Origin: Parapedobacter indicus
GTDB taxonomy: Bacteria > Bacteroidota > Bacteroidia > Sphingobacteriales > Sphingobacteriaceae
NCBI RefSeq assembly: GCF_900113765.1
Contig: NZ_FOQO01000003.1
Coordinates: 62,001-126,000 of the forward strand
DNA length: 64,000 nucleotides
Reading direction: 5' to 3'
The notes under the pieces are model-generated. The model searched no databases. It had not been told where the DNA came from and saw only the letters and a list, made by a program, of their open reading frames with translations. Made by a program: the position numbers and the translations under genes. Below, in pieces: positions 1 to 64,000 of the stretch (position 1 is its first letter; every line of letters begins with the position of its first letter).

Positions 1-138
1 GGCCCTCGGATGATCCACTTCAACAAACGTGCGGTTATGTTTTACCTGCTCATTATCGGGAACAGCGATCCTGTTGCGTAACCACTGTGTTTGAACCGCC
101 AACCGATCTCCCCAGATTACCTTACCCCCAGCAACCAT
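1..138 (-). CDS. possible 5' end of an unrecognised gene, cut by window edge
   Basis: An open minus-strand frame runs from an ATG at 138 to the left edge (46 codons, no stop). Its composition (many V, D, N, R, E) looks protein-like, but I recognise no family. If real it is divergent from the dioxygenase gene at 351. A chance open frame of this size is quite possible, and an overlapping 67-codon frame at 117-320 on the same strand is equally unrecognised. Confidence 0.25.
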   Translation of the reverse strand, partial: MVAGGKVIWGDRLAVQTQWLRNRIAVPDNEQVKHNRTFVEVDHPRA

Positions 139-350
139 TGGCAGACTGATGTGGAGTATGAGAAAGTACTAAACCACAATGTTATGAAGCGGCCTGTTGA
201 AAAAAACCGATTTTCGTCAATGTCAGACAAATCGCAGTAACGTGGTGGAATAACATCACGTGCTGTTGTTATCCGCGGGAGGAAACGATTCACAGTTACC
301 GAACGCTTAACCAATAACAATAAATAACTATGCTTTAATTTTTAAACGGA
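139..350. other. intergenic region upstream of the first sugar locus
   Basis: I see no convincing gene here. An imperfect inverted repeat, CGTGGTG paired with CATCACG around 240-261, lies about 90 bases before the dioxygenase start and could be an operator. I could not find a TAnnTTTG box at the usual distance from the ATG at 351. Confidence 0.35.
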
Positions 351-1124
351 ATGGGAAGTACTACACTAAACATCGAACAAATTGAATTTTTCAATACAAA
401 TGGGTATCTCGTCATCGAAAACCTCATATCACAGGATCAAATTAAAACGTACCGCGATATCTATAACCGCTTTCTAAACGGAGAAATTGAAACCGGGAAA
501 AACCGTGTGGATCTGGGCGTAGGCTTAGGCAAAAACACGCAGGTGGAAAATATCACCCAGATTATGTGGCCATGTGATTTCGTTCCTGAGTTGCTCGATA
601 TGGAATATCACCAACGTGCACTTTCAATGTCTAAAGCCCTCTTTGGCAACGATATGGAACTGGATTTTGACATGCTGATAAATAAAGCACCCGGCACCAA
701 CACACCTACACCCTGGCATCAGGACGCAGCTTATTGGATTACGCTACCCGACAAACGGGCCGTGAGCTGCTGGCTTGCCTTGGATGAGGCTACAATTGAT
801 AACGGTTGTATGTGGTACGTTCCTAAATCCCATTTACAACCTTTGCGCGTACACCGTCCAATGAGCGTAAAGGGAGGCGCATTAGTATGTGATGCCGATG
901 AAGAAGAAGGCATACCCATCCAGATAAAACCAGGAACCGGAATTTTTCACCATGGGGCAACGTTACATTACAGCAGGGGAAACGCTACATCATCGCAGCG
1001 AAGAGCGTTCATTATTAATTTTCGGCCGAAGGCAATGATTGACCTCGAACGGCAAGCCGGGTTCGATCATGGCCGGACTGGAAGTGCTGCAGAACGTCAG
1101 GTAAGGAACGAACATTCTAAATAA
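351..1124 (+). CDS. phytanoyl-CoA dioxygenase (PhyH) family Fe(II)/2-oxoglutarate oxygenase
   Basis: This is a 257-residue cytoplasmic protein of the PhyH family, which hydroxylates an unactivated carbon using Fe(II), 2-oxoglutarate and O2. The iron triad is visible: the HxD pair is H123 and D125 in a PWHQD context, and the distal histidine is probably H206, in a GATLHYSRGN segment. An arginine pair near residues 217-218 would bind the 2-oxoglutarate carboxylate. Length is normal for the family. It starts at ATG and stops 4 bases before the FucP-like permease gene, so the two are probably co-transcribed and its substrate is probably what the permease imports. Many bacterial PhyH proteins in sugar loci have no known substrate; none can be assigned here. 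A second, only distantly similar PhyH gene lies at 45622. Confidence 0.88.
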   Translation: MGSTTLNIEQIEFFNTNGYLVIENLISQDQIKTYRDIYNRFLNGEIETGKNRVDLGVGLGKNTQVENITQIMWPCDFVPELLDMEYHQRALSMSKALFGNDMELDFDMLINKAPGTNTPTPWHQDAAYWITLPDKRAVSCWLALDEATIDNGCMWYVPKSHLQPLRVHRPMSVKGGALVCDADEEEGIPIQIKPGTGIFHHGATLHYSRGNATSSQRRAFIINFRPKAMIDLERQAGFDHGRTGSAAERQVRNEHSK

Positions 1125-1128
1125 AGCG

Positions 1129-2397
1129 ATGATGTTTCTGAAGTCTAAATTCGGCCCGATGGCAATCATCGGTTTGCTTTTTTTCGTATTTGGATTCGTG
1201 AGCTGGCTAAATGCCATCCTGATTCCCTATTTCAAGTTCACACTCCAGTTATCGCTAGCCTCCGCCATGCTGGTGGCCTTCGCTTTTTACCTGTCCTATT
1301 TTTTCATGGCCATCCCCTCTTCGTGGGTACTCCATCGCCTCGGCTTTAAATCCGGGATGACCTGGGGCCTGTATGTTATGGCAATCGGGTCTGTCCTTTT
1401 CATCCCGGCCGCATATTTAATGAGTTTTCCCGTCTTCTTAATCGGGCTTTTTATACAAGCAACCGGGCTTACGATTCTCCAGACAGCGGCAAATCCATAC
1501 GTCACCATATTAGGCTCCATAGAAAGTGCGGCTACGCGGATGAGTGTGATGGGAATATGTAACAAGGTGGCCGGTGCTGTGGCTCCCTTGATATTTCTTC
1601 GAGTCGTTACTAAGGGGCCCAGTGAAATTGATGAAATCCAGGCAAGATTAGTGAACATGCCGGCGCCTCAGCAAGAAACGGTGTTGAGCAGCCTTACAGA
1701 CCGATTAATAATGCCTTACGGGGCAATGACGCTGATTCTAGTCGCATTGGGGATTCTCATATTCCGATCAGGACTCCCCGATATTCAGGAAGATAAATCC
1801 GGGTCGGATGAAAAAGTAAGGCTTACAGGGCTGTTCAAATTTCCCCAACTGATATTGGGATTTGTTGCGATTTTCTGCAGTGTGGGTGTTGAAGTCTTGG
1901 TCATAGACAGCATTATCAGCTATGCCGAGTTCCATACACTCCCGTTTGCAGAAGCCAGCTATTTCCCAACCTATATCCTTTTACTAATGATTGCCAGCTA
2001 TGCGCTGGGAATCTGGCTCATCCCGAAGTATATAAGTCAGCGTAATACGTTAGTCGGATGCGCCAGTTTCGGCATTATCGTCACGGCTGCGGCGATAAGC
2101 TTTAGCGGTAGTGTATCCATTTGGATGGTGGTCTTATTGGGGCTTGCAAATGCACTGATCTGGCCATCGATATGGCCGCTGGCTTTGGATGGTGTTGGCA
2201 ACTACACAAAACAGGGATCCGCACTGCTGGTCATGGGCGTTGCGGGCGGCGCAATTATTCCTTATGTATACGGAGCTTTGGGAAGCTGGTTGAATCCGCA
2301 GTTGGCATATGTGATCATGGTGCCGCTGTATATTTTTCTATTGTATTTTGCCGGGTGGGGGCGCCGCAAAGCCCGGCGTAATTTATCGGTTGCCTGA
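1129..2397 (+). CDS. MFS sugar permease, FucP-like (FHS family)
   Basis: This 422-residue protein has about 12 hydrophobic segments and the layout of fucose/glucose-galactose proton symporters: an opening segment with GFVSWLNAILIPYF, then a basic GFKSGM loop after helix 2. It should move a monosaccharide or small glycoside across the inner membrane with protons. Translation can begin at either of two adjacent ATG codons (1129 or 1132). It lies between the PhyH gene (4-base gap) and a SusC/SusD pair, so it is probably the inner-membrane step for what that pair imports. Relatives of FucP in Bacteroidota carry many different sugars, so the substrate is unknown. Confidence 0.87.
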   Translation: MMFLKSKFGPMAIIGLLFFVFGFVSWLNAILIPYFKFTLQLSLASAMLVAFAFYLSYFFMAIPSSWVLHRLGFKSGMTWGLYVMAIGSVLFIPAAYLMSFPVFLIGLFIQATGLTILQTAANPYVTILGSIESAATRMSVMGICNKVAGAVAPLIFLRVVTKGPSEIDEIQARLVNMPAPQQETVLSSLTDRLIMPYGAMTLILVALGILIFRSGLPDIQEDKSGSDEKVRLTGLFKFPQLILGFVAIFCSVGVEVLVIDSIISYAEFHTLPFAEASYFPTYILLLMIASYALGIWLIPKYISQRNTLVGCASFGIIVTAAAISFSGSVSIWMVVLLGLANALIWPSIWPLALDGVGNYTKQGSALLVMGVAGGAIIPYVYGALGSWLNPQLAYVIMVPLYIFLLYFAGWGRRKARRNLSVA

Positions 2398-2532
2398 GTC
2401 AGAGTTCGGACAGGGTTGATCCGCAACAAATCAGGTGCTCCTTTGCTGAATGCCTCACGTATGGATAACTAACCCATACTCTACGACAAGACGAATATTA
2501 TCACTCACTACAAACTTATAAATCAACGGATT

Positions 2533-5500
2533 ATGAAATGGAAAGAAATCGTTAGTTTAATTTTGCTCACGTTGCTGATTATGAGCAAACCATTGGAAAT
2601 TTTTGGATACAGTGGCTCCAACTACACGGCCTTTACCATTGAGGGCCGCATCGTCGATGAAAACGGTAAGCCGCTAAATGGGGTCACTGTGATCGTAAAA
2701 GGTACGACCAAGGGCACGACCACCGATCCCGAAGGCCGTTTTGTCATTAGCGAGGTAGCAGTAGGAGACATCTTGAAAATCTCATACATGGGCTATGAAC
2801 CCCAAGAGGTCACTTTAGATGGAAGCCAACTGCTAACCGTTACACTTCGGGAAATTACCACTGCGTTGGAAGAGCTGGTGGTGGTAGGTTACGCGGTCCA
2901 AAAGAAAGAGAATTTAACAGGAGCTGTAGCCACGATACGCTCCGAAGAACTCCAGAACAGGCCGGTAAGCAATGTTTCAGAAGCACTGCAAGGGCTATCG
3001 TCAAACCTGAACATCACACAGACCGGTTCAAGTGGGGAAGCCGGCGGAGGCCTGAATATAAATATCAGGGGTGCGGGATCGTTAAGTGGCAACGATGCTC
3101 CTTACATTTTGGTGGACGGCGTACCCATGGATATCAATCAGATCAACCCAAATGATATCGAGTCCATCAGCGTACTAAAAGATGCCGCGGCATCTGCGAT
3201 ATATGGCTCCCGGGCTCCATTCGGCGTGATACTGATCACCACTAAAAATGGACACATCGGCGACGACAGGGTTACGGTGCAATATTCGAATAACTTCTCT
3301 TTATCATCTCCAATCGGTCTTCCCCACATGACCAATTCGCTCAATTTTGTTACTGCTTATGACCAGGCAAGTGTAAATGCCGGCTTATCTCCCAACTTCA
3401 CGCCAATGAATATCGAACGGATCAAACAGTATATGGCCGGAGAAATTCAAGAGGAAACATGGAAGTTGCCAACGGGAAATGATTGGGCCGGAAATGGGAT
3501 ATGGGATATTGCTGGAAATGGAAATAACGATTGGTTGCACATCTTCTTTAGAGACAATGTCCTTCGGCAAAAGCATGACGTGAGTATTCGCGGAGGCGGA
3601 AGCAAAAGCAGTTATTTTATATCGGCAGGGCTATGGGACCAACCCGATGAGCTCCGGTATGGCGATCAGTTTTACAAACGCTACAACCTTACCGCTAACC
3701 TTTCCAGTCAGGTAACAGATTGGCTCACATTCAACTTAAACAGTAAATTCAGTAACGAAGATTTTCAGTATTTTAATACCACCGAAGGTTTTGACCGGGC
3801 CACTCAATACCACAACTTCCTGAGAACAAATCCATTCAGGCCGCTATACTTGCCAAATGGAGAATTTTCTCAGATATCAAACATCCAAATGATGGAAGAT
3901 GGTGGTAAAGAAGTCCATAACGATAAAACATATACGATGCGTCTGAGCGGCGTACTGGAACCCATAAAAAACTGGCAGACAACGATAAGTTATAGCTTCC
4001 GGGGTGGAATTTTAGGCATTGACAACACGCAATCAACCGTATACGGTACCCTTCCGGATGAAACGAAAGTCGCAGTAGCTTACCCATTGAGCAAATACGG
4101 TTCTTCCAAACTTACTGAAAACTATCAATTGTTTAATGTTGTCTCGACGTATCAGGTTAACACAGGATCACACAATTTTATGGGGTTGATCGGGTTCGAA
4201 CAGGAATTGAACCAGATTTCCGGCATTTCTGTCGACAAAAACAATATTCTTACACCCTCGGTTCCTTCTATTAGCACCTCAACGGGTAATATTCTTGCCG
4301 ACGACGAGAAATCCCATTGGGCTACGCAAGGCGTTTTCGGCAGGTTGCAATACAATTATGCGGGAAAATACCTGGCTGAGTTCAATATCCGGTACGATGG
4401 CTCGTCAAAATTTGCAGAGGGAGATCGGTGGGGCATTTTCCCTTCCATCTCAGTGGGGTATGTGGTATCTGAAGAAAACTTTTGGCAACCGATACGGTCT
4501 TATATAAACGACTTCAAACTACGGGGCTCCTGGGGTAGACTGGGCAATCAAAATGTAGCAAATTATCTATACCTTGAAAGGCTCGGTGTAAACACTAATC
4601 TTGGTTGGATCATCGGAGATGAGCGTCCTAATTTTGTAACAGGCCCTAATATCATAAGTCCCACTTTGACATGGGAAACTTCCGAAACCAAAAACGTCGG
4701 GCTCGATGCATCCTTTTTGAACAAACGGCTAAGTTTGTCATTCGATCTCTACGAGCGAATGACAAGGCGCATGTTTGGTCCGGCAGAGGCCGTGCCTATT
4801 GTATTAGGAACAGACCCGCCCCAACGGAACAATGCCTCTTTAGAAACCAAGGGTTTTGAATTATCCTTAGGTTGGCAAGATAAAATCGCCCAGAACTGGT
4901 CATACAATGTCGCTTTTAACCTTGCGGATAATCGCACGTTCATCACAGACTACAATAATCCCAATAGGACCCTGAGCACGTGGTACGTAGGCCAGGAAAT
5001 GGGAGAAATATGGGGGTTAACGACAGCTGGAATATACCAAACAGATCAGGAAGCCCAAGCAGGCCCGGATCAGCGGCTTTTTTACCCCACCTGGGGTGCA
5101 GGGGATATTCGGTATGCTGACTTGGATGGGGACAATACAATAACCCGGGGTAGCTGGACGGCAGATAATTCAGGCGATTATTCGGTAATAGGAAACTCAA
5201 ACCCACGGTATCTATTTGGATTAAATCTCGGCGTTGAATGGAAAAACTTACGTCTTAGCGCTTTTTTCCAGGGTGTCGGAAAACGAGATTTCGCATTCGA
5301 TGGTACCACCAACGACATGTTGTTTTATGGATTTAATGGCCAACAATGGTGGAATATGACGCTCATGCCCGAGCATCTGGACTATTGGCGACCGGCCGGT
5401 GAAAGTAACCTCCTGGGCCCAAACACCAATGCTTACTATCCTAAACCGTATTTATCGGAACAAGACTACAAGAATAAGCAAATTCAATCCCGATATATGC

Positions 5501-5742
5501 AGAGCGCGGCCTACGTACGGTTGAAAAACTTGAACCTGAGCTACACCCTCAATCAAAATCTCCTTTCGGGCCTCCGGGTAATCAACGGTGCAACGATCTT
5601 ATTTTCTTGTGAAAATTTGGCTACGTTTACACCGCTAACGAAATTGGTAGACCCGGAAGCGTTGTCGACGATTGGTTGGGGAGTAGGTAAAATTCATCCG
5701 TTAAGACGATCCTTTTCTCTTGGAATTAACTTAACTTTCTAA
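2533..5742 (+). CDS. SusC/RagA-type TonB-linked outer-membrane receptor
   Basis: A 1069-residue SusC-type receptor. After an N-terminal export signal come a carboxypeptidase-regulatory-like beta-sandwich (about 36-118, with GRIVDENGKPLNGVTV), a TonB-box-like EELVVVGYAVQKK segment near 115-130, a plug with the conserved VLKDAAASAIYGSRAPFGV segment near 215-240, and a long beta-barrel ending in the usual aromatic residue (LGINLTF). With the SusD protein encoded 10 bases downstream it should form a pedal-bin transporter powered by TonB/ExbBD. A 135-base gap separates it from the permease gene; that gap contains a small hairpin (GTATGG/CCATAC, 2459-2479). Confidence 0.95.
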   Translation: MKWKEIVSLILLTLLIMSKPLEIFGYSGSNYTAFTIEGRIVDENGKPLNGVTVIVKGTTKGTTTDPEGRFVISEVAVGDILKISYMGYEPQEVTLDGSQLLTVTLREITTALEELVVVGYAVQKKENLTGAVATIRSEELQNRPVSNVSEALQGLSSNLNITQTGSSGEAGGGLNINIRGAGSLSGNDAPYILVDGVPMDINQINPNDIESISVLKDAAASAIYGSRAPFGVILITTKNGHIGDDRVTVQYSNNFSLSSPIGLPHMTNSLNFVTAYDQASVNAGLSPNFTPMNIERIKQYMAGEIQEETWKLPTGNDWAGNGIWDIAGNGNNDWLHIFFRDNVLRQKHDVSIRGGGSKSSYFISAGLWDQPDELRYGDQFYKRYNLTANLSSQVTDWLTFNLNSKFSNEDFQYFNTTEGFDRATQYHNFLRTNPFRPLYLPNGEFSQISNIQMMEDGGKEVHNDKTYTMRLSGVLEPIKNWQTTISYSFRGGILGIDNTQSTVYGTLPDETKVAVAYPLSKYGSSKLTENYQLFNVVSTYQVNTGSHNFMGLIGFEQELNQISGISVDKNNILTPSVPSISTSTGNILADDEKSHWATQGVFGRLQYNYAGKYLAEFNIRYDGSSKFAEGDRWGIFPSISVGYVVSEENFWQPIRSYINDFKLRGSWGRLGNQNVANYLYLERLGVNTNLGWIIGDERPNFVTGPNIISPTLTWETSETKNVGLDASFLNKRLSLSFDLYERMTRRMFGPAEAVPIVLGTDPPQRNNASLETKGFELSLGWQDKIAQNWSYNVAFNLADNRTFITDYNNPNRTLSTWYVGQEMGEIWGLTTAGIYQTDQEAQAGPDQRLFYPTWGAGDIRYADLDGDNTITRGSWTADNSGDYSVIGNSNPRYLFGLNLGVEWKNLRLSAFFQGVGKRDFAFDGTTNDMLFYGFNGQQWWNMTLMPEHLDYWRPAGESNLLGPNTNAYYPKPYLSEQDYKNKQIQSRYMQSAAYVRLKNLNLSYTLNQNLLSGLRVINGATILFSCENLATFTPLTKLVDPEALSTIGWGVGKIHPLRRSFSLGINLTF

Positions 5743-5752
5743 TTATACGATT

Positions 5753-7492
5753 ATGAAACGTCTATTTTTTATCATCATATCCTGTGTCTTGCTGTGGGGA
5801 TGCAGTGAAGACTACCTAAACCGCTATCCGCTGGACGAAATTTCAAGTGTGGATTTTTGGAAAACAACCAAGGATCTGGAACTTTATATAAATCAATTTT
5901 ATCCGAGTGCCTTCCCGATATCCGGCTCTGACAGGCTTCAGCTGGTGTTTGCATCGGATCTTTCAACGGACGATGTGGTTCCGGTTGAGGCTGATGCCCG
6001 ATTGAGAGGAAGCCGGGTAGTGCCGGCCACAGGGGGTTGGAACTATACGGAAATCAGAAATGTCAATTATTTTCTGGAAAACTATGAAAAGGTGGAAGAG
6101 CCGTTTGAGTCCTACAAACACTTTGTAGGAGAGGCTTATTTTTTCCGAGCCTTCTTTTATTTCTCAAACTTGAAGGCATATGGTGATCTTCCCTGGATAG
6201 ATCAGACGTTGAACAGCGATTCACCGGAATTGTATGGGCGTAGAATACCCAGAAATGAGATCGTTGATTTGATTGTCAGCGACCTCGATCAATCGATAGC
6301 GTTGATGACAGCAGGTATTAGCCATGACAGGACACGCTTGAACAAGGAGATTGCGCTTTTGTTTAAATCAAGGATATGCTTATATGAGGGAACATGGGAA
6401 AAATACCATCAGGGTACGCCGTTCGGCGTAGCCAACGCCGAACCCGAAAAGTTCCTGCGGTTGGCCGTAGAAGCGGCTGAAGAGTTAATGAATTTAGAAA
6501 CCTATTCGGTCTATACGCCAGGAGAGGAAGATAAAGCATATTTCTTTTTTGGGGAAACCGACTATTCCAGCCATCCGGAGGTTCTTTTATGGAAAAAATA
6601 CGATTTGGCATTGAGCTTGGGTCATTCACGGCAATTTCAGATAGCACGGGGAAATGGGGGTGGTATTGGACTGACTAAATCACTAATCGACTCTTACTTA
6701 TGCAACGATGGCCGTCCCATTATTTTATCAGACGGCTCGATAAACCCATTGTATAATGGAGATGGGAATCTTATTTCGGTCGCAGAAAATAGAGATCCCA
6801 GACTGCAGCAAACCATTTTTCTCCCAGGAGCTCCTTTGCAGGTGGTTGGCGGCGATACAACTCGGTTTACAAGACCAACGGTTGATAACCCAGCGCATAC
6901 AAAGAATACTACCGGTTATCAAGTTTCAAAAACGCTAAACTACGACCCCGTACACCATAATACTTCGGAAACCCTTGCGGTTGGATACAGCGGATGGATC
7001 ATTATGCGATATGCCGAAGCGCTGCTCAATTTTGCTGAGGCGAAGGCCGAACTGAACACCATTACACAGGACGATTTGAATAAATCCGTCAATCTGTTAA
7101 AGAAACGGGTAGGTATGCCACCACTGATTCTCGCCAATATTACGCAAGATCCAAATTGGCTTTTCCCGGAACTTCCGCCGGTTATCAATGAAATTCGTAG
7201 GGAACGGCGCATCGAACTTGTACTTGAGGGGTTTCGATGGGACGACATTGCCAGATGGGCGGCAGCGGAACAACTGATCATCGGGAAAAGGCCGTTGGGT
7301 GCGAAATTCAATGCTACCGATTATCCGGATCTAAGCGTTACAGATTTCCGGCTTACCAACGGGTATTTTGACGAGTATAGAGATATCCTACCAAGCGGTT
7401 TCGGATTCGACCCGGCAAGAGATTACCTGAATCCCATTTCTACAGAAGAATTAGTGCTCAATCCATCGTTGACACAAAATCCAGGCTGGTAG
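5753..7492 (+). CDS. SusD/RagB-type nutrient-binding outer-membrane lipoprotein
   Basis: A 579-residue SusD-family protein, the surface lid of the SusC channel encoded just upstream (10-base gap). It has a lipoprotein signal peptide with the lipidated cysteine at residue 17 (LLWGC). The TPR-rich helical scaffold shows in the AYFFRAFFYFSNLKAYGD segment and in the C-terminal INEIRRERRIELVLEGFRWDD motif that marks the family. Ligand specificity cannot be read from sequence. Confidence 0.95.
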   Translation: MKRLFFIIISCVLLWGCSEDYLNRYPLDEISSVDFWKTTKDLELYINQFYPSAFPISGSDRLQLVFASDLSTDDVVPVEADARLRGSRVVPATGGWNYTEIRNVNYFLENYEKVEEPFESYKHFVGEAYFFRAFFYFSNLKAYGDLPWIDQTLNSDSPELYGRRIPRNEIVDLIVSDLDQSIALMTAGISHDRTRLNKEIALLFKSRICLYEGTWEKYHQGTPFGVANAEPEKFLRLAVEAAEELMNLETYSVYTPGEEDKAYFFFGETDYSSHPEVLLWKKYDLALSLGHSRQFQIARGNGGGIGLTKSLIDSYLCNDGRPIILSDGSINPLYNGDGNLISVAENRDPRLQQTIFLPGAPLQVVGGDTTRFTRPTVDNPAHTKNTTGYQVSKTLNYDPVHHNTSETLAVGYSGWIIMRYAEALLNFAEAKAELNTITQDDLNKSVNLLKKRVGMPPLILANITQDPNWLFPELPPVINEIRRERRIELVLEGFRWDDIARWAAAEQLIIGKRPLGAKFNATDYPDLSVTDFRLTNGYFDEYRDILPSGFGFDPARDYLNPISTEELVLNPSLTQNPGW

Positions 7493-7526
7493 TGGCAAGA
7501 AAAAAGAATCACCAAAAATAAAAGTT

Positions 7527-8573
7527 ATGAAATCATGTTTATACCGCTACGTGTTATTCGGAGTATTCGCATTCACGTATGCAGGTTGCCAATCACCAAA
7601 TCCTTCAAAGCAGCAGCTCACGGCAGAAAAAGACCCTGTAACCGGACAGGTTGTAGTGAAGGAAGGCGATGACACCGTTCTGCAATTTAACTACCAAACC
7701 ATTTATGAAAAAGATGTAATCCACCTGGAAGGAGCCAAACCTGAAGATTACACCCGACGGGATCGAGACACGTTTGTCACCACAGCGCTTTATGCCGTAC
7801 CGAGAAGCGACTACATCCACCCGCTTTACGGTCTCCAGGGCGAGATGCTCACCAGGGATTGGCCGGCAGGTGCACATCCGCATCACCGAGGTATTTTCTG
7901 GGCGTGGCCCGAAGTTGAATTCGGATCAAAGAAGGGAGATTTATATGCGCTTCAAACGGTTTTCGCCCGGCCTACCGGCAACCTTGATCTAAAAGGTGGA
8001 GCAGATTATGCCCTGATCACTGCGGAAAATGAGTGGAAATGGGACGACAAAGAACCGATTGTATTGGAAACAGCTACCATGAAGGTTCATAAAGCACAGG
8101 AGCAGATACGGATCATTGATCTGGCATTCCGGTTTGTTGCACTTAAAGACAGCATCACCCTAGCAACGCGCAACACCGATAGCTACGGCGGCTTAAATAT
8201 CCGGATGCAAACACCCGAAAACCAATCCATTGATTATTATACGGACGAGCCGGGTTCTTCCACAAGGAGAGCCTGGTCGACTTTTACAGGCGTATTTGAA
8301 GGGGCAACTACCGCATCGGGACTCGCGGTGCTCCAACATCCCACCAACCCCGAATATCCGGGAAGCTGGCAGGAATATCCGGATCTTGCATGGGTGCAGC
8401 CCACCTTTCCAACCCGGGGAACCCGCTTTGCCCTTCAACGCGGTAAGCCGCTAGATCTCCGTTATCGGCTGATTATATTTAAGGGTGGTGAGCCAGAACC
8501 GTCGGTACTCAAAGATTGGTGGGACGCATATCACCGTGATAAAACGGTATTGGATCTACTGACAGACAATTAA
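7527..8573 (+). CDS. DUF6807 (PmoA-like) lipoprotein
   Basis: A 348-residue lipoprotein (cysteine at residue 21, TYAGC) carrying a DUF6807 domain, often annotated as methane oxygenase PmoA although it is unrelated to methane oxidation. The family signature is visible as HPHHRGIFWAWPEVEFG, a histidine-rich turn in a beta-sandwich protein. Such proteins are frequent in Bacteroidota and Planctomycetota sugar loci next to Gfo/Idh/MocA genes, which suggests a role in glycan or glycoside processing; the reaction is not established. It lies 34 bases after SusD and 37 before the first Tat-signal oxidoreductase, so it belongs to the same transcription unit. Confidence 0.8.
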   Translation: MKSCLYRYVLFGVFAFTYAGCQSPNPSKQQLTAEKDPVTGQVVVKEGDDTVLQFNYQTIYEKDVIHLEGAKPEDYTRRDRDTFVTTALYAVPRSDYIHPLYGLQGEMLTRDWPAGAHPHHRGIFWAWPEVEFGSKKGDLYALQTVFARPTGNLDLKGGADYALITAENEWKWDDKEPIVLETATMKVHKAQEQIRIIDLAFRFVALKDSITLATRNTDSYGGLNIRMQTPENQSIDYYTDEPGSSTRRAWSTFTGVFEGATTASGLAVLQHPTNPEYPGSWQEYPDLAWVQPTFPTRGTRFALQRGKPLDLRYRLIIFKGGEPEPSVLKDWWDAYHRDKTVLDLLTDN

Positions 8574-8610
8574 AAAATTCAACGAATGTACACGTTAAAA
8601 AGTTATCAAT

Positions 8611-9984
8611 ATGGAAAATAAGAATGAAAAATTCCGGGTGGGCAGAAGGTCCTTCGTCAAAAGCGCTGCGCTTCTTTCTGTAGCCGCGCCGTACATCATA
8701 CCATCTACCGCGTGGGGCAAAGGAAAATCGGCTCCTTCGGATAAAATCAACCTGGGAATCATCGGTTGCGGCTCCCTAGGCAAAGAAAACCTAAAAGCTT
8801 GTCTTCAAAGGGATAATGTGGTCCTGACCGCTGCTTGTGACGTATGGGACGAGCGATTGGACCCAATTGTAGCGCGCCATAAACAGACCTGCACAGGGTA
8901 CACCGATTACCGGGACTTACTTGCTCATCCCGGATTGGATGCGGTGATCATTGCTACACCGGCGCACTGGCACGCGTTACAGGCGATAGAGGCCGCGGAA
9001 GCGGGACTGCATATATACTTGCAAAAACCCATGACCATGCATCTCGGAGAAAGTCTGGCTGTGAGAAACGCGATCCGAAAGCACCGTGTGATCTGTCAAA
9101 TCGGCACGCAAATACACGCCAGCGATCATTACCGAAGAATGGTGGAATTGGTCCGTTCAGGCAATTTGGGAGACATTGGAACGGTACGTAGTTTTTTTGT
9201 GCTGAATGAAGCGCCAAATGGAATTGGAAAAGGGAATAATACGACCCAGGTTCCGCGTGGGTTGGACTGGGATAAATGGGTAGGGCCCGCAAGGATGCAA
9301 CCTTTTAACCCCAACTTGGTTAAGGATGCATTTTATCACTGTTTCTGGATGGATTTCAGTGCAGGATGGACGCCAGGCATGGCGCCACACATCATCGATC
9401 TACCTATCTGGGCATTGAATCTGGGCTATCCTACCGAAGTCAGCGCGATGGGAGGCAGGTATTTCATTGATGATGACGGGGATGCATACGACAACCATGA
9501 AGTGCTTTGGAAGTACCCCTCACTCACCATGTCGTGGATGCATTCGTCCACGAATAGCCATGGCTGGGCGTTTCAAGGCCTCAAAAAAGAGGGGGCTGGC
9601 TATGAAACCGGTACCGGTAGGAAGCTCGGCATATACTTTCATGGCAGCAATGGAACATTAATTACCGATTATAGCTCACATATACTCATCCCCGAGGGAG
9701 ACCGAATGAATGGTAAAACCGAACCCTCCCCTACCATCCCCTCTTCTCCCGGGCAAGAACTGGAATGGTTGGATAGCATTAAATCAGGGCAGCAGCCGTT
9801 ATGCAACGTAGATTATCACACGAAAATCGACGTGGCTATCAATTTAAGTATATTATCCATGCAATTGGGTCGATCGATAACGTTTGATCCGGTCAAAGAA
9901 CAAATTGTTGGCGACCGGGAGGCTAGACGGATGGCGATCCCAGAGTACCGAAAACCATGGAAATTCCCTTCTAAATACCTGTAA
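8611..9984 (+). CDS. Tat-exported Gfo/Idh/MocA family oxidoreductase
   Basis: A 457-residue NAD(P)-dependent oxidoreductase with a twin-arginine signal (RRSFVK at 12-17, then a hydrophobic stretch), so it should fold in the cytoplasm with its nucleotide and act in the periplasm. The Rossmann motif GCGSLG lies at 52-57, and the family EKP motif appears as QKP at 138-140. Periplasmic relatives include glucose-fructose oxidoreductase and GH109, which uses bound NAD to cleave glycosides. It may therefore oxidise a sugar hydroxyl, or act as a redox-type glycosidase. It is followed 11 bases later by a second Gfo/Idh/MocA gene. QKP instead of EKP also occurs in the protein encoded at 13227, so it looks like a subgroup trait rather than damage. 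Confidence 0.88.
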   Translation: MENKNEKFRVGRRSFVKSAALLSVAAPYIIPSTAWGKGKSAPSDKINLGIIGCGSLGKENLKACLQRDNVVLTAACDVWDERLDPIVARHKQTCTGYTDYRDLLAHPGLDAVIIATPAHWHALQAIEAAEAGLHIYLQKPMTMHLGESLAVRNAIRKHRVICQIGTQIHASDHYRRMVELVRSGNLGDIGTVRSFFVLNEAPNGIGKGNNTTQVPRGLDWDKWVGPARMQPFNPNLVKDAFYHCFWMDFSAGWTPGMAPHIIDLPIWALNLGYPTEVSAMGGRYFIDDDGDAYDNHEVLWKYPSLTMSWMHSSTNSHGWAFQGLKKEGAGYETGTGRKLGIYFHGSNGTLITDYSSHILIPEGDRMNGKTEPSPTIPSSPGQELEWLDSIKSGQQPLCNVDYHTKIDVAINLSILSMQLGRSITFDPVKEQIVGDREARRMAIPEYRKPWKFPSKYL

Positions 9985-9995
9985 ATCCAATTAAC

Positions 9996-10994
9996 ATGAG
10001 ATTTAACCGAAGAAAATTCATAAAAAACACGCTGGTCACCGGAATCGGCGCTGGTCTGTTGAGCCCCACAACGATTTTAGGCGCTAATGAGCAGCGCGCA
10101 AACGCCGGGAAACGGATTGGAATGATTGGCCTTGATACGGGCCATAGTACGGCATTTGTTAATTCACTGAACACGGATACCAGCGGGCGGTATGATAATT
10201 ATCGGGTTGTGGCTGCCTATCCCAAAGGCACGGACAATATAGTGGAATGGAAAAACCGCATTCCCGCATTTACCGAGGAAGTGAGAAGTCATGGCGTGGA
10301 AATCGTAAACTCCATAGCCGATCTGATTGGAATGGTTGATTATATCATATTGACCACGATAGACGGAAACAAACACCGCGAACAAGTATTGCCAGTTTTG
10401 GAGGCCGGATTGCCCGTTTTTGTAGACAAACCCTTTACCGCATCCTTGCGTGACGCCAGAGAAATTGCAGCAGCGGCTAAACAGCGGAGTACGCCCCTAT
10501 TCTCTTCGTCGTCGTTGAGGTTCATGGATGACGCCTATGCGATACGAAATGGAAGTTCAGGTCGTGTGCTTGGCGTAGACGCATATAGCCCGGCACACCT
10601 GGAGGCGCATCATCCGGATCTTTTTTGGTATGGGATACACGGAGTGGAAATCCTGTTCACATTGATGGGTACAGGCTGCAAATCCGTGCAACGGACCTTC
10701 ACGCAAAACACGGAATATGTGGTTGGTGTTTGGAACGACGATAGGATCGGTACTTTTCGTGGAATCCGAGAAGGGGCAGGTGGTTATGGTGGAATGGTTT
10801 TTACTGAAAACGGAATTCAGCATTTGAACAAGGTAGACGGCTATAACGCATTATTGGAAGAAATTATCAGATTCTTCATAACGAAAACCCCACCTGTTGC
10901 CACGGAAGAAACATTGGAAATTATTGCGTTTATGGAAGCTGCCGAAAAAAGTAAACAGCAAGGAGGCAACCCAATTGCGCTTGCCGCCATCTAG
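9996..10994 (+). CDS. Tat-signal Gfo/Idh/MocA family oxidoreductase, short form
   Basis: A 332-residue protein with a twin-arginine signal (NRRKFIKNT at 4-12) and a Gfo/Idh/MocA fold. The glycine-rich loop is divergent (IGLDTGHS near 44-51), and the lysine motif is DKP at 144-146. It is shorter than its upstream neighbour and belongs to a different branch, resembling the protein encoded at 51974 in its loop and its FIDKP/FVDKP motif. It ends the plus-strand unit, 11 bases after the other oxidoreductase. Two such enzymes of different branches in one unit suggest successive redox steps, or an oxidation and a re-reduction, on one sugar. Confidence 0.82.
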   Translation: MRFNRRKFIKNTLVTGIGAGLLSPTTILGANEQRANAGKRIGMIGLDTGHSTAFVNSLNTDTSGRYDNYRVVAAYPKGTDNIVEWKNRIPAFTEEVRSHGVEIVNSIADLIGMVDYIILTTIDGNKHREQVLPVLEAGLPVFVDKPFTASLRDAREIAAAAKQRSTPLFSSSSLRFMDDAYAIRNGSSGRVLGVDAYSPAHLEAHHPDLFWYGIHGVEILFTLMGTGCKSVQRTFTQNTEYVVGVWNDDRIGTFRGIREGAGGYGGMVFTENGIQHLNKVDGYNALLEEIIRFFITKTPPVATEETLEIIAFMEAAEKSKQQGGNPIALAAI

Positions 10995-11006
10995 CGCCTA
11001 GGTTCG

Positions 11007-11037
11007 TTGCAAAGATACGTCTAAATGACTATCTTTA
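11007..11037 (+). promoter_or_regulatory. putative Bacteroidota-type promoter for the AraC gene
   Basis: A -33-like TTG (11007-11009) and a -7-like TATCTTTA (11030-11037, one mismatch to TAnnTTTG) are separated by 20 bases, the normal spacing for the Bacteroidota primary sigma factor. This would give a leader of about 115 bases before the ATG at 11160. Confidence 0.45.
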
Positions 11038-11159
11038 ACAAGTTTACGTTGAGGAGGTGGACTTTTAACGTCCTTTGTTATGAAAAGAAAAGTGCAGATA
11101 CATAAGTAGGAGATGAAGAGAACGCTCAAATCATTAATTAAGTTCAGCAAATTGAAATC

Positions 11160-12053
11160 ATGAAAAATCATGCACGAAGGATTATCAGTTTCAGCCGGGA
11201 TTACTATCCGGAACTAGTAAAACTGGGAAGGTATAATTATAACAAAGCCGAAAAAAGCCTCGAAGAACACATTCATCATAATCGGATTGAGATTTGTTAC
11301 TACGACAAAGGAAGCCAATGGTTTTGCGTTGGCGGCGAGCGGTATCTGGTGAAGGGAGGGGAGGCAATTCTTCATTTTCCTGGCGAAGTACACGGCTCCG
11401 GGGGCTTCCCGGAAGGTAAAGGCCGACTATATTGGCTTATTATTGACCTCTCTGAAGTATCCTCACAGTCAAATCAAGAAAATGGAAACGAGATCGTATA
11501 CCTTTGCAACGAACTTATTCGCCGAAACGAACGCCACTTCACAGGGACGAAAGAGATGAAGCAAATCCTTGAAGAAATTTTTTGTGTATATCGAAAGTCG
11601 GCCCGCAATAAATTGGGGGTAATTAGGATCAGAACGCTTACAAAGCGCTTTTTATTGCTTCTTTTGGATTGCATTCAGAGGAAGCATTCGGTCGTCGATG
11701 AGCGGCTGACACAAGTACTCCAATATATTGATAAACATATATCAACCCCCATTACGATATCGGTTCTTGCCGATTTGTGCTGCCTTTCTGAATCGCGGTT
11801 TAAGAACCTTTTTAGGGAACAAACCGGATTCACACCGGGTGACTATATCCAGCGTAAAAGAATTCAAAGAGCCATTCAATTGCTCAAACAGAATCCTGAT
11901 ATCACTGTTTCAAATGTCGCTTACCAGTTTAATTTCTCCTCACCCCAATACTTGAGTAGTGTCGTAAAAAAATACACAGGATTGCCCCCAAGTATACTAA
12001 AGGACCGAAAAGGGGAATTCGAGCAGATAACCGCTTTAGGATTTGCAAAATGA
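11160..12053 (+). CDS. AraC-family transcriptional regulator with cupin sensor domain
   Basis: A 297-residue regulator. The N-terminal half is a cupin-like sugar-sensing domain (HIHHNRIEICYY segment near 38-49, then a HFPGEVHGSGG turn). The C-terminal 100 residues are the two helix-turn-helix units of AraC proteins, including ISVLADLCCLSESRFKNLFR and the SNVAYQFNFSSPQYLSSVVKK segment. It lies between the plus-strand transport/oxidoreductase unit and the minus-strand isomerase unit and is the obvious candidate to control both. Confidence 0.9.
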   Translation: MKNHARRIISFSRDYYPELVKLGRYNYNKAEKSLEEHIHHNRIEICYYDKGSQWFCVGGERYLVKGGEAILHFPGEVHGSGGFPEGKGRLYWLIIDLSEVSSQSNQENGNEIVYLCNELIRRNERHFTGTKEMKQILEEIFCVYRKSARNKLGVIRIRTLTKRFLLLLLDCIQRKHSVVDERLTQVLQYIDKHISTPITISVLADLCCLSESRFKNLFREQTGFTPGDYIQRKRIQRAIQLLKQNPDITVSNVAYQFNFSSPQYLSSVVKKYTGLPPSILKDRKGEFEQITALGFAK

Positions 12054-12059
12054 CGACGC

Positions 12060-12226
12060 TTATACCCTCAGAATTTTTTCCATCGCCTTTCCTTTGGCCA
12101 ATTCGTCAATTAACTTATCTAAATAACGAGTCTCCTGCATCAATTGATCTTCGATTTCTTCTACACGGAATGTGGATGCACACTCGCAAAAGACATTTTA
12201 TATACTCTTTTTGTGTTATCTCTCAT
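12060..12226 (-). pseudogene. DUF2200 family gene with internal deletion
   Basis: The minus strand starts with an ATG at 12226 encoding about 19 residues that match the N-terminus of DUF2200 proteins ([15 protein letters not shown]). The frame then closes, and in another frame the family's C-terminus appears complete to its stop at 12060 ([19 protein letters not shown], then [16 protein letters not shown]). About 60 middle residues of a protein of roughly 115 are missing at a junction near 12170, with a frame change. I identified the family from memory of its conserved ends. It lies 6 bases beyond the AraC stop, convergent with it. Confidence 0.75.
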
Positions 12227-12253
12227 TTTCGTGTATTTAGATGTTAAATTTAC

Positions 12254-13216
12254 CTAAACGTGAAGTATAGCGGCTGTTTTTTCAAAACTGCGCTTTAATA
12301 GTGTCATTACATCCATTGACTCCCAGTAGGCTTTATTAAAAAGTTCGATGGAAAACGCTCCGCGGAAACCTATTGCAGACAGAATTGGCATAATTTTATC
12401 AAATGGACAACAACCGTCACCGGGAAATACCCGATCAGCATCTTCCAGCGCCTCACGTGGGATGGATGCAGGATAGTCGTTGATATGGAATACCGGCAAA
12501 ACACCACCGTTTAGCAGTCGGAGTGAATCAAAAGAATTGCCGCCTCTATACAGATGGTAAAAGTCCAACAATAGGGAAGCATTTGGATGGGCCGCGCCTA
12601 TCGCGATGGCTGCGGTATCGTCGAGCCGGTGCAACGCTCCTCCGCCCCACAATTCCAAAATGGGCGTAACATTTGCTTGAACACCTTCCTCGAGGATAAC
12701 GCAATAACGTTCACTGTATTCGGGCAATTTTTGCTTTACAATGGCAGGCACTCCCTGAACGGGGGCCGCAATATATGCCCCACCCAAGCGCGCCGTTAAC
12801 TCCATGTCCTGACGCATCTTTTTTACCCCTGCTGTTCGTTGTGCAGGGTCATCGGCTATCCAGGTCGAAAAAGAGATCATGTTTTCCAATACCAGTCCGT
12901 GTTCACGGATCCGCCGACGAAGATCCTCGGCCGTTCCACCCTGTTTAATAAAGGCTTCCACATCACTTACCCATAGTTCTATTCCATCAAAGCCCGCTTC
13001 GGCACAAAGGTCAATCTGCTGTTCGACGGGAAGTTGATAGCCGCGGATAGTGGAGGTGTTGAGACTTACCCGGCACGGACTGGTATGCTGATTCGGAGCA
13101 TGTAAGGTTTGTTTTCCCGTCGCAGAGAGAGACATCGCCCCGGTGAGCCCGCCGGTGGCAAGTGCTATACTTGAATTGCGCAGCATTTCACGGCGTGACA
13201 TTTCGTTTTTCATCAT
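12254..13216 (-). CDS. Tat-signal sugar phosphate isomerase/epimerase-like TIM-barrel protein
   Basis: A 320-residue xylose-isomerase-like TIM barrel (AP endonuclease family 2 fold) with a twin-arginine signal (SRREMLRNS near 7-15). Metal-site features are present: a first Glu after a GFDGIELW strand, a second Glu in PILELWGGG, an Asp/His pair in LLLDFYHLY, a His in FHINDYP and a last Glu in AFSIELF. Relatives isomerise or epimerise sugars; in levoglucosan and C-glycoside catabolism similar barrels cleave 3-keto-glycosides by elimination. It is the second gene of a two-gene minus-strand unit, 10 bases after the Gfo/Idh/MocA gene, a pairing seen in such keto-glycoside pathways. The start is one of two adjacent ATGs. 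Confidence 0.87.
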   Translation of the reverse strand: MMKNEMSRREMLRNSSIALATGGLTGAMSLSATGKQTLHAPNQHTSPCRVSLNTSTIRGYQLPVEQQIDLCAEAGFDGIELWVSDVEAFIKQGGTAEDLRRRIREHGLVLENMISFSTWIADDPAQRTAGVKKMRQDMELTARLGGAYIAAPVQGVPAIVKQKLPEYSERYCVILEEGVQANVTPILELWGGGALHRLDDTAAIAIGAAHPNASLLLDFYHLYRGGNSFDSLRLLNGGVLPVFHINDYPASIPREALEDADRVFPGDGCCPFDKIMPILSAIGFRGAFSIELFNKAYWESMDVMTLLKRSFEKTAAILHV

Positions 13217-13226
13217 GAGTTAGCCA

Positions 13227-14588
13227 TTATCTTATATAAGGATGTTGCCAAGGCTTCCGATAAGGTCTCCGCAGCAATGTGGTTGCTTCCGGGTCTTCAA
13301 TGCACATTTTTTTCTGCGGGTCATAGCGAAGAGGCCTGTTCAACTGCATGGAAAGATTGGCTAATATGCAACTGGCAGTTGATATGTGCCCTTCTTCGAT
13401 ATCGGCAACGGGTAAATGGTCATTTTCAATGGCTGATAGCAGATTCTGCATGTGCCGCCGCGTAGCCGGTGCCGTATGCAGCTCTATTCTTGCCTCGTTT
13501 AAGTCTTCCGGAAATTCTTCTTTTTCATAAATCACATCTTTCGCAATGCGATTGCCTTTACCGGTTGGAATAAACTCATACTTCATGACGCTTCCTTTGA
13601 GGGTACCTTTGTCGCCATAAATAATAAAAGCCCACGGGTATTCAGGATCGGCCGGGTTTCCCCAAGTACGATGCTGCCAGATACAGTTCAGTTCATCGTA
13701 TTCAAAAACAGCGATCTGCGTGTCGGCAATAGTTGATTTGCCGCCTTTTTGAACATAAATCCCACCAGTTGCACTGATCCGCTTCGGCCATTTCAGTTGC
13801 AACAACCACCGTACCGTATCGAACATATGAACGCACATATCACCGGTAATTCCATTGCCATATTCCATAAAGGTCCGCCACCAGCTTCCATGTGGCAATC
13901 CATCATAAGGGCGCAGGGGCGCAGGGCCGGTCCACATTTCATAATCCAGAAAGTCGGGAACAGGCTCCACCGGCGGATTCCCATTTTTCCGCATATGATA
14001 GTAGCAACACATCTCCACGTGCGATATCTTGCCGAGCAAACCTTTCTCGATCACCTGCTCCTTTGCATCAATCAGATGGGGCGTGCTTCTCCTTTGCGTG
14101 CCTATCTGCACTTTCTTGTTGTATTTCCGTGCAGCGCTAAGTATGGCTTCTCCTTCAATTACGTCGACGCTAACGGGCTTTTGTAAATAAAGATGTGCAC
14201 CTGCCGCCATGGCATCAATCGCCTGTCGTGCGTGCCAATGATCCGGTGTTCCGATGAGGATAAGATCAAATTGATGATCAGCCAGCATCTTCCGGTAATC
14301 CCCATATAATTGCGGAACCTTCTTTGAAGCCTGCCGCGCACTGATTAACTTACCGGCTTCTTCCAGGTGATTTTTGTCAACGTCGCACACGGCAACCACG
14401 TCCACATCGCTGACCTGAATGAGCTTGAAAAGATCGCCTTTTCCGTACCACCCTGCTCCAATTAGACCAACCCGCAGGTTGCTGCGTGTATGAGCAGATG
14501 TTAATCCCTTGGCCTGCAGGGCCGATAATGTTAAAACAGCACCGGCGCTTTGGATGAATTTTCTACGATTCGGATTAAAGTTTGTCAT
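13227..14588 (-). CDS. Tat-exported Gfo/Idh/MocA family oxidoreductase
   Basis: A 453-residue oxidoreductase with a twin-arginine signal (NRRKFIQSA at 7-15), a Rossmann motif GAGWYG at 44-49, and QKP at 136-138. Its length and layout match the protein encoded at 8611, so the locus has two long Tat-exported members plus one short one. It is the first gene of the minus-strand unit and is followed 10 bases later by the TIM-barrel protein, consistent with oxidation of a sugar carbon followed by isomerisation or elimination. A GH109-like NAD-dependent glycosidase role is an alternative. Confidence 0.88.
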   Translation of the reverse strand: MTNFNPNRRKFIQSAGAVLTLSALQAKGLTSAHTRSNLRVGLIGAGWYGKGDLFKLIQVSDVDVVAVCDVDKNHLEEAGKLISARQASKKVPQLYGDYRKMLADHQFDLILIGTPDHWHARQAIDAMAAGAHLYLQKPVSVDVIEGEAILSAARKYNKKVQIGTQRRSTPHLIDAKEQVIEKGLLGKISHVEMCCYYHMRKNGNPPVEPVPDFLDYEMWTGPAPLRPYDGLPHGSWWRTFMEYGNGITGDMCVHMFDTVRWLLQLKWPKRISATGGIYVQKGGKSTIADTQIAVFEYDELNCIWQHRTWGNPADPEYPWAFIIYGDKGTLKGSVMKYEFIPTGKGNRIAKDVIYEKEEFPEDLNEARIELHTAPATRRHMQNLLSAIENDHLPVADIEEGHISTASCILANLSMQLNRPLRYDPQKKMCIEDPEATTLLRRPYRKPWQHPYIR

Positions 14589-14936
14589 AATCTATTGGTT
14601 CATTCTTTTCTCAAAGAAAATAAAAATACGAAGATAATATGTAATGGAATAAACCTTGCGTAAACTTAAAAAAACTTTTTGTTTAATTTAAGAACTAATA
14701 TTTTTAGCACTCTCTTTGTAAAAGATAATTAAAAGGGAAAGACAAGAATTTAATATTGCCGGGATTAATAGGGACGTTGCTGAGCTTTGGTATCGCCATA
14801 TTTACCAGAATGACCACAAAATATCTTTCAGCAATAATAGACTCATAATCAGGTCATCTGACATAAGGTTGTCATACGCTCCTGTTAATTTTGCTGAAAC
14901 ATTAAGGGAAAAAATTACCGCAATTAAAACAATCAG
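14589..14936. other. 348-base intergenic region with a startless open frame
   Basis: The first 130 bases are AT-rich and probably hold the promoter of the minus-strand oxidoreductase unit, although no perfect TAnnTTTG box was found. The rest carries an open plus-strand frame, 14722-14946 (74 codons), ending inside the start of the YdeI gene. It has no ATG or GTG; the only TTG is near 14869. Its translation looks protein-like (for example DVAELWYRHIYQNDHK) but matches no family I know. It may be the tail of a deleted gene. Confidence 0.35.
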
Positions 14937-15515
14937 ATGGCACTAACAGATCTCGACTACCTATACGCCACGACCAGACAGGAATGGAGGGAGTGGTTAC
15001 ACGAAAATCACACAAAAAAACAAGGTGTTTGGCTGATTCAATATAAAAAAGGTACAGGCAAGCCTTCCTTAGCCTGGAGCGATGCCGTGGACGAAGCCCT
15101 ATGCTTTGGCTGGATAGATAGCATTAAAAAGAGGCGGGACGAAGAAAGCTCCGTGCAATTTTTCAGCAGACGGAAGCCAACAAGCACCTGGTCAAAAATC
15201 AACAAAGAAAAAGTAGATCGATTAATCGAAAACGGATTGATGACACCAATGGGTCTCGAATGCATTAAAACTGCTAAGGAAAATGGATCCTGGGCGTGCC
15301 TGGATGAGGTGGAAGCATTAAAAATCCCTAAAGATTTAATTGCCGCATTCAAGCATTATAAGGGCGCAAAAAATTATTTTGACAGCCTGAGTAAATCTAC
15401 CCGAAAAGCGATGCTGCAATGGCTTGTCTTCGCCAAGCGTGAGGAAACGCGCGAAAAGCGAATCAATGAAATAGCCGCGTTAGCAAGCCGGAATCTAAAA
15501 CCCAAACAATTTTAA
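14937..15515 (+). CDS. YdeI/OmpD-associated family protein
   Basis: A 192-residue soluble protein of the YdeI/OmpD-associated family. The N-terminus shows the typical WREWLHENHTKKQGVWL and the DALCFGWIDS-like EALCFGWIDSIKK segments; the C-terminal RKAMLQWLVFAKREETREKR stretch is the conserved helical tail of the family. The molecular role is unknown; in E. coli and Salmonella YdeI proteins are linked to resistance to cationic peptides. It is a single gene followed by a strong terminator. A second YdeI-type protein with a DUF1801 part is encoded at 23932. Confidence 0.85.
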   Translation: MALTDLDYLYATTRQEWREWLHENHTKKQGVWLIQYKKGTGKPSLAWSDAVDEALCFGWIDSIKKRRDEESSVQFFSRRKPTSTWSKINKEKVDRLIENGLMTPMGLECIKTAKENGSWACLDEVEALKIPKDLIAAFKHYKGAKNYFDSLSKSTRKAMLQWLVFAKREETREKRINEIAALASRNLKPKQF

Positions 15516-15592
15516 TGTGATGTTATATTTTTCCATGCACAGACAATAAGCAGATAGCACCTACGTTTATGATGTAGGTTTAGGTTGATAAG

Positions 15593-15632
15593 AAAGGTCC
15601 GGCTACCCCAAAACGCCGGGCCTTTCGCTTTT
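15593..15632. terminator. bidirectional rho-independent terminator
   Basis: An 11-base-pair stem with one G:U pair (AAAGGTCCGGC, 15593-15603, with GCCGGGCCTTT, 15615-15625) and an 11-base loop is followed by CGCTTTT on the plus strand and has A/T-rich flanks on the other. It lies between the convergent YdeI and SusD genes and should stop transcription from both sides. Confidence 0.8.
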
Positions 15633-15641
15633 ACTGCCCTC

Positions 15642-17420
15642 CTATTCAAGGGTAGGATTAAATGGACCTCCCCAGTTGTTATTTTGCTCAATCTTGGGAT
15701 TGCGGTCAATGACGCTTTCCTGAATCGGAAAGAAATAATACGTTTCCGGCAGCGAATTCACGCGAACACCCGATAACGGGACCTGTAACAGGCTGTATTT
15801 GAAATCGTCTTCTTGTAGTTCATAAGCCGATGCCTTTGTCCGCGCTTCGTTGATTGACATCTCCGTACCGTCCGCTTTAACAGCAATCGCTTCCACCCCG
15901 TGTTTAGTTGTACCATCCAAACGCTCCAGCATACGCAACCGCCTTAAATCCCAGAACCGGTGCCCCTCAAAACAGAACTCGATGTTCCGCTCCGCTAAAA
16001 TTGCTTCACGCATTTCGGTTCTCGAAGAAGCAGCTATCCCGTAATTGCCATCGGCACCGGGTTCAATGCCCGCCCGTTGCCGGATTTGCTTCAAAATAGC
16101 CATCGCTTCATCCAAGTGGCCCGTTTCGTTGGCTGTCTCTGCATAGTTCAGCATCACTTCGGCAAAACGCATCAATACAAAGTCTACATCGTATTGCTGC
16201 ACTTCTTCCTGTGTAAGCCGTAATAAGCTGTTCTTCACGATAAAAAAGCCGCTGTATCGATCAAGATTTGTGGAATTAACACCTGCACGCGGATTCACTC
16301 CGAAATCATCCAGCTCATGGGCCACACCCAGCGCCGTATATTGCCGACGGCCGGTTTTTCCAGATACTTCATACAGCTTACCATTCCAAACGACCGATTT
16401 ATCAAAACGGGGGTCCCGGTTTTCCCAATAGCTTTGCAGTAATTCATCTTCGGTCTTGTAATAGTCGCCCGACGGGTCATCAAATAATTTCCCGTCTTTC
16501 ATCGGAAACATTTTGACATATTCCCATGTAGGACAGGCATTGGCCGCACCGCGACTTTCTGATCCAGGCCGCACCCCGTGGTCCCACACAGCGACTTTAT
16601 TGGGATAGGCGTTGATCACGGCGAAAACAACTTCCGGGCCACGCTCTACCAATGCGATGTCTTCATAATTTTCGGCCAAGGCATACCCGTTGGTCAGCAA
16701 AGCGTCGTACGCTTGTTTATTGACTTCATAAGCAGTCTGCCAATGGGCATTGCCCCAGGGATTGGAAGGATGGAACTGCGGAGACGCCATGTACAACCAT
16801 ACTTTAGCTTTAAAGGCCAAAGCAAACATTCCGTCTATCTTTCCATAATCAGCAGCGCTCTTCTCGATCTGCTGCGGCAATTTTGCAATGGCCTCGTCCA
16901 GGTCACCGAGGATAAATTCGAAACATTCCGCCGTCGAGTTGCGTGGCACATAAAGGTCATCTTCATATCGATCCTGCGGTACGGTTACATAGGGTACCCC
17001 GCCGTGATACATCACCATCTGGAAGTAAGCATATGCGCGCATAAATAAGGCCTGCCCAGTGATGTTATCCTTGACGGATTGATCCAGCGACCCGGCGTTG
17101 ACATCCCTGATCGCCTGGTTGATCAGCCGGATCCGGTTATAATCCCACGACTTATACTCGTCATTTGAAATGGTAATCCGATTGGGATAGAAGTGAATCC
17201 CGATTAGTTGCTCGCTACGCTGCTCAGCCGTCGTGCTCCAATTGCCGAACATCTCGTAAATATTGGCCATGTACGCATTAGCCAGGTTTGCGTCGTTCCA
17301 AACCTGCTCGGGATCATAACTCGTTAAATCTTCGATATCCAAAACGTCATTGCAGGAGACGAGCAATCCCCCTACACCTATCATCAGTATATAAATTATT
17401 CTTTTCATCATCGTATGCAT
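15642..17420 (-). CDS. SusD/RagB-type nutrient-binding outer-membrane lipoprotein
   Basis: A 592-residue SusD-family lipoprotein. The signal ends in GLLVSC, giving the lipidated cysteine near residue 23 from the first ATG. ATGs at 17420, 17411 and 17408 are possible; the first overlaps the SusC stop as TAATG. Family hallmarks are QALFMRAYAYFQMVMYHGG near residue 120 and the C-terminal LAERNIEFCFEGHRFWDLRR segment. It is translationally coupled to the SusC gene upstream. No enzyme gene accompanies this pair, so its ligand is unknown. Confidence 0.95.
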   Translation of the reverse strand: MHTMMKRIIYILMIGVGGLLVSCNDVLDIEDLTSYDPEQVWNDANLANAYMANIYEMFGNWSTTAEQRSEQLIGIHFYPNRITISNDEYKSWDYNRIRLINQAIRDVNAGSLDQSVKDNITGQALFMRAYAYFQMVMYHGGVPYVTVPQDRYEDDLYVPRNSTAECFEFILGDLDEAIAKLPQQIEKSAADYGKIDGMFALAFKAKVWLYMASPQFHPSNPWGNAHWQTAYEVNKQAYDALLTNGYALAENYEDIALVERGPEVVFAVINAYPNKVAVWDHGVRPGSESRGAANACPTWEYVKMFPMKDGKLFDDPSGDYYKTEDELLQSYWENRDPRFDKSVVWNGKLYEVSGKTGRRQYTALGVAHELDDFGVNPRAGVNSTNLDRYSGFFIVKNSLLRLTQEEVQQYDVDFVLMRFAEVMLNYAETANETGHLDEAMAILKQIRQRAGIEPGADGNYGIAASSRTEMREAILAERNIEFCFEGHRFWDLRRLRMLERLDGTTKHGVEAIAVKADGTEMSINEARTKASAYELQEDDFKYSLLQVPLSGVRVNSLPETYYFFPIQESVIDRNPKIEQNNNWGGPFNPTLE

Positions 17421-20400
17421 TAAAAGCTAACATCTAGTCCAAAAGTGAAGGTCTTCATGACCGGGTAAGAATCGTAATTCTCTTGTTCGGGATCATGAAA
17501 TTCGCGCATGGCCGACAGGAAAAACAAATTGGTGCCGTTGAAGAAAAGTTGCGCATTATTGATATGCAGGGCAGACATCCAACTTTCGGGCAACGTATAG
17601 GCAACATTCAGCGTCCGTAGCCGCAGATACGCCCCGTTCCGTATCCAGAATGACGAAGCGCCGGTACCCGATTCGTACCAATTCTGTCCGATGGGCCGCG
17701 GATATTTTCCATCGGGATTTTCGGGTGTCCATACATCGTCTGATGCCCATATCGGATAATAGGGCCGTATAGCTCCGCCGTGCTGGCGCATACCCGGACC
17801 CTCTTGGTTGCTGATGATGCGATCATACCCCATCACGCCCTGAAAGTGAGCCTGTAGCGTAAAATTCTTATAATAAACATCAAGTCCGAAGCCATAGTTC
17901 ATCAGTGGAGTTGCTTTTTTAGATAACAGCTGGATGTCATTACCGTCTATTTTCCCGTCGGGTCCCGGTGCAAACCCATCTCCCCGTACATCTTCAAAAT
18001 AAAGCCCGCCGAGGTAAGGATCACGCCCGTATTGCGTGAGGCCTTGTGCCAGCAACTCATCCAATTGTTCTTGTGTGCGGATGATACCCAATGCTTTCAG
18101 TCCAATAATCCGCTCGTGTGGCATGCCGATACGCGACTCGAAATGCCGGTTTCCTCCGGGAGCGTATGCGGCGCTTTCGTCGTAGATATCCCAGCGGTCC
18201 TTGGCATAGCCGAGATTGGCATTTACTGCATAGCGGATTTCGTTATTCGCGGCCAATTGATCGTTCCATTGCATAGTCAGTTCTCCACCCCGCCACGAAC
18301 GCGCAGCATAATTTTCAGGCGCCAGTTCCTGACCGTAGTTGTCTGGAACAGAGACCAGCCGAGGTCCTAATATATTGGTTTCTTTTCGCAGGAATACGTC
18401 GAGCGCAGCAGTAAGCTTGCTGTTAAATACACCCACATCCAATCCGGCGTTGTAACTGGTAGAGGTAGCCCACGTTAGGTTCGGGCTGGGCGTAGGTCCG
18501 GGTGCAATCGCGCCGTAGTAACGGTCTCCAAACATATACCCCCCTGAGTTGACGTAACGCTCGGTATAGGAAAAAGCTGGTATCCGATCGTCTGTGCTAA
18601 TCATTAAATCGTTACCTGTCGTACCGTATGAAGCACGAAGCTTCAGATCGTTGATGGCTGTTTCAGTGTTTTGGAAAAAGGCCTCTTCAGAAATCCGCCA
18701 TGCTGCGGAAATCGACGGGAAAAAACCCCACCGTTGATGCTCGGGAAATAAGGTGTTGCCATCATAACGGAACGAAAACTCCGCAATGTAACGGTTGTCA
18801 TAATTGTAATTTACCCGGCCGATAAACGATTGCCTTGACCCGATTTCTTCCCAGCCATCTGCCTCCCGGAACTGACGATCCGTTGGGTACGCAAACATCT
18901 GATCGTAATTGGTAATTGGATTTTCTCCGCGCGCATAAGCGGCAAATAAGCCGTCCTCAGCCTGTTCGTAAACGGCTAACGCATCGATGGCGTGATCACC
19001 GAATGTGCGGGTATAATTGAGGAACCAATTGAATTGATAAGCCCAATTGGTATGGATTTCATAGTCTAGAAACGGTTGATTTTGACTGAAGTTAAATGTA
19101 TTGGTCCGGTTGGGGTCGGGCGCAGCCGGAATAAACCGGTTTCCATCCGGATCGGCGGGGATGAACTGGTAGTTGGTTTGGAACGTCAGGTATTTTTTCC
19201 GCATGTAATCTTCACCTAAGTAACTGCCCACTACTTTCGTGGACAGACCCGGCGTTACTTTGTCCAGCTTGATATTTACCGACAGAATGGGATTGAACTG
19301 CCGCTCCCTCGTTTTGATATACCGATCACCAATTACCTGGTCAATTACACTCCAGGCCAACCAACTTCCCATAGGCGTCTGTACAGGATAGTCTGTTACA
19401 TAGTTTGCCGGTGTACCATCCGCTTCCGTATAGAATGGATAGGTCTTTGGCCAGTTGAAGGTAACGCGATAGAGATCGGAAACATTGTAATCGTCATCTC
19501 CTGTAAACGGCCAGTAGAACCGTTCACCATTTTGCTGGTAAGCCGAAAGATTGAGATCAATGGAGATGCTTTCATTGATCTTCGCCGATACGTTGCTACG
19601 CAAATTGACCTTACCGTGCTCCAGCGATTTATAAGACCCTTGCTCACCGCGGTAACTTAACAGGGAATAATAGGTAATTCGTTCCGATCCGCCGTTTACA
19701 CTCAGCGATTGCCGGTGGCTGATCGGATTGCGCCAGATAAAATCGTGTACATTATAACTCCGGTTACGGAAGTACTCGAATTCTTCATCGCCATTGGGTA
19801 ATGGCGTGCCATTGAACGTTGCTACCCGATTCTGATAAATTAACTCGTCGGTTGCCGTGGTCAGATCCGAAAGTAAGGTCATCGTGGGCTGCCCCAGCGT
19901 ATAATTGGACTGGAAATTAAACGTCGGCTTTTGCTGGGTTCCTTTTCGCGTAGTAACCAATACTACGCCATTTCCGGCCCTCGAACCGTAGATCGAAGCA
20001 GTTGCTGCATCCTTCAAAAAACTCATCTGATCCACTTCGAAGGCTTCAAGCGCATCAAATGCAGCTTTATCACGAACGACACCGTCGATCACATAGAGCG
20101 GTTCGCCGAATCCCCCTCGGATCCGGATCCGCGACGTTGCACCACTTAGCCCGGATGTATTGGTAACATTGACACCCGGGGCTCTCCCTGCCAAGGTATT
20201 CGATAAATTGGATGGCGAAATTTTCGTTAGCTCCCGCGCGTTCACCGCAGATACCGCACCAGTTAGATTTGATTTCTTCTGCGTGCCGTATCCGACAACG
20301 ACTACCTCTTCCAAATCCGTCGCCCCAGCCAGTACCAATGTTTCCGCAATGGGATCGTTATTTTCTACAACATGGATAGCTGTTTCATAACCTAAAAAGG

Positions 20401-20662
20401 CGAATTCCAGCGTATCACCAATTGACGCAGCGAGCTGGAAATTTCCGCTTTCATCGGTTACCGTCTGTGTATCCTCAGGCCGTACCGTTATGGAAACCCC
20501 TGTCAGCGGCTGGCTATTTTCATCCAATACGGTGCCCCGGATAGTTTCCTGAGCAAAACCGGGAGAAAGACCACCCATGAAACCTATCGCCAGTGCAGCG
20601 AAAAAAAAAGTAAGACGCGGTGCCGATCTGTTTAACCGAGATCTGTTTAACAAACTTCTCAT
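17420..20662 (-). CDS. SusC/RagA-type TonB-linked outer-membrane receptor
   Basis: A 1080-residue SusC protein: export signal, carboxypeptidase-regulatory-like domain (about 40-112), TonB-box region DLEEVVVVGYGTQKKSN, plug segment FLKDAATASIYGSRAGNGV, and a barrel ending in FGLDVSF. The N-terminus has a 15-base tandem duplication giving LNRS-RLNRS before the hydrophobic core. It is followed directly by its SusD partner. No anti-sigma, regulator or glycosidase gene is adjacent, unlike most polysaccharide-utilisation loci, so control may be exerted from elsewhere. Confidence 0.95.
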   Translation of the reverse strand: MRSLLNRSRLNRSAPRLTFFFAALAIGFMGGLSPGFAQETIRGTVLDENSQPLTGVSITVRPEDTQTVTDESGNFQLAASIGDTLEFAFLGYETAIHVVENNDPIAETLVLAGATDLEEVVVVGYGTQKKSNLTGAVSAVNARELTKISPSNLSNTLAGRAPGVNVTNTSGLSGATSRIRIRGGFGEPLYVIDGVVRDKAAFDALEAFEVDQMSFLKDAATASIYGSRAGNGVVLVTTRKGTQQKPTFNFQSNYTLGQPTMTLLSDLTTATDELIYQNRVATFNGTPLPNGDEEFEYFRNRSYNVHDFIWRNPISHRQSLSVNGGSERITYYSLLSYRGEQGSYKSLEHGKVNLRSNVSAKINESISIDLNLSAYQQNGERFYWPFTGDDDYNVSDLYRVTFNWPKTYPFYTEADGTPANYVTDYPVQTPMGSWLAWSVIDQVIGDRYIKTRERQFNPILSVNIKLDKVTPGLSTKVVGSYLGEDYMRKKYLTFQTNYQFIPADPDGNRFIPAAPDPNRTNTFNFSQNQPFLDYEIHTNWAYQFNWFLNYTRTFGDHAIDALAVYEQAEDGLFAAYARGENPITNYDQMFAYPTDRQFREADGWEEIGSRQSFIGRVNYNYDNRYIAEFSFRYDGNTLFPEHQRWGFFPSISAAWRISEEAFFQNTETAINDLKLRASYGTTGNDLMISTDDRIPAFSYTERYVNSGGYMFGDRYYGAIAPGPTPSPNLTWATSTSYNAGLDVGVFNSKLTAALDVFLRKETNILGPRLVSVPDNYGQELAPENYAARSWRGGELTMQWNDQLAANNEIRYAVNANLGYAKDRWDIYDESAAYAPGGNRHFESRIGMPHERIIGLKALGIIRTQEQLDELLAQGLTQYGRDPYLGGLYFEDVRGDGFAPGPDGKIDGNDIQLLSKKATPLMNYGFGLDVYYKNFTLQAHFQGVMGYDRIISNQEGPGMRQHGGAIRPYYPIWASDDVWTPENPDGKYPRPIGQNWYESGTGASSFWIRNGAYLRLRTLNVAYTLPESWMSALHINNAQLFFNGTNLFFLSAMREFHDPEQENYDSYPVMKTFTFGLDVSF
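20625..20651. repeat. 12-base direct repeat within the SusC signal sequence
   Basis: GATCTGTTTAAC occurs at 20625-20636 and again at 20640-20651, a 15-base period. In frame this duplicates LNRSR near the start of the SusC signal peptide, as replication slippage would. Confidence 0.8.
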
Positions 20663-21013
20663 AGTAAATGATAAATTGATTATAAATATGCTTGCGTTGC
20701 ACTACTCGGCCTGTATTCCGATTCGTGCATAACCATCAATAAAAAATATCGACATTTTTCAATTAGTAGTTTTAATTTGGTAGTAATCAGTAGCAAATGG
20801 TAAGTAATCCATTCTGCTTTATTGCCAGGCCCGGTCGGGTAATGCCCAGCCCGGGGTTCGGATAGCTGAATAAATAACAGCTATCCGCCGGGAAAGTTTA
20901 TATTAATTGAGATTCGCCAAAATAGGGACGGCGCCAAGGTATCCCCCGGCTAATACCTTATTGTCACCCGCTCGGCTTTACTTTGCTGCGAAACAAATAG
21001 ATAGAACGTTGAC
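20663..21013. other. 351-base intergenic region with a cluster of hairpins
   Basis: No gene is seen. Close to the SusC start the DNA is AT-rich, as expected for its promoter. Further away are three potential stems: CCCGG (20830-20834) with CCGGG (20851-20855), a perfect 10-base arm CGGATAGCTG (20859-20868) with CAGCTATCCG (20878-20887), and AAGGTAT (20936-20942) with ATACCTT (20953-20959). They could be a terminator relic, a protein site or a structured RNA. Confidence 0.5.
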
Positions 21014-21353
21014 ATGGAAAAATTAGACCTAACAAAGCTGTACAAATCGTATTACACGGCCAAGACGGCGCAACCGAAAAGGAAGTAAAAAGTGGGATCG
21101 AATCCGTACGCATAAAGAAGAATTGAAACTTGCTGAACAGATTGAGTTTTACCGGATGGCCGAAGGTAAATCTATACAAATGCTGCATGTGGGTCCCTTT
21201 TCCGCAGAACTAATATCGCTGGCTCGGATCGCTGAATTCTCAGAAACCAACGGACTAGAACAGAACGGCATCCATCATGAGATCTATTTATCTGACTTCA
21301 GGAAGACCATACCCGAAAAGTTAAGAACCATTTTGCGAGAACCCGTGAAATAG
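21014..21353 (+). pseudogene. GyrI-like domain gene with internal deletion
   Basis: An ATG at 21014 opens a reading frame whose first 17 residues (MEKLDLTKLYKSYYTAK) match the start of a GyrI-like small-molecule-binding protein of about 200 residues, but it stops after 24 codons. From about 21108 the family's C-terminus is present in another frame to a TAG at 21351, with segments such as GKSIQMLHVGPFSAE and HHEIYLSDFRKTIPEKLRT. The central 100 or so residues are absent. The C-terminal frame could only be translated from a TTG at 21123, so the gene is probably dead. Confidence 0.75.
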
Positions 21354-21390
21354 GAAAAAACCATTGTCGCTCATAACTGTTATACAGAAG

Positions 21391-21945
21391 ATGGATAAAA
21401 AAGCATATTGGTTACTCGGTGCCGGACTGTTGGGCGCTGCCCTGTTGTCCTCGTGTGGCAGCATTCCTAAAAAAGCGAAACCGATAGGTAATTTTAAACT
21501 TGATCGGTATTTGGGCAAGTGGTTTGAGATTGCCCGTTTTGATTATCGATTTGAGAAAAACCTGAACAATGTAACCGCTGAATACAGCCTAAACGACGAC
21601 GGAACGGTGAATGTCATTAATCGTGGCTTTCACATGGTGAAACGACAATGGAAATCCGCCCGGGGGAAAGCAAAATTCAGAAAAGACAAACAGACAGCCG
21701 CACTGAAAGTCTCTTTTTTTGGGCCCTTCTATTCCGGATATAACGTAATCGCGATCGATAAAGATTATCAGTATGCATTGGTGGCCGGTGAAAGTCTGAA
21801 GTACCTTTGGATTTTATCAAGGACACCCGAAATACCCGATCATATTAAACAAGACTACCTAAGCAAAGCCAAAAATGTGGGGTACGACATTTCAAAACTT
21901 ATCTGGGTAGCGCATGACACTACTTCCTTCCAATCCCCCGAATGA
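21391..21945 (+). CDS. blc: bacterial lipocalin, outer-membrane lipoprotein Blc type
   Basis: A 184-residue lipocalin with a lipoprotein signal (LLSSC near residue 21). The lipocalin signature is clear: DRYLGKWFEIARFDYRFE, the YSLNDDGTVNVINRG strand pair, and a YALVAGESLKYLWILSRTP segment near the third conserved region. Blc proteins bind fatty acids or lysophospholipids at the outer membrane. The ATG at 21391 is preferred over an upstream TTG because it directly precedes the signal peptide. Its last 26 bases overlap the end of the convergent DedA gene. Confidence 0.9.
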   Translation: MDKKAYWLLGAGLLGAALLSSCGSIPKKAKPIGNFKLDRYLGKWFEIARFDYRFEKNLNNVTAEYSLNDDGTVNVINRGFHMVKRQWKSARGKAKFRKDKQTAALKVSFFGPFYSGYNVIAIDKDYQYALVAGESLKYLWILSRTPEIPDHIKQDYLSKAKNVGYDISKLIWVAHDTTSFQSPE

Positions 21946-22513
21946 TTTTAATGACCATTGGCACGGTCACGAGAACGATGATGCCGGCAACTACATAATT
22001 GAGATAAGGGCGCAAAAATGGCATGCTGCCAATAAGGTAACCGGCGGCTGCAAACGAAAGAATCCAGCCAACTGAACCTAAAAAAACAAATAGTACCACA
22101 CGACTAAATTTCACTTGAATGATACCGGCAACAATGGGCCCAAACGTACGGATCAACGGAAAAAATACACCAATAGATAGCGCCATCGCACCGTATTGGT
22201 TATAAAAGTTTTCTGCGGCTGTCAAATGCTGCTTCTTGAAAAATTTGGAATCAGGCCTGCGGTATAAAAGGGGACCTGCTTTATAGCCGATAACGTATCC
22301 GGTAATATTGCCCAATAAGGACGCCAGGACGCCAAAAACACATAACATGGAAAAACTATGCGCAAACAAGTCGTTGGCAATCAATACACCCGCCATAAAA
22401 AGGAGCGCTCCGCTTGGAAGAAAAAAACAGAAAAAGAGCCCGGTCTGTGCATAAATTGCAAACAGAATGAGCAGTAAACCGCCGAATTGAATTAACGCCT
22501 CCGCATCAAACAT
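21920..22513 (-). CDS. DedA family (VTT domain) membrane protein
   Basis: A 197-residue inner-membrane protein with four to five hydrophobic segments. It shows DedA features: FFLPSGALLFMAGVL in the first re-entrant part and GVFFPLIRTFGPIVAGI, with the conserved Arg and Gly of the second. DedA proteins support membrane lipid (undecaprenyl phosphate or phospholipid) flipping and envelope homeostasis. The gene has its own promoter-like box 30 bases upstream and ends convergently inside the lipocalin gene. Confidence 0.88.
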   Translation of the reverse strand: MFDAEALIQFGGLLLILFAIYAQTGLFFCFFLPSGALLFMAGVLIANDLFAHSFSMLCVFGVLASLLGNITGYVIGYKAGPLLYRRPDSKFFKKQHLTAAENFYNQYGAMALSIGVFFPLIRTFGPIVAGIIQVKFSRVVLFVFLGSVGWILSFAAAGYLIGSMPFLRPYLNYVVAGIIVLVTVPMVIKIIRGIGRK

Positions 22514-22542
22514 CTCTTAAATTGATTGTTGGTATCTGCCCT

Positions 22543-22550
22543 CAAAGGTA
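22543..22550 (-). promoter_or_regulatory. -7-type promoter box of the DedA gene
   Basis: The minus strand reads TACCTTTG, a perfect TAnnTTTG match, 29 bases before the ATG at 22513. No clear TTG lies at the -33 position. Confidence 0.45.
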
Positions 22551-22587
22551 GCCATTTGATGCTTTTAGTCGACTCCTGTTCGCTAAT

Positions 22588-23304
22588 TTATCCCGCCTGC
22601 CCAAAAAAGAACAGTAGAACGACAACCAGCATTACCGCAGATGACCAAAAGAGAATATCCCGAAGCCTAGGCCTTTCCCCTTCTCTTAACACCTTGATTC
22701 CCAAAGGACACATAGCAACACAGAGTCCTGCCGTGGCAATAACGGAAACAACGGTACTTCCTTTAAGCACACCCAGCATCAGTATTGCCATCAGCGCCAA
22801 AGCGACGGCACGGACTGCACCAAGTGTTCCCGAAAGGAAGGCGCCAATGGCGAGCAAAACCCAACCGAACATAATGGTGCCGGAAAGAACCGAGACGATA
22901 TGAAACGCGCCATAGGATTCAGACACCGCCGCTACCGCTGAATCAAGCCCTTGCACATTCACCAACTGAAAGGCCAGGTGATCAATTCCGCCGTGGAATG
23001 TCCGAGCAAAAAGACCGAAAATCACAAAAGAACCGCCCCAAATCGCCCAACCTGGCCGCTTAAGACCAATGAGTCGCGCAAGTGTCATAACAGCGGGCCA
23101 TAAAAATATATTACCCGCAAGAAAAGCACTGTATGAAGCAAAAAGTAAGGAAGGGTTGCTTTGATACGCAGCCAGCTGCTCCGGAAAGAAAAAAGGAAAC
23201 CTAATGCGTAGAAGCACGCCGATGAGAAGAAGCACCGGAGCTATTACCAATGCAATACCTCCTACCCAGCGGCCGGGAAACCAAAAATCATTCTCGTTTT
23301 CCAT
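22588..23304 (-). CDS. unrecognised polytopic membrane protein
   Basis: A 238-residue protein with six or seven hydrophobic segments (about 14-32, 50-68, 80-100, 125-150, 155-175, 178-200, 215-235). I do not recognise the family. A short N-terminal polar piece with WFPGRWVGG precedes the first helix. It is a single gene, 74 bases upstream of the DedA start on the same strand. The even spread of helices resembles small integral membrane proteins of the DUF998 or DoxX kind, but no signature supports either. Confidence 0.75.
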   Translation of the reverse strand: MENENDFWFPGRWVGGIALVIAPVLLLIGVLLRIRFPFFFPEQLAAYQSNPSLLFASYSAFLAGNIFLWPAVMTLARLIGLKRPGWAIWGGSFVIFGLFARTFHGGIDHLAFQLVNVQGLDSAVAAVSESYGAFHIVSVLSGTIMFGWVLLAIGAFLSGTLGAVRAVALALMAILMLGVLKGSTVVSVIATAGLCVAMCPLGIKVLREGERPRLRDILFWSSAVMLVVVLLFFFGQAG

Positions 23305-23402
23305 CCGTTATGCGTTGAAATCGTCAAGCAAGTTAAATTAAAAAATGATTAAATTAGCAGAACTATTCATGTAAACGTTAAGTGGATAGAAATAAAAGCA
23401 TC

Positions 23403-23906
23403 ATGATTGTACAATCCTTAATGGCTGAATTCGAATACGAAGTAAACAGCACCCGAAAATTATTGCAGGCTGTGCCTGAAAAAGACATCAATTTTAAACC
23501 CTCCCCCGTTTCCTGGACAATGGGTGAACTGGCCCAGCATATTGCTACCATTTATTATTGGTATGTGGGAACGCTTACCGAAGATGTTTATGATTTGGCA
23601 GCCGATCGTCTGGAACGCGGAAAGCCCGAAGATATCAATGCAACCCTTGATTTTTTTGAGAAAAACGTTGAAAAGGCACGGGCAGCGTTAAACGCGATCA
23701 CCGACGAAACCTTACAGGAACCGTGGACCATGAAAGTGGGCGATCGTACTGTGCTTGGCCCCCTGCCCAGGGGTGTTGTGGCGCGCAGCTTTCTCTTTAA
23801 CCATATTTACCACCACCGTGGCGAAATGATCGTCTACCTACGTGCTACCGGTAATAAAGTACCCGGCCTCTACGGACCAACTTACGAGGAAAGCATAGGC
23901 AGTTGA
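23403..23906 (+). CDS. DinB family putative metal-dependent protein
   Basis: A 167-residue DinB/YfiT-type four-helix protein. The three metal-binding histidines are visible: one in ELAQHIATIYYW and two in FNHIYHHRGEM. The start at ATG 23403 (MIVQSLMAEFE) fits the usual N-terminus; a GTG at 23382 would add 7 residues. Relatives are thiol transferases or have unknown roles. It lies 25 bases before a YdeI-type gene, probably co-transcribed. Confidence 0.87.
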   Translation: MIVQSLMAEFEYEVNSTRKLLQAVPEKDINFKPSPVSWTMGELAQHIATIYYWYVGTLTEDVYDLAADRLERGKPEDINATLDFFEKNVEKARAALNAITDETLQEPWTMKVGDRTVLGPLPRGVVARSFLFNHIYHHRGEMIVYLRATGNKVPGLYGPTYEESIGS

Positions 23907-23931
23907 TACACTTCCGATACGTATACAGCAT

Positions 23932-24516
23932 ATGACGACAAACCCAAAAGTTGACTGGTTCTTTAACGAGGACACAAAATGGCAGAAGGAATTCGCCATA
24001 TTGAGAAAGATTATACTCGATTGCGGGCTTACCGAAGAACTGAAATGGGGCCAGCCCTGCTACACGTTCCAACGTAAAAATATCGTGCTCATACACGGAT
24101 TTAAAGAATACTGTGCGCTGCTTTTTTTTAAGGGCTCATTGCTGAAAGACGAGCAAGGAATATTAATCCAACAAACTAAAAACGTACAGGCGGCCCGCCA
24201 GATCCGGTTTACCGATGCCCGCGAAATTGTTGAGTTGGAGCGTATCCTGAAAGCATATGTTCACCAAGCGATTGAAGTGGAAAAAGCCGGATTGAAAGTG
24301 CCATTGAAAAAGACGTCGGATTTTACCGTTCCCGAGGAATTCCAAAAGAAATTGGACGAAATTCCTGCACTTAAAACGGCTTTCGAGGCACTAACACCGG
24401 GCAGACAACGGGCCTACATTTTTTATTTTTCGCAAGCCAAGCAATCCAAGACCCGGGAGTCAAGAATTGAAAAGTATGTACCCAAAATCCTTGAAGGAAA
24501 GGGATTGGAGGATTGA
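23932..24516 (+). CDS. DUF1801/YdeI family protein
   Basis: A 194-residue protein of the YdeI/DUF1801 group. The N-terminal DUF1801 part shows LTEELKWGQPCYTFQRKN and the C-terminal OmpD-associated part ends with GRQRAYIFYFSQAKQSKTRE. It is soluble, with no signal peptide. The family is unassigned biochemically and often annotated as bacteriocin protection. It lies 25 bases after the DinB gene and its stop directly precedes a terminator hairpin shared with the opposite strand. Confidence 0.85.
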   Translation: MTTNPKVDWFFNEDTKWQKEFAILRKIILDCGLTEELKWGQPCYTFQRKNIVLIHGFKEYCALLFFKGSLLKDEQGILIQQTKNVQAARQIRFTDAREIVELERILKAYVHQAIEVEKAGLKVPLKKTSDFTVPEEFQKKLDEIPALKTAFEALTPGRQRAYIFYFSQAKQSKTRESRIEKYVPKILEGKGLED

Positions 24517-24553
24517 AAAAGAAAAGCCGTCTCCAAAAGCAAATGAGACGGCT
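24516..24553 (-). terminator. rho-independent terminator of the small membrane protein gene
   Basis: A perfect 9-base-pair stem (AGCCGTCTC, 24525-24533, with GAGACGGCT, 24545-24553) and an 11-base loop is followed on the minus strand by a T-rich tract (CTTTTCTTTTTC). It lies 15 bases past the end of the 80-residue gene and should end the minus-strand unit that begins with the TonB receptor. Confidence 0.75.
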
Positions 24554-24567
24554 CGGCCACGGTGTCT

Positions 24568-24810
24568 TTACGGCGTGGGCGACTGTTCGATGCAAGTGCC
24601 GCCAAAAGGCCCATCTTTATGATGATGAAATACCTGCCGCGTGAAAAAAATATTCGCCGCGACAAACAGTATGATGACCAATATGGCAGCAATCTTCGTC
24701 AGTCGGGTTAATGATTTTTTCTTCGAAAACCCGCCGAAAACATAACCGATGATAAAGACCATGCTGGCTGCAAACAGCAGCCGCATGATGATGATAAATG
24801 GAAAGAACAT
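24568..24810 (-). CDS. small two-helix membrane protein
   Basis: An 80-residue protein with hydrophobic helices at about 4-26 and 39-56, a basic KKKSLTRLTK loop between them, and a C-terminal tail with HHHKDGPFGGTC. I do not recognise it. The cysteine and histidines in the tail could bind metal, which would suit the neighbouring receptor gene, but that is inference. It is the last gene before a terminator, 20 bases after the preceding gene. Confidence 0.65.
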   Translation of the reverse strand: MFFPFIIIMRLLFAASMVFIIGYVFGGFSKKKSLTRLTKIAAILVIILFVAANIFFTRQVFHHHKDGPFGGTCIEQSPTP

Positions 24811-24830
24811 AGTTGTATGTTTTTATGTGA

Positions 24831-25469
24831 CTAATTGTTTAATAATTCCTTGTTTTCACGAACTCCCCAATGGGGCTCAACACCCTTCCGTTCCTTGGCC
24901 AACAGTGCCAAGCTCTTCTGAGCGAGTTCTTTTGCCAAACCCTTATCGCCTCCCCACATCTTCGGGGTATGGTATTTATTCCAGGCATCCACATGAATGG
25001 CGCGGGGATTGTCGGCATCAAGCTTCAATGCCAGCTCCAGGTATTTCCCTGCGGTCGGACCATACTTACGCCCCATAGTCATCGGATTGATAAAGACCTT
25101 GGTGCGGTACAACAGGCTGGCAACGACATAAACCTCTGCCAGTTCTTTTCGCTGTGTCGCGCTGTCGATCCGCGATCGGGCTTCCTTCAATTGTTCAAGG
25201 CCGCGGTCGCTATAGGGTTCGATCCGCTCGCCTTCTTTTTCGAGCAGGAAGCCAATGTTTGCATCGCATAACGCCGCGTAGTAGGGTGGCAGCCATTGTT
25301 CGTCGGCCTCCGAAAGCGCTGCGAATTGGGCTTCCAGCGCTTCGTAGTCTGCCACCGTAGCGGCGCCATCCAATTTAGCCACCAATTGTTCCAGGGTGCT
25401 TGCGCTGCCCTCCTGGGGGAAGCCGCTGATTGGGATCAGCGCTACAAGCATAATGATTACTCGTTTCAT
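24831..25469 (-). CDS. secreted helical-repeat protein of unknown function
   Basis: A 212-residue protein with a signal peptide (cleavage near GFPQEGSA) and an alpha-helical, TPR-like body: GKYLELALKLDADNPRAIHVDAW looks like a TPR helix pair, and the last 60 residues (KELAQKSLALLAKE) continue it. It lies 27 bases after a TonB-dependent receptor gene, so it is probably a periplasmic partner of that receptor. Similar proteins follow receptor genes in other Bacteroidota, without an assigned role. Confidence 0.75.
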   Translation of the reverse strand: MKRVIIMLVALIPISGFPQEGSASTLEQLVAKLDGAATVADYEALEAQFAALSEADEQWLPPYYAALCDANIGFLLEKEGERIEPYSDRGLEQLKEARSRIDSATQRKELAEVYVVASLLYRTKVFINPMTMGRKYGPTAGKYLELALKLDADNPRAIHVDAWNKYHTPKMWGGDKGLAKELAQKSLALLAKERKGVEPHWGVRENKELLNN

Positions 25470-25496
25470 AGCATTAGTAATTTTGTGATGTAATAA

Positions 25497-27506
25497 TTAA
25501 AGAAGTTGGTTATCCATGAAATCGTCGCTGCGGTCCACGCCCCAGCTCATGAACACACCGATGTAATAATAACGGGGTGCGGGCAGGGTGATAGCCTGCC
25601 GGTGCTGCCCATCAGTGCTGTAGTTATAGCCAAAGACCTGCTTGGTACCCAACAGGTTGTTTACGCCAATCCCGATACCGGAAAAGTTTTTCAACTTCGA
25701 CCGCTTGAAGAAACTCGTGAGATAGGCCACATGCAGATTCACCACGCTATAAGGCCTCGTCGTACCCGCATGCCTGATCGTTGATTCTCCCGACCCGGAA
25801 GATGACTCAATGTCATAATACGGCCTGCCTGAGGCGAATGCATACGATATATTGACGTTGGTCGAAAGGGCGGGGAAAAATTTCTTCAACGCCAGCGTAC
25901 CCGTATGGGGTGCCGCGAAGGTTGGCTTCAGCAGTTCGGGATAATCCAGAAATTGCCGTTTGGTATCGATATAAGTATAGGTAACCCAGTAATCCAGGTT
26001 GGTAAATGTGCGCTTGTCGCGGAAAAAAAACTCGAGCCCCTTGGCATCGCCAATGCCAGATGTAGCGAGGTTGGGTTCGGTCCGTAACAGTCCGCGGTAG
26101 CGCTTGTAATACGCTTCCGCCCTGAAAAACCGATTGCCAGCGTTGTGGGTAAAGTTGACGATGTAGTGTGTGGCCCGCGAGAATCCTAGCTCGGGGTTGC
26201 CGTACAGGTAAATCGACGATGGCATTTGGTAGAAAATACCGTACGCGGCATTCAGCTGGCTGGCCACCCCCAAGCGGTAGCCGAGGCTGGCACGAGGAGC
26301 GAATACCCAGCGATGCAGTGCCGATGAGTGCTCAATGCGTCCGCCGATTTTGGCCGCCATGTGCGGGGTAAGGTAAACGTCTCCTTCCGCAAATGCTGCG
26401 GTAAGCTGGTCTGTTAACCGGATGGGTTGATCTTCCCAAGTTCCCGCTTCGCGGGTAAAAAAATGTTCGGCACCGAAACGGACGGCCTGATTGCGTGCAA
26501 AGCCTTTCGTGAAAACAGCACGCAACTGGGCAAAGTGCTCATCCCTGTCGGAGGATCCCGTATCGTCCGAGCGGATAGCTGTACGAAGGAAGCTATATCC
26601 GCCACTTGCGTCAATTTTCCAGTTGTTGCCAAAGTAGCGGACCATACTCAGGTTATTGTATGTATTCCGCCCGCGCACGAAGTACGCGGAGCGGCGGCCC
26701 GGATGGTCGATATCCGGCCGGGTAAGGCCCACCTCGCTGCCGTTCCAGTTCGTGTAAAACTTCAGGATTCCCCGGTCGCCCGTTTTGATCCGGAAATGGG
26801 CGTCTCCCTGCAGGTAGCTGGGTCCGGCAAAATATTCGGGGGCCTGCGGAACAACTGCGTTATACAACCGATGGTTGCTGTATGCCAGGTTCACGCCATA
26901 GCCGCTGTTACCATCGTCTGCGCGCCGCTGGAACCCCACCCCGGTATTTGCCGGGAACAGGCTGAAACTGGCCTCGGTAGCTTCTGGGATGTCAATGCTC
27001 TCCAGAATCAGCGCGCTGCTCATCGCCTGACCATATAGGGCCGAATAGCCCCCCGTGCTGAACAGAATTCCCTTGAACAGAAACGGATCAATGCGCGCGT
27101 ATTGCGGAATACCTGGTACGGCGGGGAAATTGGGATTTTTTACGAGGATGCCGTCCATGAACTGCTTAGCTTCCTCGCCTGTGCCACCGCGTACAAAAAG
27201 GCCTTCCCCCTCGCCTACCTGCTGGGTTCCCGGCAATGCGCGGAGCGCCTGCGACAGGTCGTTGTTGCTACCGGCAACCGTCACGGCATCTATCGGAGTG
27301 AGGGAAGCTCCCTTCGCCTTGTCGCTCGCCTCAAAGGTACCGGCGCTGACCTGCACCTCTTCCAGCATCCGCCGCTTCGCTCCGTTGGCGATGCGATCCG
27401 GTTGACGTGTAAGACTGTCTTTTGGCCGCTCTTGGCTTACCGCCCATTGGCTACCTGATAGCAACAGCGCGGTTGCCAGGAGGCCGACGATTCTTGGAGT
27501 TTCCAT
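25497..27506 (-). CDS. TonB-dependent outer-membrane receptor
   Basis: A 669-residue receptor without an N-terminal carboxypeptidase-like domain. A signal peptide precedes a TonB-box-like MLEEVQVSAG segment near 48-57, then a plug domain (LFVRGGTGEEAKQFMDGILV) and a 22-strand-type barrel. It differs from SusC proteins by size and by lacking a SusD partner. It probably imports a metal chelate or cofactor. It is preceded by a LytS/LytTR pair on the same strand and followed by a helical-repeat protein and a small membrane protein. Local GC content is clearly higher here (58-62% in lines I counted) than elsewhere in the window. Confidence 0.9.
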   Translation of the reverse strand: METPRIVGLLATALLLSGSQWAVSQERPKDSLTRQPDRIANGAKRRMLEEVQVSAGTFEASDKAKGASLTPIDAVTVAGSNNDLSQALRALPGTQQVGEGEGLFVRGGTGEEAKQFMDGILVKNPNFPAVPGIPQYARIDPFLFKGILFSTGGYSALYGQAMSSALILESIDIPEATEASFSLFPANTGVGFQRRADDGNSGYGVNLAYSNHRLYNAVVPQAPEYFAGPSYLQGDAHFRIKTGDRGILKFYTNWNGSEVGLTRPDIDHPGRRSAYFVRGRNTYNNLSMVRYFGNNWKIDASGGYSFLRTAIRSDDTGSSDRDEHFAQLRAVFTKGFARNQAVRFGAEHFFTREAGTWEDQPIRLTDQLTAAFAEGDVYLTPHMAAKIGGRIEHSSALHRWVFAPRASLGYRLGVASQLNAAYGIFYQMPSSIYLYGNPELGFSRATHYIVNFTHNAGNRFFRAEAYYKRYRGLLRTEPNLATSGIGDAKGLEFFFRDKRTFTNLDYWVTYTYIDTKRQFLDYPELLKPTFAAPHTGTLALKKFFPALSTNVNISYAFASGRPYYDIESSSGSGESTIRHAGTTRPYSVVNLHVAYLTSFFKRSKLKNFSGIGIGVNNLLGTKQVFGYNYSTDGQHRQAITLPAPRYYYIGVFMSWGVDRSDDFMDNQLL

Positions 27507-27531
27507 CGCATTGTTCCATTTGATTCAGCAA

Positions 27532-27539
27532 CAAAACTA
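27532..27539 (-). promoter_or_regulatory. -7-type promoter box of the TonB receptor gene
   Basis: The minus strand reads TAGTTTTG, a TAnnTTTG match, 25 bases upstream of the ATG at 27506. Confidence 0.45.
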
Positions 27540-27619
27540 CGGTGGGTATCTATCCGATTTTGGATGTATAGACCAATGGGCAAGTCACCGCGACGAACAG
27601 GCGGGATGTGTAGATGTCC

Positions 27620-28336
27620 TTAATGGGTAGATGGCCGGATGATGCGTTCGACCTGCTCCCGATAGGCGTCGCCGATGGGAAGTTCCCGCTCCCCAAGATA
27701 AAGAGTATCCCGTTTGACTGCGGTAACATGGGGAATGGACACCAAAAACGATTTGTGTGTGCGTACGAAGGATGCTCCCGCCAGCCGCTCCTCCATCGAT
27801 TTCAGGGTCATGCGTGTGAGTACAGGTTTGTTGCTCGATGTCAAATGGATCTTTACATAGTCTTTCAGACCTTCGATGTAACGGATATCGGCGAAATTGA
27901 TTTTTACCTGAACATACTCTACGTTGACGAAGAAAAAATCATCCATACCGAATGCGGGGGAGCGTAGGGAATCTTGCCGGGACTGGTGACGCTCCAATGC
28001 CCGGTTGCAGGCTTTGAGGAACCGATCGAACGTATACGGTTTCAGCAGGTAATCTACCACGTCCAGATCAAACCCTTCCAGCGCGTATTGCTCATAGGCC
28101 GTCACCAAAATAGCCAAGGGGGGATGCGGAAGGGAACGAAGGAATTGCAAACCGCTGAGCCCCGGCATCTGAATATCGAGAAATATCAGGTCGATGGATT
28201 CCCGCCGTAGCACATCGATCGCGTCCATCGCATGCTTGCAGCTGGCCACTAATTGAAGGTACGGCACCTGTTTGATGTTATCTTCCAGGAGATCTCGAAC
28301 CAGTTTCTCGTCGTCTATTGCCAAGCATCGCATCAT
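27620..28336 (-). CDS. LytTR-family response regulator
   Basis: A 238-residue regulator: receiver domain at 1-120 with acidic residues D8/D9, phosphoacceptor D54 (IFLDIQMPG) and K99 (LLKPY), followed by a LytTR DNA-binding domain at about 140-235 (DIRYIEGLKDYVKIHLT, then FVRTHKSFLVSI). It overlaps the kinase stop by 4 bases (ATGA), so the two are translationally coupled. The next gene downstream is the TonB receptor at 25497, a likely target. Confidence 0.95.
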   Translation of the reverse strand: MMRCLAIDDEKLVRDLLEDNIKQVPYLQLVASCKHAMDAIDVLRRESIDLIFLDIQMPGLSGLQFLRSLPHPPLAILVTAYEQYALEGFDLDVVDYLLKPYTFDRFLKACNRALERHQSRQDSLRSPAFGMDDFFFVNVEYVQVKINFADIRYIEGLKDYVKIHLTSSNKPVLTRMTLKSMEERLAGASFVRTHKSFLVSIPHVTAVKRDTLYLGERELPIGDAYREQVERIIRPSTH

Positions 28337-29358
28337 GACAGGGTGAGTTTAAGCGTTACCTCATACCAACCGTTTTGTTGGCCAATGTCGAGTCGGTATG
28401 CATTGCCGTACAAGAGATCCAATCTTTTTTTAACATTTGCTAAGCCGATTCCAGAATTCCGGTCCTTGCTCGTTTCGGCCGACGAGGGTGCAATCCGGTT
28501 GCTGACGCGGAAGACCAATTGTCCCTGCTGCCCCGTTAGGTGGATGACGATTTCTGGGTGCTCCAGGTGGCTGGTACCGTGCTTAAAGGCATTCTCAACG
28601 AAAGGAATGAGCAGCATGGGTTCAATGAGCGACTGTTCTTCCATATCCGGAGACAACTCGATCGTAGCAGACACATCGATGTGCTCACCAAAGCGGAGTT
28701 GTTGCAATCCAATATAATTGCGGAGATAGGTGATTTCCTTTAACAGTGGTACGCGCTTGCCCTGTGTGTCGTACAGCATATAACGCATTAGATCAGAAAG
28801 TTGGATCAATGCCGGCTCTAGTAATTCGGATTTCTTCCGCGCCAGCGAAACGAGGTTGGTCAATGTATTAAACAAAAAGTGCGGGTTGATCTGTGAACGC
28901 AGGAACTTCAGTTCGGTAGCCAGCTGCTCCGCACGTTCTTCTTTCTGTAAACGCTCCCGGCGAATCGTATCCAATATTTTACGATAAACAATACTGATGA
29001 CGTATATTCCGAAACTAGGTGCGAAGATGATCCGGTTGGCAACCGGGGTTACCAGCGTCTCCGAAAACCAACTATGAAGGAGGATGGTTTTGAGTACCAA
29101 CGAAACACCCACCAGCAGAATGGACAACAGCACGTACAGCCACCAGGTACGTCTATTGAAGAATTTCGGAAAAAAATAGTACGCATTGACATAGAATATA
29201 CCCAAGTGAATGAGACCGGCTAGTGTAAAAAAAGCGCCGGGAACGGCACCAATTGCATATCCGGTATCGGGATCTGCGATAAAAAACGGAAAAAACAGGA
29301 TAGCCGCCCATACAATAGCATGAAAAAAGGCGAGGATGTATGAAGAAGATACACGCAT
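28333..29358 (-). CDS. LytS/YehU-type sensor histidine kinase
   Basis: A 341-residue kinase with four transmembrane helices in the first 125 residues and no separate extracellular domain. The His_kinase domain follows, with the phosphoacceptor H160 in SQINPHFLFNTLTNL, and an HATPase domain with PFVENAFKHG (N box) and GIGLANVKKRLDLLYG. It partners the LytTR regulator encoded in overlap. A good promoter lies immediately upstream of its ATG. Confidence 0.95.
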   Translation of the reverse strand: MRVSSSYILAFFHAIVWAAILFFPFFIADPDTGYAIGAVPGAFFTLAGLIHLGIFYVNAYYFFPKFFNRRTWWLYVLLSILLVGVSLVLKTILLHSWFSETLVTPVANRIIFAPSFGIYVISIVYRKILDTIRRERLQKEERAEQLATELKFLRSQINPHFLFNTLTNLVSLARKKSELLEPALIQLSDLMRYMLYDTQGKRVPLLKEITYLRNYIGLQQLRFGEHIDVSATIELSPDMEEQSLIEPMLLIPFVENAFKHGTSHLEHPEIVIHLTGQQGQLVFRVSNRIAPSSAETSKDRNSGIGLANVKKRLDLLYGNAYRLDIGQQNGWYEVTLKLTLS

Positions 29359-29367
29359 TCGTTAAGA

Positions 29368-29399
29368 CAAACCTAACGAACTCGCCTTTCAATTGCAAA
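29368..29399 (-). promoter_or_regulatory. promoter of the LytS-LytTR operon
   Basis: On the minus strand a -33 TTTG (29396-29399) and a -7 TAGGTTTG (29368-29375) are 20 bases apart, a full Bacteroidota promoter. The -7 box ends only 9 bases before the ATG at 29358, so the transcript should have almost no leader. Confidence 0.6.
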
Positions 29400-29444
29400 C
29401 ATCGTGGCATCCCTTTTTCGGCCACAGCTTGAAAGTTGGTGGCG

Positions 29445-29645
29445 CTAACTTCGGCGTGATGGCGCAAAGAAAGCGATTCCATGCTTCACCATGAAATACA
29501 CGGGTACAGAAAGGGTAACCCACGAGAAGCCATGCCAAATTCCGGTACCGATAATGGCCAGCAACAACCCTGCGATCGTAATCGCAAATAGCAACAAAGG
29601 CATGCCCCAAAGCATCAAAAACGTATTTCGCTTGCTAGCTTGCAT
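29445..29645 (-). CDS. small two-helix membrane protein, PepSY-linked
   Basis: A 66-residue protein with two hydrophobic helices (about 9-30 and 40-58) and a short basic tail (PSRRS). It overlaps the end of the PepSY gene by 11 bases, so it is co-translated with it. Small two-helix proteins often accompany PepSY transmembrane proteins in iron-uptake loci, presumably as partners. No family could be named. Confidence 0.7.
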   Translation of the reverse strand: MQASKRNTFLMLWGMPLLLFAITIAGLLLAIIGTGIWHGFSWVTLSVPVYFMVKHGIAFFAPSRRS

Positions 29646-30816
29646 CTTCTTGCAGACTGGATAAGGTAAGTGATTCTGATTCAGCTTGCCGAATAACCCG
29701 CTTCAGCTGGGCTGCGCGCGCTTTGCGTCGGGCAAACCACAAATACAATCCCGATATCAGGACGATGATCGTGAACAGATCTAAAACTACCCACAGGATT
29801 TTCATCGGTATCCCCCCGTAGTCACCAAAGTGAAAGGGCTGGGAAATAAAGATCGCTTTGAGGTACCATGGCATATCGCGCATGTCTGTGAGTTGACCGG
29901 TTTTGGCGTCGATGAGCGCCGGTTTGATAATGCGCGAAGTCAGGGGGGTATTGCCAATCATATACACAGCGTAGTGATGATTACTGGAATACAGCGTGCC
30001 TGGAAATGCTACAAACGAGACCTCCATTCCCGGAGCGGCGGCCCGAGCGGTGTCGAGGGCTGCCTGCAAGGAAGCAAATTCACCGCCTACCTTGGGCTGA
30101 TCGGCATAAGAAGCCACCATCTCGGCAAGCTGTCCATCGCGCCATGCATCCAACGCGGGATCGGCCAATGTATTAATCACACCCGAAATACCCACCACCG
30201 ATGCCCAGGCAAGGGTGACAATGCCGAGTAGGTTATGCAGATCGAGCCAGCGTAGTCGCCGGGATTTTTCCGTGCGGATCATCCCGAAATTAAACCGTTT
30301 CATAATGGGACCATACAACACCACCCCAGAAATCATTGACAACATGAACAACACGCCCATAAATCCGAGGAACAGCTTACCCGGAATACCTGCCAGCATT
30401 TCGACATGCAGGTAGTACATAACCAGCATAAAGTCCATTTCGTTGGGTGACGCCTCCAGTACGCCGGCTGTATAAGCATTCATGGTGAGGTAATGGTCGG
30501 CCTCTATGGGTGCTTCCGCCGAATCGGCCAACGTCAGGAACAGTTGTCCCGGATGATGATCTTCGTCCCAGAAAGCATATTTGGCTACTTTGCCCGGCAA
30601 TTCCTCCCTCGCCGCTCCGAGTATAGCATCGGCCGAAAGGCGGGGCGCGCCCTCAGTTGGAGGAGTCGCCTCAATTTCGTCGTGCAGAAAGTGGTCTATT
30701 TCTTCGTAAAATACCAGCGGCAATCCCGTGATGCACAGCATCAATAGGAACAGTGTACATATTAAACTGGTCCATTTATGGATATGAAACCACTTATTGA
30801 TTGTCTGTGCCTTCAT
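29635..30816 (-). CDS. PepSY-associated transmembrane protein
   Basis: A 393-residue inner-membrane protein with four helices: near 17-36 (HIHKWTSLICTLFLLML), 150-170, 195-215 and 350-375. It opens with the KWFHIHKWTSL motif of the PepSY_TM family, and two PepSY-like soluble parts lie between the helices. Such proteins accompany TonB-dependent siderophore receptors and are thought to reduce or release iron from imported siderophores. It lies 3 bases after the siderophore receptor gene and overlaps the next small gene. Confidence 0.9.
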   Translation of the reverse strand: MKAQTINKWFHIHKWTSLICTLFLLMLCITGLPLVFYEEIDHFLHDEIEATPPTEGAPRLSADAILGAAREELPGKVAKYAFWDEDHHPGQLFLTLADSAEAPIEADHYLTMNAYTAGVLEASPNEMDFMLVMYYLHVEMLAGIPGKLFLGFMGVLFMLSMISGVVLYGPIMKRFNFGMIRTEKSRRLRWLDLHNLLGIVTLAWASVVGISGVINTLADPALDAWRDGQLAEMVASYADQPKVGGEFASLQAALDTARAAAPGMEVSFVAFPGTLYSSNHHYAVYMIGNTPLTSRIIKPALIDAKTGQLTDMRDMPWYLKAIFISQPFHFGDYGGIPMKILWVVLDLFTIIVLISGLYLWFARRKARAAQLKRVIRQAESESLTLSSLQEDAS

Positions 30817-30819
30817 CGG

Positions 30820-33237
30820 TTAAAATTTATAGGCTACGCTAGCAGCGAAATTACGTCTTTTTTGTGGATTGACTGACCAGTAACCGACATAGTATTGCTC
30901 ATTGGTCAGGTTATTCAGATTGGCCGTAATACGCACGCGCTCACCGTTATAAAACAAACTTGCATTGGCCAGGGTATAGGCGGGTAGGTAGAAGACCCCC
31001 GTCGCGCTGTTGTCGATCACTTTGTACTTGCCGGCATAGTTGCCCCCAAGGCCGATACCGTAGTTTTTCAATTTTCCTTCGGGGAAACGGTAGGTTGCCC
31101 ACAGATTGGCTAAATGTTGCGGCCCTTGCCCGCCGGGGCTTCGGCCGGGTTCCGAATAGAAATCTTCGCCATTACCGGTAATAACCTTTGTCTCATTGTA
31201 ACTATATCCTGCCAGTACACTCAGTCCCTTTGTCGGGTTGGCATTTAAGTCAATCTCAAACCCTTTGCTACCTACCTTGCCACCCTGTACGGAGTTATTA
31301 GGATTTGTCGGGTCGGGATAGACCCGATCAGACACTTTGATGTCGTAAACTGACACCGTACCAAATAGTTTATCGCCAAACAGATTGGCCTTCACGCCAT
31401 ATTCCCACTGATTGGCTTGTTCGGGCTTGAATGATTTAACTTCCATAAAATTGCCATCGGCATCGTATACCGATTGGGGATCTACATTGATGAACGCATT
31501 CATGTAGTTGGCAAAAAGTGATAGCTTATCGCGCAACGGTTGATATACCAACCCTAATTTCGGTGATAGTGCAAATTGGTCATAGTCGTCATCCGCCGTG
31601 CCCTTCTCGCCTTTGGAGTCAAAGTAGTCGGCCCGAAGGCTCACCATCGCCGTTAAACCGGGCGTCACATTAAGCACATTGGATAGATAAGCTCCATATG
31701 AACTGTTTACGATGTTACTCAACGTGCCTTCCAAGCCCCCCAACAGATTTTCGATAGACGCTTGTGTGAGGTATACAGGTGGCAATTCCTCACCCGTGAA
31801 TGGATCGGTGTAATCCATATCGCCCTGTGGCGTTACGCTACGTGCCCAACCCCATCCTGAACCGTTGTCAATGGCGTTACGACTATAGTAATCCAAACCC
31901 ACAAGCAGGCGGTTACGCAGGCTACCGATCTTGAAATCACCATTGAAGTTCTGCTGAATGGTGGTCGTATGCAGGGTGAACTGTTCTTTATGGAAATACT
32001 GGCTAAAGTAATTGTCACCCGCCACGTCATCCCACATGTACGTATAGTAGCCATTGGACTTGACCGTACCACGCGAAACCACCGTTTGCGAAGTCCACTG
32101 GTCAGAAAGTTTATAGACCATTTGTGCTTGCAGATTGTATTTTGGGTTCTTAATGGTGATGTCATTGCTGGTGAACGACAACTTTGGATTGAGATTAAGC
32201 TCTTCAAGGGTATGGAAATCAAGCGGACTTAGGCGATCGGAATGGAAAAACACCGGTGCCACAGAACGTTCCTCTTCCAATATCTCGGCCATGACCTTGA
32301 AGGAAAGCCGGTCATTGACTTCATACGCCAGCGTAGGGGCAATGAAAAATGACTTTTTAAAACCCGCATCCTGGAAGCTTCCTTCCGAATGGTAAGCCGC
32401 ATTGACGCGCGCCGTAATTTTCTCCGTTTTACTTAAGGATGTATTGATATCCGCTGTAATCCGGTTGAGGCCGTAGCTTCCAAAATTATAGGTCACCTCG
32501 CCACCGAACCTGTCATAGGGTTGTTTTGTAATCGTATTGATGAGCCCGCCGTAGCTGTAGAAACTGCCGCCAAACAAGGTGCCTGACGGCCCTTTGATTA
32601 CCTGAATTTCCGCTACGTTGGCCGGATCGAGATTACCGCTGGTCAAGCCGGGCAATCCATTGGTCAAAGCCGGCTGTGCATCAAAGCCGCGCAACGCAAA
32701 GTATGCCGCACCATCGCCCGCGCGACCGGTGGCTTCCCACGTGCGTGTAATACCCGGAATATTCCGGAATGCATCATCGTACGTGGTTATCACCTGCTGT
32801 TTCAGCACCTCAGCGGATACTGAATTATATACTTGTGGATTTTCAAGATTTTTGAGCGGGATTTTCGCCACCTGGGTATTGCGGTTGGGCGACCGTTGCG
32901 CAGAGACAATTACCTCACGCAACCGGGCCTCATCTTCGGCGAGTACAAAATTAACAACCGTTGTCTCCCCAGCGCGAACCGATACCGTCTGCTCCTGCGT
33001 TTCTAAACCAATAAACGAAGCCACCACAACCTGATTTCCCTCGCGTACATTATTAATTTGATAGTTGCCGGTCCCATCTGCCGTAGCACCGCGGCTTGTG
33101 CCTTTTACCGTGATGTTTACGGACTCAGCAGGGCGGCCGTCCACCGTATGGATGGTTCCGCTAATTGTGCCGGTTTGTGCCCAGGCTACCGTAGAGATCA
33201 ATAGAAAAAAAAGAATGCCGTAATATTTATTGTTCAT
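30820..33237 (-). CDS. TonB-dependent siderophore receptor
   Basis: An 805-residue receptor: signal peptide, carboxypeptidase-regulatory-like domain (about 23-105), a plug with ALRGFDAQPALTNGLPGL and VIKGPSGTLFGGSFYSYGG, then a barrel ending in FAASVAYKF. The plug matches siderophore receptors (FhuA/FoxA class) rather than SusC. With the downstream PepSY protein it forms an iron-siderophore uptake unit. A -7 box lies 23 bases before its ATG. I saw no Fur-box-like sequence that I could defend. Confidence 0.92.
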   Translation of the reverse strand: MNNKYYGILFFLLISTVAWAQTGTISGTIHTVDGRPAESVNITVKGTSRGATADGTGNYQINNVREGNQVVVASFIGLETQEQTVSVRAGETTVVNFVLAEDEARLREVIVSAQRSPNRNTQVAKIPLKNLENPQVYNSVSAEVLKQQVITTYDDAFRNIPGITRTWEATGRAGDGAAYFALRGFDAQPALTNGLPGLTSGNLDPANVAEIQVIKGPSGTLFGGSFYSYGGLINTITKQPYDRFGGEVTYNFGSYGLNRITADINTSLSKTEKITARVNAAYHSEGSFQDAGFKKSFFIAPTLAYEVNDRLSFKVMAEILEEERSVAPVFFHSDRLSPLDFHTLEELNLNPKLSFTSNDITIKNPKYNLQAQMVYKLSDQWTSQTVVSRGTVKSNGYYTYMWDDVAGDNYFSQYFHKEQFTLHTTTIQQNFNGDFKIGSLRNRLLVGLDYYSRNAIDNGSGWGWARSVTPQGDMDYTDPFTGEELPPVYLTQASIENLLGGLEGTLSNIVNSSYGAYLSNVLNVTPGLTAMVSLRADYFDSKGEKGTADDDYDQFALSPKLGLVYQPLRDKLSLFANYMNAFINVDPQSVYDADGNFMEVKSFKPEQANQWEYGVKANLFGDKLFGTVSVYDIKVSDRVYPDPTNPNNSVQGGKVGSKGFEIDLNANPTKGLSVLAGYSYNETKVITGNGEDFYSEPGRSPGGQGPQHLANLWATYRFPEGKLKNYGIGLGGNYAGKYKVIDNSATGVFYLPAYTLANASLFYNGERVRITANLNNLTNEQYYVGYWSVNPQKRRNFAASVAYKF

Positions 33238-33260
33238 ATAAGCGATTGATAAATACGGGG

Positions 33261-33268
33261 CAAAAATA
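33261..33268 (-). promoter_or_regulatory. -7-type promoter box of the siderophore receptor operon
   Basis: The minus strand reads TATTTTTG, matching TAnnTTTG, 23 bases upstream of the ATG at 33237, in an AT-rich stretch. Confidence 0.5.
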
Positions 33269-33330
33269 TATAATTAAATTAAATCTAAATAATAAAATGC
33301 TACTAGGCCCTGAAAATCGAATAAAGGTTT

Positions 33331-33657
33331 ATTGTCGGAACGGTCTTTTTCACGCTCGCTTATATTATCGAAACTCTCCTGAAGTACCGACTCCGCTCAC
33401 GAATTGTCTCGTCAGGACTCACCGACGAGAAATTGATTAAAGGATTATTTGCCAGCAAGGCAGATAACCGGTACAGCACATTGAAATGGGGACTCATCCT
33501 CTTATTCGCTGGTATCGGCCTTATTCTTTTGGAGTATATACCGTATGAATATAACTCGCCGCTTCCTTACGGTATCGAAGGCACCTTTATCGCACTTGGA
33601 TTTCTAGTTTATTATTTCGTGGTAAATGGTAACCCCTCAGCCCGGCAACAGGAATAA
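33331..33657 (+). CDS. small DUF6249-like membrane protein lacking an ATG start
   Basis: An open frame from a TAA at 33322 to the stop at 33657 encodes about 108 residues with one N-terminal helix (IVGTVFFTLAYIIETLL) and a C-terminal pair (near WGLILLFAGIGLILL and IALGFLVYYFVV). The layout resembles DUF6249-type proteins; the match is from memory. There is no ATG or GTG in the frame. The first possible codons are ATT at 33331, CTG at 33379 and TTG at 33433, and the last would lose the first helix. Either an ATT start is used or the 5' end has been lost. The coordinates assume ATT. Confidence 0.5.
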   Translation: MVGTVFFTLAYIIETLLKYRLRSRIVSSGLTDEKLIKGLFASKADNRYSTLKWGLILLFAGIGLILLEYIPYEYNSPLPYGIEGTFIALGFLVYYFVVNGNPSARQQE

Positions 33658-33705
33658 GCCGGATAGTAAATAGACTGCCTAGATAGATTTTGATAGGAAG
33701 AATGT

Positions 33706-33713
33706 TATCTTTG
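33706..33713 (+). promoter_or_regulatory. -7-type promoter box of the DUF4342/SMP-30 unit
   Basis: TATCTTTG, a perfect TAnnTTTG match, lies 23 bases before the ATG at 33737. A TTTG is present upstream but too close for a standard -33 element. Confidence 0.5.
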
Positions 33714-33736
33714 TTAAGTAATAACTAGGAAACGTT

Positions 33737-33988
33737 ATGAACAAAGAATCATTTTTTGTAAAAGGTGAAGAATTACTAAAAAAGATAAAAGACATCATTG
33801 CCGAAGGCAACGTCCGGAAAATCATCATATCTGACAAATCCGGCAAGGAAATCATGAGCTTCCCGATTACTGTCGGCGTGGTGGGCACATTACTGGCCCC
33901 CCTCTTTGCGGCTGTTGGCGCACTTGCGGCCCTTGTTGCCGAATGTTCCATCACGGTTGAACGTGATGAAGATACGGAAGGCTTATGA
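33737..33988 (+). CDS. DUF4342 domain small protein
   Basis: An 83-residue protein. The N-terminal half is a charged helical part (VKGEELLKKIKDIIAEGNVRKIIISDKSGKE split by a turn), and the C-terminal half is hydrophobic (a VGVVGTLLAPLFAAVGALAAL helix). This is the DUF4342 layout, a small membrane-associated protein of unknown role. Its stop overlaps the ATG of the next gene by 4 bases (ATGA), so the two are translationally coupled. Confidence 0.8.
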   Translation: MNKESFFVKGEELLKKIKDIIAEGNVRKIIISDKSGKEIMSFPITVGVVGTLLAPLFAAVGALAALVAECSITVERDEDTEGL

Positions 33989-34995
33989 AACGGCTTTTCA
34001 CTCCATTCGTTTTAATCGCGGCAATGGCCTGCAATAACACGCAACAATCCGCGCAAATGAATGATAGAACTACAGGCAGCATCGAACGGCTCGATCCAGC
34101 GCTGGACGCGATTATCGACAACAACGCTCAGGCCGAAATTATTGCAGAAGGTTTTGAATGGAGCGAAGGCCCACTATGGGTAGAAAGTGAACAAATGCTG
34201 TTGTTTTCAGATGTTCCCACAAATACAATTTATAAATGGTCGGAAGAAAATGGCGCGGAAGTTTATCTGCAGCCGAGCGGTTACACCGGAGTAGAACCTA
34301 CCAATAGCAAAGAACCCGGCAGCAATGGCCTTGTATTAGACGGCGAAGGCAATCTCGTTCTGTGCCAACATGGCAACCGGCAGATGGCTACAATGGATGC
34401 AGCGCTACACAAACCAGAAGCGATCTTTGTTACCTTAGCAGGAAAATACAATGGCATGCGGTTCAACAGTCCGAATGACGCTGTATACAACAGTATGGGC
34501 GAGCTATTTTTCACGGACCCCCCCTATGGACTGCCTGCGCAAAACGATGACGATCCAGCCAAAGAAATCCCGTTCAATGGGGTATACAAAGTAAAGCCAA
34601 ACGGGGAAGTCGTCTTACTGGCAGACGGTATTTCAAGACCCAATGGCATCGCATTTTTCCCTGACGAAGAAAAGCTGTTGATAGCAAGTTCGGATCCCAA
34701 TGCGGCCAACTGGTACGTACTGGATGTCAGAGATACCTTGTCAACACCCACTTTATTTCACAGCGCGACCGAAACTCGCCAGGGGTTAAAAGGCCTGCCC
34801 GATGGGTTGAAGATCGACAAAAACGGTAATGTCTTCGCAAGTGGACCGGGTGGGATTTGGATATTTAACGATAACGGCACGGTATTAGGAAAAATCAGGT
34901 TAGATGAGGCCGCATCAAACGTAGCGTTGTCGGCAGATGAAAGGACTATCTACATAACGAATGATAGGTATGTGTTACGAGTAAAATTGAGATAA
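33985..34995 (+). CDS. SMP-30/gluconolactonase-like lipoprotein
   Basis: A 336-residue lipoprotein (cysteine at residue 16, AAMAC) with a six-bladed SMP-30/gluconolactonase/LRE propeller. Conserved parts include an early Glu in FEWSEGPLWV, the PNDAVYNSMGELFFTDPPYGL segment and SRPNGIAFFPDEEKLL, which supply the divalent-metal ligands. It probably hydrolyses a sugar lactone in the periplasm, which would suit the lactones made by sugar-oxidising Gfo/Idh/MocA enzymes in this window. It is coupled to the DUF4342 gene. Confidence 0.88.
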   Translation: MKRLFTPFVLIAAMACNNTQQSAQMNDRTTGSIERLDPALDAIIDNNAQAEIIAEGFEWSEGPLWVESEQMLLFSDVPTNTIYKWSEENGAEVYLQPSGYTGVEPTNSKEPGSNGLVLDGEGNLVLCQHGNRQMATMDAALHKPEAIFVTLAGKYNGMRFNSPNDAVYNSMGELFFTDPPYGLPAQNDDDPAKEIPFNGVYKVKPNGEVVLLADGISRPNGIAFFPDEEKLLIASSDPNAANWYVLDVRDTLSTPTLFHSATETRQGLKGLPDGLKIDKNGNVFASGPGGIWIFNDNGTVLGKIRLDEAASNVALSADERTIYITNDRYVLRVKLR

Positions 34996-35145
34996 ATGAT
35001 AAGCTAGAAATAAAGCCCGGCAAACCTAAACTTCTTCCCCTTTGTCGTTGAAATAGACCAATCAGGTCCTGATGTGCTAATGGCGCTGTGAGGCTTCTCC
35101 ATGTCAGAAATCCACTACAATATCTGATTATCAACCGGTTTAACC

Positions 35146-35175
35146 TTGGATAATTAGCACACGTTCCTACCTTTG
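35146..35175 (+). promoter_or_regulatory. promoter of the receiver/CBS-kinase unit
   Basis: A -33 TTG (35146-35148) and a perfect -7 TACCTTTG (35168-35175) with 19-base spacing lie 30 bases before the ATG at 35206. This is one of the best promoters in the window. Confidence 0.6.
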
Positions 35176-35205
35176 CCGTCTGTTTATGAGACGGGAACAG
35201 GCTAT

Positions 35206-35604
35206 ATGGATCTGAGTATATTTATTGTTGACGATGACGAGATGCTAGGGAAGATACAAAAAACACTGGTAAAATCAGTGTGGCCACTTGATGAACCCAT
35301 TGTATACTTTGACGGCTTCAGCGCACTTGAACATATCGAACGGGAAGCAGTTGCAGGTAAGAAGATATTAATTCTGCTGGATATCCACATGCCTCGTATC
35401 GATGGATGGGGCGTACTGGATTCCATTTGCACGAAACCCTATTGCAAAGATGTGTGGGTCATTGTGAATACCGCTTCGGAAGAGATAGCCGATGAAGCAA
35501 AATCCAAATTATACACTCAGGTTATTGCCTTCAACAAAAAGCCGCTGACAAAAGAAACGTTGCACAAGCTGATGGCGCAGGAACCTTTGGTCTTATTTTT
35601 TTAG
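35206..35604 (+). CDS. stand-alone receiver-domain response regulator
   Basis: A 132-residue single-domain response regulator (CheY type without output). Acidic pocket residues are D9-D11, phosphoacceptor D59 (ILLDIHMPRIDGW), a hydroxyl near 89 (NTASEE) and a lysine near 112 (NKKPL). The ATG at 35206 is chosen over a TTG at 35173 that lies inside the promoter. It lies 10 bases before an unrecognised gene and then a CBS-domain histidine kinase, probably its partner. The coding sequence ends in a run of seven T bases before TAG. Confidence 0.9.
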   Translation: MDLSIFIVDDDEMLGKIQKTLVKSVWPLDEPIVYFDGFSALEHIEREAVAGKKILILLDIHMPRIDGWGVLDSICTKPYCKDVWVIVNTASEEIADEAKSKLYTQVIAFNKKPLTKETLHKLMAQEPLVLFF

Positions 35605-35614
35605 AAATATCCTC

Positions 35615-35956
35615 TTGAATGCAAGCAAAACATATGGAATTGATATCAGCTTCGAAGAGCTTAAGTTACCCCTTTTTCACGACGTCCTAGTGCTCGCAAA
35701 AAACGCGGTTCAAGGCAAACTAGGGTTGGGACGATCATTGGATCTGCTCGCTCCGGGTGTATTCCAGTCAATAGACACGGAGGTGGAGAGTGAACGCATT
35801 GAGGCTGTGTTTATAAACCGAAAGCTGCTTACCAAAATTCCAGTTGAACACCTTATGCGCGTGTTGCAACGGCATGTCTTCGAATACGTAGGGGAAGGTG
35901 AACTTATACAAGTGGATATGAAGGTGCGGATTTCGATGCATAATATCAATGAATGA
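35615..35956 (+). CDS. unrecognised 113-residue protein in the signalling unit
   Basis: A 113-residue protein read from TTG at 35615. It is soluble, with predicted alternating strands and helices: GIDISFEELKLPLFHDVLVLAKNAV, then ERIEAVFINRKLL and RVLQRHVFEYVGEGELIQVDMKV. I do not recognise it. No ATG is available; the only ATGs are internal. The frame stays open upstream into the end of the receiver gene, so translation could also begin by a frameshift on the T run at 35595-35602. It lies between a receiver and a CBS-kinase gene (10- and 20-base gaps) and is presumably part of that pathway. Confidence 0.6.
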   Translation: MNASKTYGIDISFEELKLPLFHDVLVLAKNAVQGKLGLGRSLDLLAPGVFQSIDTEVESERIEAVFINRKLLTKIPVEHLMRVLQRHVFEYVGEGELIQVDMKVRISMHNINE

Positions 35957-35976
35957 ACCGGAGATACACCTGAACG

Positions 35977-37014
35977 ATGAACATAACGACACTCATAACC
36001 AAGCAATATACGACACTCGATGCATATACAGGAGCACGTCTTGCAAAAGAATTGCTGCGGGTACAAGATGTGGTGGTGGTGGTGGAAAACAGCAAACCTA
36101 TTGGGATTCTGACCGCGTCAGATCTTGCGATGAAATCGCACCAACTGGTCATCGACTGCTTGCGTGATCGACCCACAGCGAATTGTATGGACTCAATAGA
36201 TACAGTGCTCAATTTGATGAAAATTACCGGAAACACGGTGCTTCCGGTCAGCAGCCAAGGTAGCTTTTGCGGCCTCATTAAGCAGTCCGACATTCTTTTT
36301 CACCTTCATGCCAACCATGAACAGCAAAAAATAGCGTTGCTGGCGGCTGCGCACGACCTACGCAGCCCCATAGCAGCAATAAACATGTTAGGAACGATAT
36401 TGAAAGCCGACCCAGCGCTGAACAAACATCAATACCTAATCGACAAAATCAGTGAAACCTGCGACTATGCACAGATACTAATTCAAGATATCCTTACCAC
36501 TGAACAAGCCCAAGAGGACGCTGTCATCCTAGCGGATGAGAATTTGGATGAACTGGTTGACACCTGCACGGCTTCCCTTTCCGACAAGTTTGAGGGAAAG
36601 CAACTTGTTTTGTCAAAGCAACTGCTTTCCAACAAAGTCGTCAAAGTAGACCGTCCCAAGCTAATGCGGGCCATCAGCAATATACTTTGGAACAGTATTA
36701 AGTTTACACACCCAGGTGGAACAATCAGTGTATCTACGGAGGAAAGCCCCGATGGCCAAGCATTGCTCGTGGTTCAGGACACTGGAATTGGCGTCCCAAA
36801 GGCAATGCAAGAAAAAATATTTGACAAATTCACAAAAGCAAAACGACCGGGAACATCCGGAGAACCGACAACCGGGTTGGGTCTTTACCTCACGAAGACA
36901 GTCATCGAATCACACGGGGGCACCATCGGCATGGAAAGCGACGGACAATCCGGTACTCGTTTTATTGTCTCCCTTCCCGCGGAAAACCACTCGGCAACCC
37001 AAGCGTGGGCGTAA
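35977..37014 (+). CDS. CBS-domain histidine kinase
   Basis: A 345-residue soluble kinase without transmembrane helices. Residues 1-112 form a tandem CBS pair (Bateman module): DVVVVVENSKPIGILTASDL and TVLPVSSQGSFCGLIKQSDI are the two repeats. The HisKA domain has H126 in AAAHDLRSPIAAI, and the HATPase domain has N239 in the N box, D268 in the DTGIGVP G1 box, an F box near 281-290 and GLGLYL near 300. CBS pairs bind adenosine nucleotides, so this should sense energy charge or a nucleotide messenger and phosphorylate the receiver encoded upstream. Its 3' end overlaps the convergent Gfo/Idh/MocA gene by 53 bases. Confidence 0.9.
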   Translation: MNITTLITKQYTTLDAYTGARLAKELLRVQDVVVVVENSKPIGILTASDLAMKSHQLVIDCLRDRPTANCMDSIDTVLNLMKITGNTVLPVSSQGSFCGLIKQSDILFHLHANHEQQKIALLAAAHDLRSPIAAINMLGTILKADPALNKHQYLIDKISETCDYAQILIQDILTTEQAQEDAVILADENLDELVDTCTASLSDKFEGKQLVLSKQLLSNKVVKVDRPKLMRAISNILWNSIKFTHPGGTISVSTEESPDGQALLVVQDTGIGVPKAMQEKIFDKFTKAKRPGTSGEPTTGLGLYLTKTVIESHGGTIGMESDGQSGTRFIVSLPAENHSATQAWA

Positions 37015-37972
37015 CAAAACTGTCCATCACCTTCATCACTTCAGAGCCCTCCCGAACACTACAAGGATTAGGGGCCTCACCCCTGAAATAAGCAACAGCC
37101 GCGGAAATCAAAGGTTGCTGCACATGAGCAAGCGATTCAAAAGGAAAATGCTGGATACCGAGTTTACTAGCCAACTCAATCGGTCGATTTCCGAAAACCG
37201 AAAAAGATATACGCCCTTCCGAGCCGACGATTTCACATACGTCCAAGTCTTCAGCGACGTTAAATGCCCATTGTCCATTGAATAACACATTGTTTTCAAA
37301 TAAAATCTCTCCGGACACTACATCAACTGCTGCATATAACCCTGCCTGGTTGTGCGCAATGCCCTTGCTAAACGCAATATTTCCAAAAAAATAATACATT
37401 AAATCGATCTGATGCGGAGCTAGATCGTGAAACAACCCACCACCCGATTGCTCCGGATTTAACCGCCACTGCATGCGCGGAGACTGCATGGCCTCGACAG
37501 AAAGCGGTTGTTGGTAATACCGTAAGCTGGCAACCCTTGGAACGCCAATATGAAAATCGATAAGCTCTTTTACTTTTTTGAAATAAGGTTGCACTCTCCG
37601 GTAATGCGCAACCGTGAGTTTACCTTGATAGGCTTGCTGCAATTTCACCAGTTCGTTGGCTTCGGCGCCGTTCAACGTCATCGGCTTTTCAAGGTATACC
37701 GGCTTGCCCGCCCGCAGAGCTGCCGAGGCGTAAAATAAATGCGAATCCGGTGGCGTCGCTATGTAAATTGCATTGACGTCTGGGTCATCAATAAGTTGTT
37801 GCGCATCGGAATACCACTTGGATACCCCATGTCTTTCGGCGTAATCTTTCGCTTTGGCAGCATCCCGGCGCATAACAGCAACCAAATCGGAGTGCTCGAT
37901 TTTCCGGAAGGCGGGACCGCTCTTTACCTCCGTTACATCGCCTGCGCCAATGATTCCCCATTTTATTTCCAT
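36962..37972 (-). CDS. cytoplasmic Gfo/Idh/MocA family oxidoreductase
   Basis: A 336-residue NAD(P)-dependent oxidoreductase with no signal peptide. The Rossmann loop is GAGDVTE at 9-15 and the canonical EKP is at 95-97; the catalytic GLFHDLAPHQIDL segment near 178 provides Asp and His. It lies 16 bases after the GH3 gene and should act on the sugar that GH3 releases. It carries a tail of about 15 residues (PTLGLPSGFPREG) beyond the usual end, all within the 53-base overlap with the kinase gene. Confidence 0.88.
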   Translation of the reverse strand: MEIKWGIIGAGDVTEVKSGPAFRKIEHSDLVAVMRRDAAKAKDYAERHGVSKWYSDAQQLIDDPDVNAIYIATPPDSHLFYASAALRAGKPVYLEKPMTLNGAEANELVKLQQAYQGKLTVAHYRRVQPYFKKVKELIDFHIGVPRVASLRYYQQPLSVEAMQSPRMQWRLNPEQSGGGLFHDLAPHQIDLMYYFFGNIAFSKGIAHNQAGLYAAVDVVSGEILFENNVLFNGQWAFNVAEDLDVCEIVGSEGRISFSVFGNRPIELASKLGIQHFPFESLAHVQQPLISAAVAYFRGEAPNPCSVREGSEVMKVMDSFVTPTLGLPSGFPREGRQ

Positions 37973-37988
37973 ATCTGAATTTATTTGT

Positions 37989-40508
37989 TTACCAGCTAAA
38001 TGTTATCGATTGGTCTCCTGCATACAGCTTATACGCTCCCTGCCGGGTTACCCATTCATCCGACTCAGCATTCCACCGTTCAAACGGCTGCTTAGCGATC
38101 GGAATCTGAACGAAGATCGTTTTACCCTTGGGAACATAAACCCGTTGAAAGCCCACCAACCGTCGCAATAGGCCGCTGTCTTCCCATACTGAATGGGTTG
38201 CAAAACATTGCACCACCTCTTCCCCATCGTAATTCCCCACATTCGACACCTGAACTTCAACCAACAGACTGTCCGTACCGAGATTCTTAACTTTCAGATT
38301 TCGGTAGTTAAATTCGGTATAACTGAGCCCATAACCAAATGGGTAGCGCACATCTCCTTTAAAATATTGATAGCTTCTACCATGCGTAATGTTATAATCG
38401 TCCAAAGGAGGCAATTGCTTTTCATCCGAAAAAAAAGTTACAGGCGATTTACCGGAAGGGTTGGTTTCCCCGAATAAGATTTCAGCCAGCGCCTCGCTTT
38501 CACCCTGCCCTGCAATCCACACGTTGAGCAACGCCTTTACATGAGGAGCCAGTTCGCCGACTAAAAGCGGTGCACTGCTGCCAAACAGCAATATCGTATT
38601 CGGATTTACCTTGCCAACTGCTTTAACTAGTGCTGCTTGATGCGGTTGTACAGCAAGTGTTTCACGGTCCCTCCCTTCATAAGCCAGGTCGTCTCGAAGA
38701 AAAATAATTGCCACGTCGGATTGTGCGGCTACCCTTTCCGGTGTCATATTTACATTTCCCGAAGGCCATTTCCAAGTCATCTCAACATTGCCGTTCAAGC
38801 GTATGTTGCGTGCCTCGATACGGATTGGGCAAGGCGTCGATCGATCAAGTTCTGCGGTGATGGCGAGCGGTTGCTCGCCACTTTTCTGTTGATAAACCCT
38901 ACTTCCGATTTTTACCGTTAGATCTGCATCTCCACGAAAAATCAAGGTAAAATCTCCGGAAACCGGTGCATGCAAATTTGTCTCCCACCTTACGGAAGCT
39001 TCCGTAAGGCGGCGGATTGCCAAATCGGCGTCGGCAGCTGAGCGGTAATCAACCTGATGATCATGACGGATGGTAACCGGATCGCCTTCCAAATTTCCAT
39101 TGGCGAAATAATAGCCCGTCAATCCTAATTTTCCTTCATAGGCAAACGATTCACCCCGAATCATGTATTGGGAAGCGACCGGCTCCTCACGGCTCGACTC
39201 CGCCACCCACTGCCAATCTACCGTATCTCCATAACGCCGCTGTAACACTTCGTATAGCGTTTGATTACTATCCGGCAGACCACTGTAATCGCCGTAATAT
39301 GTACGTTGGAAGTCATTGCCAATCAATGCTATTTTCATCTTCTTCCCAGCGTCAAGCGGCAAAATCTTATCTTTATTTTCCAATAGAACGATCGATTTTC
39401 GTGCAGCTTCCAAAGCTAGCTTGCGATGCGCTTCACTTTCAATTACCGACGCGGGGATATGGCTATAAGGCACAACCGAATCAGCATCAAACATTCCTAG
39501 CCGAAACCGCTGTTTCAATACCCTGAACAGCGCCCGTTCAATGTCTTTTTCGGTGATCATACCCGCAAGTAATGCTTTTTTTAACCCTTCGCGATACTCA
39601 TCCCGCAGGGACATATCGCAGCCTGCCAACAACGCTTTGGCAGCACCTTCCTCCGGTGAGTCCGCGTAGTGATGATGCGTGTAAATCTTCTCAACAGCGG
39701 ACCCATCAGACATCACAACACCATCAAATCCCCATTCGTCCCGTAGCACGTCTGTCAGCAGAAAGGGATTGGCGCAACACGGAATACCATTCAGCGCATT
39801 GTAGGCCCCCATTACGGAAGCTGCATTTCCCTCTTCCACACTCATCCGAAACGCGGGGAAATAATACTCCCGAAGCGATGTCTCATCCACGGCGGCCGAC
39901 CCATCGTTGCGCCTATTTTCTTCGTTATTGGCCACGAAATGCTTAGGTGTTGCCAGAATCTTCAGGTAGTTAGGATCGTCGCCCTGAAGTCCCTTCACAA
40001 AGGCTGTACCCAGCGCTCCCGTAAGTAATGGATCTTCAGCAAAGCATTCGGATGTCCGACCCCAACGCGGGTCGCGTGCGATATTCAACGTCGGTGAAAA
40101 AAAGGTTAATCCTTCATATCGTTTGGTAAATCCCTGCTTCTTTAAGGCAGCGTGGTATTTTGCGCGCGCCTCGTCCGAAATGGCATCCGCTATCCGATGG
40201 ATCAACCCGGTGTCCCACGTACTACCCAGCGCAATCGGCTTCGGAAAAACAGTGGCCTTTCCGTTGCGAGCCACTCCGTGCAGGGCCTCACTCCACCAAT
40301 CGTAGGCCGGTATATTCAAACGATCTATAGCGGGGGCTTTGGCGCATAAAAACCCGATCTTTTCCTCAACCGTCAGTCTGTCGGCCAAGTCCACCACCCG
40401 GACATCCACGGGCAATCGGGCATCTCGAAAAGGATAAACAGGTTCCTGGGCGCTCGTTGTTTCGAGCCAAATTAATAAACTAAAAAAAACAATTAGTACG
40501 TTTCTCAT
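37989..40508 (-). CDS. GH3 beta-glycosidase with inserted PA14 domain
   Basis: An 839-residue secreted glycoside hydrolase family 3 enzyme. After a signal peptide comes the (beta/alpha)8 domain (about 25-330) with KH at 189-190 and the probable nucleophile D268 in FDGVVMSDG. The alpha/beta sandwich domain (about 370-720) is interrupted by a PA14 domain (about 450-590, GLTGYYFANG), and a fibronectin-III-like domain closes the protein. The DWWSEALHGVARNG segment near 70-83 is typical of beta-xylosidase/beta-glucosidase members. The acid/base Glu should lie in the sandwich domain (HEAxxGG-like region) but I cannot place it with certainty. It is cotranscribed with the downstream oxidoreductase gene. 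Confidence 0.92.
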   Translation of the reverse strand: MRNVLIVFFSLLIWLETTSAQEPVYPFRDARLPVDVRVVDLADRLTVEEKIGFLCAKAPAIDRLNIPAYDWWSEALHGVARNGKATVFPKPIALGSTWDTGLIHRIADAISDEARAKYHAALKKQGFTKRYEGLTFFSPTLNIARDPRWGRTSECFAEDPLLTGALGTAFVKGLQGDDPNYLKILATPKHFVANNEENRRNDGSAAVDETSLREYYFPAFRMSVEEGNAASVMGAYNALNGIPCCANPFLLTDVLRDEWGFDGVVMSDGSAVEKIYTHHHYADSPEEGAAKALLAGCDMSLRDEYREGLKKALLAGMITEKDIERALFRVLKQRFRLGMFDADSVVPYSHIPASVIESEAHRKLALEAARKSIVLLENKDKILPLDAGKKMKIALIGNDFQRTYYGDYSGLPDSNQTLYEVLQRRYGDTVDWQWVAESSREEPVASQYMIRGESFAYEGKLGLTGYYFANGNLEGDPVTIRHDHQVDYRSAADADLAIRRLTEASVRWETNLHAPVSGDFTLIFRGDADLTVKIGSRVYQQKSGEQPLAITAELDRSTPCPIRIEARNIRLNGNVEMTWKWPSGNVNMTPERVAAQSDVAIIFLRDDLAYEGRDRETLAVQPHQAALVKAVGKVNPNTILLFGSSAPLLVGELAPHVKALLNVWIAGQGESEALAEILFGETNPSGKSPVTFFSDEKQLPPLDDYNITHGRSYQYFKGDVRYPFGYGLSYTEFNYRNLKVKNLGTDSLLVEVQVSNVGNYDGEEVVQCFATHSVWEDSGLLRRLVGFQRVYVPKGKTIFVQIPIAKQPFERWNAESDEWVTRQGAYKLYAGDQSITFSW
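38988..39009. repeat. 22-base perfect palindrome inside the GH3 gene
   Basis: CCTTACGGAAG is followed directly by its exact reverse complement CTTCCGTAAGG. It encodes the RLTEASV part of the PA14 domain. Confidence 0.9.
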
Positions 40509-40564
40509 TTCATCACTCCATTAAATTTTCATCCGAATAATTTGCTTTTGGCGGCAAGGGAGCT

Positions 40565-40605
40565 TGCATAAATTACCTATATCTTTTGTAAATGGAATTT
40601 ATGCA
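40565..40605. promoter_or_regulatory. inverted repeat upstream of the GH3 gene
   Basis: TGCATAAATT (40565-40574) and AATTTATGCA (40596-40605) form a perfect 10-base inverted repeat with a 21-base spacer, so arm centres are 31 bases (three helical turns) apart. It lies 57-97 bases upstream of the GH3 ATG and just past the end of the regulator gene. An operator for a dimeric regulator is the likeliest reading; a weak terminator is possible. Confidence 0.5.
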
Positions 40606-40622
40606 GGTTCATTTGGCCCGTA

Positions 40623-42683
40623 TCACAATAATCCTTTTTCTTCTAAACGCTGCCTGATTTCCCTATTTTTATTCCAAAATTTAGTTTCGATCTCATCGAA
40701 TACCGCTTTGAAAGCCCCGTTATTCTTAAAGCGGGCCACCATGATGTCGTCCTTAAACAAGAGAATCCAATATTGGTAATTATCTTCTTTTGAAAATAAA
40801 CGAAGGTGATCGATCATGCTCGGAACATTGCCTCGATATGCGGCATACATAGCCAGGTTCATATGCTTATAAATCGATTGATCGGTATCCGCAAAGGCCT
40901 TGAAACGAGCAAAACAACGTTCAGATTTTTCCTGATCACCCCGCCTGGACCAAAGTATCGCCATATCTAAATCAACCGTAGGAAAAAAATCTAAATGCTG
41001 CGCTTCACGCAACTTCAAGAACCGTTGGTAATAATGGAATGCAGCTTGGTCATTCCTCGTATGAAAATACAGCTTACCCAACTCCTGCAGGATATGCATC
41101 TGATTTGAGTCCTTGGCCAATTGGGTTTGCAACAGCTTTTCTGTCCTTGCAGGATCCCGGTATTTGGCATATACTACTACCGCTTGAACCCATTGCGCAA
41201 AAGAGTTGTCCGGATTGTAGGCCAACGATTGCTCAATGTAGGGTAGCGACTCGTCGATGAAACCAGTCTGGACTAACGCGTTACTCAAGTGCAGGTAGTT
41301 AAAACTAGTAGTGGCGCTGTCGTGTGCAGCTGGGTCTAACCGAATTCCCTGAAGGGCGTACTCCAGGTATTTGGCAGTATTGGGTACATAGCTATTGTAG
41401 AAATCGGAGAGGAAGTGGATGATCAACGCCGAATTGGGATTGTACTCCAAAGCTTTTTCCAAATACGGAATTGCTGACTCGTATGCTTTTTGGTTGACGT
41501 AATATAATCCTTTGGCAAACAAACATTCAGCCGAAGATGGGTCGTATAATAACGCCTTATCTGCGTATGTACCGATTGCCTCACTATATTGCCGTTGCAC
41601 TTGAAAGACGTCCAGATAGTAGTAAGCAATTGCCGTAACGGCATAGGCCAATGCAAATTCATGGTCACGCCCAATCGCCTTATCAAGCAGCGAAACAGCT
41701 GTTTGCAGATTTTCGCGTCCTCCCTGCCGCATCAGTTCCGTCGCCTTCAAAAACAGGTCATAGGCTAACAGATCAGTGGTCGGTATCCGCTCGATCCGCT
41801 TTTGTTCTTCCCAGGTTACAATCGCGCGAACCTCGTTGGCGATATCCTTAGCAATTTCCTGTTGGAGCTGGAAAATGTCGGTCACCTCCCGTTCATACTG
41901 CCGGGCCCATAGGTGATTGTCTTTCCGCGCATCTATCAACTGGATATTAAGCAATATGCGGTTGCCGATTTTCTGACCGCTCCCTTCTACGACATAGCTG
42001 ACGTGAAGTTCATCGGCCAATTCGGGCACAGACTTGGTCGAATGCCTATACTTCTCAGCGGAAGTTCGGCTGACTACCCGCAAATCCTTTATCTGCTGCA
42101 GGTGGTTTAACGTAGCCTCCATCAAACCATTGATCAAATATCGATTGGTCGAGTCACTGCTATCGTTTTTGAAAGGTAAGACCGCTAAAGATTTTTCAAG
42201 CGGCTCTGGTGATATCGGGCGGGTCGTCAAATAAACACCGATGCTAAGCACAAAAACTGTGGCCGTGGCAACTGCAGTTAAAAATCGGGGGCTGAAGCGC
42301 CGCTGCCCTGATACTCCTTTATATGCAAGTGGTTGGTCGATCCCCTTTCTCTTCCCCACTTCACCCGGTGGATAACCGTAGTACTCACGGAAACATTTGA
42401 TGAAATAAGAAGTTCCACTAAATCCCACCTGATGGGCCACCTCCGAAACCGTCAAATCGCTGCTCCCCAATAGTTCCATGCCACGCTTCAATCGGATTTC
42501 TCGGATAAGCTGGCTCGCAGATTGGTTGGTGTTATGCTTAATTCTGCGAAGCAGGTTTGACCGACTCATATGCATCTTAGCCGCCAATTCGGATACACCG
42601 AAACGCTCATCTGACAGGTTTTCCATAACCGCAGCAGTTACCTTGGCAAGGAAATGACTTTCGATGGAAGAAGAATCGGACAT
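40623..42683 (-). CDS. AraC-type regulator with transmembrane helix, TolB-like and TPR domains
   Basis: A 686-residue one-component regulator. An AraC-type helix-turn-helix pair lies at the N-terminus (about 13-112: FGVSELAAKMHMSRSNLLRR and VSEVAHQVGFSGTSYFIKCF). A single transmembrane helix follows (about 130-152), then a CadC/adenylate-cyclase-type TolB-N-like part (SLAVLPFKNDSSDSTNRYL to about 270), and then at least six TPR units to residue 640. This puts DNA binding in the cytoplasm and the sensor on the far side of the membrane. It lies directly upstream of the GH3-oxidoreductase unit, which it probably controls, and has its own promoter box. Confidence 0.9.
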   Translation of the reverse strand: MSDSSSIESHFLAKVTAAVMENLSDERFGVSELAAKMHMSRSNLLRRIKHNTNQSASQLIREIRLKRGMELLGSSDLTVSEVAHQVGFSGTSYFIKCFREYYGYPPGEVGKRKGIDQPLAYKGVSGQRRFSPRFLTAVATATVFVLSIGVYLTTRPISPEPLEKSLAVLPFKNDSSDSTNRYLINGLMEATLNHLQQIKDLRVVSRTSAEKYRHSTKSVPELADELHVSYVVEGSGQKIGNRILLNIQLIDARKDNHLWARQYEREVTDIFQLQQEIAKDIANEVRAIVTWEEQKRIERIPTTDLLAYDLFLKATELMRQGGRENLQTAVSLLDKAIGRDHEFALAYAVTAIAYYYLDVFQVQRQYSEAIGTYADKALLYDPSSAECLFAKGLYYVNQKAYESAIPYLEKALEYNPNSALIIHFLSDFYNSYVPNTAKYLEYALQGIRLDPAAHDSATTSFNYLHLSNALVQTGFIDESLPYIEQSLAYNPDNSFAQWVQAVVVYAKYRDPARTEKLLQTQLAKDSNQMHILQELGKLYFHTRNDQAAFHYYQRFLKLREAQHLDFFPTVDLDMAILWSRRGDQEKSERCFARFKAFADTDQSIYKHMNLAMYAAYRGNVPSMIDHLRLFSKEDNYQYWILLFKDDIMVARFKNNGAFKAVFDEIETKFWNKNREIRQRLEEKGLL

Positions 42684-42709
42684 GGTTTACTTTGCATTAC
42701 ATGAATGAA

Positions 42710-42717
42710 CAAAGATA
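42710..42717 (-). promoter_or_regulatory. -7-type promoter box of the AraC-TPR regulator gene
   Basis: The minus strand reads TATCTTTG, a perfect TAnnTTTG match, 26 bases before the ATG at 42683. Confidence 0.5.
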
Positions 42718-42889
42718 GCGGTTACAAGGGTACTTGCATCATAATTTATATGGATGCACCATAATTTTCATCTGTGTTATCAAACTTGACACATTTTTCA
42801 GCACAGCTGCTTTCCTAAAACCAAGGGGTGGCAGAACTTTGTTCCGTTCACCGATTAGTCAGTTATTGTATCATTTAAATTTGTTTATT

Positions 42890-43441
42890 ATGCATATTCG
42901 ACACATCTTACATCACGCTGCTAAATGGATCCCATTTGTTTGTTTCGCCATTACAACGGCCTGCACAGGCAACAACCATTCATCACAACAAAGCGCAGAT
43001 ATTCACACTGCGGCAGCCACTGGCAATGAAGTGGCACTTAGACAACACCTCGCCGCCGGCACGGACATCAATGCCAAGGATCCCTTCGGTGGATCAAGCC
43101 CGCTTATTACGGCAGCGGTATTCGGGCAACCCGAGATAGCCAAACTTCTTATTGATGCGGGTGCCGATCTCAACTTCCAGAATAATGACGGCTCTACGGC
43201 TCTTATCAGTGCCGCGTTCTTCGGTCGCCGTGAAATTGTCCAATTACTGCTGAATGCTGGGGCCGACAAGACCATCAAAAACAAATACGGTGCAACGGCA
43301 TATGACTCTGTCACCGCTCCCTTTAATGAAGTAAAAGGCACCTACGATATGATGGGCAAAGCACTGGCACCCATGGGATTGAAGCTCGATTACACGCAGC
43401 TCGAAAAAGTGAGGCCGGAAATTGCAAATCTATTAAGGTAA
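42890..43441 (+). CDS. ankyrin-repeat lipoprotein
   Basis: A 183-residue protein with a lipoprotein signal (TTAC, cysteine at residue 25) and three to four ankyrin repeats (ADIHTAAATGNEVALRQHL; SPLITAAVFGQPEIAKLLI; TALISAAFFGRREIVQLLL; then a capping repeat). The ATG at 42890 is preferred over an upstream TTG because it directly begins the signal peptide. It is a periplasmic or membrane-bound protein-interaction module of unknown partner. It lies 25 bases before the acyltransferase gene, so the two may be co-transcribed. Confidence 0.85.
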   Translation: MHIRHILHHAAKWIPFVCFAITTACTGNNHSSQQSADIHTAAATGNEVALRQHLAAGTDINAKDPFGGSSPLITAAVFGQPEIAKLLIDAGADLNFQNNDGSTALISAAFFGRREIVQLLLNAGADKTIKNKYGATAYDSVTAPFNEVKGTYDMMGKALAPMGLKLDYTQLEKVRPEIANLLR

Positions 43442-43466
43442 CTAAAATATAGAAAATACCATCAAT

Positions 43467-44513
43467 ATGTCCCTATCAGAAAGAAGGCATGACATCGATT
43501 GGATTCGGGTCATCGCCATTGGCCTACTCTTAGTGTACCATGTGGCCATCGGTTTCCAACCATGGGGTATTATGATTGGGTTCATCGGGAATGAACGCCC
43601 CTGGCAATCCCTTTGGGTGCCGATGACCCTACTGAATGTATGGCGAATTCCCTTGTTGTTTTTCGTATCTGGCATGGGTGTTTACTTCGCCTTACGCAAT
43701 CGGACCTGGAGTCAACTCCTACAAGAACGCGCCAAAAGGATCTTGCTTCCATTTCTGTTTGGCATCGTGACTATCGTACCTATCCACATATATCTTTGGC
43801 AGTATCACTACCATGTTGATCTCAACTATACTCCCGGACCGGGCCATCTCTGGTTTTTGGGCAATCTGTTTAGCTATGTCGTCATCTTATTGCCTCTTTT
43901 TTTCTTTCTAAAACGGCAAGAAGGCAAACCGTTTGCCCATTGGGCAGCCAACTTGTTACGGACGCCGCTGGGCTTACTACCCGTATTTGCGCTGTTCGTC
44001 GCAGAGGTATTGATCCTCCATCCGATACCATTCGAGCTATATGCAATGACCTGGCATGGATTTTTTCTGGGGTTGCAGGCATTCTTCTTCGGTTTCTTTT
44101 TTGTGTGGTGTGGCCGTTCGTTTTGGAACATGTTACTTCGGTGGTGGTGGTTATTTCTGACAACCGCCATTGGTCTATTTATTTTCCGGCTGGTCTTTTT
44201 CCAACCGGTGGCACCTGCTTATTTGCTATCCACAGAGTCTAACTGTTGGATCTTGACAGTTTTTGCCTTAGGCTATCGGTACCTCAATCGTCCCAGCAAA
44301 GCGCTAAGTTACCTAAGTAAGGCCGCGTATCCGATTTATATCGTACACATGATCTTCCTATACTTGGGGTCGTTGCTTATCTTTCCACTTCGAGTTTCTG
44401 TACCTTTCCAGTTTATATTGGTCCTATTATTTACCATAGGAGGCTGCTTTTTAGTATACGAGTTGGTTATCCGGCGAATTAGATTCTTGAAACCCTTGTT
44501 TGGGTTAAATTGA
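43467..44513 (+). CDS. acyltransferase-3 (OpgC-like) membrane protein
   Basis: A 348-residue polytopic protein with about 10 hydrophobic segments, of the acyltransferase-3/OpgC superfamily. It opens with the family's RRHDIDWIRVIAIGLLLVYH segment, whose His is the catalytic candidate, and has the RIPLLFFVSGMGVYFAL and GHLWFLGNLF motifs. Relatives transfer acetyl or succinyl groups to envelope glycans or glucans. The acceptor is unknown. Confidence 0.87.
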   Translation: MSLSERRHDIDWIRVIAIGLLLVYHVAIGFQPWGIMIGFIGNERPWQSLWVPMTLLNVWRIPLLFFVSGMGVYFALRNRTWSQLLQERAKRILLPFLFGIVTIVPIHIYLWQYHYHVDLNYTPGPGHLWFLGNLFSYVVILLPLFFFLKRQEGKPFAHWAANLLRTPLGLLPVFALFVAEVLILHPIPFELYAMTWHGFFLGLQAFFFGFFFVWCGRSFWNMLLRWWWLFLTTAIGLFIFRLVFFQPVAPAYLLSTESNCWILTVFALGYRYLNRPSKALSYLSKAAYPIYIVHMIFLYLGSLLIFPLRVSVPFQFILVLLFTIGGCFLVYELVIRRIRFLKPLFGLN

Positions 44514-44545
44514 TTGGCATCAACCTGTTCGTATCAGCATTACTA

Positions 44546-44553
44546 TATTTTTG
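44546..44553 (+). promoter_or_regulatory. possible -7-type promoter box of the AraC gene
   Basis: TATTTTTG matches TAnnTTTG and lies 94 bases before the ATG at 44648. A nearer but imperfect TAACTTTA occurs at 44628-44635, only 12 bases before the ATG. Confidence 0.3.
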
Positions 44554-44647
44554 AATCCTAATACTATTCTACCGTTCTAATAAAAACCTATTGCATCAAT
44601 CACCTCAAAACAGTAAATTAGCATCACTAACTTTACTGACCCAAGGT

Positions 44648-45523
44648 ATGAAAGCTGTAGAATACCGTTTACCCAAGGAGTTTGACAAATCCTTTATTGT
44701 ATTTACCGAACAAGGCACTTATTTTCCCTGCCCTTGGCATTATCATCCGGAATATGAATTTGTCTTAGTGAATAGAAGCACGGGCAGACGGATGGTAGGC
44801 GATCACATCGGCCATTTTGACGAAGGAGATCTTGTTTTCATGGGCCCTGCACTGCCCCACGTATGGGTAAACGATGCCGCTTATGTACAGGGACAAGCCA
44901 AGCAGGAAGCCAGTGCGGTGGTTGTCCATTTTGTGGAAGACTTCTTGGGTGAAAATTTTCTCTGTCTGCCCGAAATGGAACCTTTGAAAAAAGTGCTCGA
45001 CTTATCAAAACGTGGGTTGGTCATCAACGGCAGAACGAGGTTGCAAATCAATCGCTTGATGAATGGCATGATCGGTGAAAGTGGACTAAAGCGCCTGTCC
45101 TCGCTTTTTGCGATATTTGATATCCTCGCCCACAGTACCGACTACGAACCATTGGCCAGTCCCAACTACATGCAGCACACCAAAGGTTATTATTCAGATC
45201 GGTACAGCAAAATCACGGATTACATCCTACGCAATTTCCACCGCGAAATCACCTTAAACGAGGTGGCTTTCGAAGCCAGCATGGCCACCACCACCTTTTG
45301 CAATTTCTTTAAGGAACATTATCGGATGACTTTTGTGGAATACCTGAATACCATTCGCATTGGCCATGTATGCAAGTTGCTAGCCGATAGTGATGAAAAC
45401 GTAGTAAACATTGCTTACGAGTGCGGTTTCAACAACCTGGCTAACTTCAACCGCCAGTTCAAGCGGTTGAAAGGGATGTCACCCAGTGAATACCGGAGGA
45501 TGCTGGAGTTGAAGTCGGCATAA
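44648..45523 (+). CDS. AraC-family regulator with cupin domain (paralogue A)
   Basis: A 291-residue regulator from ATG 44648. The upstream TTG frame is not needed, because the paralogue encoded at 49263 begins at the same point (MKxxExRLP). The N-terminal cupin shows FPCPWHYHPEYEFVLV and STGRRMVGDHIGHFDEGDL; the C-terminal HTH pair includes NFFKEHYRMTFVEYLNTIRIG and the AYECGFNNLANFNRQFKRL segment. It resembles the minus-strand AraC protein closely along its whole length; the two genes flank the dioxygenase/dipeptidase/dehydrogenase/SDR genes and point inward. Confidence 0.92.
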   Translation: MKAVEYRLPKEFDKSFIVFTEQGTYFPCPWHYHPEYEFVLVNRSTGRRMVGDHIGHFDEGDLVFMGPALPHVWVNDAAYVQGQAKQEASAVVVHFVEDFLGENFLCLPEMEPLKKVLDLSKRGLVINGRTRLQINRLMNGMIGESGLKRLSSLFAIFDILAHSTDYEPLASPNYMQHTKGYYSDRYSKITDYILRNFHREITLNEVAFEASMATTTFCNFFKEHYRMTFVEYLNTIRIGHVCKLLADSDENVVNIAYECGFNNLANFNRQFKRLKGMSPSEYRRMLELKSA

Positions 45524-45590
45524 TCGGAACAGCAAAAAAATAGTACCACCATTCCATAAGAATAAAGTAGCGATAGCTAGCTGTCCATAG

Positions 45591-45598
45591 TAACTTTG
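45591..45598 (+). promoter_or_regulatory. -7-type promoter box of the dioxygenase gene
   Basis: TAACTTTG, a perfect TAnnTTTG match, lies 23 bases before the ATG at 45622. Confidence 0.5.
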
Positions 45599-45621
45599 AG
45601 TAAATAAAAATCTGAAATGTC

Positions 45622-46368
45622 ATGGACAGAGAGACAATTAAAGAAACATTCGAGCGCGATGGCTATGTGCTTATCCCCGGATTTTTAGACAAAAATGAAG
45701 TCGACGAAATCACGCAAAATTTCGAACGGGTGATTGAGCAGGTTACTCCTAATATGCCAACCGAAAAGGTTTTTTTCGAAGATAAAAATGATCCGTTAAC
45801 CCTGAAGCAACTAATTGACATCCACCAGTACGACCCATTTTTCAATGATATCCTAAACAAAGGAAAATTTAAGGATATCGCGGCCTTTCTATTAGGTGAT
45901 GAAGTCATCGGTAAAACACTTGAATACTTTAATAAGCCTCCACGGATTGGAAAGCCGACACCGCCTCACCAAGACGGCTACTATTTTATGTTAAAACCCT
46001 CAGTTGCCGTAACCATGTGGATGGCCCTTGAGCCCGCCGACGAGGAAAATGGATGCGTAAAGTATATCAAAGGGTCTCATTTAACAGGGATGCGCCCACA
46101 CGGAAGAACAACAACGTTGGGTTTCTCTCAGCAAATCCTGGACTATGGATCTGACGACATAGCTAAAGAAATACCTATCCGGGCCCAGCCGGGCGATTTG
46201 CTTATTCATCATTCACTCACTATCCATACAGCAGGTGGAAATAACAGCACAGTACGGACACGAAAGGCATTGGGTTTAATCTACTTCGGTTTATCTGCAA
46301 AAGAGGATGTAGAAGCAAAAGCGGCTTATCAGAGAAAATTGCAGGAAGAACGAATGGAAAACGTTTAA
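45622..46368 (+). CDS. phytanoyl-CoA dioxygenase (PhyH) family oxygenase
   Basis: A 248-residue Fe(II)/2-oxoglutarate oxygenase. The HxD pair is H116 and D118 (TPPHQDGYYF), the distal histidine is H202 (HHSLTIHTAGGN) and an Arg near 212-214 should bind 2-oxoglutarate. All key residues are present. It lies right after the AraC gene and has its own promoter box. It differs from the PhyH protein encoded at 351 in most positions, so it is not a recent duplicate. It converges with the M19 dipeptidase gene (5-base gap). Confidence 0.9.
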   Translation: MDRETIKETFERDGYVLIPGFLDKNEVDEITQNFERVIEQVTPNMPTEKVFFEDKNDPLTLKQLIDIHQYDPFFNDILNKGKFKDIAAFLLGDEVIGKTLEYFNKPPRIGKPTPPHQDGYYFMLKPSVAVTMWMALEPADEENGCVKYIKGSHLTGMRPHGRTTTLGFSQQILDYGSDDIAKEIPIRAQPGDLLIHHSLTIHTAGGNNSTVRTRKALGLIYFGLSAKEDVEAKAAYQRKLQEERMENV

Positions 46369-46373
46369 TGCGC

Positions 46374-47450
46374 CTATCCTTTTAAGTTTTCGCGCAGGAA
46401 CCTCAGCCAGTTACCATGAAAAATCCCCTGAATGTCGGCCTCTGAGTAACCGCGAGCCGCCAATATGTCAATCAGCCTTTGCAGATCGCTGATGCTATCC
46501 AGATCGTATGGAGATTGTTCTTTTCCGTATCCACCGTCTAAATCACTACCAATCGCGATGTGACGGGTATTTCCTGCCAATTCGCAGATGTGGTCGAAAT
46601 GATCGACTATACGTTCCAACCGGACACCAGCTGTCACCGGATCTGAAACCCCTCGCTCCCAATGATTGTGAAGCATCCACGCATCGAAAACACCGCCGAT
46701 GACCGCATTCCGACGAATAAGCTCACGGATTTGGTCGTCAGTAAGCTGCCGTTGATGATTTACAAGCGCCCGGCAATTGTGATGGCTTGCCCAGACCGGG
46801 CCTTGAAAAATGTCGAGGGCCTGACGAAACCCCTCATCGGTAAGGTGAGTGATGTCTAAGATCATGTGCAACTGATCCATTTCGCGAAGTAACTCTTTCC
46901 CGGCTGCTTTAAGCGGTCCAGCAGTACCGGTTCCAGGTGCATATCGCCCGTCACCATAGTGCGCAGGCCCAATCGCCCGCAGGCCATAGGCATACGCCTT
47001 TTCTAAATAGGAGAGATCAACCAACGAATCAGCCCCTTCTAAACTAAGGATATACCCGATCGGTTTGTGTTCATTCGGTAGGGAATCTTCGCTCCACAAC
47101 GCTATGTGCGCCTCAAGGGCCGCAGTATCTGTGATCTGTACCATTTCGCCTGTTTCTTCCATCGCCTTGTACCAAGCCAATTGACCTTGCGTTTGAGCCC
47201 AAGCCTGCTCGGGCGAATTCCAACCATTCAAGGAACTCCCAGGCGCTACGTACCGTGCAATCTGCGTGGCAACCACCAGTCCGATCTCCCCGCTTCTGAG
47301 GTCTGGAAGAGACACCGTCCCCTTTCTGCGATCAGGCTTATCAATAAGTCCTTCTTCACGTTGCCGGATCGCTTGTACCGGCTTTTTTAAATCCCTATTC
47401 CACTCAAGGGCATTCATTGCTAAATCCAAATGGGCATCGATCAGGAACAT
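46374..47450 (-). CDS. membrane dipeptidase family M19 (renal dipeptidase-like)
   Basis: A 358-residue amidohydrolase-fold metalloprotease of family M19. Zinc-site features are visible: H7 and D9 in LIDAHLDLAM, a Glu in SLEGADSL, His residues in ILDITHLTD and ASHHNCRAL, and an Asp in IGSDLDGGYG. There is no signal peptide, so it is cytoplasmic. Family members cleave dipeptides with either D or L C-terminal residues and some beta-lactam-like rings. It overlaps the upstream dehydrogenase gene by 10 bases, so it belongs to the same pathway unit. Confidence 0.9.
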   Translation of the reverse strand: MFLIDAHLDLAMNALEWNRDLKKPVQAIRQREEGLIDKPDRRKGTVSLPDLRSGEIGLVVATQIARYVAPGSSLNGWNSPEQAWAQTQGQLAWYKAMEETGEMVQITDTAALEAHIALWSEDSLPNEHKPIGYILSLEGADSLVDLSYLEKAYAYGLRAIGPAHYGDGRYAPGTGTAGPLKAAGKELLREMDQLHMILDITHLTDEGFRQALDIFQGPVWASHHNCRALVNHQRQLTDDQIRELIRRNAVIGGVFDAWMLHNHWERGVSDPVTAGVRLERIVDHFDHICELAGNTRHIAIGSDLDGGYGKEQSPYDLDSISDLQRLIDILAARGYSEADIQGIFHGNWLRFLRENLKG

Positions 47451-48436
47451 AATGGATTATTTTTTTTAGATTCCAATTTCTTTTTTACAACATCAACCGG
47501 ATACTTCAATGCCAGCTCCCGTATTTCATAGCTAAAGGCGGCGAATGTTTCCTCCCACATCCGGGCTTCTTCCGGTGTATACGAATAAAAGCCCTTTCCA
47601 TTAGCAATGCCTTTGCTCCCGGTCTCCATTCGCTCTTTCATCAGTTCTGGCACCTCCGTGTTGTTACTAAGCGTCGGAAACAACTCCTTCATGACGTTGC
47701 CATAGGCGTCAACACCGGTAAGGTCCATCCATCGGAATACACCCACTAAGGTCATCCAGTACCCTGGATTGTTGCGGCAGGCGCGGTCTACATCTTCGAT
47801 GGTAGCATATCCATTTTCCACGAGAAAAAAAGCCTCTCTATACATCGCATACATCAGGCGGTTGGTGATAAATCCTCGGATATCTTTCCTGACCAGTGTT
47901 GGCTCCTTGCCCCATTCATGAGCCAATTCATAAAGGTCTTCACCTTTTGAAACATCGCTTTCCGCACCGCATATAATTTCCAAAAAACGGGTAGTATGCG
48001 ACGGCTCAGCCCAATGTAATCCGAGAAAACGGTGGGGCACACGGGTTAGTTTTTGCAGGTCACTGATGGGTATGGCCGATGTATTGCTGGCCAGGATTGC
48101 GTCATCGGAAATGTATCGTTCTACTTTTTCATACACACTACGTTTAATGGCCTCATTTTCCAGCGTGCACTCGATGACCAACCGACAGCTCGCAAGGCAA
48201 CTGTAATCTTCCGTAATGCTTAGGTTTTTTAGGTATACGTCAGCCCTTTCCTCACAAATACCTTCCCGATAGGAGCGTTCCAAATGCTTTCGGATCCGAC
48301 CCGCCGCATGTTCCAGGTCTGATGGAATGGGAGCTACCGCCTTTACCCGGTGTCCCGCCATCAGCAGACAGGTACAGATGCTTGTGCCCATCAGTCCCAA
48401 TCCAACGACCCCAACTTGGATTTCTTTCGTGTTCAT
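47441..48436 (-). CDS. 3-hydroxyacyl-CoA dehydrogenase family protein
   Basis: A 331-residue protein with the NAD-binding loop GLGLMG near 13-18 and the 3HCDH N- and C-terminal domains. The catalytic region reads FLGLHWAEPSHTTRFLEII: the His and the final Glu of the catalytic pair are kept, while the usual HFFNP is changed to HWAEP. That variation, the stand-alone form and the setting suggest a small hydroxy-acid dehydrogenase (L-gulonate or carnitine dehydrogenase type) rather than a beta-oxidation enzyme. It lies 13 bases after the SDR gene and overlaps the dipeptidase gene. Confidence 0.85.
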   Translation of the reverse strand: MNTKEIQVGVVGLGLMGTSICTCLLMAGHRVKAVAPIPSDLEHAAGRIRKHLERSYREGICEERADVYLKNLSITEDYSCLASCRLVIECTLENEAIKRSVYEKVERYISDDAILASNTSAIPISDLQKLTRVPHRFLGLHWAEPSHTTRFLEIICGAESDVSKGEDLYELAHEWGKEPTLVRKDIRGFITNRLMYAMYREAFFLVENGYATIEDVDRACRNNPGYWMTLVGVFRWMDLTGVDAYGNVMKELFPTLSNNTEVPELMKERMETGSKGIANGKGFYSYTPEEARMWEETFAAFSYEIRELALKYPVDVVKKKLESKKNNPLCS

Positions 48437-48449
48437 ATATTAGTAAAGT

Positions 48450-49196
48450 TTAGTATGTTGCTCGTCCACCAGACAAATCGAAGGTGAAGCCGGTGGTAAA
48501 GCTATTTTCCGGAGATACGATGTACATAGCTAAATTAGCAACTTCCTCCAAGGTACCACAACGTTTCATTGGAATCTTGTCTGTCATATAATTCACTTGT
48601 TCAGCTGGCATCCGATCCACCAAAGCCGTTCGGACAACTGCCGGAGCCAAGGCATTGACAGTAATGCCGGTTTCCGCATACTCTTTGCCCTGTACTTTCG
48701 TCATACCGATCACGGCGGCTTTAGATGCGGAATAGGCCAACATACCTGCGTTGCCTTCTTTCCCCGCGATGGAAGCGATGTGCAGGATGCGACCATAGTT
48801 ACGTTTCAGCATCTGCGGAAGCACATGCTTAGCCATTAAAAAGCTGCCAAAAAAATTAACGTTGAATACATTATGAAGATCACTGGATTCAACTTGATGA
48901 CTTTGGATGTTCGTTACTCCCGTAATGCCGGCACTGTTTATTAAAATATCAATCCGGCCATACTGATCAGTCACCTGCCTAATGACATTTTCGACGGCCG
49001 CTTCTACTGTAATATCCGCCAAAAACCAATTTACCCGGTTGGATTGATCGTCACCGTCAAGTCTTCCCTGTTGTTTATCTATCAATGCCAGACGAACACC
49101 TGCCGCAAGTAATTGCCGGGCAATGGCATTACCAATACCAGATGCAGCTCCGGTAATCACGGCTACTTGATTAGAAAATTGAGTCATATCGAACAT
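48450..49196 (-). CDS. SDR family NAD(P)-dependent oxidoreductase
   Basis: A short-chain dehydrogenase of about 248 residues: TGAASGIG cofactor loop, NSAG motif (INSAGITG), catalytic Ser in HIASIAGKEG and the YSASK catalytic pair, with a typical SGGRATY-like C-terminus. ATGs at 49196 and 49187 are both possible; a TTG at 49202 is unlikely. It is the first gene of a three-gene unit (SDR, dehydrogenase, dipeptidase). The promoter-like box lies only a few bases before the start. Confidence 0.92.
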   Translation of the reverse strand: MFDMTQFSNQVAVITGAASGIGNAIARQLLAAGVRLALIDKQQGRLDGDDQSNRVNWFLADITVEAAVENVIRQVTDQYGRIDILINSAGITGVTNIQSHQVESSDLHNVFNVNFFGSFLMAKHVLPQMLKRNYGRILHIASIAGKEGNAGMLAYSASKAAVIGMTKVQGKEYAETGITVNALAPAVVRTALVDRMPAEQVNYMTDKIPMKRCGTLEEVANLAMYIVSPENSFTTGFTFDLSGGRATY

Positions 49197-49199
49197 AAA

Positions 49200-49207
49200 C
49201 AAAGTTA
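49200..49207 (-). promoter_or_regulatory. -7-type promoter box abutting the SDR start
   Basis: The minus strand reads TAACTTTG, a TAnnTTTG match, 3 bases before ATG 49196 and 12 before ATG 49187. If used, the transcript is leaderless or nearly so. No -33 element was found. Confidence 0.35.
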
Positions 49208-49262
49208 GCCATCCATCCGTATGTTATGCTATCACTTTCTTATCAAAAGATAACACTATTTT

Positions 49263-50153
49263 CTATAGAGCCGCAGCCGTTTTGGGAGTCACCTCAATCT
49301 GTTTTCTATACTCAGTGGGCGTCATCCGTTTGACGGATCTAAACCTTTTGTTAAAATTCCCCAGGTTATTGAATCCACTGCGGTAAGCTACTTCCATTAT
49401 ATTCAGACTTGATTCCGCCAGCAGCTTACAAGCATATCCTATTCGGATCGTGTTGATATACTCTACAAACGTCATCCGGTAATGTTCCTTAAAAAAAATA
49501 CAAAATGTCGCCACCGCCATACCGGCTACCGAAGCGATTTCTTTTAAGGTGATCTCCCGATCGAAGTTTCTCATGATGTGCTCCGTTACGCGGTCTATAC
49601 GGTTCGAGTAGTCCAAACGAGTATGCTGAATGTATCCCGGACTGGACAGCATTTCGTAATCCGATGTCCGTACTAACGTATCAAATATGCTGAATAAAGT
49701 GGCTAGACGCTGAATACCGTTCATTTCAAGCATCTGCCCCATAAGCAGCGCAATTTTATCTCTTGCATTGCCATGGATGTGCAGACCGCGACTTGACAAG
49801 CCAAGCAGGTACCTTACCCGTTCCATCTCGGGTATCAACAGAAACTTATCCCCTAAAAAGTCAGGTTTAAATTGGATGACAATAGCGTTTGCTATTTGCC
49901 CAGCTCTGCCATTCATATACCGTGCATCGTTTACCCATACATGTGGCAGACAAGGCCCCATGAATACCAGGTCTCCCTTGTCAAAATAACCGATATGATC
50001 GCCCACCATACGTCTGCCGGTACTCTGGGTAACGAGCACCAGTTCATATTCCGGATGATAATGCCATTGGTAGGGGAAAAATTGTCCCCTTTCCTGGAAA
50101 ACGATGAAAGATTTATCATAATCCTGGGGCAATCGTTGTTCGATAATCTTCAT
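49263..50153 (-). CDS. AraC-family regulator with cupin domain (paralogue B)
   Basis: A 296-residue regulator, paralogous to the one encoded at 44648. Shared segments include QWHYHPEYELVLV, STGRRMVGDHIGYFDKGDL, FKEHYRMTFVEYINTIRIG and the GFNNLGNFNKRF helix. The cupin part should bind a sugar or sugar acid. It is the gene just upstream of the SDR unit on the same strand (60-base gap) and divergent from the YdjC gene; it may control either. Confidence 0.93.
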   Translation of the reverse strand: MKIIEQRLPQDYDKSFIVFQERGQFFPYQWHYHPEYELVLVTQSTGRRMVGDHIGYFDKGDLVFMGPCLPHVWVNDARYMNGRAGQIANAIVIQFKPDFLGDKFLLIPEMERVRYLLGLSSRGLHIHGNARDKIALLMGQMLEMNGIQRLATLFSIFDTLVRTSDYEMLSSPGYIQHTRLDYSNRIDRVTEHIMRNFDREITLKEIASVAGMAVATFCIFFKEHYRMTFVEYINTIRIGYACKLLAESSLNIMEVAYRSGFNNLGNFNKRFRSVKRMTPTEYRKQIEVTPKTAAAL

Positions 50154-50226
50154 ATTCCATCATTTAGGTAACACAATACTACTGTTTTCTTTCAAATCAC
50201 CCATAATATTCATTAAATATAATCCA

Positions 50227-50234
50227 TATCTTTG
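50227..50234 (+). promoter_or_regulatory. -7-type promoter box abutting the YdjC start
   Basis: TATCTTTG, a perfect TAnnTTTG match, ends 3 bases before the ATG at 50238, which implies an almost leaderless transcript or a chance match. Confidence 0.35.
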
Positions 50235-50237
50235 AGC

Positions 50238-51191
50238 ATGATGACAAAATGGTTACCGCGCGACACGCCAAGTCTGGTGTTGACCCTCTGCCTATTGCTC
50301 GGGCACGCAGCTACCGCAACAAGCCAAACCTTGGTAGAACGACTTGGCTATCCCAAGGATGCCATCCTCCTCATCATCAATAACGATGATGCCGGGATGT
50401 GCCATGCGGCTAATACAGGAACCATCAAGGGCCTGCAAGACGGGCTGATCTCCTCGTCCACCATTATGTTTACCTGCCCTTGGGCTACAGAGATCGTGAA
50501 CTTTGCAAGAACTCATCCGGACAAAGATTTTGGCGTGCACCTTACGCTGACATCCGAATGGAAGCATTACAAATGGGGGCCTGTTGCTCCGATCGACCGT
50601 GTCCGCTCATTGGTTGATAGCAATGGGCATTTCTGGAAAGAGGTACAGGAAGTTTACGAACACGGTAATGCCGGACAAGCGTATGAAGAAGGCAAAGCGC
50701 AGATTGAAAAGGCCTTGTCTTATGGGTTGCCCATTACGCATATCGACTCGCATATGGGAACTTTTCAATTGGATCCGGCTTATTTTGAACAATACGCACG
50801 TTTGGCCAAAACATTTAATTTACCACTGCGCATGGCTTCCCAAGCTACGTTAGAAAAATACGGTCAGGGCGAACTGCGCGAAAAATGCGCCCAATTGGGA
50901 TTGGTGTTTCCTGATTATCTGATCTACGAAGAGTTGCAGAACTACGGAGAAGTGGAAGATTTTTGGGTGAGCATCATCGACAACCTGAAACCCGGCGTGA
51001 CGGAATTGTTTCTGCATGCTTCTGAGCTGACTCCGGAGTTGGAAGCGATAACCGGAACAGCCCGCAAACGGTCGGACGAATTAAAAGCTTTTACCGAGAG
51101 CGGGAAAATCAGGGATGCCTTAGCCAGGAAAAACGTGCAGCTCATCAGCTATAGGCCCCTGTTGGAATTGCAACGGGCATCAACCCCCTAA
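50238..51191 (+). CDS. YdjC/ChbG family carbohydrate deacetylase-like protein, secreted
   Basis: A 317-residue YdjC-fold protein with a signal peptide (LTLCLLLGHAATATSQ). Metal-site features of the family are kept: the Asp pair in IINNDDAGMC, a His in DFGVHLTLTSEW and a His in THIDSHMGTF. ChbG removes an acetyl group from chito-oligosaccharides; other members have unknown carbohydrate substrates. Starts at 50238 or 50241. Its stop overlaps the convergent SDR gene by 4 bases. Confidence 0.88.
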   Translation: MMTKWLPRDTPSLVLTLCLLLGHAATATSQTLVERLGYPKDAILLIINNDDAGMCHAANTGTIKGLQDGLISSSTIMFTCPWATEIVNFARTHPDKDFGVHLTLTSEWKHYKWGPVAPIDRVRSLVDSNGHFWKEVQEVYEHGNAGQAYEEGKAQIEKALSYGLPITHIDSHMGTFQLDPAYFEQYARLAKTFNLPLRMASQATLEKYGQGELREKCAQLGLVFPDYLIYEELQNYGEVEDFWVSIIDNLKPGVTELFLHASELTPELEAITGTARKRSDELKAFTESGKIRDALARKNVQLISYRPLLELQRASTP

Positions 51192-51964
51192 GCATTCAAT
51201 CCGCCGTCCATTAAAATATTCTCACCGTTAATATAGGCACCTGCTTCAGAAGCTAGCAGTACAACCAGCCCTTTGATGTCGTCGAGGTTAGCCATCCGGC
51301 CTAATGGAACCTTTTTGCAGTAGTTTTTCAGGAATTGCTCCGGTTGGTTATTGAACAGCCCTCCGGGGCTGATGCAATTGAAACGGACGTTTTTACCTAC
51401 ATGCATTTTGGCCATGTACCGTGTCAGATTAATCAAACCCGCATTATGGAAGAAATAGTCCGGAGGTAGATCACCCATATTCGTACCCTCGTAATTAGAC
51501 AAATCAGGCCCCTTCATCCCCATCATCGAGGCGATGTTAATCACGCTACCCCCACCCGAGCGAGTAATCAGATCCGTCATTTCCCGTAGCAGGTGAAACA
51601 TCCCTGTGGCATTGTCTCGCATGGATTGATCAAATTGTTCTAATGGAGCGCCGTACCCTTTCATCGGGCGCGACACAGCATTGTTCACAAACCCATCCAG
51701 CCTTCCAAATCTTTCTGTGATCTGCCGCTTCAATGCATCCACAGAATCAGGAACCGCCTGATCAACCACCATGCCATGCACGTCATAGCCAACCTGACGG
51801 AATGATTCGGCGGTATCCGCCGCACGCTGCCGATTACGGGACGTCGTGATCACGGTAGCATCGGCTTCAGCAAGCCCCTCCACCATGCACTTCCCATATT
51901 GACCCGAGCCTCCGGTAACCACAATAACTTTATTTTTTAAACTCAACAGTTCCTTTACGTTCAT
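51188..51964 (-). CDS. SDR family protein with altered catalytic lysine position
   Basis: A 258-residue short-chain dehydrogenase: cofactor loop TGGSGQYG near 16-23, VNNAVSRP in place of NNAG, and catalytic Ser in INIASMMGMKG. The usual YxxxK reads YFFHN, so the catalytic Lys is replaced by Asn while the Tyr and following helix (AGLINLTRYMAK) are kept. The C-terminus has LMDGGLNA. It is the last gene of the long minus-strand operon, 9 bases after the Gfo/Idh/MocA gene. Catalysis may be lost or use another residue. Confidence 0.9.
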   Translation of the reverse strand: MNVKELLSLKNKVIVVTGGSGQYGKCMVEGLAEADATVITTSRNRQRAADTAESFRQVGYDVHGMVVDQAVPDSVDALKRQITERFGRLDGFVNNAVSRPMKGYGAPLEQFDQSMRDNATGMFHLLREMTDLITRSGGGSVINIASMMGMKGPDLSNYEGTNMGDLPPDYFFHNAGLINLTRYMAKMHVGKNVRFNCISPGGLFNNQPEQFLKNYCKKVPLGRMANLDDIKGLVVLLASEAGAYINGENILMDGGLNA

Positions 51965-51973
51965 GGCAATTTC

Positions 51974-52894
51974 TTAGGATAGTGAAATACGTTTTCCGTT
52001 CTCTAAACGGCTTTCATTTGCCGCTAGGATTACGTTTATAAGCCGATAAGTGTCTTCAAAAGGCAGACGCGCTTTTCCTTCCTGTACGGATCGGACAAAT
52101 TCGATGAGGTTATCGCGGAACATTGAATAGGAATTCCGGATATCTACCAGCTTCCAATTATTGGTTCCAAAAAAAGACAGTTGGAAGGTTCCTGAAATGG
52201 AGTTAAACAGATGAAGCATCACATCAGGGCCACGGACCGTTTGCACATGTACAATTTCCCGATCCAATGCACCGATATGTTGCACACTTAGCGGTTTCAA
52301 GTCTTCCATCACTGTAAATACGGCCTCTAGCAGGTGAATGCCATATTTCTTCCAGTCCTTTTTCCCTACGGCTGTAACCAATTCAATGTTGCCTAAGTTG
52401 GCCAGCTCCTGTTTGGCAACACGGCATTCATTGGCATAACGCATCGATGAGCATGACATGATGAATCGCCCTTTCCGGGCGTGGCCCGCAAACCATTCCA
52501 AGTCTTCGCGTGAATAGGCGAGGGGTTTATCGATAAAAATAGGAATCTTAGCTTCAATAAATGGCTTGGCCATCGCCACATGGTTTTCGGGATCATCCCG
52601 CCCCAAAATCACTGCGTCCACCTGACCCACCATCTCATCCAATTGCTCTACTACGGTCGTAATGCCCGATGATTGTGCAATGCTTTCTGAAACGATGCGT
52701 TTTTGGCACCACACATGGGTCACGGCTGCGTCCGGAATACCCAATGTGTCTCGGTTAGCTTCCAAATAAGCGGTCACCGCCGGGTACCCTAGCCGATTAA
52801 TTTCCGCGCCGTCAAAACGTCCATTGATGATGGAGGACCAAGAATAGGGATGCGCATTCCCTTCACTCAATCCAATAATACCTATACGAATCAT
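51974..52894 (-). CDS. Gfo/Idh/MocA family oxidoreductase, short form
   Basis: A 306-residue cytoplasmic oxidoreductase. The loop is IGLSEGNAHPY rather than GxGxxG, and the lysine motif is DKP (IFIDKPLAYS). Its loop and size resemble the Tat-signal protein encoded at 9996 more than the standard members. The ATG at 52894 overlaps the stop of the aldo/keto reductase gene as ATGA, which supports that start over an upstream TTG. It is part of the sugar-acid operon. Confidence 0.87.
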   Translation of the reverse strand: MIRIGIIGLSEGNAHPYSWSSIINGRFDGAEINRLGYPAVTAYLEANRDTLGIPDAAVTHVWCQKRIVSESIAQSSGITTVVEQLDEMVGQVDAVILGRDDPENHVAMAKPFIEAKIPIFIDKPLAYSREDLEWFAGHARKGRFIMSCSSMRYANECRVAKQELANLGNIELVTAVGKKDWKKYGIHLLEAVFTVMEDLKPLSVQHIGALDREIVHVQTVRGPDVMLHLFNSISGTFQLSFFGTNNWKLVDIRNSYSMFRDNLIEFVRSVQEGKARLPFEDTYRLINVILAANESRLENGKRISLS

Positions 52895-53844
52895 AACCAA
52901 CCCTTTTTATCCCATTCTGTTAGATTCAAGAACGCCGGATCCGGATAGGCTAACGCCTGAGCTTCTTTCAGCAAATCCTCGTCCATATATACACCATTGA
53001 CCGCGTCCAGCGCGTCTTCCAAATAATCCTGTTTATCAATCCCGACCAACACAGCGGATACCTCCGGATGAGCCAGTGCAAATTTTGTGGCCAATTGTGG
53101 CAAATGAGTAAACCCGGCACGCAACAGGCTTCGATATTTACCCAAGTGGGCCTCAACATCTTTGAGAGCCGGATGTAATTTAGACATCCGATCGCTCAGC
53201 ATCCCCCTCATCAGCACGGATCGGACAATGAGGCCGATTCCTTCGCGGGCTGCATCCGTAAAGTATGTACCTTGGCTTTGATCCATCAGATTGAAGGGCA
53301 ATTGTATGGCGTTCCACTCCTTGCACTGGATCGCACGCCTCGTTTCCTCGGTTTTATATACCGACACCCCGATGGCCCTAACCGTGCCTTCTTCGCGCAG
53401 TTTCGTGAATACCCGCAGCAAGTCTTCATTCGCTAGTAAGTTCTGGTCGGCATAATGAACCATATACAGGTCGATGTAATCGGTACCCAATGCCTGCAGG
53501 CTTTCCCTCAGGGAAGCACGCACCAGCTCATTAAGCCCGGCATACGAAGGAATTTTCCCTTCCGGGTCCCTAAGGTGCCGGCATTTTGTGGCCAGCACAA
53601 CTTCCTGTCGTCTGCCGTAAAAAGCATTCCCCATGATGCGCTCACTTTCGCCATAGAGCCTCGCCGTATCAAAAAAGTTGATTCCGCAGTCTAGCGCGTT
53701 GTGCAACAATTTAATGGCATCCGCTTCGGTCAGCATATCCGCTTCACTTTTGACACCAATACCATACGGTAGACCGATTTCAACACCCCCAAAGGCGATT
53801 TCGGAAATCTGTATCCCCGTATTTCCCAACGCTCTTTTCTGCAT
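52891..53844 (-). CDS. aldo/keto reductase
   Basis: A 317-residue aldo/keto reductase with the catalytic tetrad visible: Asp in FDTARLYG, Tyr in LYGESE, Lys in LATKCRH and His in DLYMVHYAD. It resembles the L-fucose/D-threo-aldose dehydrogenase branch (opening RALGNTGIQISEIAFGG), which oxidises aldoses to lactones. That fits a sugar-to-sugar-acid step in this operon. It lies 10 bases after the aldolase gene. Confidence 0.9.
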   Translation of the reverse strand: MQKRALGNTGIQISEIAFGGVEIGLPYGIGVKSEADMLTEADAIKLLHNALDCGINFFDTARLYGESERIMGNAFYGRRQEVVLATKCRHLRDPEGKIPSYAGLNELVRASLRESLQALGTDYIDLYMVHYADQNLLANEDLLRVFTKLREEGTVRAIGVSVYKTEETRRAIQCKEWNAIQLPFNLMDQSQGTYFTDAAREGIGLIVRSVLMRGMLSDRMSKLHPALKDVEAHLGKYRSLLRAGFTHLPQLATKFALAHPEVSAVLVGIDKQDYLEDALDAVNGVYMDEDLLKEAQALAYPDPAFLNLTEWDKKGWL

Positions 53845-53854
53845 TTCAGTTTAT

Positions 53855-54649
53855 TTATTGTTCCAAATACGATTTGCCCTGCGTTCCTTTTTGTCCAAAA
53901 GCGCCAACGATATTCCGGCAGTAATCTTTCAGCCCGACCACGTCGGCACCCACACTCACGAAATGGTAACCCATTTCTGTCAAATCCTGCAGATTGGCCG
54001 CCGAACCGACGGTAGCGGCGTATTTGCCATGCCGGTTGGCCACTTCGGCGACACGCCTCCGCGTTTCCAATAACAGCGGATGGTCCCATTGCCCCGGGGC
54101 TCCGATGCCCTGACTGAAATCGCCGGGACCGAAGAACAACATATCGAATCCATCCAGTTGAGCGATTTCCTCCAATTCATTCAACGGCTCGGGATCCTCA
54201 ATTTGCAACACAACGAAGCGTTCGCGATTGGCTGACATTAAATAGTCGCTGAAATCCAACGCTGTATATGCGCCATCGGCATTACCCCCATCAATCGGTC
54301 GTCGACCGACGGGATGGAAACGGGTCATATGGATGACCTTTTTAGCGTCTTCCACACCCATGATATGAGGCACTAGTATACCCGTCGCGTCCATTTCTAA
54401 CGGCTTGACATAGTCACTATACGAACCACGTGGCACACGCACCATCAAGTCGGCATCGTGCGCCTTGGTTGCCCATACGTGGGAAGCAATGACCGACCAA
54501 TCCTGGCCGATATGCTCTAAGTCTACCCATACGCAATCGAAACCGGCTATCGCGGCGATCTCGGAAACCTGTGCATCTTTCAGGTTAACTTTAAAGCAGC
54601 TGGCGATTTCTCCGGACCGCAATTTATTCAGCACCTTACTTGTTCTCAT
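53855..54649 (-). CDS. HpcH/HpaI family aldolase
   Basis: A 264-residue class II aldolase of the HpcH/HpaI family. Signature parts are FDCVWVDLEHIGQDW, the metal-binding Glu in VLQIEDPEPLNE, and FGPGDFSQGIG. The family cleaves 2-keto-3-deoxy sugar acids, for example rhamnonate- or glucarate-derived ones, to pyruvate and an aldehyde. It is therefore the likely carbon-cutting step of the operon, 14 bases after the permease gene. Confidence 0.9.
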   Translation of the reverse strand: MRTSKVLNKLRSGEIASCFKVNLKDAQVSEIAAIAGFDCVWVDLEHIGQDWSVIASHVWATKAHDADLMVRVPRGSYSDYVKPLEMDATGILVPHIMGVEDAKKVIHMTRFHPVGRRPIDGGNADGAYTALDFSDYLMSANRERFVVLQIEDPEPLNELEEIAQLDGFDMLFFGPGDFSQGIGAPGQWDHPLLLETRRRVAEVANRHGKYAATVGSAANLQDLTEMGYHFVSVGADVVGLKDYCRNIVGAFGQKGTQGKSYLEQ

Positions 54650-54663
54650 ATATCGAAATAACG

Positions 54664-55899
54664 TTATTCATCAATCGGTTTGATTTTCGGCTTTAGCCGG
54701 AAAAGCAATAGCGCACAAACCACCATGCTTAATGCTGCTAGCTGGAATATAAACGTAAGATTTACCTGCTCATCCCGCAAAGCGCCAGCAACATAAATTC
54801 CGATCCCACCAATGACGCAACTGCAAAGATTCAAAAATCCGTAACCCGTTGCAAGATAGCGTTTATCGGCAATCATGCCCAAGATAGGCATCATGTTCGC
54901 ATCAATAAACGGTCTTGTCAACGCATAAACGAGGAAACCGACAACCGTAGCCCATAGCAGCATGGTGTAGCTGGCTATAAACACGGCAGGTACAGCAATA
55001 AGGAAACCGATAGCAGGCAACCACATCCGTGCCCTAGAATTCGTCTTGGACCACCAGTCGGCCAGCGCCCCCCCACCGATGACACCAACCAACATAGCCG
55101 GAAAAAAATAGGCGGTGGAGTATACACCGGCTTCCGTTTGAGATAGGTCAAACTTCTCTTTGTAAAAGGTTGGCAACCAGCCGTTCACCATCCAACTAAT
55201 CGCTCCAGCTATGCCCCAGATAATTAAAACTACAATAAACGAAGGATTTCCGAACAATCGCTTCAGTGCGACTCGAAAATCTGTTTGTTCTTCTTGTGAA
55301 ACGACATCTATCGTTTCCTCCTCGGTGTTAGCCTTCGGATCACGCAGGAAAAACACCAATATGACTGCATAGCCAATGCCGACAATTCCAAAAATACTGA
55401 AAGCATAATGCCAACTATGGGTTTCAGCCAACCAACCTCCAATAAATCCCAAGCTTTGGCCAACCATGACTCCCGCCACATGGATACCGGTAGCGGTAGA
55501 TCTTGTCTTACCCGTGTGCCAATCCATGATCAGCGCCATCGCAGCGGGCATATAGCATGCTTCACTGATTCCCATCAACGCCCGTGCCGCCAACAACTGT
55601 TCGAAAGAAGTAGCCAAGGAGGTCAGCCAGGTAACTAATGACCAGAAAAATAAGCTACCGATAATGACCTTGCTCCGGTTAAAGCGATCTGCGAGATAAC
55701 CAGCAAATGGACTTGCAAACCCATATACCCAAAGAAAGACAGAAGTTAATAGACCGAACTCCGCATCCGTCATGGGAACGACTTCAATGATACTTGTTCG
55801 CATGGTGGTGATTGTCATGCGGTCAAGGTAATTAAGTGCTCCAACTATGCATAGGAGTGCTACCAAAAGCCAGGGGTAATACCTTCGTTTACGAATCAT
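54664..55899 (-). CDS. MFS transporter, anion:cation symporter (ACS) type
   Basis: A 411-residue permease with about 12 helices and ACS-family features: LNYLDRMTITTMR after helix 1, GYLADRFNRSKVI in loop 2-3, and ALMGISEACYMPAAMALI in helix 4. ACS members move hexuronates, galactonate, glucarate and similar organic anions with protons. In this operon that points to an acidic sugar as substrate. It overlaps the next upstream gene by 11 bases. Confidence 0.9.
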   Translation of the reverse strand: MIRKRRYYPWLLVALLCIVGALNYLDRMTITTMRTSIIEVVPMTDAEFGLLTSVFLWVYGFASPFAGYLADRFNRSKVIIGSLFFWSLVTWLTSLATSFEQLLAARALMGISEACYMPAAMALIMDWHTGKTRSTATGIHVAGVMVGQSLGFIGGWLAETHSWHYAFSIFGIVGIGYAVILVFFLRDPKANTEEETIDVVSQEEQTDFRVALKRLFGNPSFIVVLIIWGIAGAISWMVNGWLPTFYKEKFDLSQTEAGVYSTAYFFPAMLVGVIGGGALADWWSKTNSRARMWLPAIGFLIAVPAVFIASYTMLLWATVVGFLVYALTRPFIDANMMPILGMIADKRYLATGYGFLNLCSCVIGGIGIYVAGALRDEQVNLTFIFQLAALSMVVCALLLFRLKPKIKPIDE

Positions 55900-56218
55900 C
55901 TGCTTGGTTTTTTTCGAGCCTACGGGTCATTTTCATAACCTTGTAAGCTGCCGCTGCATGAATATCTGCATTATACGAAGCTACATCGACATTCCTCAAT
56001 TGATCATACAATCGGAATAAGATTTTTCGATCGTCCGCTTCCCCCCGCTCCGCCAGTCCCTGAAGCGGTTGCTGAGTTTTGATGAAATCACTTAGTGCCT
56101 GTTCTTTCACATCGGATATGGGCATGGCCTGTGAATTTACTTTTTTTGGAATAGCCAATACAGCTACGAGGATGAATATCGTGAACACCGCCAAAAACAG
56201 GTTAAGCCTTACCAACAT
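55889..56218 (-). CDS. small membrane-anchored protein of unknown function
   Basis: A protein of about 109 residues with one N-terminal helix ([21 protein letters not shown]) and a charged helical domain outside ([35 protein letters not shown]). I do not recognise it. It starts at ATG 56218, inside the end of the SDR gene (10-base overlap), and overlaps the permease start by 11 bases. That tight coupling on both sides suggests a required partner, perhaps of the permease. Confidence 0.7.
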
Positions 56219-56988
56219 GTCCAACCTCCGTCAACGACAATGGTCTGGCCCGTGATGTATGAAGCCGCATCTGACAAAAGAAAAGCGACGGTACCGGCAA
56301 TCTCGAGAGGCTGTCCAATCCGCCTCATGGGAACACGGGCCTCGATACGTTCGACAAAGTCAGGATGCTGACTTTGAACAGTAGGATTGGGAAATGGGCC
56401 CGGAGCAATGACATTGCACCGTATTTGTTGTTCGGCCCAATGGACGGCCATGTATTTAGCCATATGTCGAATAGCTGCTTTACCCACGCCATATTCTATT
56501 GGATTTTTATTCATCGGCTTTTTATACACGGACGGATATGGCGCGACGAGCCCATACATACTAGCGCATAAGACAATACTTCCTTGGTTTCGGGCGACCA
56601 TAGCTTGCCCTATTAGGCGACTTATGTGAAAAACAGCAGTTATGCCGCCATGATTGACTTCATCAAATTCGTCGGGCGTAAGTTCCTCAAATGCTTTACT
56701 AGTGGAGGCAAATGTCAAGTTCACAAAACCATCTGGACAACCATTGGTCGTTATTTCCTTCGTCACGAATGAAGACACAGCATCTAAATCCGTTGCGTCC
56801 AAACTAATAGGAATCACGTTTTCTCCCAATTCATGCGCAACGACAAACGCTTTTGCCCGATCCGCCAGATCGATGCATAGCACACGCGCCCCCATTTCGC
56901 TCAACAAGGTTACCACTGCGCTGCCTAAATAACCGGCGCCGCCCAGTACCCAAATCAATCTGCCGCTTAAACTAAATAATTCACCCAT
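56209..56988 (-). CDS. SDR family NAD(P)-dependent oxidoreductase
   Basis: A 259-residue short-chain dehydrogenase from ATG 56988 (a TTG at 57027 would overlap the sialidase-like gene and is less likely). Features: GGAGYLG cofactor loop, catalytic Ser in LCASMYGLV and the intact pair YGVGK, ending in VDGGWTCW. Unlike the SDR encoded at 51188 it keeps the catalytic lysine. It is likely the active alcohol/ketone step of the pathway. Confidence 0.9.
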
Positions 56989-57010
56989 ACCTAACTGAAT
57001 CCAGTAGCCC

Positions 57011-58186
57011 CTATTTTTCCGCGTCAATTTCTATAATGGTTCCCGCGATATGCCGTAATCCATTTTCTTTATTAAAATAATAGACAACCAGCACGCGATT
57101 ATTATCCAATTGTACGGGCCATGTATAGCCCAGATCACCGTTCCCGCCATCTGTCCGCAGGACGATCTCCTGTGAGGTATCCCAGTCTGTGCATTCAGCG
57201 TTCAGTATACGTGCGCGGATACCAAATGGCTTATGCCGATATCCATAGGTAACCAACACGCGGCCATCGGGCAATTGCAACGCATTCAATGGGTGTCCTT
57301 GAAATCCCATAGATTGCCATTGAAACGTTTTCCCGCCATCCGTCGACCTTGCGATTACCGCTTGGTCATCGTAACCCGCGGTGCGCAGGAATCCCACAAT
57401 ATCGCCATTTGGTGTTTCGATTACAGAAGCCTCGTTAAAGGAAACGGTAGGATCTTCCGCCACTACACCGGAATATTCCCAGGTCAGCCCCTTGTCTTTT
57501 GAGACCAACAGGTAATTGGATGTTTTTTTAACACCGTCGTGCGCAGCAACGATCCACAGTATGCGTCCATCTTTTGCCTCATACAAAGCGCCACGGTTAT
57601 AAGCCGGCACGGGTTCGTTAAACACGTTATAATGCCGCTCCTGTGTAACATGAGGTGGATAATAGGGTCCCTCCCAGGTTTTACCGCCATCGGTAGAGCG
57701 TACGAGATAGCCCCCCAAGAAGATAAATCCACCCGACTCAAAATAAGGCTGCTTTACTTTTGCATCATCCCTAACAGTTGTCCATCCGTAACTTGTGCAA
57801 AGCAGGGTTCCGTCCTTGAGCTGAAGCAGGCAAGGGTCCTGCGATCCGCCAAATGCATGTGCGTAAATTAAATCCGGAGCCGGGGTCCACGTCTCTCCGT
57901 CCGTGGAACGTACACCAACTAAATAACTATTATGGTCAACGTGATTGTTGTCTTGCTCCCCATATATCCTCCGATTCGGAGCACGTCGGAAAGCCACTAA
58001 TAATTCGCCGTCGGGTTTCTTTACGACCGAAGGAAATGTGCTGTAAAACATGGAATCCTGGTAGATCATTACATCTTTAATTTTGCGTACTTCAACAGCA
58101 CGTCTTTCCTTCCCTTGACCAAACGAAATTGATGATATACCTAAAATCAATAAGAGGGCGAGTGCAAGATCTCTACTAAAACACAT
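57011..58186 (-). CDS. BNR-repeat sialidase-superfamily protein
   Basis: A 391-residue secreted six-bladed propeller protein with a signal peptide ([19 protein letters not shown]). Four Asp boxes are visible: [34 protein letters not shown] and [12 protein letters not shown]. An early Arg and a VAFRRAPN segment fit the sialidase superfamily. True sialidase activity is doubtful because the full Arg triad and Tyr/Glu pair cannot be assigned by eye. The ATG at 58186 directly precedes the signal peptide. It could cleave an acidic sugar that the permease then imports. Confidence 0.82.
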
Positions 58187-58192
58187 AATCAA

Positions 58193-58297
58193 AATTTATC
58201 AACAGCCGACTTTTGGTTTTAATTTAAGGACCTCAAGTAGGGTATGGTTACAGCACGAACAAATGAAGGAATTGAGAAAGCAATTTACATAAAAATA
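58193..58297. other. 105-base gap inside the operon
   Basis: An AT-rich spacer between the propeller and sialidase-like genes. No terminator or perfect TAnnTTTG box was found; a CAAAATTTA on the plus strand is off by one in spacing. An internal promoter is possible. Confidence 0.35.
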
Positions 58298-59773
58298 TTA
58301 ATTAAATTTAAAGGAATAAAGATCCGCATCTTTCAAGTAGAACTTTAATCGAATGGGTCTACCAGCCAATTCAGAAACATCTTTTTGTTTTTGCCACGAA
58401 ACAATTCTTGCTATTTCATTACCAATTATTTCTTGTGTTTCAGAAAATGAATACCCTGAAATTGGCCGCTGTTCCTCATCCAGAATTTCAACTTTAACCG
58501 ATCCTGCAGCCGATGTTGAATAATTAATTTCAAGCTCACTTCCATTAAATATAAACGGCTTCGTAATAACCTCCCCTCCATCGTAGCCTGCAGAAAGGGA
58601 GGCAAAACCGTCTATCCGTAATGAATACCTTTTTACATGAGCTGACGGTTGTGCATAACTTTCATTTAGATAAATCGAAATTTCAGACGGACTGGTTTCG
58701 ACAACGTTGAGTACGGGATAATTTGAACGAGAGACCCAATTTTCCAATCCAATCCCCGGGCGAACAAACGACTCCATAAATGTTCTATCGTATTTATTGC
58801 CTCCCCTACTGCTCATTAGGACAGCGTCGGAACAGTCTTTATAATAATTTGGATTGACATTCATCTTAGCAGCCTGCTCTTCAGACACAACTTGCCTATT
58901 AGGCATGAATCGTGCGCCTATTGCCAGGTAAATATGAGGTGCACGATAATAAGGACTGGTCTGTTGAGTGTATAAATGTTCCAGTGGAGTATCGCCAAAC
59001 GTCATCGCTTCCGGTGCCGACCAGTTCACAAAATCCTTGGACACGGTGCGGCTGACAGACCGAAATCCTTTATATGCCGTAAACCCCCCGTCAGACCAAG
59101 TCCGAAAGTAGCAAACATACTGGCCTTCATGTTCCGACCAAAATACCACATTCTGCGAATCAAACACTCCGGTCTGAAAAACTGCTTTGTCTTGTTTCTT
59201 TTTCCAATGTATCCCATCTTCAGAGATGTACGCAAGTAATCCACTTCTGTCAGTACCTCCCACCGCCTTATAACGTTCTTCTCGTTTTGCATTCGGATTG
59301 GAATCAAGAAAAGGGCTAAAATTATGCGTTGCGGGAGCAGCATGAGCTAGTATAACATTATTTTCTGATGTACCATCGATCGTATAAATACCAAGTGAAG
59401 GTTTTGTCCAATTGACGCCATCCGTTGATTCGGCATAACAGGTGACTTCGTTATCATTACCATCTTTCCCCGCTTCTCGAATACCTCGATAATACATCCT
59501 GTATAAATCACCGTCTTTTATTATGGTACAGTACCCTGAAAAATTACCCTCCCAAGGCTTATCAAAACTCAGAACAGCACCTTCGTTAACCGGATGATGC
59601 ATCTTTTGATTGACATTATCCATCTTATCCAATAAGTAGCGATCTACAAACAGTTCTCTTCGATTATCGATGCGCACAGGTTCATCTGTTTGCGCCGATA
59701 ATTGGAATGAAGCCACGAAAAACATATAAAAGAGTACGATTATCGACTTTGGATTCTTCATATTATAATTCAT
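58298..59773 (-). CDS. secreted beta-propeller plus beta-sandwich protein, GH43/GH32-like
   Basis: A 491-residue protein with a signal peptide (VASFQLSAQ). The first 350 residues form a five-bladed-propeller-like domain with repeated LFVDRYLLDKMDNV, YAESTDGVNWTKPSLGIY and YISEDGIHWKKK segments and a conserved ELFVDRYL start. The last 120 form a beta-sandwich (FIFNGSELEINYSTSA). Similar proteins are common in Planctomycetota and Bacteroidota glycan loci without an assigned activity; the fold recalls GH43/GH32/GH117. Starts at 59773 or 59761 are both ATG. It lies 41 bases after SusD. Confidence 0.8.
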   Translation of the reverse strand: MNYNMKNPKSIIVLFYMFFVASFQLSAQTDEPVRIDNRRELFVDRYLLDKMDNVNQKMHHPVNEGAVLSFDKPWEGNFSGYCTIIKDGDLYRMYYRGIREAGKDGNDNEVTCYAESTDGVNWTKPSLGIYTIDGTSENNVILAHAAPATHNFSPFLDSNPNAKREERYKAVGGTDRSGLLAYISEDGIHWKKKQDKAVFQTGVFDSQNVVFWSEHEGQYVCYFRTWSDGGFTAYKGFRSVSRTVSKDFVNWSAPEAMTFGDTPLEHLYTQQTSPYYRAPHIYLAIGARFMPNRQVVSEEQAAKMNVNPNYYKDCSDAVLMSSRGGNKYDRTFMESFVRPGIGLENWVSRSNYPVLNVVETSPSEISIYLNESYAQPSAHVKRYSLRIDGFASLSAGYDGGEVITKPFIFNGSELEINYSTSAAGSVKVEILDEEQRPISGYSFSETQEIIGNEIARIVSWQKQKDVSELAGRPIRLKFYLKDADLYSFKFN

Positions 59774-59814
59774 TTAACTTGTAAAAAAATAGATCATTTA
59801 GATATGCTTACCTT

Positions 59815-61287
59815 CTATTGGTATCCAGAATTTTGTGTAACCTTGGGTTCGGCGCTTAGTATATTTAATGAAAGCGGCCACAGGTATTTATACGTATCTT
59901 GCGGATGCTCTTTAAAGTAAGGAATAAGCTCGTTAGCTCTATCGAAGCGCAAAATATCCCACCAATATTTTCCCTCATATAGCAGTTCTAATAATCGTTC
60001 TTCCAGAATTGCTGTGTCATTGTCTTCTTTGCTACCGCTAACAAACCTGTATTTTTCAAAATTGTCTCCGTATGCCCGTGCCCTCACGCGATTCATTACT
60101 TCAGACGGATCTTGATTCAATGCGTTTTGTGCTTCTGCTTTCATCAATAATACATCTGCATACCGATATAAAACTACATCGTCTAAAAAATATCTCGCGC
60201 CTCCGTCAATCATGCCATTAAATTTACGCTGTATGCAACCGTAAAATTTAGAATACGTCCCTGTATTCGGGTCCAAACTGTACAACTCCGTAAATGACGC
60301 GGATTTCCGCTGATCTTCATCGCTAAATTTGGCTAACACATCCGCCGTTAACGTCCAATAATTTCCTCCTCCGATCGTGCCAATAATTTCCAGTGCATCT
60401 GGATCCGAATTAGGTGGATATGCATCGATATACATATTTGCCATAAAGGTATTCGACGCTTCAAATCGAGCAAACGTATTTGCCATGATAATTTCGCGAT
60501 TACCTTTATTGGTATAATCAAAAATACTTTCAAAGCTATCCAGTAAGGTCACATCTGACTTTTCAACTTCATTCAACGCAGTCAAAGCTTCCTGAATATC
60601 CGCATCGCCACCTGTCAATCTCTTACCTGTCCATAGGTACACATCCCCTTTCAATGCATTCACCCCCGGCTTAGACCACCTGTTACGGCCGTTAGCGAAA
60701 TCGTCGTCCGGAAATAATGCTAACGCATTGGCTATATCTGATTTTATAAAGTCGAATATCTGTTCAACCGAGGTACGCTCCTTATAAATTACTGCGGGAT
60801 TATATCCTTCGGTAGGCTCGGTTACTAACGGGACACCGCCCCATGTCTTTGCCATCACAAAATAGCAAAAAGCCCGCATGGTATATGCTTCCGCAATAAT
60901 CCGCTGCTTTTGACTTTCAACATTGAAAGTAATAGAGGGAACATATTTGATGACAAGATTAGCGTCGTTTACGACTTGATATAGCGAATTCCAATCTGGT
61001 CCCGCGGTGGTTGCATCAAGTGTATTGTCAAAATTTCGAAGATTGCTGAAATCATTCCCAACAGATTGACGGAGATTTTGGCTTCTAGATTCTCCCCAGA
61101 TATATAGATTAGTGGCCGTCACCCCCCTTAGCCGGGCATACATTCCTCTTATTGCACCATTGGCGTCGTCTTCCGTCTTCCAAAACGAGGCAGTAGATAT
61201 AATGCTGATCGGCTCCAAATCCAAGTTTTTTGTACAACTTATAGCTATCCAACAGAAAAAGGCGTAAAAAATAGAATATCTTTTCAT
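59815..61287 (-). CDS. SusD/RagB-type nutrient-binding outer-membrane lipoprotein
   Basis: A 490-residue SusD-family lipoprotein (cysteine at residue 18, AISC). Hallmarks are RAFCYFVMAKTWGGVPLV and the C-terminal LEERLLELLYEGKYWWDILR. It lies 15 bases after the SusC gene and before the propeller protein gene. The region is AT-richer than the middle of the window. Confidence 0.95.
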   Translation of the reverse strand: MKRYSIFYAFFCWIAISCTKNLDLEPISIISTASFWKTEDDANGAIRGMYARLRGVTATNLYIWGESRSQNLRQSVGNDFSNLRNFDNTLDATTAGPDWNSLYQVVNDANLVIKYVPSITFNVESQKQRIIAEAYTMRAFCYFVMAKTWGGVPLVTEPTEGYNPAVIYKERTSVEQIFDFIKSDIANALALFPDDDFANGRNRWSKPGVNALKGDVYLWTGKRLTGGDADIQEALTALNEVEKSDVTLLDSFESIFDYTNKGNREIIMANTFARFEASNTFMANMYIDAYPPNSDPDALEIIGTIGGGNYWTLTADVLAKFSDEDQRKSASFTELYSLDPNTGTYSKFYGCIQRKFNGMIDGGARYFLDDVVLYRYADVLLMKAEAQNALNQDPSEVMNRVRARAYGDNFEKYRFVSGSKEDNDTAILEERLLELLYEGKYWWDILRFDRANELIPYFKEHPQDTYKYLWPLSLNILSAEPKVTQNSGYQ

Positions 61288-61302
61288 GACACAAATGTTA
61301 AA

Positions 61303-64000
61303 TTAGAAGGTAATCGATGCACCGAAAATAAATGACCGTGGATTTGGATATGCAGCATCAGAATTGGTCTGCTCCGGGCTCAACCCTCCGTACTTTGTAA
61401 AGTAATATAGATTTGCGCCCGTTAGGTTTATCCGGAAATCAGCGATACCCAGACGATCTACAATCGATTTTGATAAGCCATACCCGATGGTTACTTCTCT
61501 CAAACAAAGGAAATCCAGTTTCTCATAGTGTCTTGAATTCCCGCGCCCCCCCCAGACATTCCACTGTGCATTCTGATCTGCCCAATAATATCGGGGAACG
61601 TCAGTGATATCTCCCTGATTTTGCCAGGATCTACGCATGTTCGCGCTAATGGCATTCGCACCGGAAAAATTGCCTTCCATTCGGGCGACCGCTTCATTGT
61701 AAATTGTAGCACCTATCGTATAATCCATTCGGACCGAAAGACTGAGATTTTTATAACTGAAATTGTTCGTGAGTCCTCCTGTGATGCGAGGGATAGAATT
61801 ACCCATATACACACGGTCTCTCGTGTCGATTGTGTCATTACGATCCACATCTAACCAGTTTACATCCCCGCCGTATTTAGTCTTATCAGTCCTAGGAATC
61901 AACATATCCACAGGTCCTTGCATTGCCTCTTCATCAGTAGCATAAACACTGACTTGCTTGTAAGCATATAAATCTCCGATCCGCTGCCCTTCTTGCAGTC
62001 CTCCCAACCAAGCATAATCTCCTTTTTTGGGATCGTATACATAAACGCCTCCAACCCTATTATATTCAATCCCATTTTCAGGTAATCTCAGTATTTTACT
62101 ATTAACCGTCGCTGTATTAAATGCCAGATTCCACTGAAAAGCTGAGGTTGGCTTTAGTATATGAGTATTCAGTTCTATTTCATACCCTTTATTTTCTAAC
62201 GAACCATAATTGGTAAGTATAGTGGCAAAACCCGTCGACGGCGGCAAATTAAGTGAAGTCAACAAATTGTCGGTAACCCTGCGGTAATAATCAAATATGA
62301 TGTTTATTCGATTGTTAAATAATCCCAGATCAAACCCAACATCTGCAGTCTTAGAACGTTCCCATTTTAAATCCTGATTCGGCAATGTTGTGATCTGTAT
62401 ACCGGCGTCGCCATCATAACGAGTAGATGCACTATATTCTCCTTGTGCTTGGTATAACCCCAATCCACTGATATTGCCTGTTACGCCATAGCTGCCTCTT
62501 AATTTCAGCCTAATCAGATCTTCTGGAAATATACTCCAGAAATTTTCCTTATCTAAATTCCAACCCAATGACGCTCCCGGAAATAACCCCCATTTATTGT
62601 TTTCTCCTAAATTCGAGGCCCCATCGTAGCGCAAACTGACATTAAGCATGTATTTTCTCTTAAAATTATAGGTAGCCCGAGAGAAATAGCCAATTAACGC
62701 ATGTTGCGTTTCCGATCCAGCAACCGCCGTGGGAGTAGCAGACGCGTTTAACGTTGGGATAATATCGGTTGCGGCATCTGCACCATTAGCGGATAGCGAA
62801 ATATTATTTGCACCTAAATATGAAAATCCGCCTTTCACTTCAACATCATGATCGGAATTGAAGGTCTTACCATAGGTCAGTATGGCGTTGAACTGAGGTC
62901 TTGAGGCATCTGAATAAGATCCAGAGGCATTACGAGAAGTAACTAGCGTAGTTGGGCCATTTAAGTAGCTTTTTAAAAAATTCCGTGAATACGCTCCGCG
63001 GTACTGAAAAGAAAATTGCGGACTGAATGTTAGATTGGGTACAATTTCCGCTTCAGCGCCAACAATCATCGTTAAATCGTTAACTTTGTTTTTCGGGTTA
63101 TAAACCGACATTCTATAAAATGGATTGGAATAGCTAAAGTTCCTCCCCGGCGAAAGCGTTCCATCCTCAAAATAAAGTTTGTTTGTGGTTGGTGCTATTA
63201 ATGAGGACTTAAATACATCGACAGTCGGAGCTTGTCTATCGCCTTTATTCGCGTAAAGAATCCGCGCATACAATTTCACCTTATCAGACAAATCCAACTC
63301 ACCATTTAAATTAAGCGAAAGTCTTTTATAATCGGTTTGTATGGCAATACCTTGATTATCAATATATCCTAATCCTAGATAAAATCGAGACTTTTCGTTT
63401 CCGCCGGAAACAGAAAGTGCATGATTATGCGAAAATGCATTTCTGAATAACATGCTTTGCCAGTCTGTCGTTGAAAAGAGCAACGTTCGTGATGGATCTG
63501 CAGGATCCGGTATACTCTCCCAGCCTTCATCCAATTTATACTGGTTTTCGGGCGTTAGGTATTGGAGCGAACTGGTAGTTGTATTGGAAAGATCATTACC
63601 TGCTCCACCCAAGTAAACATTTCCGTCCAAATTTGAGAGGTATGTAGGATTTATGCTGCCTGTCGCCAATAAACCTAGACGAGCAAAATAAACTTCTTCA
63701 GCGCCGGTTAAAATATCAAATGTTTTACCCACCCGAGAACTTGCTAAATCTACTTTATAAGTTACCCGCGCTTTCCCGGATTCTCCCGACTTCGTTTCAA
63801 CAATAACAACCCCATTGGAACCTTGCGCTCCATAAATAGCAGTTGCTGCCGCATCTTTCAGTACTTGAATTGATTTTATGTCATGTGCACCTATGTCATT
63901 CATATTACTTCTCAACACACCATCAATTATATAGATAGGCGGTGAACTATTCGGGTTGTTAATCGATGTACCTCCTCGGATGATAATATTGGGGGCAGCA
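61303..64000 (-). CDS. SusC/RagA-type TonB-linked receptor, 5' part outside the window
   Basis: 899 codons of a SusC protein are present; the start lies beyond the right edge, so signal peptide, carboxypeptidase-like domain and TonB box are not seen. The visible part begins in the plug (NIIIRGGTSINN, then IQVLKDAAATAIYGAQGSNGV) and runs through the barrel to FIFGASITF. It is the first known gene of the long minus-strand operon and should open the outer membrane for its substrate. Confidence 0.95.
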   Translation of the reverse strand, partial: AAPNIIIRGGTSINNPNSSPPIYIIDGVLRSNMNDIGAHDIKSIQVLKDAAATAIYGAQGSNGVVIVETKSGESGKARVTYKVDLASSRVGKTFDILTGAEEVYFARLGLLATGSINPTYLSNLDGNVYLGGAGNDLSNTTTSSLQYLTPENQYKLDEGWESIPDPADPSRTLLFSTTDWQSMLFRNAFSHNHALSVSGGNEKSRFYLGLGYIDNQGIAIQTDYKRLSLNLNGELDLSDKVKLYARILYANKGDRQAPTVDVFKSSLIAPTTNKLYFEDGTLSPGRNFSYSNPFYRMSVYNPKNKVNDLTMIVGAEAEIVPNLTFSPQFSFQYRGAYSRNFLKSYLNGPTTLVTSRNASGSYSDASRPQFNAILTYGKTFNSDHDVEVKGGFSYLGANNISLSANGADAATDIIPTLNASATPTAVAGSETQHALIGYFSRATYNFKRKYMLNVSLRYDGASNLGENNKWGLFPGASLGWNLDKENFWSIFPEDLIRLKLRGSYGVTGNISGLGLYQAQGEYSASTRYDGDAGIQITTLPNQDLKWERSKTADVGFDLGLFNNRINIIFDYYRRVTDNLLTSLNLPPSTGFATILTNYGSLENKGYEIELNTHILKPTSAFQWNLAFNTATVNSKILRLPENGIEYNRVGGVYVYDPKKGDYAWLGGLQEGQRIGDLYAYKQVSVYATDEEAMQGPVDMLIPRTDKTKYGGDVNWLDVDRNDTIDTRDRVYMGNSIPRITGGLTNNFSYKNLSLSVRMDYTIGATIYNEAVARMEGNFSGANAISANMRRSWQNQGDITDVPRYYWADQNAQWNVWGGRGNSRHYEKLDFLCLREVTIGYGLSKSIVDRLGIADFRINLTGANLYYFTKYGGLSPEQTNSDAAYPNPRSFIFGASITF

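Follow-up and report, generated by a model that had tools for sequence, protein, structure and literature searches.

The minus-strand genes at the right end of the window (the whole stretch of 64,000 nucleotides analysed here) fairly probably represent one half of a catabolic PUL for a putative NulO other than ordinary Neu5Ac. This reading is supported by gene content, homology, synteny and protein fold, while the substrate, the activities and the reaction order are putative. Its new element is probably a sialic-acid-type PUL in which a class II pyruvate aldolase occupies the place where NanA is expected. NulOs (the sialic-acid family) are already 2-keto-3-deoxy acids, and if one of them is the substrate, the missing dehydratase needs no explanation. 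The original prediction of an operon for an acidic sugar is thus supported as to the acidic sugar, although a NulO is favoured over an aldonate or uronate; the dehydratase that it placed outside the sequence, or an oxidoreductase in its stead, would be unnecessary with a NulO.

Eleven minus-strand ORFs extend from position 51188 to the window end. They are given here in window coordinates together with the genes to their left.

61303..64000, minus strand: SusC / TonB-dependent receptor, named by eye, cut by the window edge (whole ORF of 1070 aa at L003:3303-6515; L003 and L004 are the DNA stretches on the right side of the window)
59815..61287, minus strand: NanU-like SusD lipoprotein (NCBIfam NanU 265 bits, cut-off 425; PDB 4l7t 2.6e-58)
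58298..59773, minus strand: PROP, secreted five-bladed beta-propeller, glycosidase-like (GH32/43/130-like fold)
57011..58192, minus strand: BNR, GH33-fold secreted protein orthologous to PDB 5hx0
56209..57027, minus strand: SDRa, short-chain dehydrogenase (adh_short_C2, Pfam)
55889..56224, minus strand: ANC, shortened copy of a HEAT-like protein (by similarity; no Pfam match)
54664..55899, minus strand: MFS permease (TIGR00893 150 bits, cut-off 395)
53855..54649, minus strand: ALD, HpcH/HpaI-family class II pyruvate aldolase (PF03328 86 bits, cut-off 25)
52891..53844, minus strand: AKR, aldo/keto reductase (PF00248 160 bits)
51974..52900, minus strand: GFO, Gfo/Idh/MocA oxidoreductase with a GNxHPYSW signature (Pfam, tree)
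51188..51964, minus strand: SDRb, short-chain dehydrogenase (best NCBIfam model PRK09186, 175 bits, cut-off 255)
50232..51191, plus strand: YdjC/ChbG-type carbohydrate deacetylase, a divergent neighbour of uncertain membership (equivalent in 1 of 80 related loci)
49263..50153, minus strand: AraC-family regulator, candidate regulator (homologue in 29 of 80 related loci)

Read from SDRb to SusC, the spacings are 9, -10, 10, 14, -11, -16, -17, 105, 41 and 15 bases; the predicted pattern of overlaps and gaps mostly under 45 bases holds at nine of the ten junctions and breaks at the one of 105. The proposed eleven-gene unit stands as to its single strand, named families and tight spacing, but it is truncated by the window edge and forms about half of a longer run, which with the right flank comprises 22 genes on a single strand. 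Gaps of 277 and 506 bases precede the eleven additional genes beyond SusC (PROP2, GH43, DTA, CERAM, DPEP2, NADHX, GSAT, HADH2, RIDA, RRAA and SDR4), which is why we speak of a same-strand run and not of one operon. The supposed "small anchor" (ANC) resembles no anchor; it matches the C-terminal part of a secreted HEAT-like protein of ~300 aa, which BLAST revealed in 42 of the 80 related loci.

ALD belongs to the HpcH/HpaI class II pyruvate aldolases by its PF03328 domain and its conserved active-site residues: it retains D43, E45, H46, R71, E151 and D177, residues with catalytic roles that are identical in GarL and YfaU (the list of invariant residues took in one outside row, from Sulfitobacter). 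The predicted retro-aldol chemistry is supported as a putative activity. ALD scores 115, 112 and 82 bits against the curated NCBIfam models HpaI, GarL and RhmA, failing their equivalog cut-offs of 369, 407 and 441, and in the tree it forms its own clade (support 100/100) against four outside rows; the proposed tree check thus places it outside the characterised clades. Members of this clade occur across several phyla. The best-known relatives of ALD use 2-keto-3-deoxy hexarates and rhamnonate. A plasmid-borne Sulfitobacter relative (30.5%) adjoins an L-arabinonate dehydratase, and the context of the run is not common to it.

These affinities bear on the strongest competing explanation, which we regard as rather unlikely: a dehydratase whose gene lies elsewhere acts on an aldonate or uronate, a GarL/RhmA-like ALD splits the product, and the oxidoreductases make the sugar acid. 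HpaI and GarL are indeed the best curated models for ALD, although both lie far under cut-off, and the best MFS model for the permease is a "D-galactonate transporter". The E. coli GarL and RhmA (YfaU) systems share with the run an HpcH/HpaI aldolase with identical active-site residues and an adjoining transporter gene. Nevertheless, both have an adjoining dehydratase (garD, rhmD), their aldolases fall outside the ALD clade, and the stretches examined contain neither SusCD, nor a sialidase-fold protein, nor an SDR/AKR/GFO set. The run has no dehydratase, and extending the sequence rightward of the window by 24 kb, as the original prediction advised, revealed neither a sugar kinase nor a dehydratase of the enolase or IlvD type (HMM searches of ten L003 proteins; SDR4 and the L004 ORFs inspected by eye). 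Observations that lean toward a dehydratase/kinase view are a gene of the IlvD/Edd family located elsewhere, on contig C21 (L005:3129-4829), an enolase-superfamily cluster found in five of the 80 loci (unseen in the other 75, whose ORFs are partly annotated) and an FGGY kinase cluster, also in 5 of 80. The evidence from SusD, BNR, GFO and AKR favours NulOs.

With regard to uptake of the putative NulO, the SusD of the run has the top NanU score in the genome, 257-265 bits versus 144 for the runner-up (99 of 236 first-look candidates scored), though below the curated cut-off, and NanU was one of only two SusD models returned by NCBIfam. The runner-up sits in the sialidase locus of the genome, and the SusC of the run is 35% identical to that of the sialidase locus on C21. 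NanU is reported to bind sialic acid with a Kd of ~0.4 uM (PMC3969230). The three nearest paralogues of the permease (59, 55 and 45%, on C31, C23 and C21) all occupy loci with NanA-superfamily lyases. Among the 80 related loci, an MFS permease is present in 37, a sodium:solute symporter in 19 and both in one; both families include sialic-acid transporters, as reported in PMC10017367.

PROP gave no match in the Pfam search, and its predicted model (pLDDT 78; versus 9fj8, Z 22.2, rmsd 3.0, 269 aligned) indicates a GH32/43/130-like fold class with no family assigned. The top fold match of BNR is 5hx0 (Dfer_1899, a structure of "unknown function"), followed by 49 listed matches at Z 33.0-35.4, all sialidases except one titled as a designed metalloprotein. 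Tyr356, Glu254 and Arg270 of BNR align to the sialidase Tyr, Glu and Arg; the arginine of the RIP motif is replaced (T52) and the usual acid/base Asp is absent in the alignment, so BNR may possibly not be a sialidase in spite of its GH33 fold. In Maritalea, a BNR homologue is part of a CTP_transf_3-AKR-BNR fusion protein, which adjoins an SDR (best matched in the run by SDRa, 35%) in a cluster holding NeuB, NeuA and a sialyltransferase. This was the only one of three examined plasmid contexts (22 plasmid records matched) in a NulO cluster: the Azospirillum homologue lies in a glycosyltransferase cluster with no NeuA or NeuB in the stretch, and near the Rhizobium homologue NulO genes are absent.

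The reference system for sialic acid is the NanOU / NanA PUL of Tannerella forsythia and Bacteroides fragilis, present in this genome as an ordinary sialic-acid locus with a NanA-type lyase (C21:458-476 kb). Common to it and the run are a NanU-like SusD with SusC, a sialidase-fold secreted protein, an MFS permease and an aldolase expected to yield pyruvate. Unlike it, the run has an HpcH/HpaI aldolase in the position expected of the NanA Schiff-base lyase, four oxidoreductases and an amidohydrolase/PLP block, and no kelch mutarotase was seen in it. Since no NanA (DHDPS-superfamily) lyase was found among its genes (the nearest NanA-model matches are on other contigs), we treat the run as a works-like variant of a NulO PUL and not as a strict member. 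NanOx is a Gfo-type oxidoreductase, and the NanOx/NanX system for 2,7-anhydro-Neu5Ac likewise has an oxidoreductase and an MFS permease preceding an aldolase; however, NanOx, to which GFO is likened by type, pairs with NanA, and that system has no HpcH/HpaI aldolase.

The search for the block in other genomes, which the original prediction had proposed, showed that ALD-AKR-GFO-SDRb recurs in exactly this order in 40 of 64 related loci, and in 44 of the 64 the three oxidoreductases lie within five same-strand genes after ALD. In these 64 loci the ORFs following ALD cover 3.2 kb or more; six loci without a picked plus-strand ALD ORF and ten with short flanks were left out of the 80. Conservation of the order across loci indicates more than chance. 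In counts over the 80 loci, where not every ORF was annotated, NagA-like genes occur in seven, NagB-like in six, DHDPS-family genes (cluster U14) in five and NanA-like in two. Some loci also contain GH20, GH43-like and sulfatase genes (the GH20 and sulfatase ones recognised by eye), suggesting a mixed glycan. MurQ-like genes, seen by eye, flank four loci on the opposite strand; catabolism of muramic acid was considered and dropped, as the run has no MurQ-like genes.

The right half of the run encodes M19- and ceramidase-like amidohydrolases, a class III aminotransferase, a D-serine-dehydratase-like PLP enzyme, RidA and 3-hydroxyacyl-dehydrogenase-like proteins. The amidohydrolase-, PLP- and RidA-type genes would fit an amino sugar over a uronate or aldonate. 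A quite improbable alternative makes this block unrelated and the substrate a non-amino 2-keto-3-deoxy acid, Kdn or Kdo. A KDNase and a Kdn-specific aldolase are reported from Sphingobacterium (PMC10017367), but the same source terms that aldolase NanA. Moreover, loci of Dyadobacter, Runella, Spirosoma and Cyclobacterium carry the amino-sugar-like block attached to ALD-AKR-GFO-SDRb, and the NagA/NagB-like genes of other loci also argue against Kdn or Kdo.

Further evidence for a NulO comes from the oxidoreductases. By signature and placement, GFO belongs to the GNxHPYSW Gfo family common to NulO clusters; the signature is present in the listed rows of this family with one or two positions varying, and in the tree three Tat-type Gfo outgroups stand on a branch of 3.19 and a fourth alone on 4.97. 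Eight of nine homologues accompany NeuA and/or NeuB, and the ninth, on a 5.2-kb contig, a PseC-like aminotransferase and a Polysacc_synt_2 protein, though identity of GFO to these biosynthetic members is only 31-42%. Both typed clusters have PseB, PseC and PseI above cut-off, while none of four weak Gfo matches accompanies NulO genes and the "30%" GFO of L045 is of a different Gfo family, grouping with the outgroup. Of seven plasmid matches (one, H30, from an unannotated record), only the best, from Halorussus, lies in a NulO cluster; the others show 24-29% identity, no NeuB or NeuA was seen beside four haloarchaeal ones, and H28 sits in an aminosugar-like locus.

In four biosynthetic clusters (L110, L111, L120 and L124), the GNxHPYSW GFO lies beside an AKR, and in three of them beside an SDR. 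Unlike the run, these have NeuA/PseF, PseC, PseG and NeuB/PseI-type genes; ALD was seen in none of the nine clusters holding GFO homologues. The AKRs beside ALD in seven mostly non-Bacteroidota loci (L067, L075, L079, L099, L101, L102 and L103) group with seven NulO-cluster AKRs to one side of a 100/99 branch, and the window AKR lies across this branch, among six generic AKRs of its own genome (in this tree one neighbouring paralogue entered twice, L138 and L140 being identical). EpaA (CTP_transf_3-AKR) and EpaB (SDR) of Acinetobacter baumannii prophages are reported to convert Pse to 8ePse, an 8-epimerisation of pseudaminic acid (PMC12053666). The run likewise has an AKR and an adh_short_C2 SDR, likened by domain type, and the Maritalea relative joins CTP_transf_3 and AKR to the BNR type of the run; unlike EpaA-EpaB, the run has no cytidylyltransferase, its context is catabolic and its AKR is of another branch. 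An alignment-based scan of viral contigs found no EpaA-like AKR, and phage-record matches look generic (best 12 of 55 AKR and best 15 of 82 SDR records).

That a NulO is imported and epimerised for the cell's own surface glycan, not degraded, is very improbable: in its favour, the non-catabolic sets of AKR, GFO and SDR closest to those of the run are biosynthetic, but no NeuB match was found anywhere in the genome, so the oxidoreductases are not biosynthetic there, none of the 80 loci has NeuA, NeuB or PseG in the available stretch, and the oxidoreductases are accompanied by an aldolase and an extended hydrolase/PLP block.

For the catabolic NulO PUL we infer a pathway of six steps. The NanU-like SusCD would import the NulO or a NulO-glycan, which the secreted propellers BNR and PROP would trim in the periplasm, and the MFS permease would carry the free NulO inward. 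Relatives of SDRa, SDRb, AKR and GFO tailor NulOs in biosynthetic clusters; here the four enzymes would oxidise and reduce hydroxyls to give a cleavable sugar. The aldolase would then split C3-C4 into pyruvate and a six-carbon amino sugar, which is NanA's job elsewhere, and the right-hand block would degrade the amino sugar. We suggest only tentatively that the pathway is dedicated to 5,7-diamino NulOs (pseudaminic or legionaminic acid and their 8-epimers), combining redox epimerisation by SDR/AKR/GFO, retro-aldol cleavage by a class II aldolase that depends on a metal and takes over from a Schiff-base lyase, and an amidohydrolase/aminotransferase/RidA block removing both amino groups of the 2,4-diamino-2,4,6-trideoxyhexose so formed.

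Pse- and Leg-type acids are made by many bacteria. NulOs have been reported from sludge EPS (PMC8053191, PMC10483923), and the titles and abstract openings of the publications listed in one library revealed nothing on Pse or Leg catabolism, be it a pathway, a lyase or a hydrolase. If the NulO reading is true, the run would represent a new way in which microbes eat acidic sugars from the surfaces of other microbes, a candidate pathway would be named for 80 loci in several phyla, PDB 5hx0 would gain a function, and the class II aldolase and NulO epimerases would be usable as tools. If the diamino substrates are also true, the pathway would let environmental bacteria live off other microbes by consuming their capsules, flagella and biofilm matrix.

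Judged by the aldolase (ALD, HpcH/HpaI family), the nearest named relative of this 6.16-Mb genome is Parapedobacter defluvii (95%). In the window (C22:62001-126000), the minus-strand gene order is SusC, SusD, a secreted propeller (PROP), a secreted GH33-fold protein (BNR), a short-chain dehydrogenase (SDRa), a small secreted protein, a permease (MFS), ALD, an aldo/keto reductase (AKR), a Gfo/Idh/MocA oxidoreductase (GFO) and a second dehydrogenase (SDRb), with gaps of -17 to 105 bases; families were assigned with Pfam and NCBIfam, and SusC by eye. The same strand goes on to the right of the window (stretches L003 and L004; 24 kb examined) with the following genes:

Minus strand: second propeller (PROP2), without HMM match
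Minus strand: GH43-family protein
Minus strand: D-serine-dehydratase/alanine-racemase-like PLP protein
Minus strand: ceramidase-like amidohydrolase
Minus strand: M19 dipeptidase-like protein
Minus strand: two 3-hydroxyacyl-dehydrogenase-like proteins
Minus strand: class III aminotransferase
Minus strand: RidA
Minus strand: RraA-like protein
Minus strand: short-chain dehydrogenase (SDR4), named without an HMM scan

Neither an enolase- or IlvD-type dehydratase nor a sugar kinase was seen in these 24 kb, the L004 ORFs being judged by eye. Since PROP2 is flanked by gaps of 277 and 506 bases, there is room for more than one transcript in the 22-gene run. The PROP model (pLDDT 78) has a GH32/43/130-like fold. 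On the left side, window positions 46374-49202 encode a dipeptidase, a 3-hydroxyacyl dehydrogenase and an SDR, which resemble in kind the right-flank DPEP2 and HADH2; relatives of all three (64-67%) adjoin the ALD block of locus L049.

ALD was searched in 84,980 species, represented by one genome each, and of 95 relatives 80 loci were retained. These loci come from the Bacteroidota, Planctomycetota, Verrucomicrobiota, Kiritimatiellota, Lentisphaerota, Calditrichota, Armatimonadota and Bacillota. Within the same order, a sample of 300 genomes gave ALD at E <= 1e-40 in 19 genomes (the own genome counted) and in 4 of 17 genera. The 80 loci, several of them short, contain AKR (62), SDRb (62), GFO (59), SDRa (37), MFS (37), BNR (36), CERAM (34), GSAT (30), AraC (29), DPEP2 (25), RidA (21), PhyH (21), PROP (17) and SusD (16), any match to the named protein being counted, including distant paralogues. 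A HEAT-like secreted protein of about 300 aa occurs in 42/80 loci (BLAST) and a sodium:solute symporter in 19/80 (Pfam SSF on two members); the two are fused in seven ORFs, and the small secreted protein at window positions 55889-56224 looks like a shortened form of the former. The MFS permease and the symporter seem to replace each other across loci, because they are found together only in L047.

In loci of Dyadobacter, Spirosoma, Runella and Cyclobacterium, part or whole of the right-hand block (RidA, HADH2, GSAT, NADHX, DPEP2, CERAM) comes after ALD-AKR-GFO-SDRb, in some cases with SDRa interposed, which is why the two halves of the 22-gene run probably represent one system. In loci of Mariniphaga, Calditrichia and part of the Clostridia, this block is replaced by genes for NagA-like, NagB-like (named by eye, without Pfam match) and FGGY-kinase proteins, although not every gene is present in each locus. 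A repeated block of ceramidase-like, FGGY-kinase, NagB-like and NagA-like genes accompanies ALD, again not always complete, in L074, L091, L041, L044 and L103.

A nonulosonic acid (NulO) is the probable substrate, on the evidence of SusD, GFO, BNR, a Maritalea fusion protein and AKRs of related loci. GFO, which bears the GNxHPYSW signature, was searched in two overlapping samples of 296 and 395 genomes and matched in 15 genomes. Three matches of at least 55% (window, G331 and G456) each lie near an ALD, and nine at 31-42% come from eight genomes and a Halorussus plasmid. NeuA and/or NeuB were found in 8/9 of the latter stretches, while the ninth, a 5.2-kb contig, encodes a PseC-like aminotransferase and a Polysacc_synt_2 protein; NulO genes were found near none of the four weak matches (<85 bits), this tally omitting two second matches (G456:C29 and G000:C22:72248). 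In two typed clusters, PseB, PseC and PseI exceed curated cut-offs, PseG does so in one and falls slightly below in the other, and PseF is below in both. Distant Gfo genes (28-29%) of two haloarchaeal plasmids (L117, L118) adjoin ceramidase-like genes, and in L118 a class III aminotransferase as well, a setting that resembles the right-hand block but lacks the aldolase operon.

In the AKR tree (main group sampled every fourth row, L062 and L100 omitted), seven ALD-locus AKRs from Clostridia, Verrucomicrobiota, Kiritimatiellota, Lentisphaerota and one Bacteroidota bin share one side of a 100/99 branch with seven NulO-cluster AKRs and a paralogue from the C23 locus of this genome. The main Bacteroidota AKRs, including that of the window, are on the opposite side with six generic paralogues.

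The BNR model (pLDDT 90) has 5hx0 as its top structural match (Z 58.9, 67% identity); the remaining 49 of the best 50 among 992 aligned chains are sialidases (Z 33.0-35.4), except one titled designed metalloprotein. In the window BNR, Y356, E254 and R270, invariant in 24/24 rows, are paired by hhalign with a Tyr, a Glu and an Arg of the genome's own sialidase-like proteins. In place of the RIP arginine the window BNR has T52, and conservation does not extend to the usual acid/base Asp; these are positions of catalytic residues in sialidases. BNR may hydrolyse the sugar, or else open or isomerise it. In Maritalea myrionectae, a BNR homologue is fused after CTP_transf_3 and Aldo_ket_red domains, with an adjoining SDR, in a cluster with NeuB, acylneuraminate cytidylyltransferase, AGE epimerase and sialyltransferase:

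L105:3298-6042 (Maritalea plasmid): CTP_transf_3-AKR-BNR three-part protein encoded in a sialylation cluster, signal peptide apparently absent

According to a publication (PMC12053666), EpaA (CTP_transf_3 plus Aldo_ket_red) and EpaB (an adh_short_C2 SDR) convert Pse5Ac7Ac into 8ePse5Ac7Ac, with NMR evidence.

The operon is probably catabolic. NeuB had no match in the P. indicus genome, the same search being positive in 9/14 control genomes, and relatives of NeuA, NeuB and PseG at E <= 1e-10 were found in 0/80 loci. Two of the 80 loci have a gene related to the NanA of C21 or the lyase of C23, and five have another DHDPS-family gene. In a NanU-model scan of the genome (99/236 first-look candidates scored), the operon SusD reached 257 bits, the second match 144 and the third 90. 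The second is the SusD of the C21 locus. That locus encodes a NanA-type lyase, which scores 174 bits against PRK04147 (cut-off 281), and a kelch protein resembling N-acetylneuraminate epimerase, at 137 bits against a cut-off of 416. It also has two BNR/neuraminidase-like proteins, one of them carrying the N-terminal BNR-repeat neuraminidase domain PF14873, as well as three sulfatases plus an O-acetylesterase-like protein (assigned by eye). With its sialidase-like proteins, sulfatases, esterase, lyase and mutarotase-like protein, this region (G000:C21:458-476 kb; L005, L114) is an ordinary sialic-acid-type locus.

The nearest MFS paralogues (59, 55 and 45% at C31, C23 and C21) each lie about 8 kb or less from a gene with N-acetylneuraminate lyase as best NCBIfam model, below cut-off. 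The C23 locus also contains the NulO-side AKR, an SDR that shares 38% identity with SDRb and an aminotransferase that shares 74% with the right-hand GSAT, and looks like a sister pathway with a NanA-type lyase in the place of ALD. The region L131 (G000:C23:684-702 kb), a second locus of this genome that looks related, comprises a NanA-superfamily lyase, the NulO-side AKR, an SDR, a kelch mutarotase-like protein, MFS (53-55%) and GSAT (74%).

ALD and its relatives form a 100/100 clade separate from GarL, YfaU, the Sulfitobacter enzyme and a distant paralogue, and retain D43, E45, H46, R71, E151 and D177. Plasmid records with an ALD relative number 723, all below 60% identity, the 25 listed being at most 32.8%. 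A review (PMC10017367) terms the Kdn-specific aldolase of Sphingobacterium NanA and states that sialic-acid aldolases work via a lysine Schiff base; we therefore infer that a metal-dependent NulO aldolase would mean a changed mechanism.
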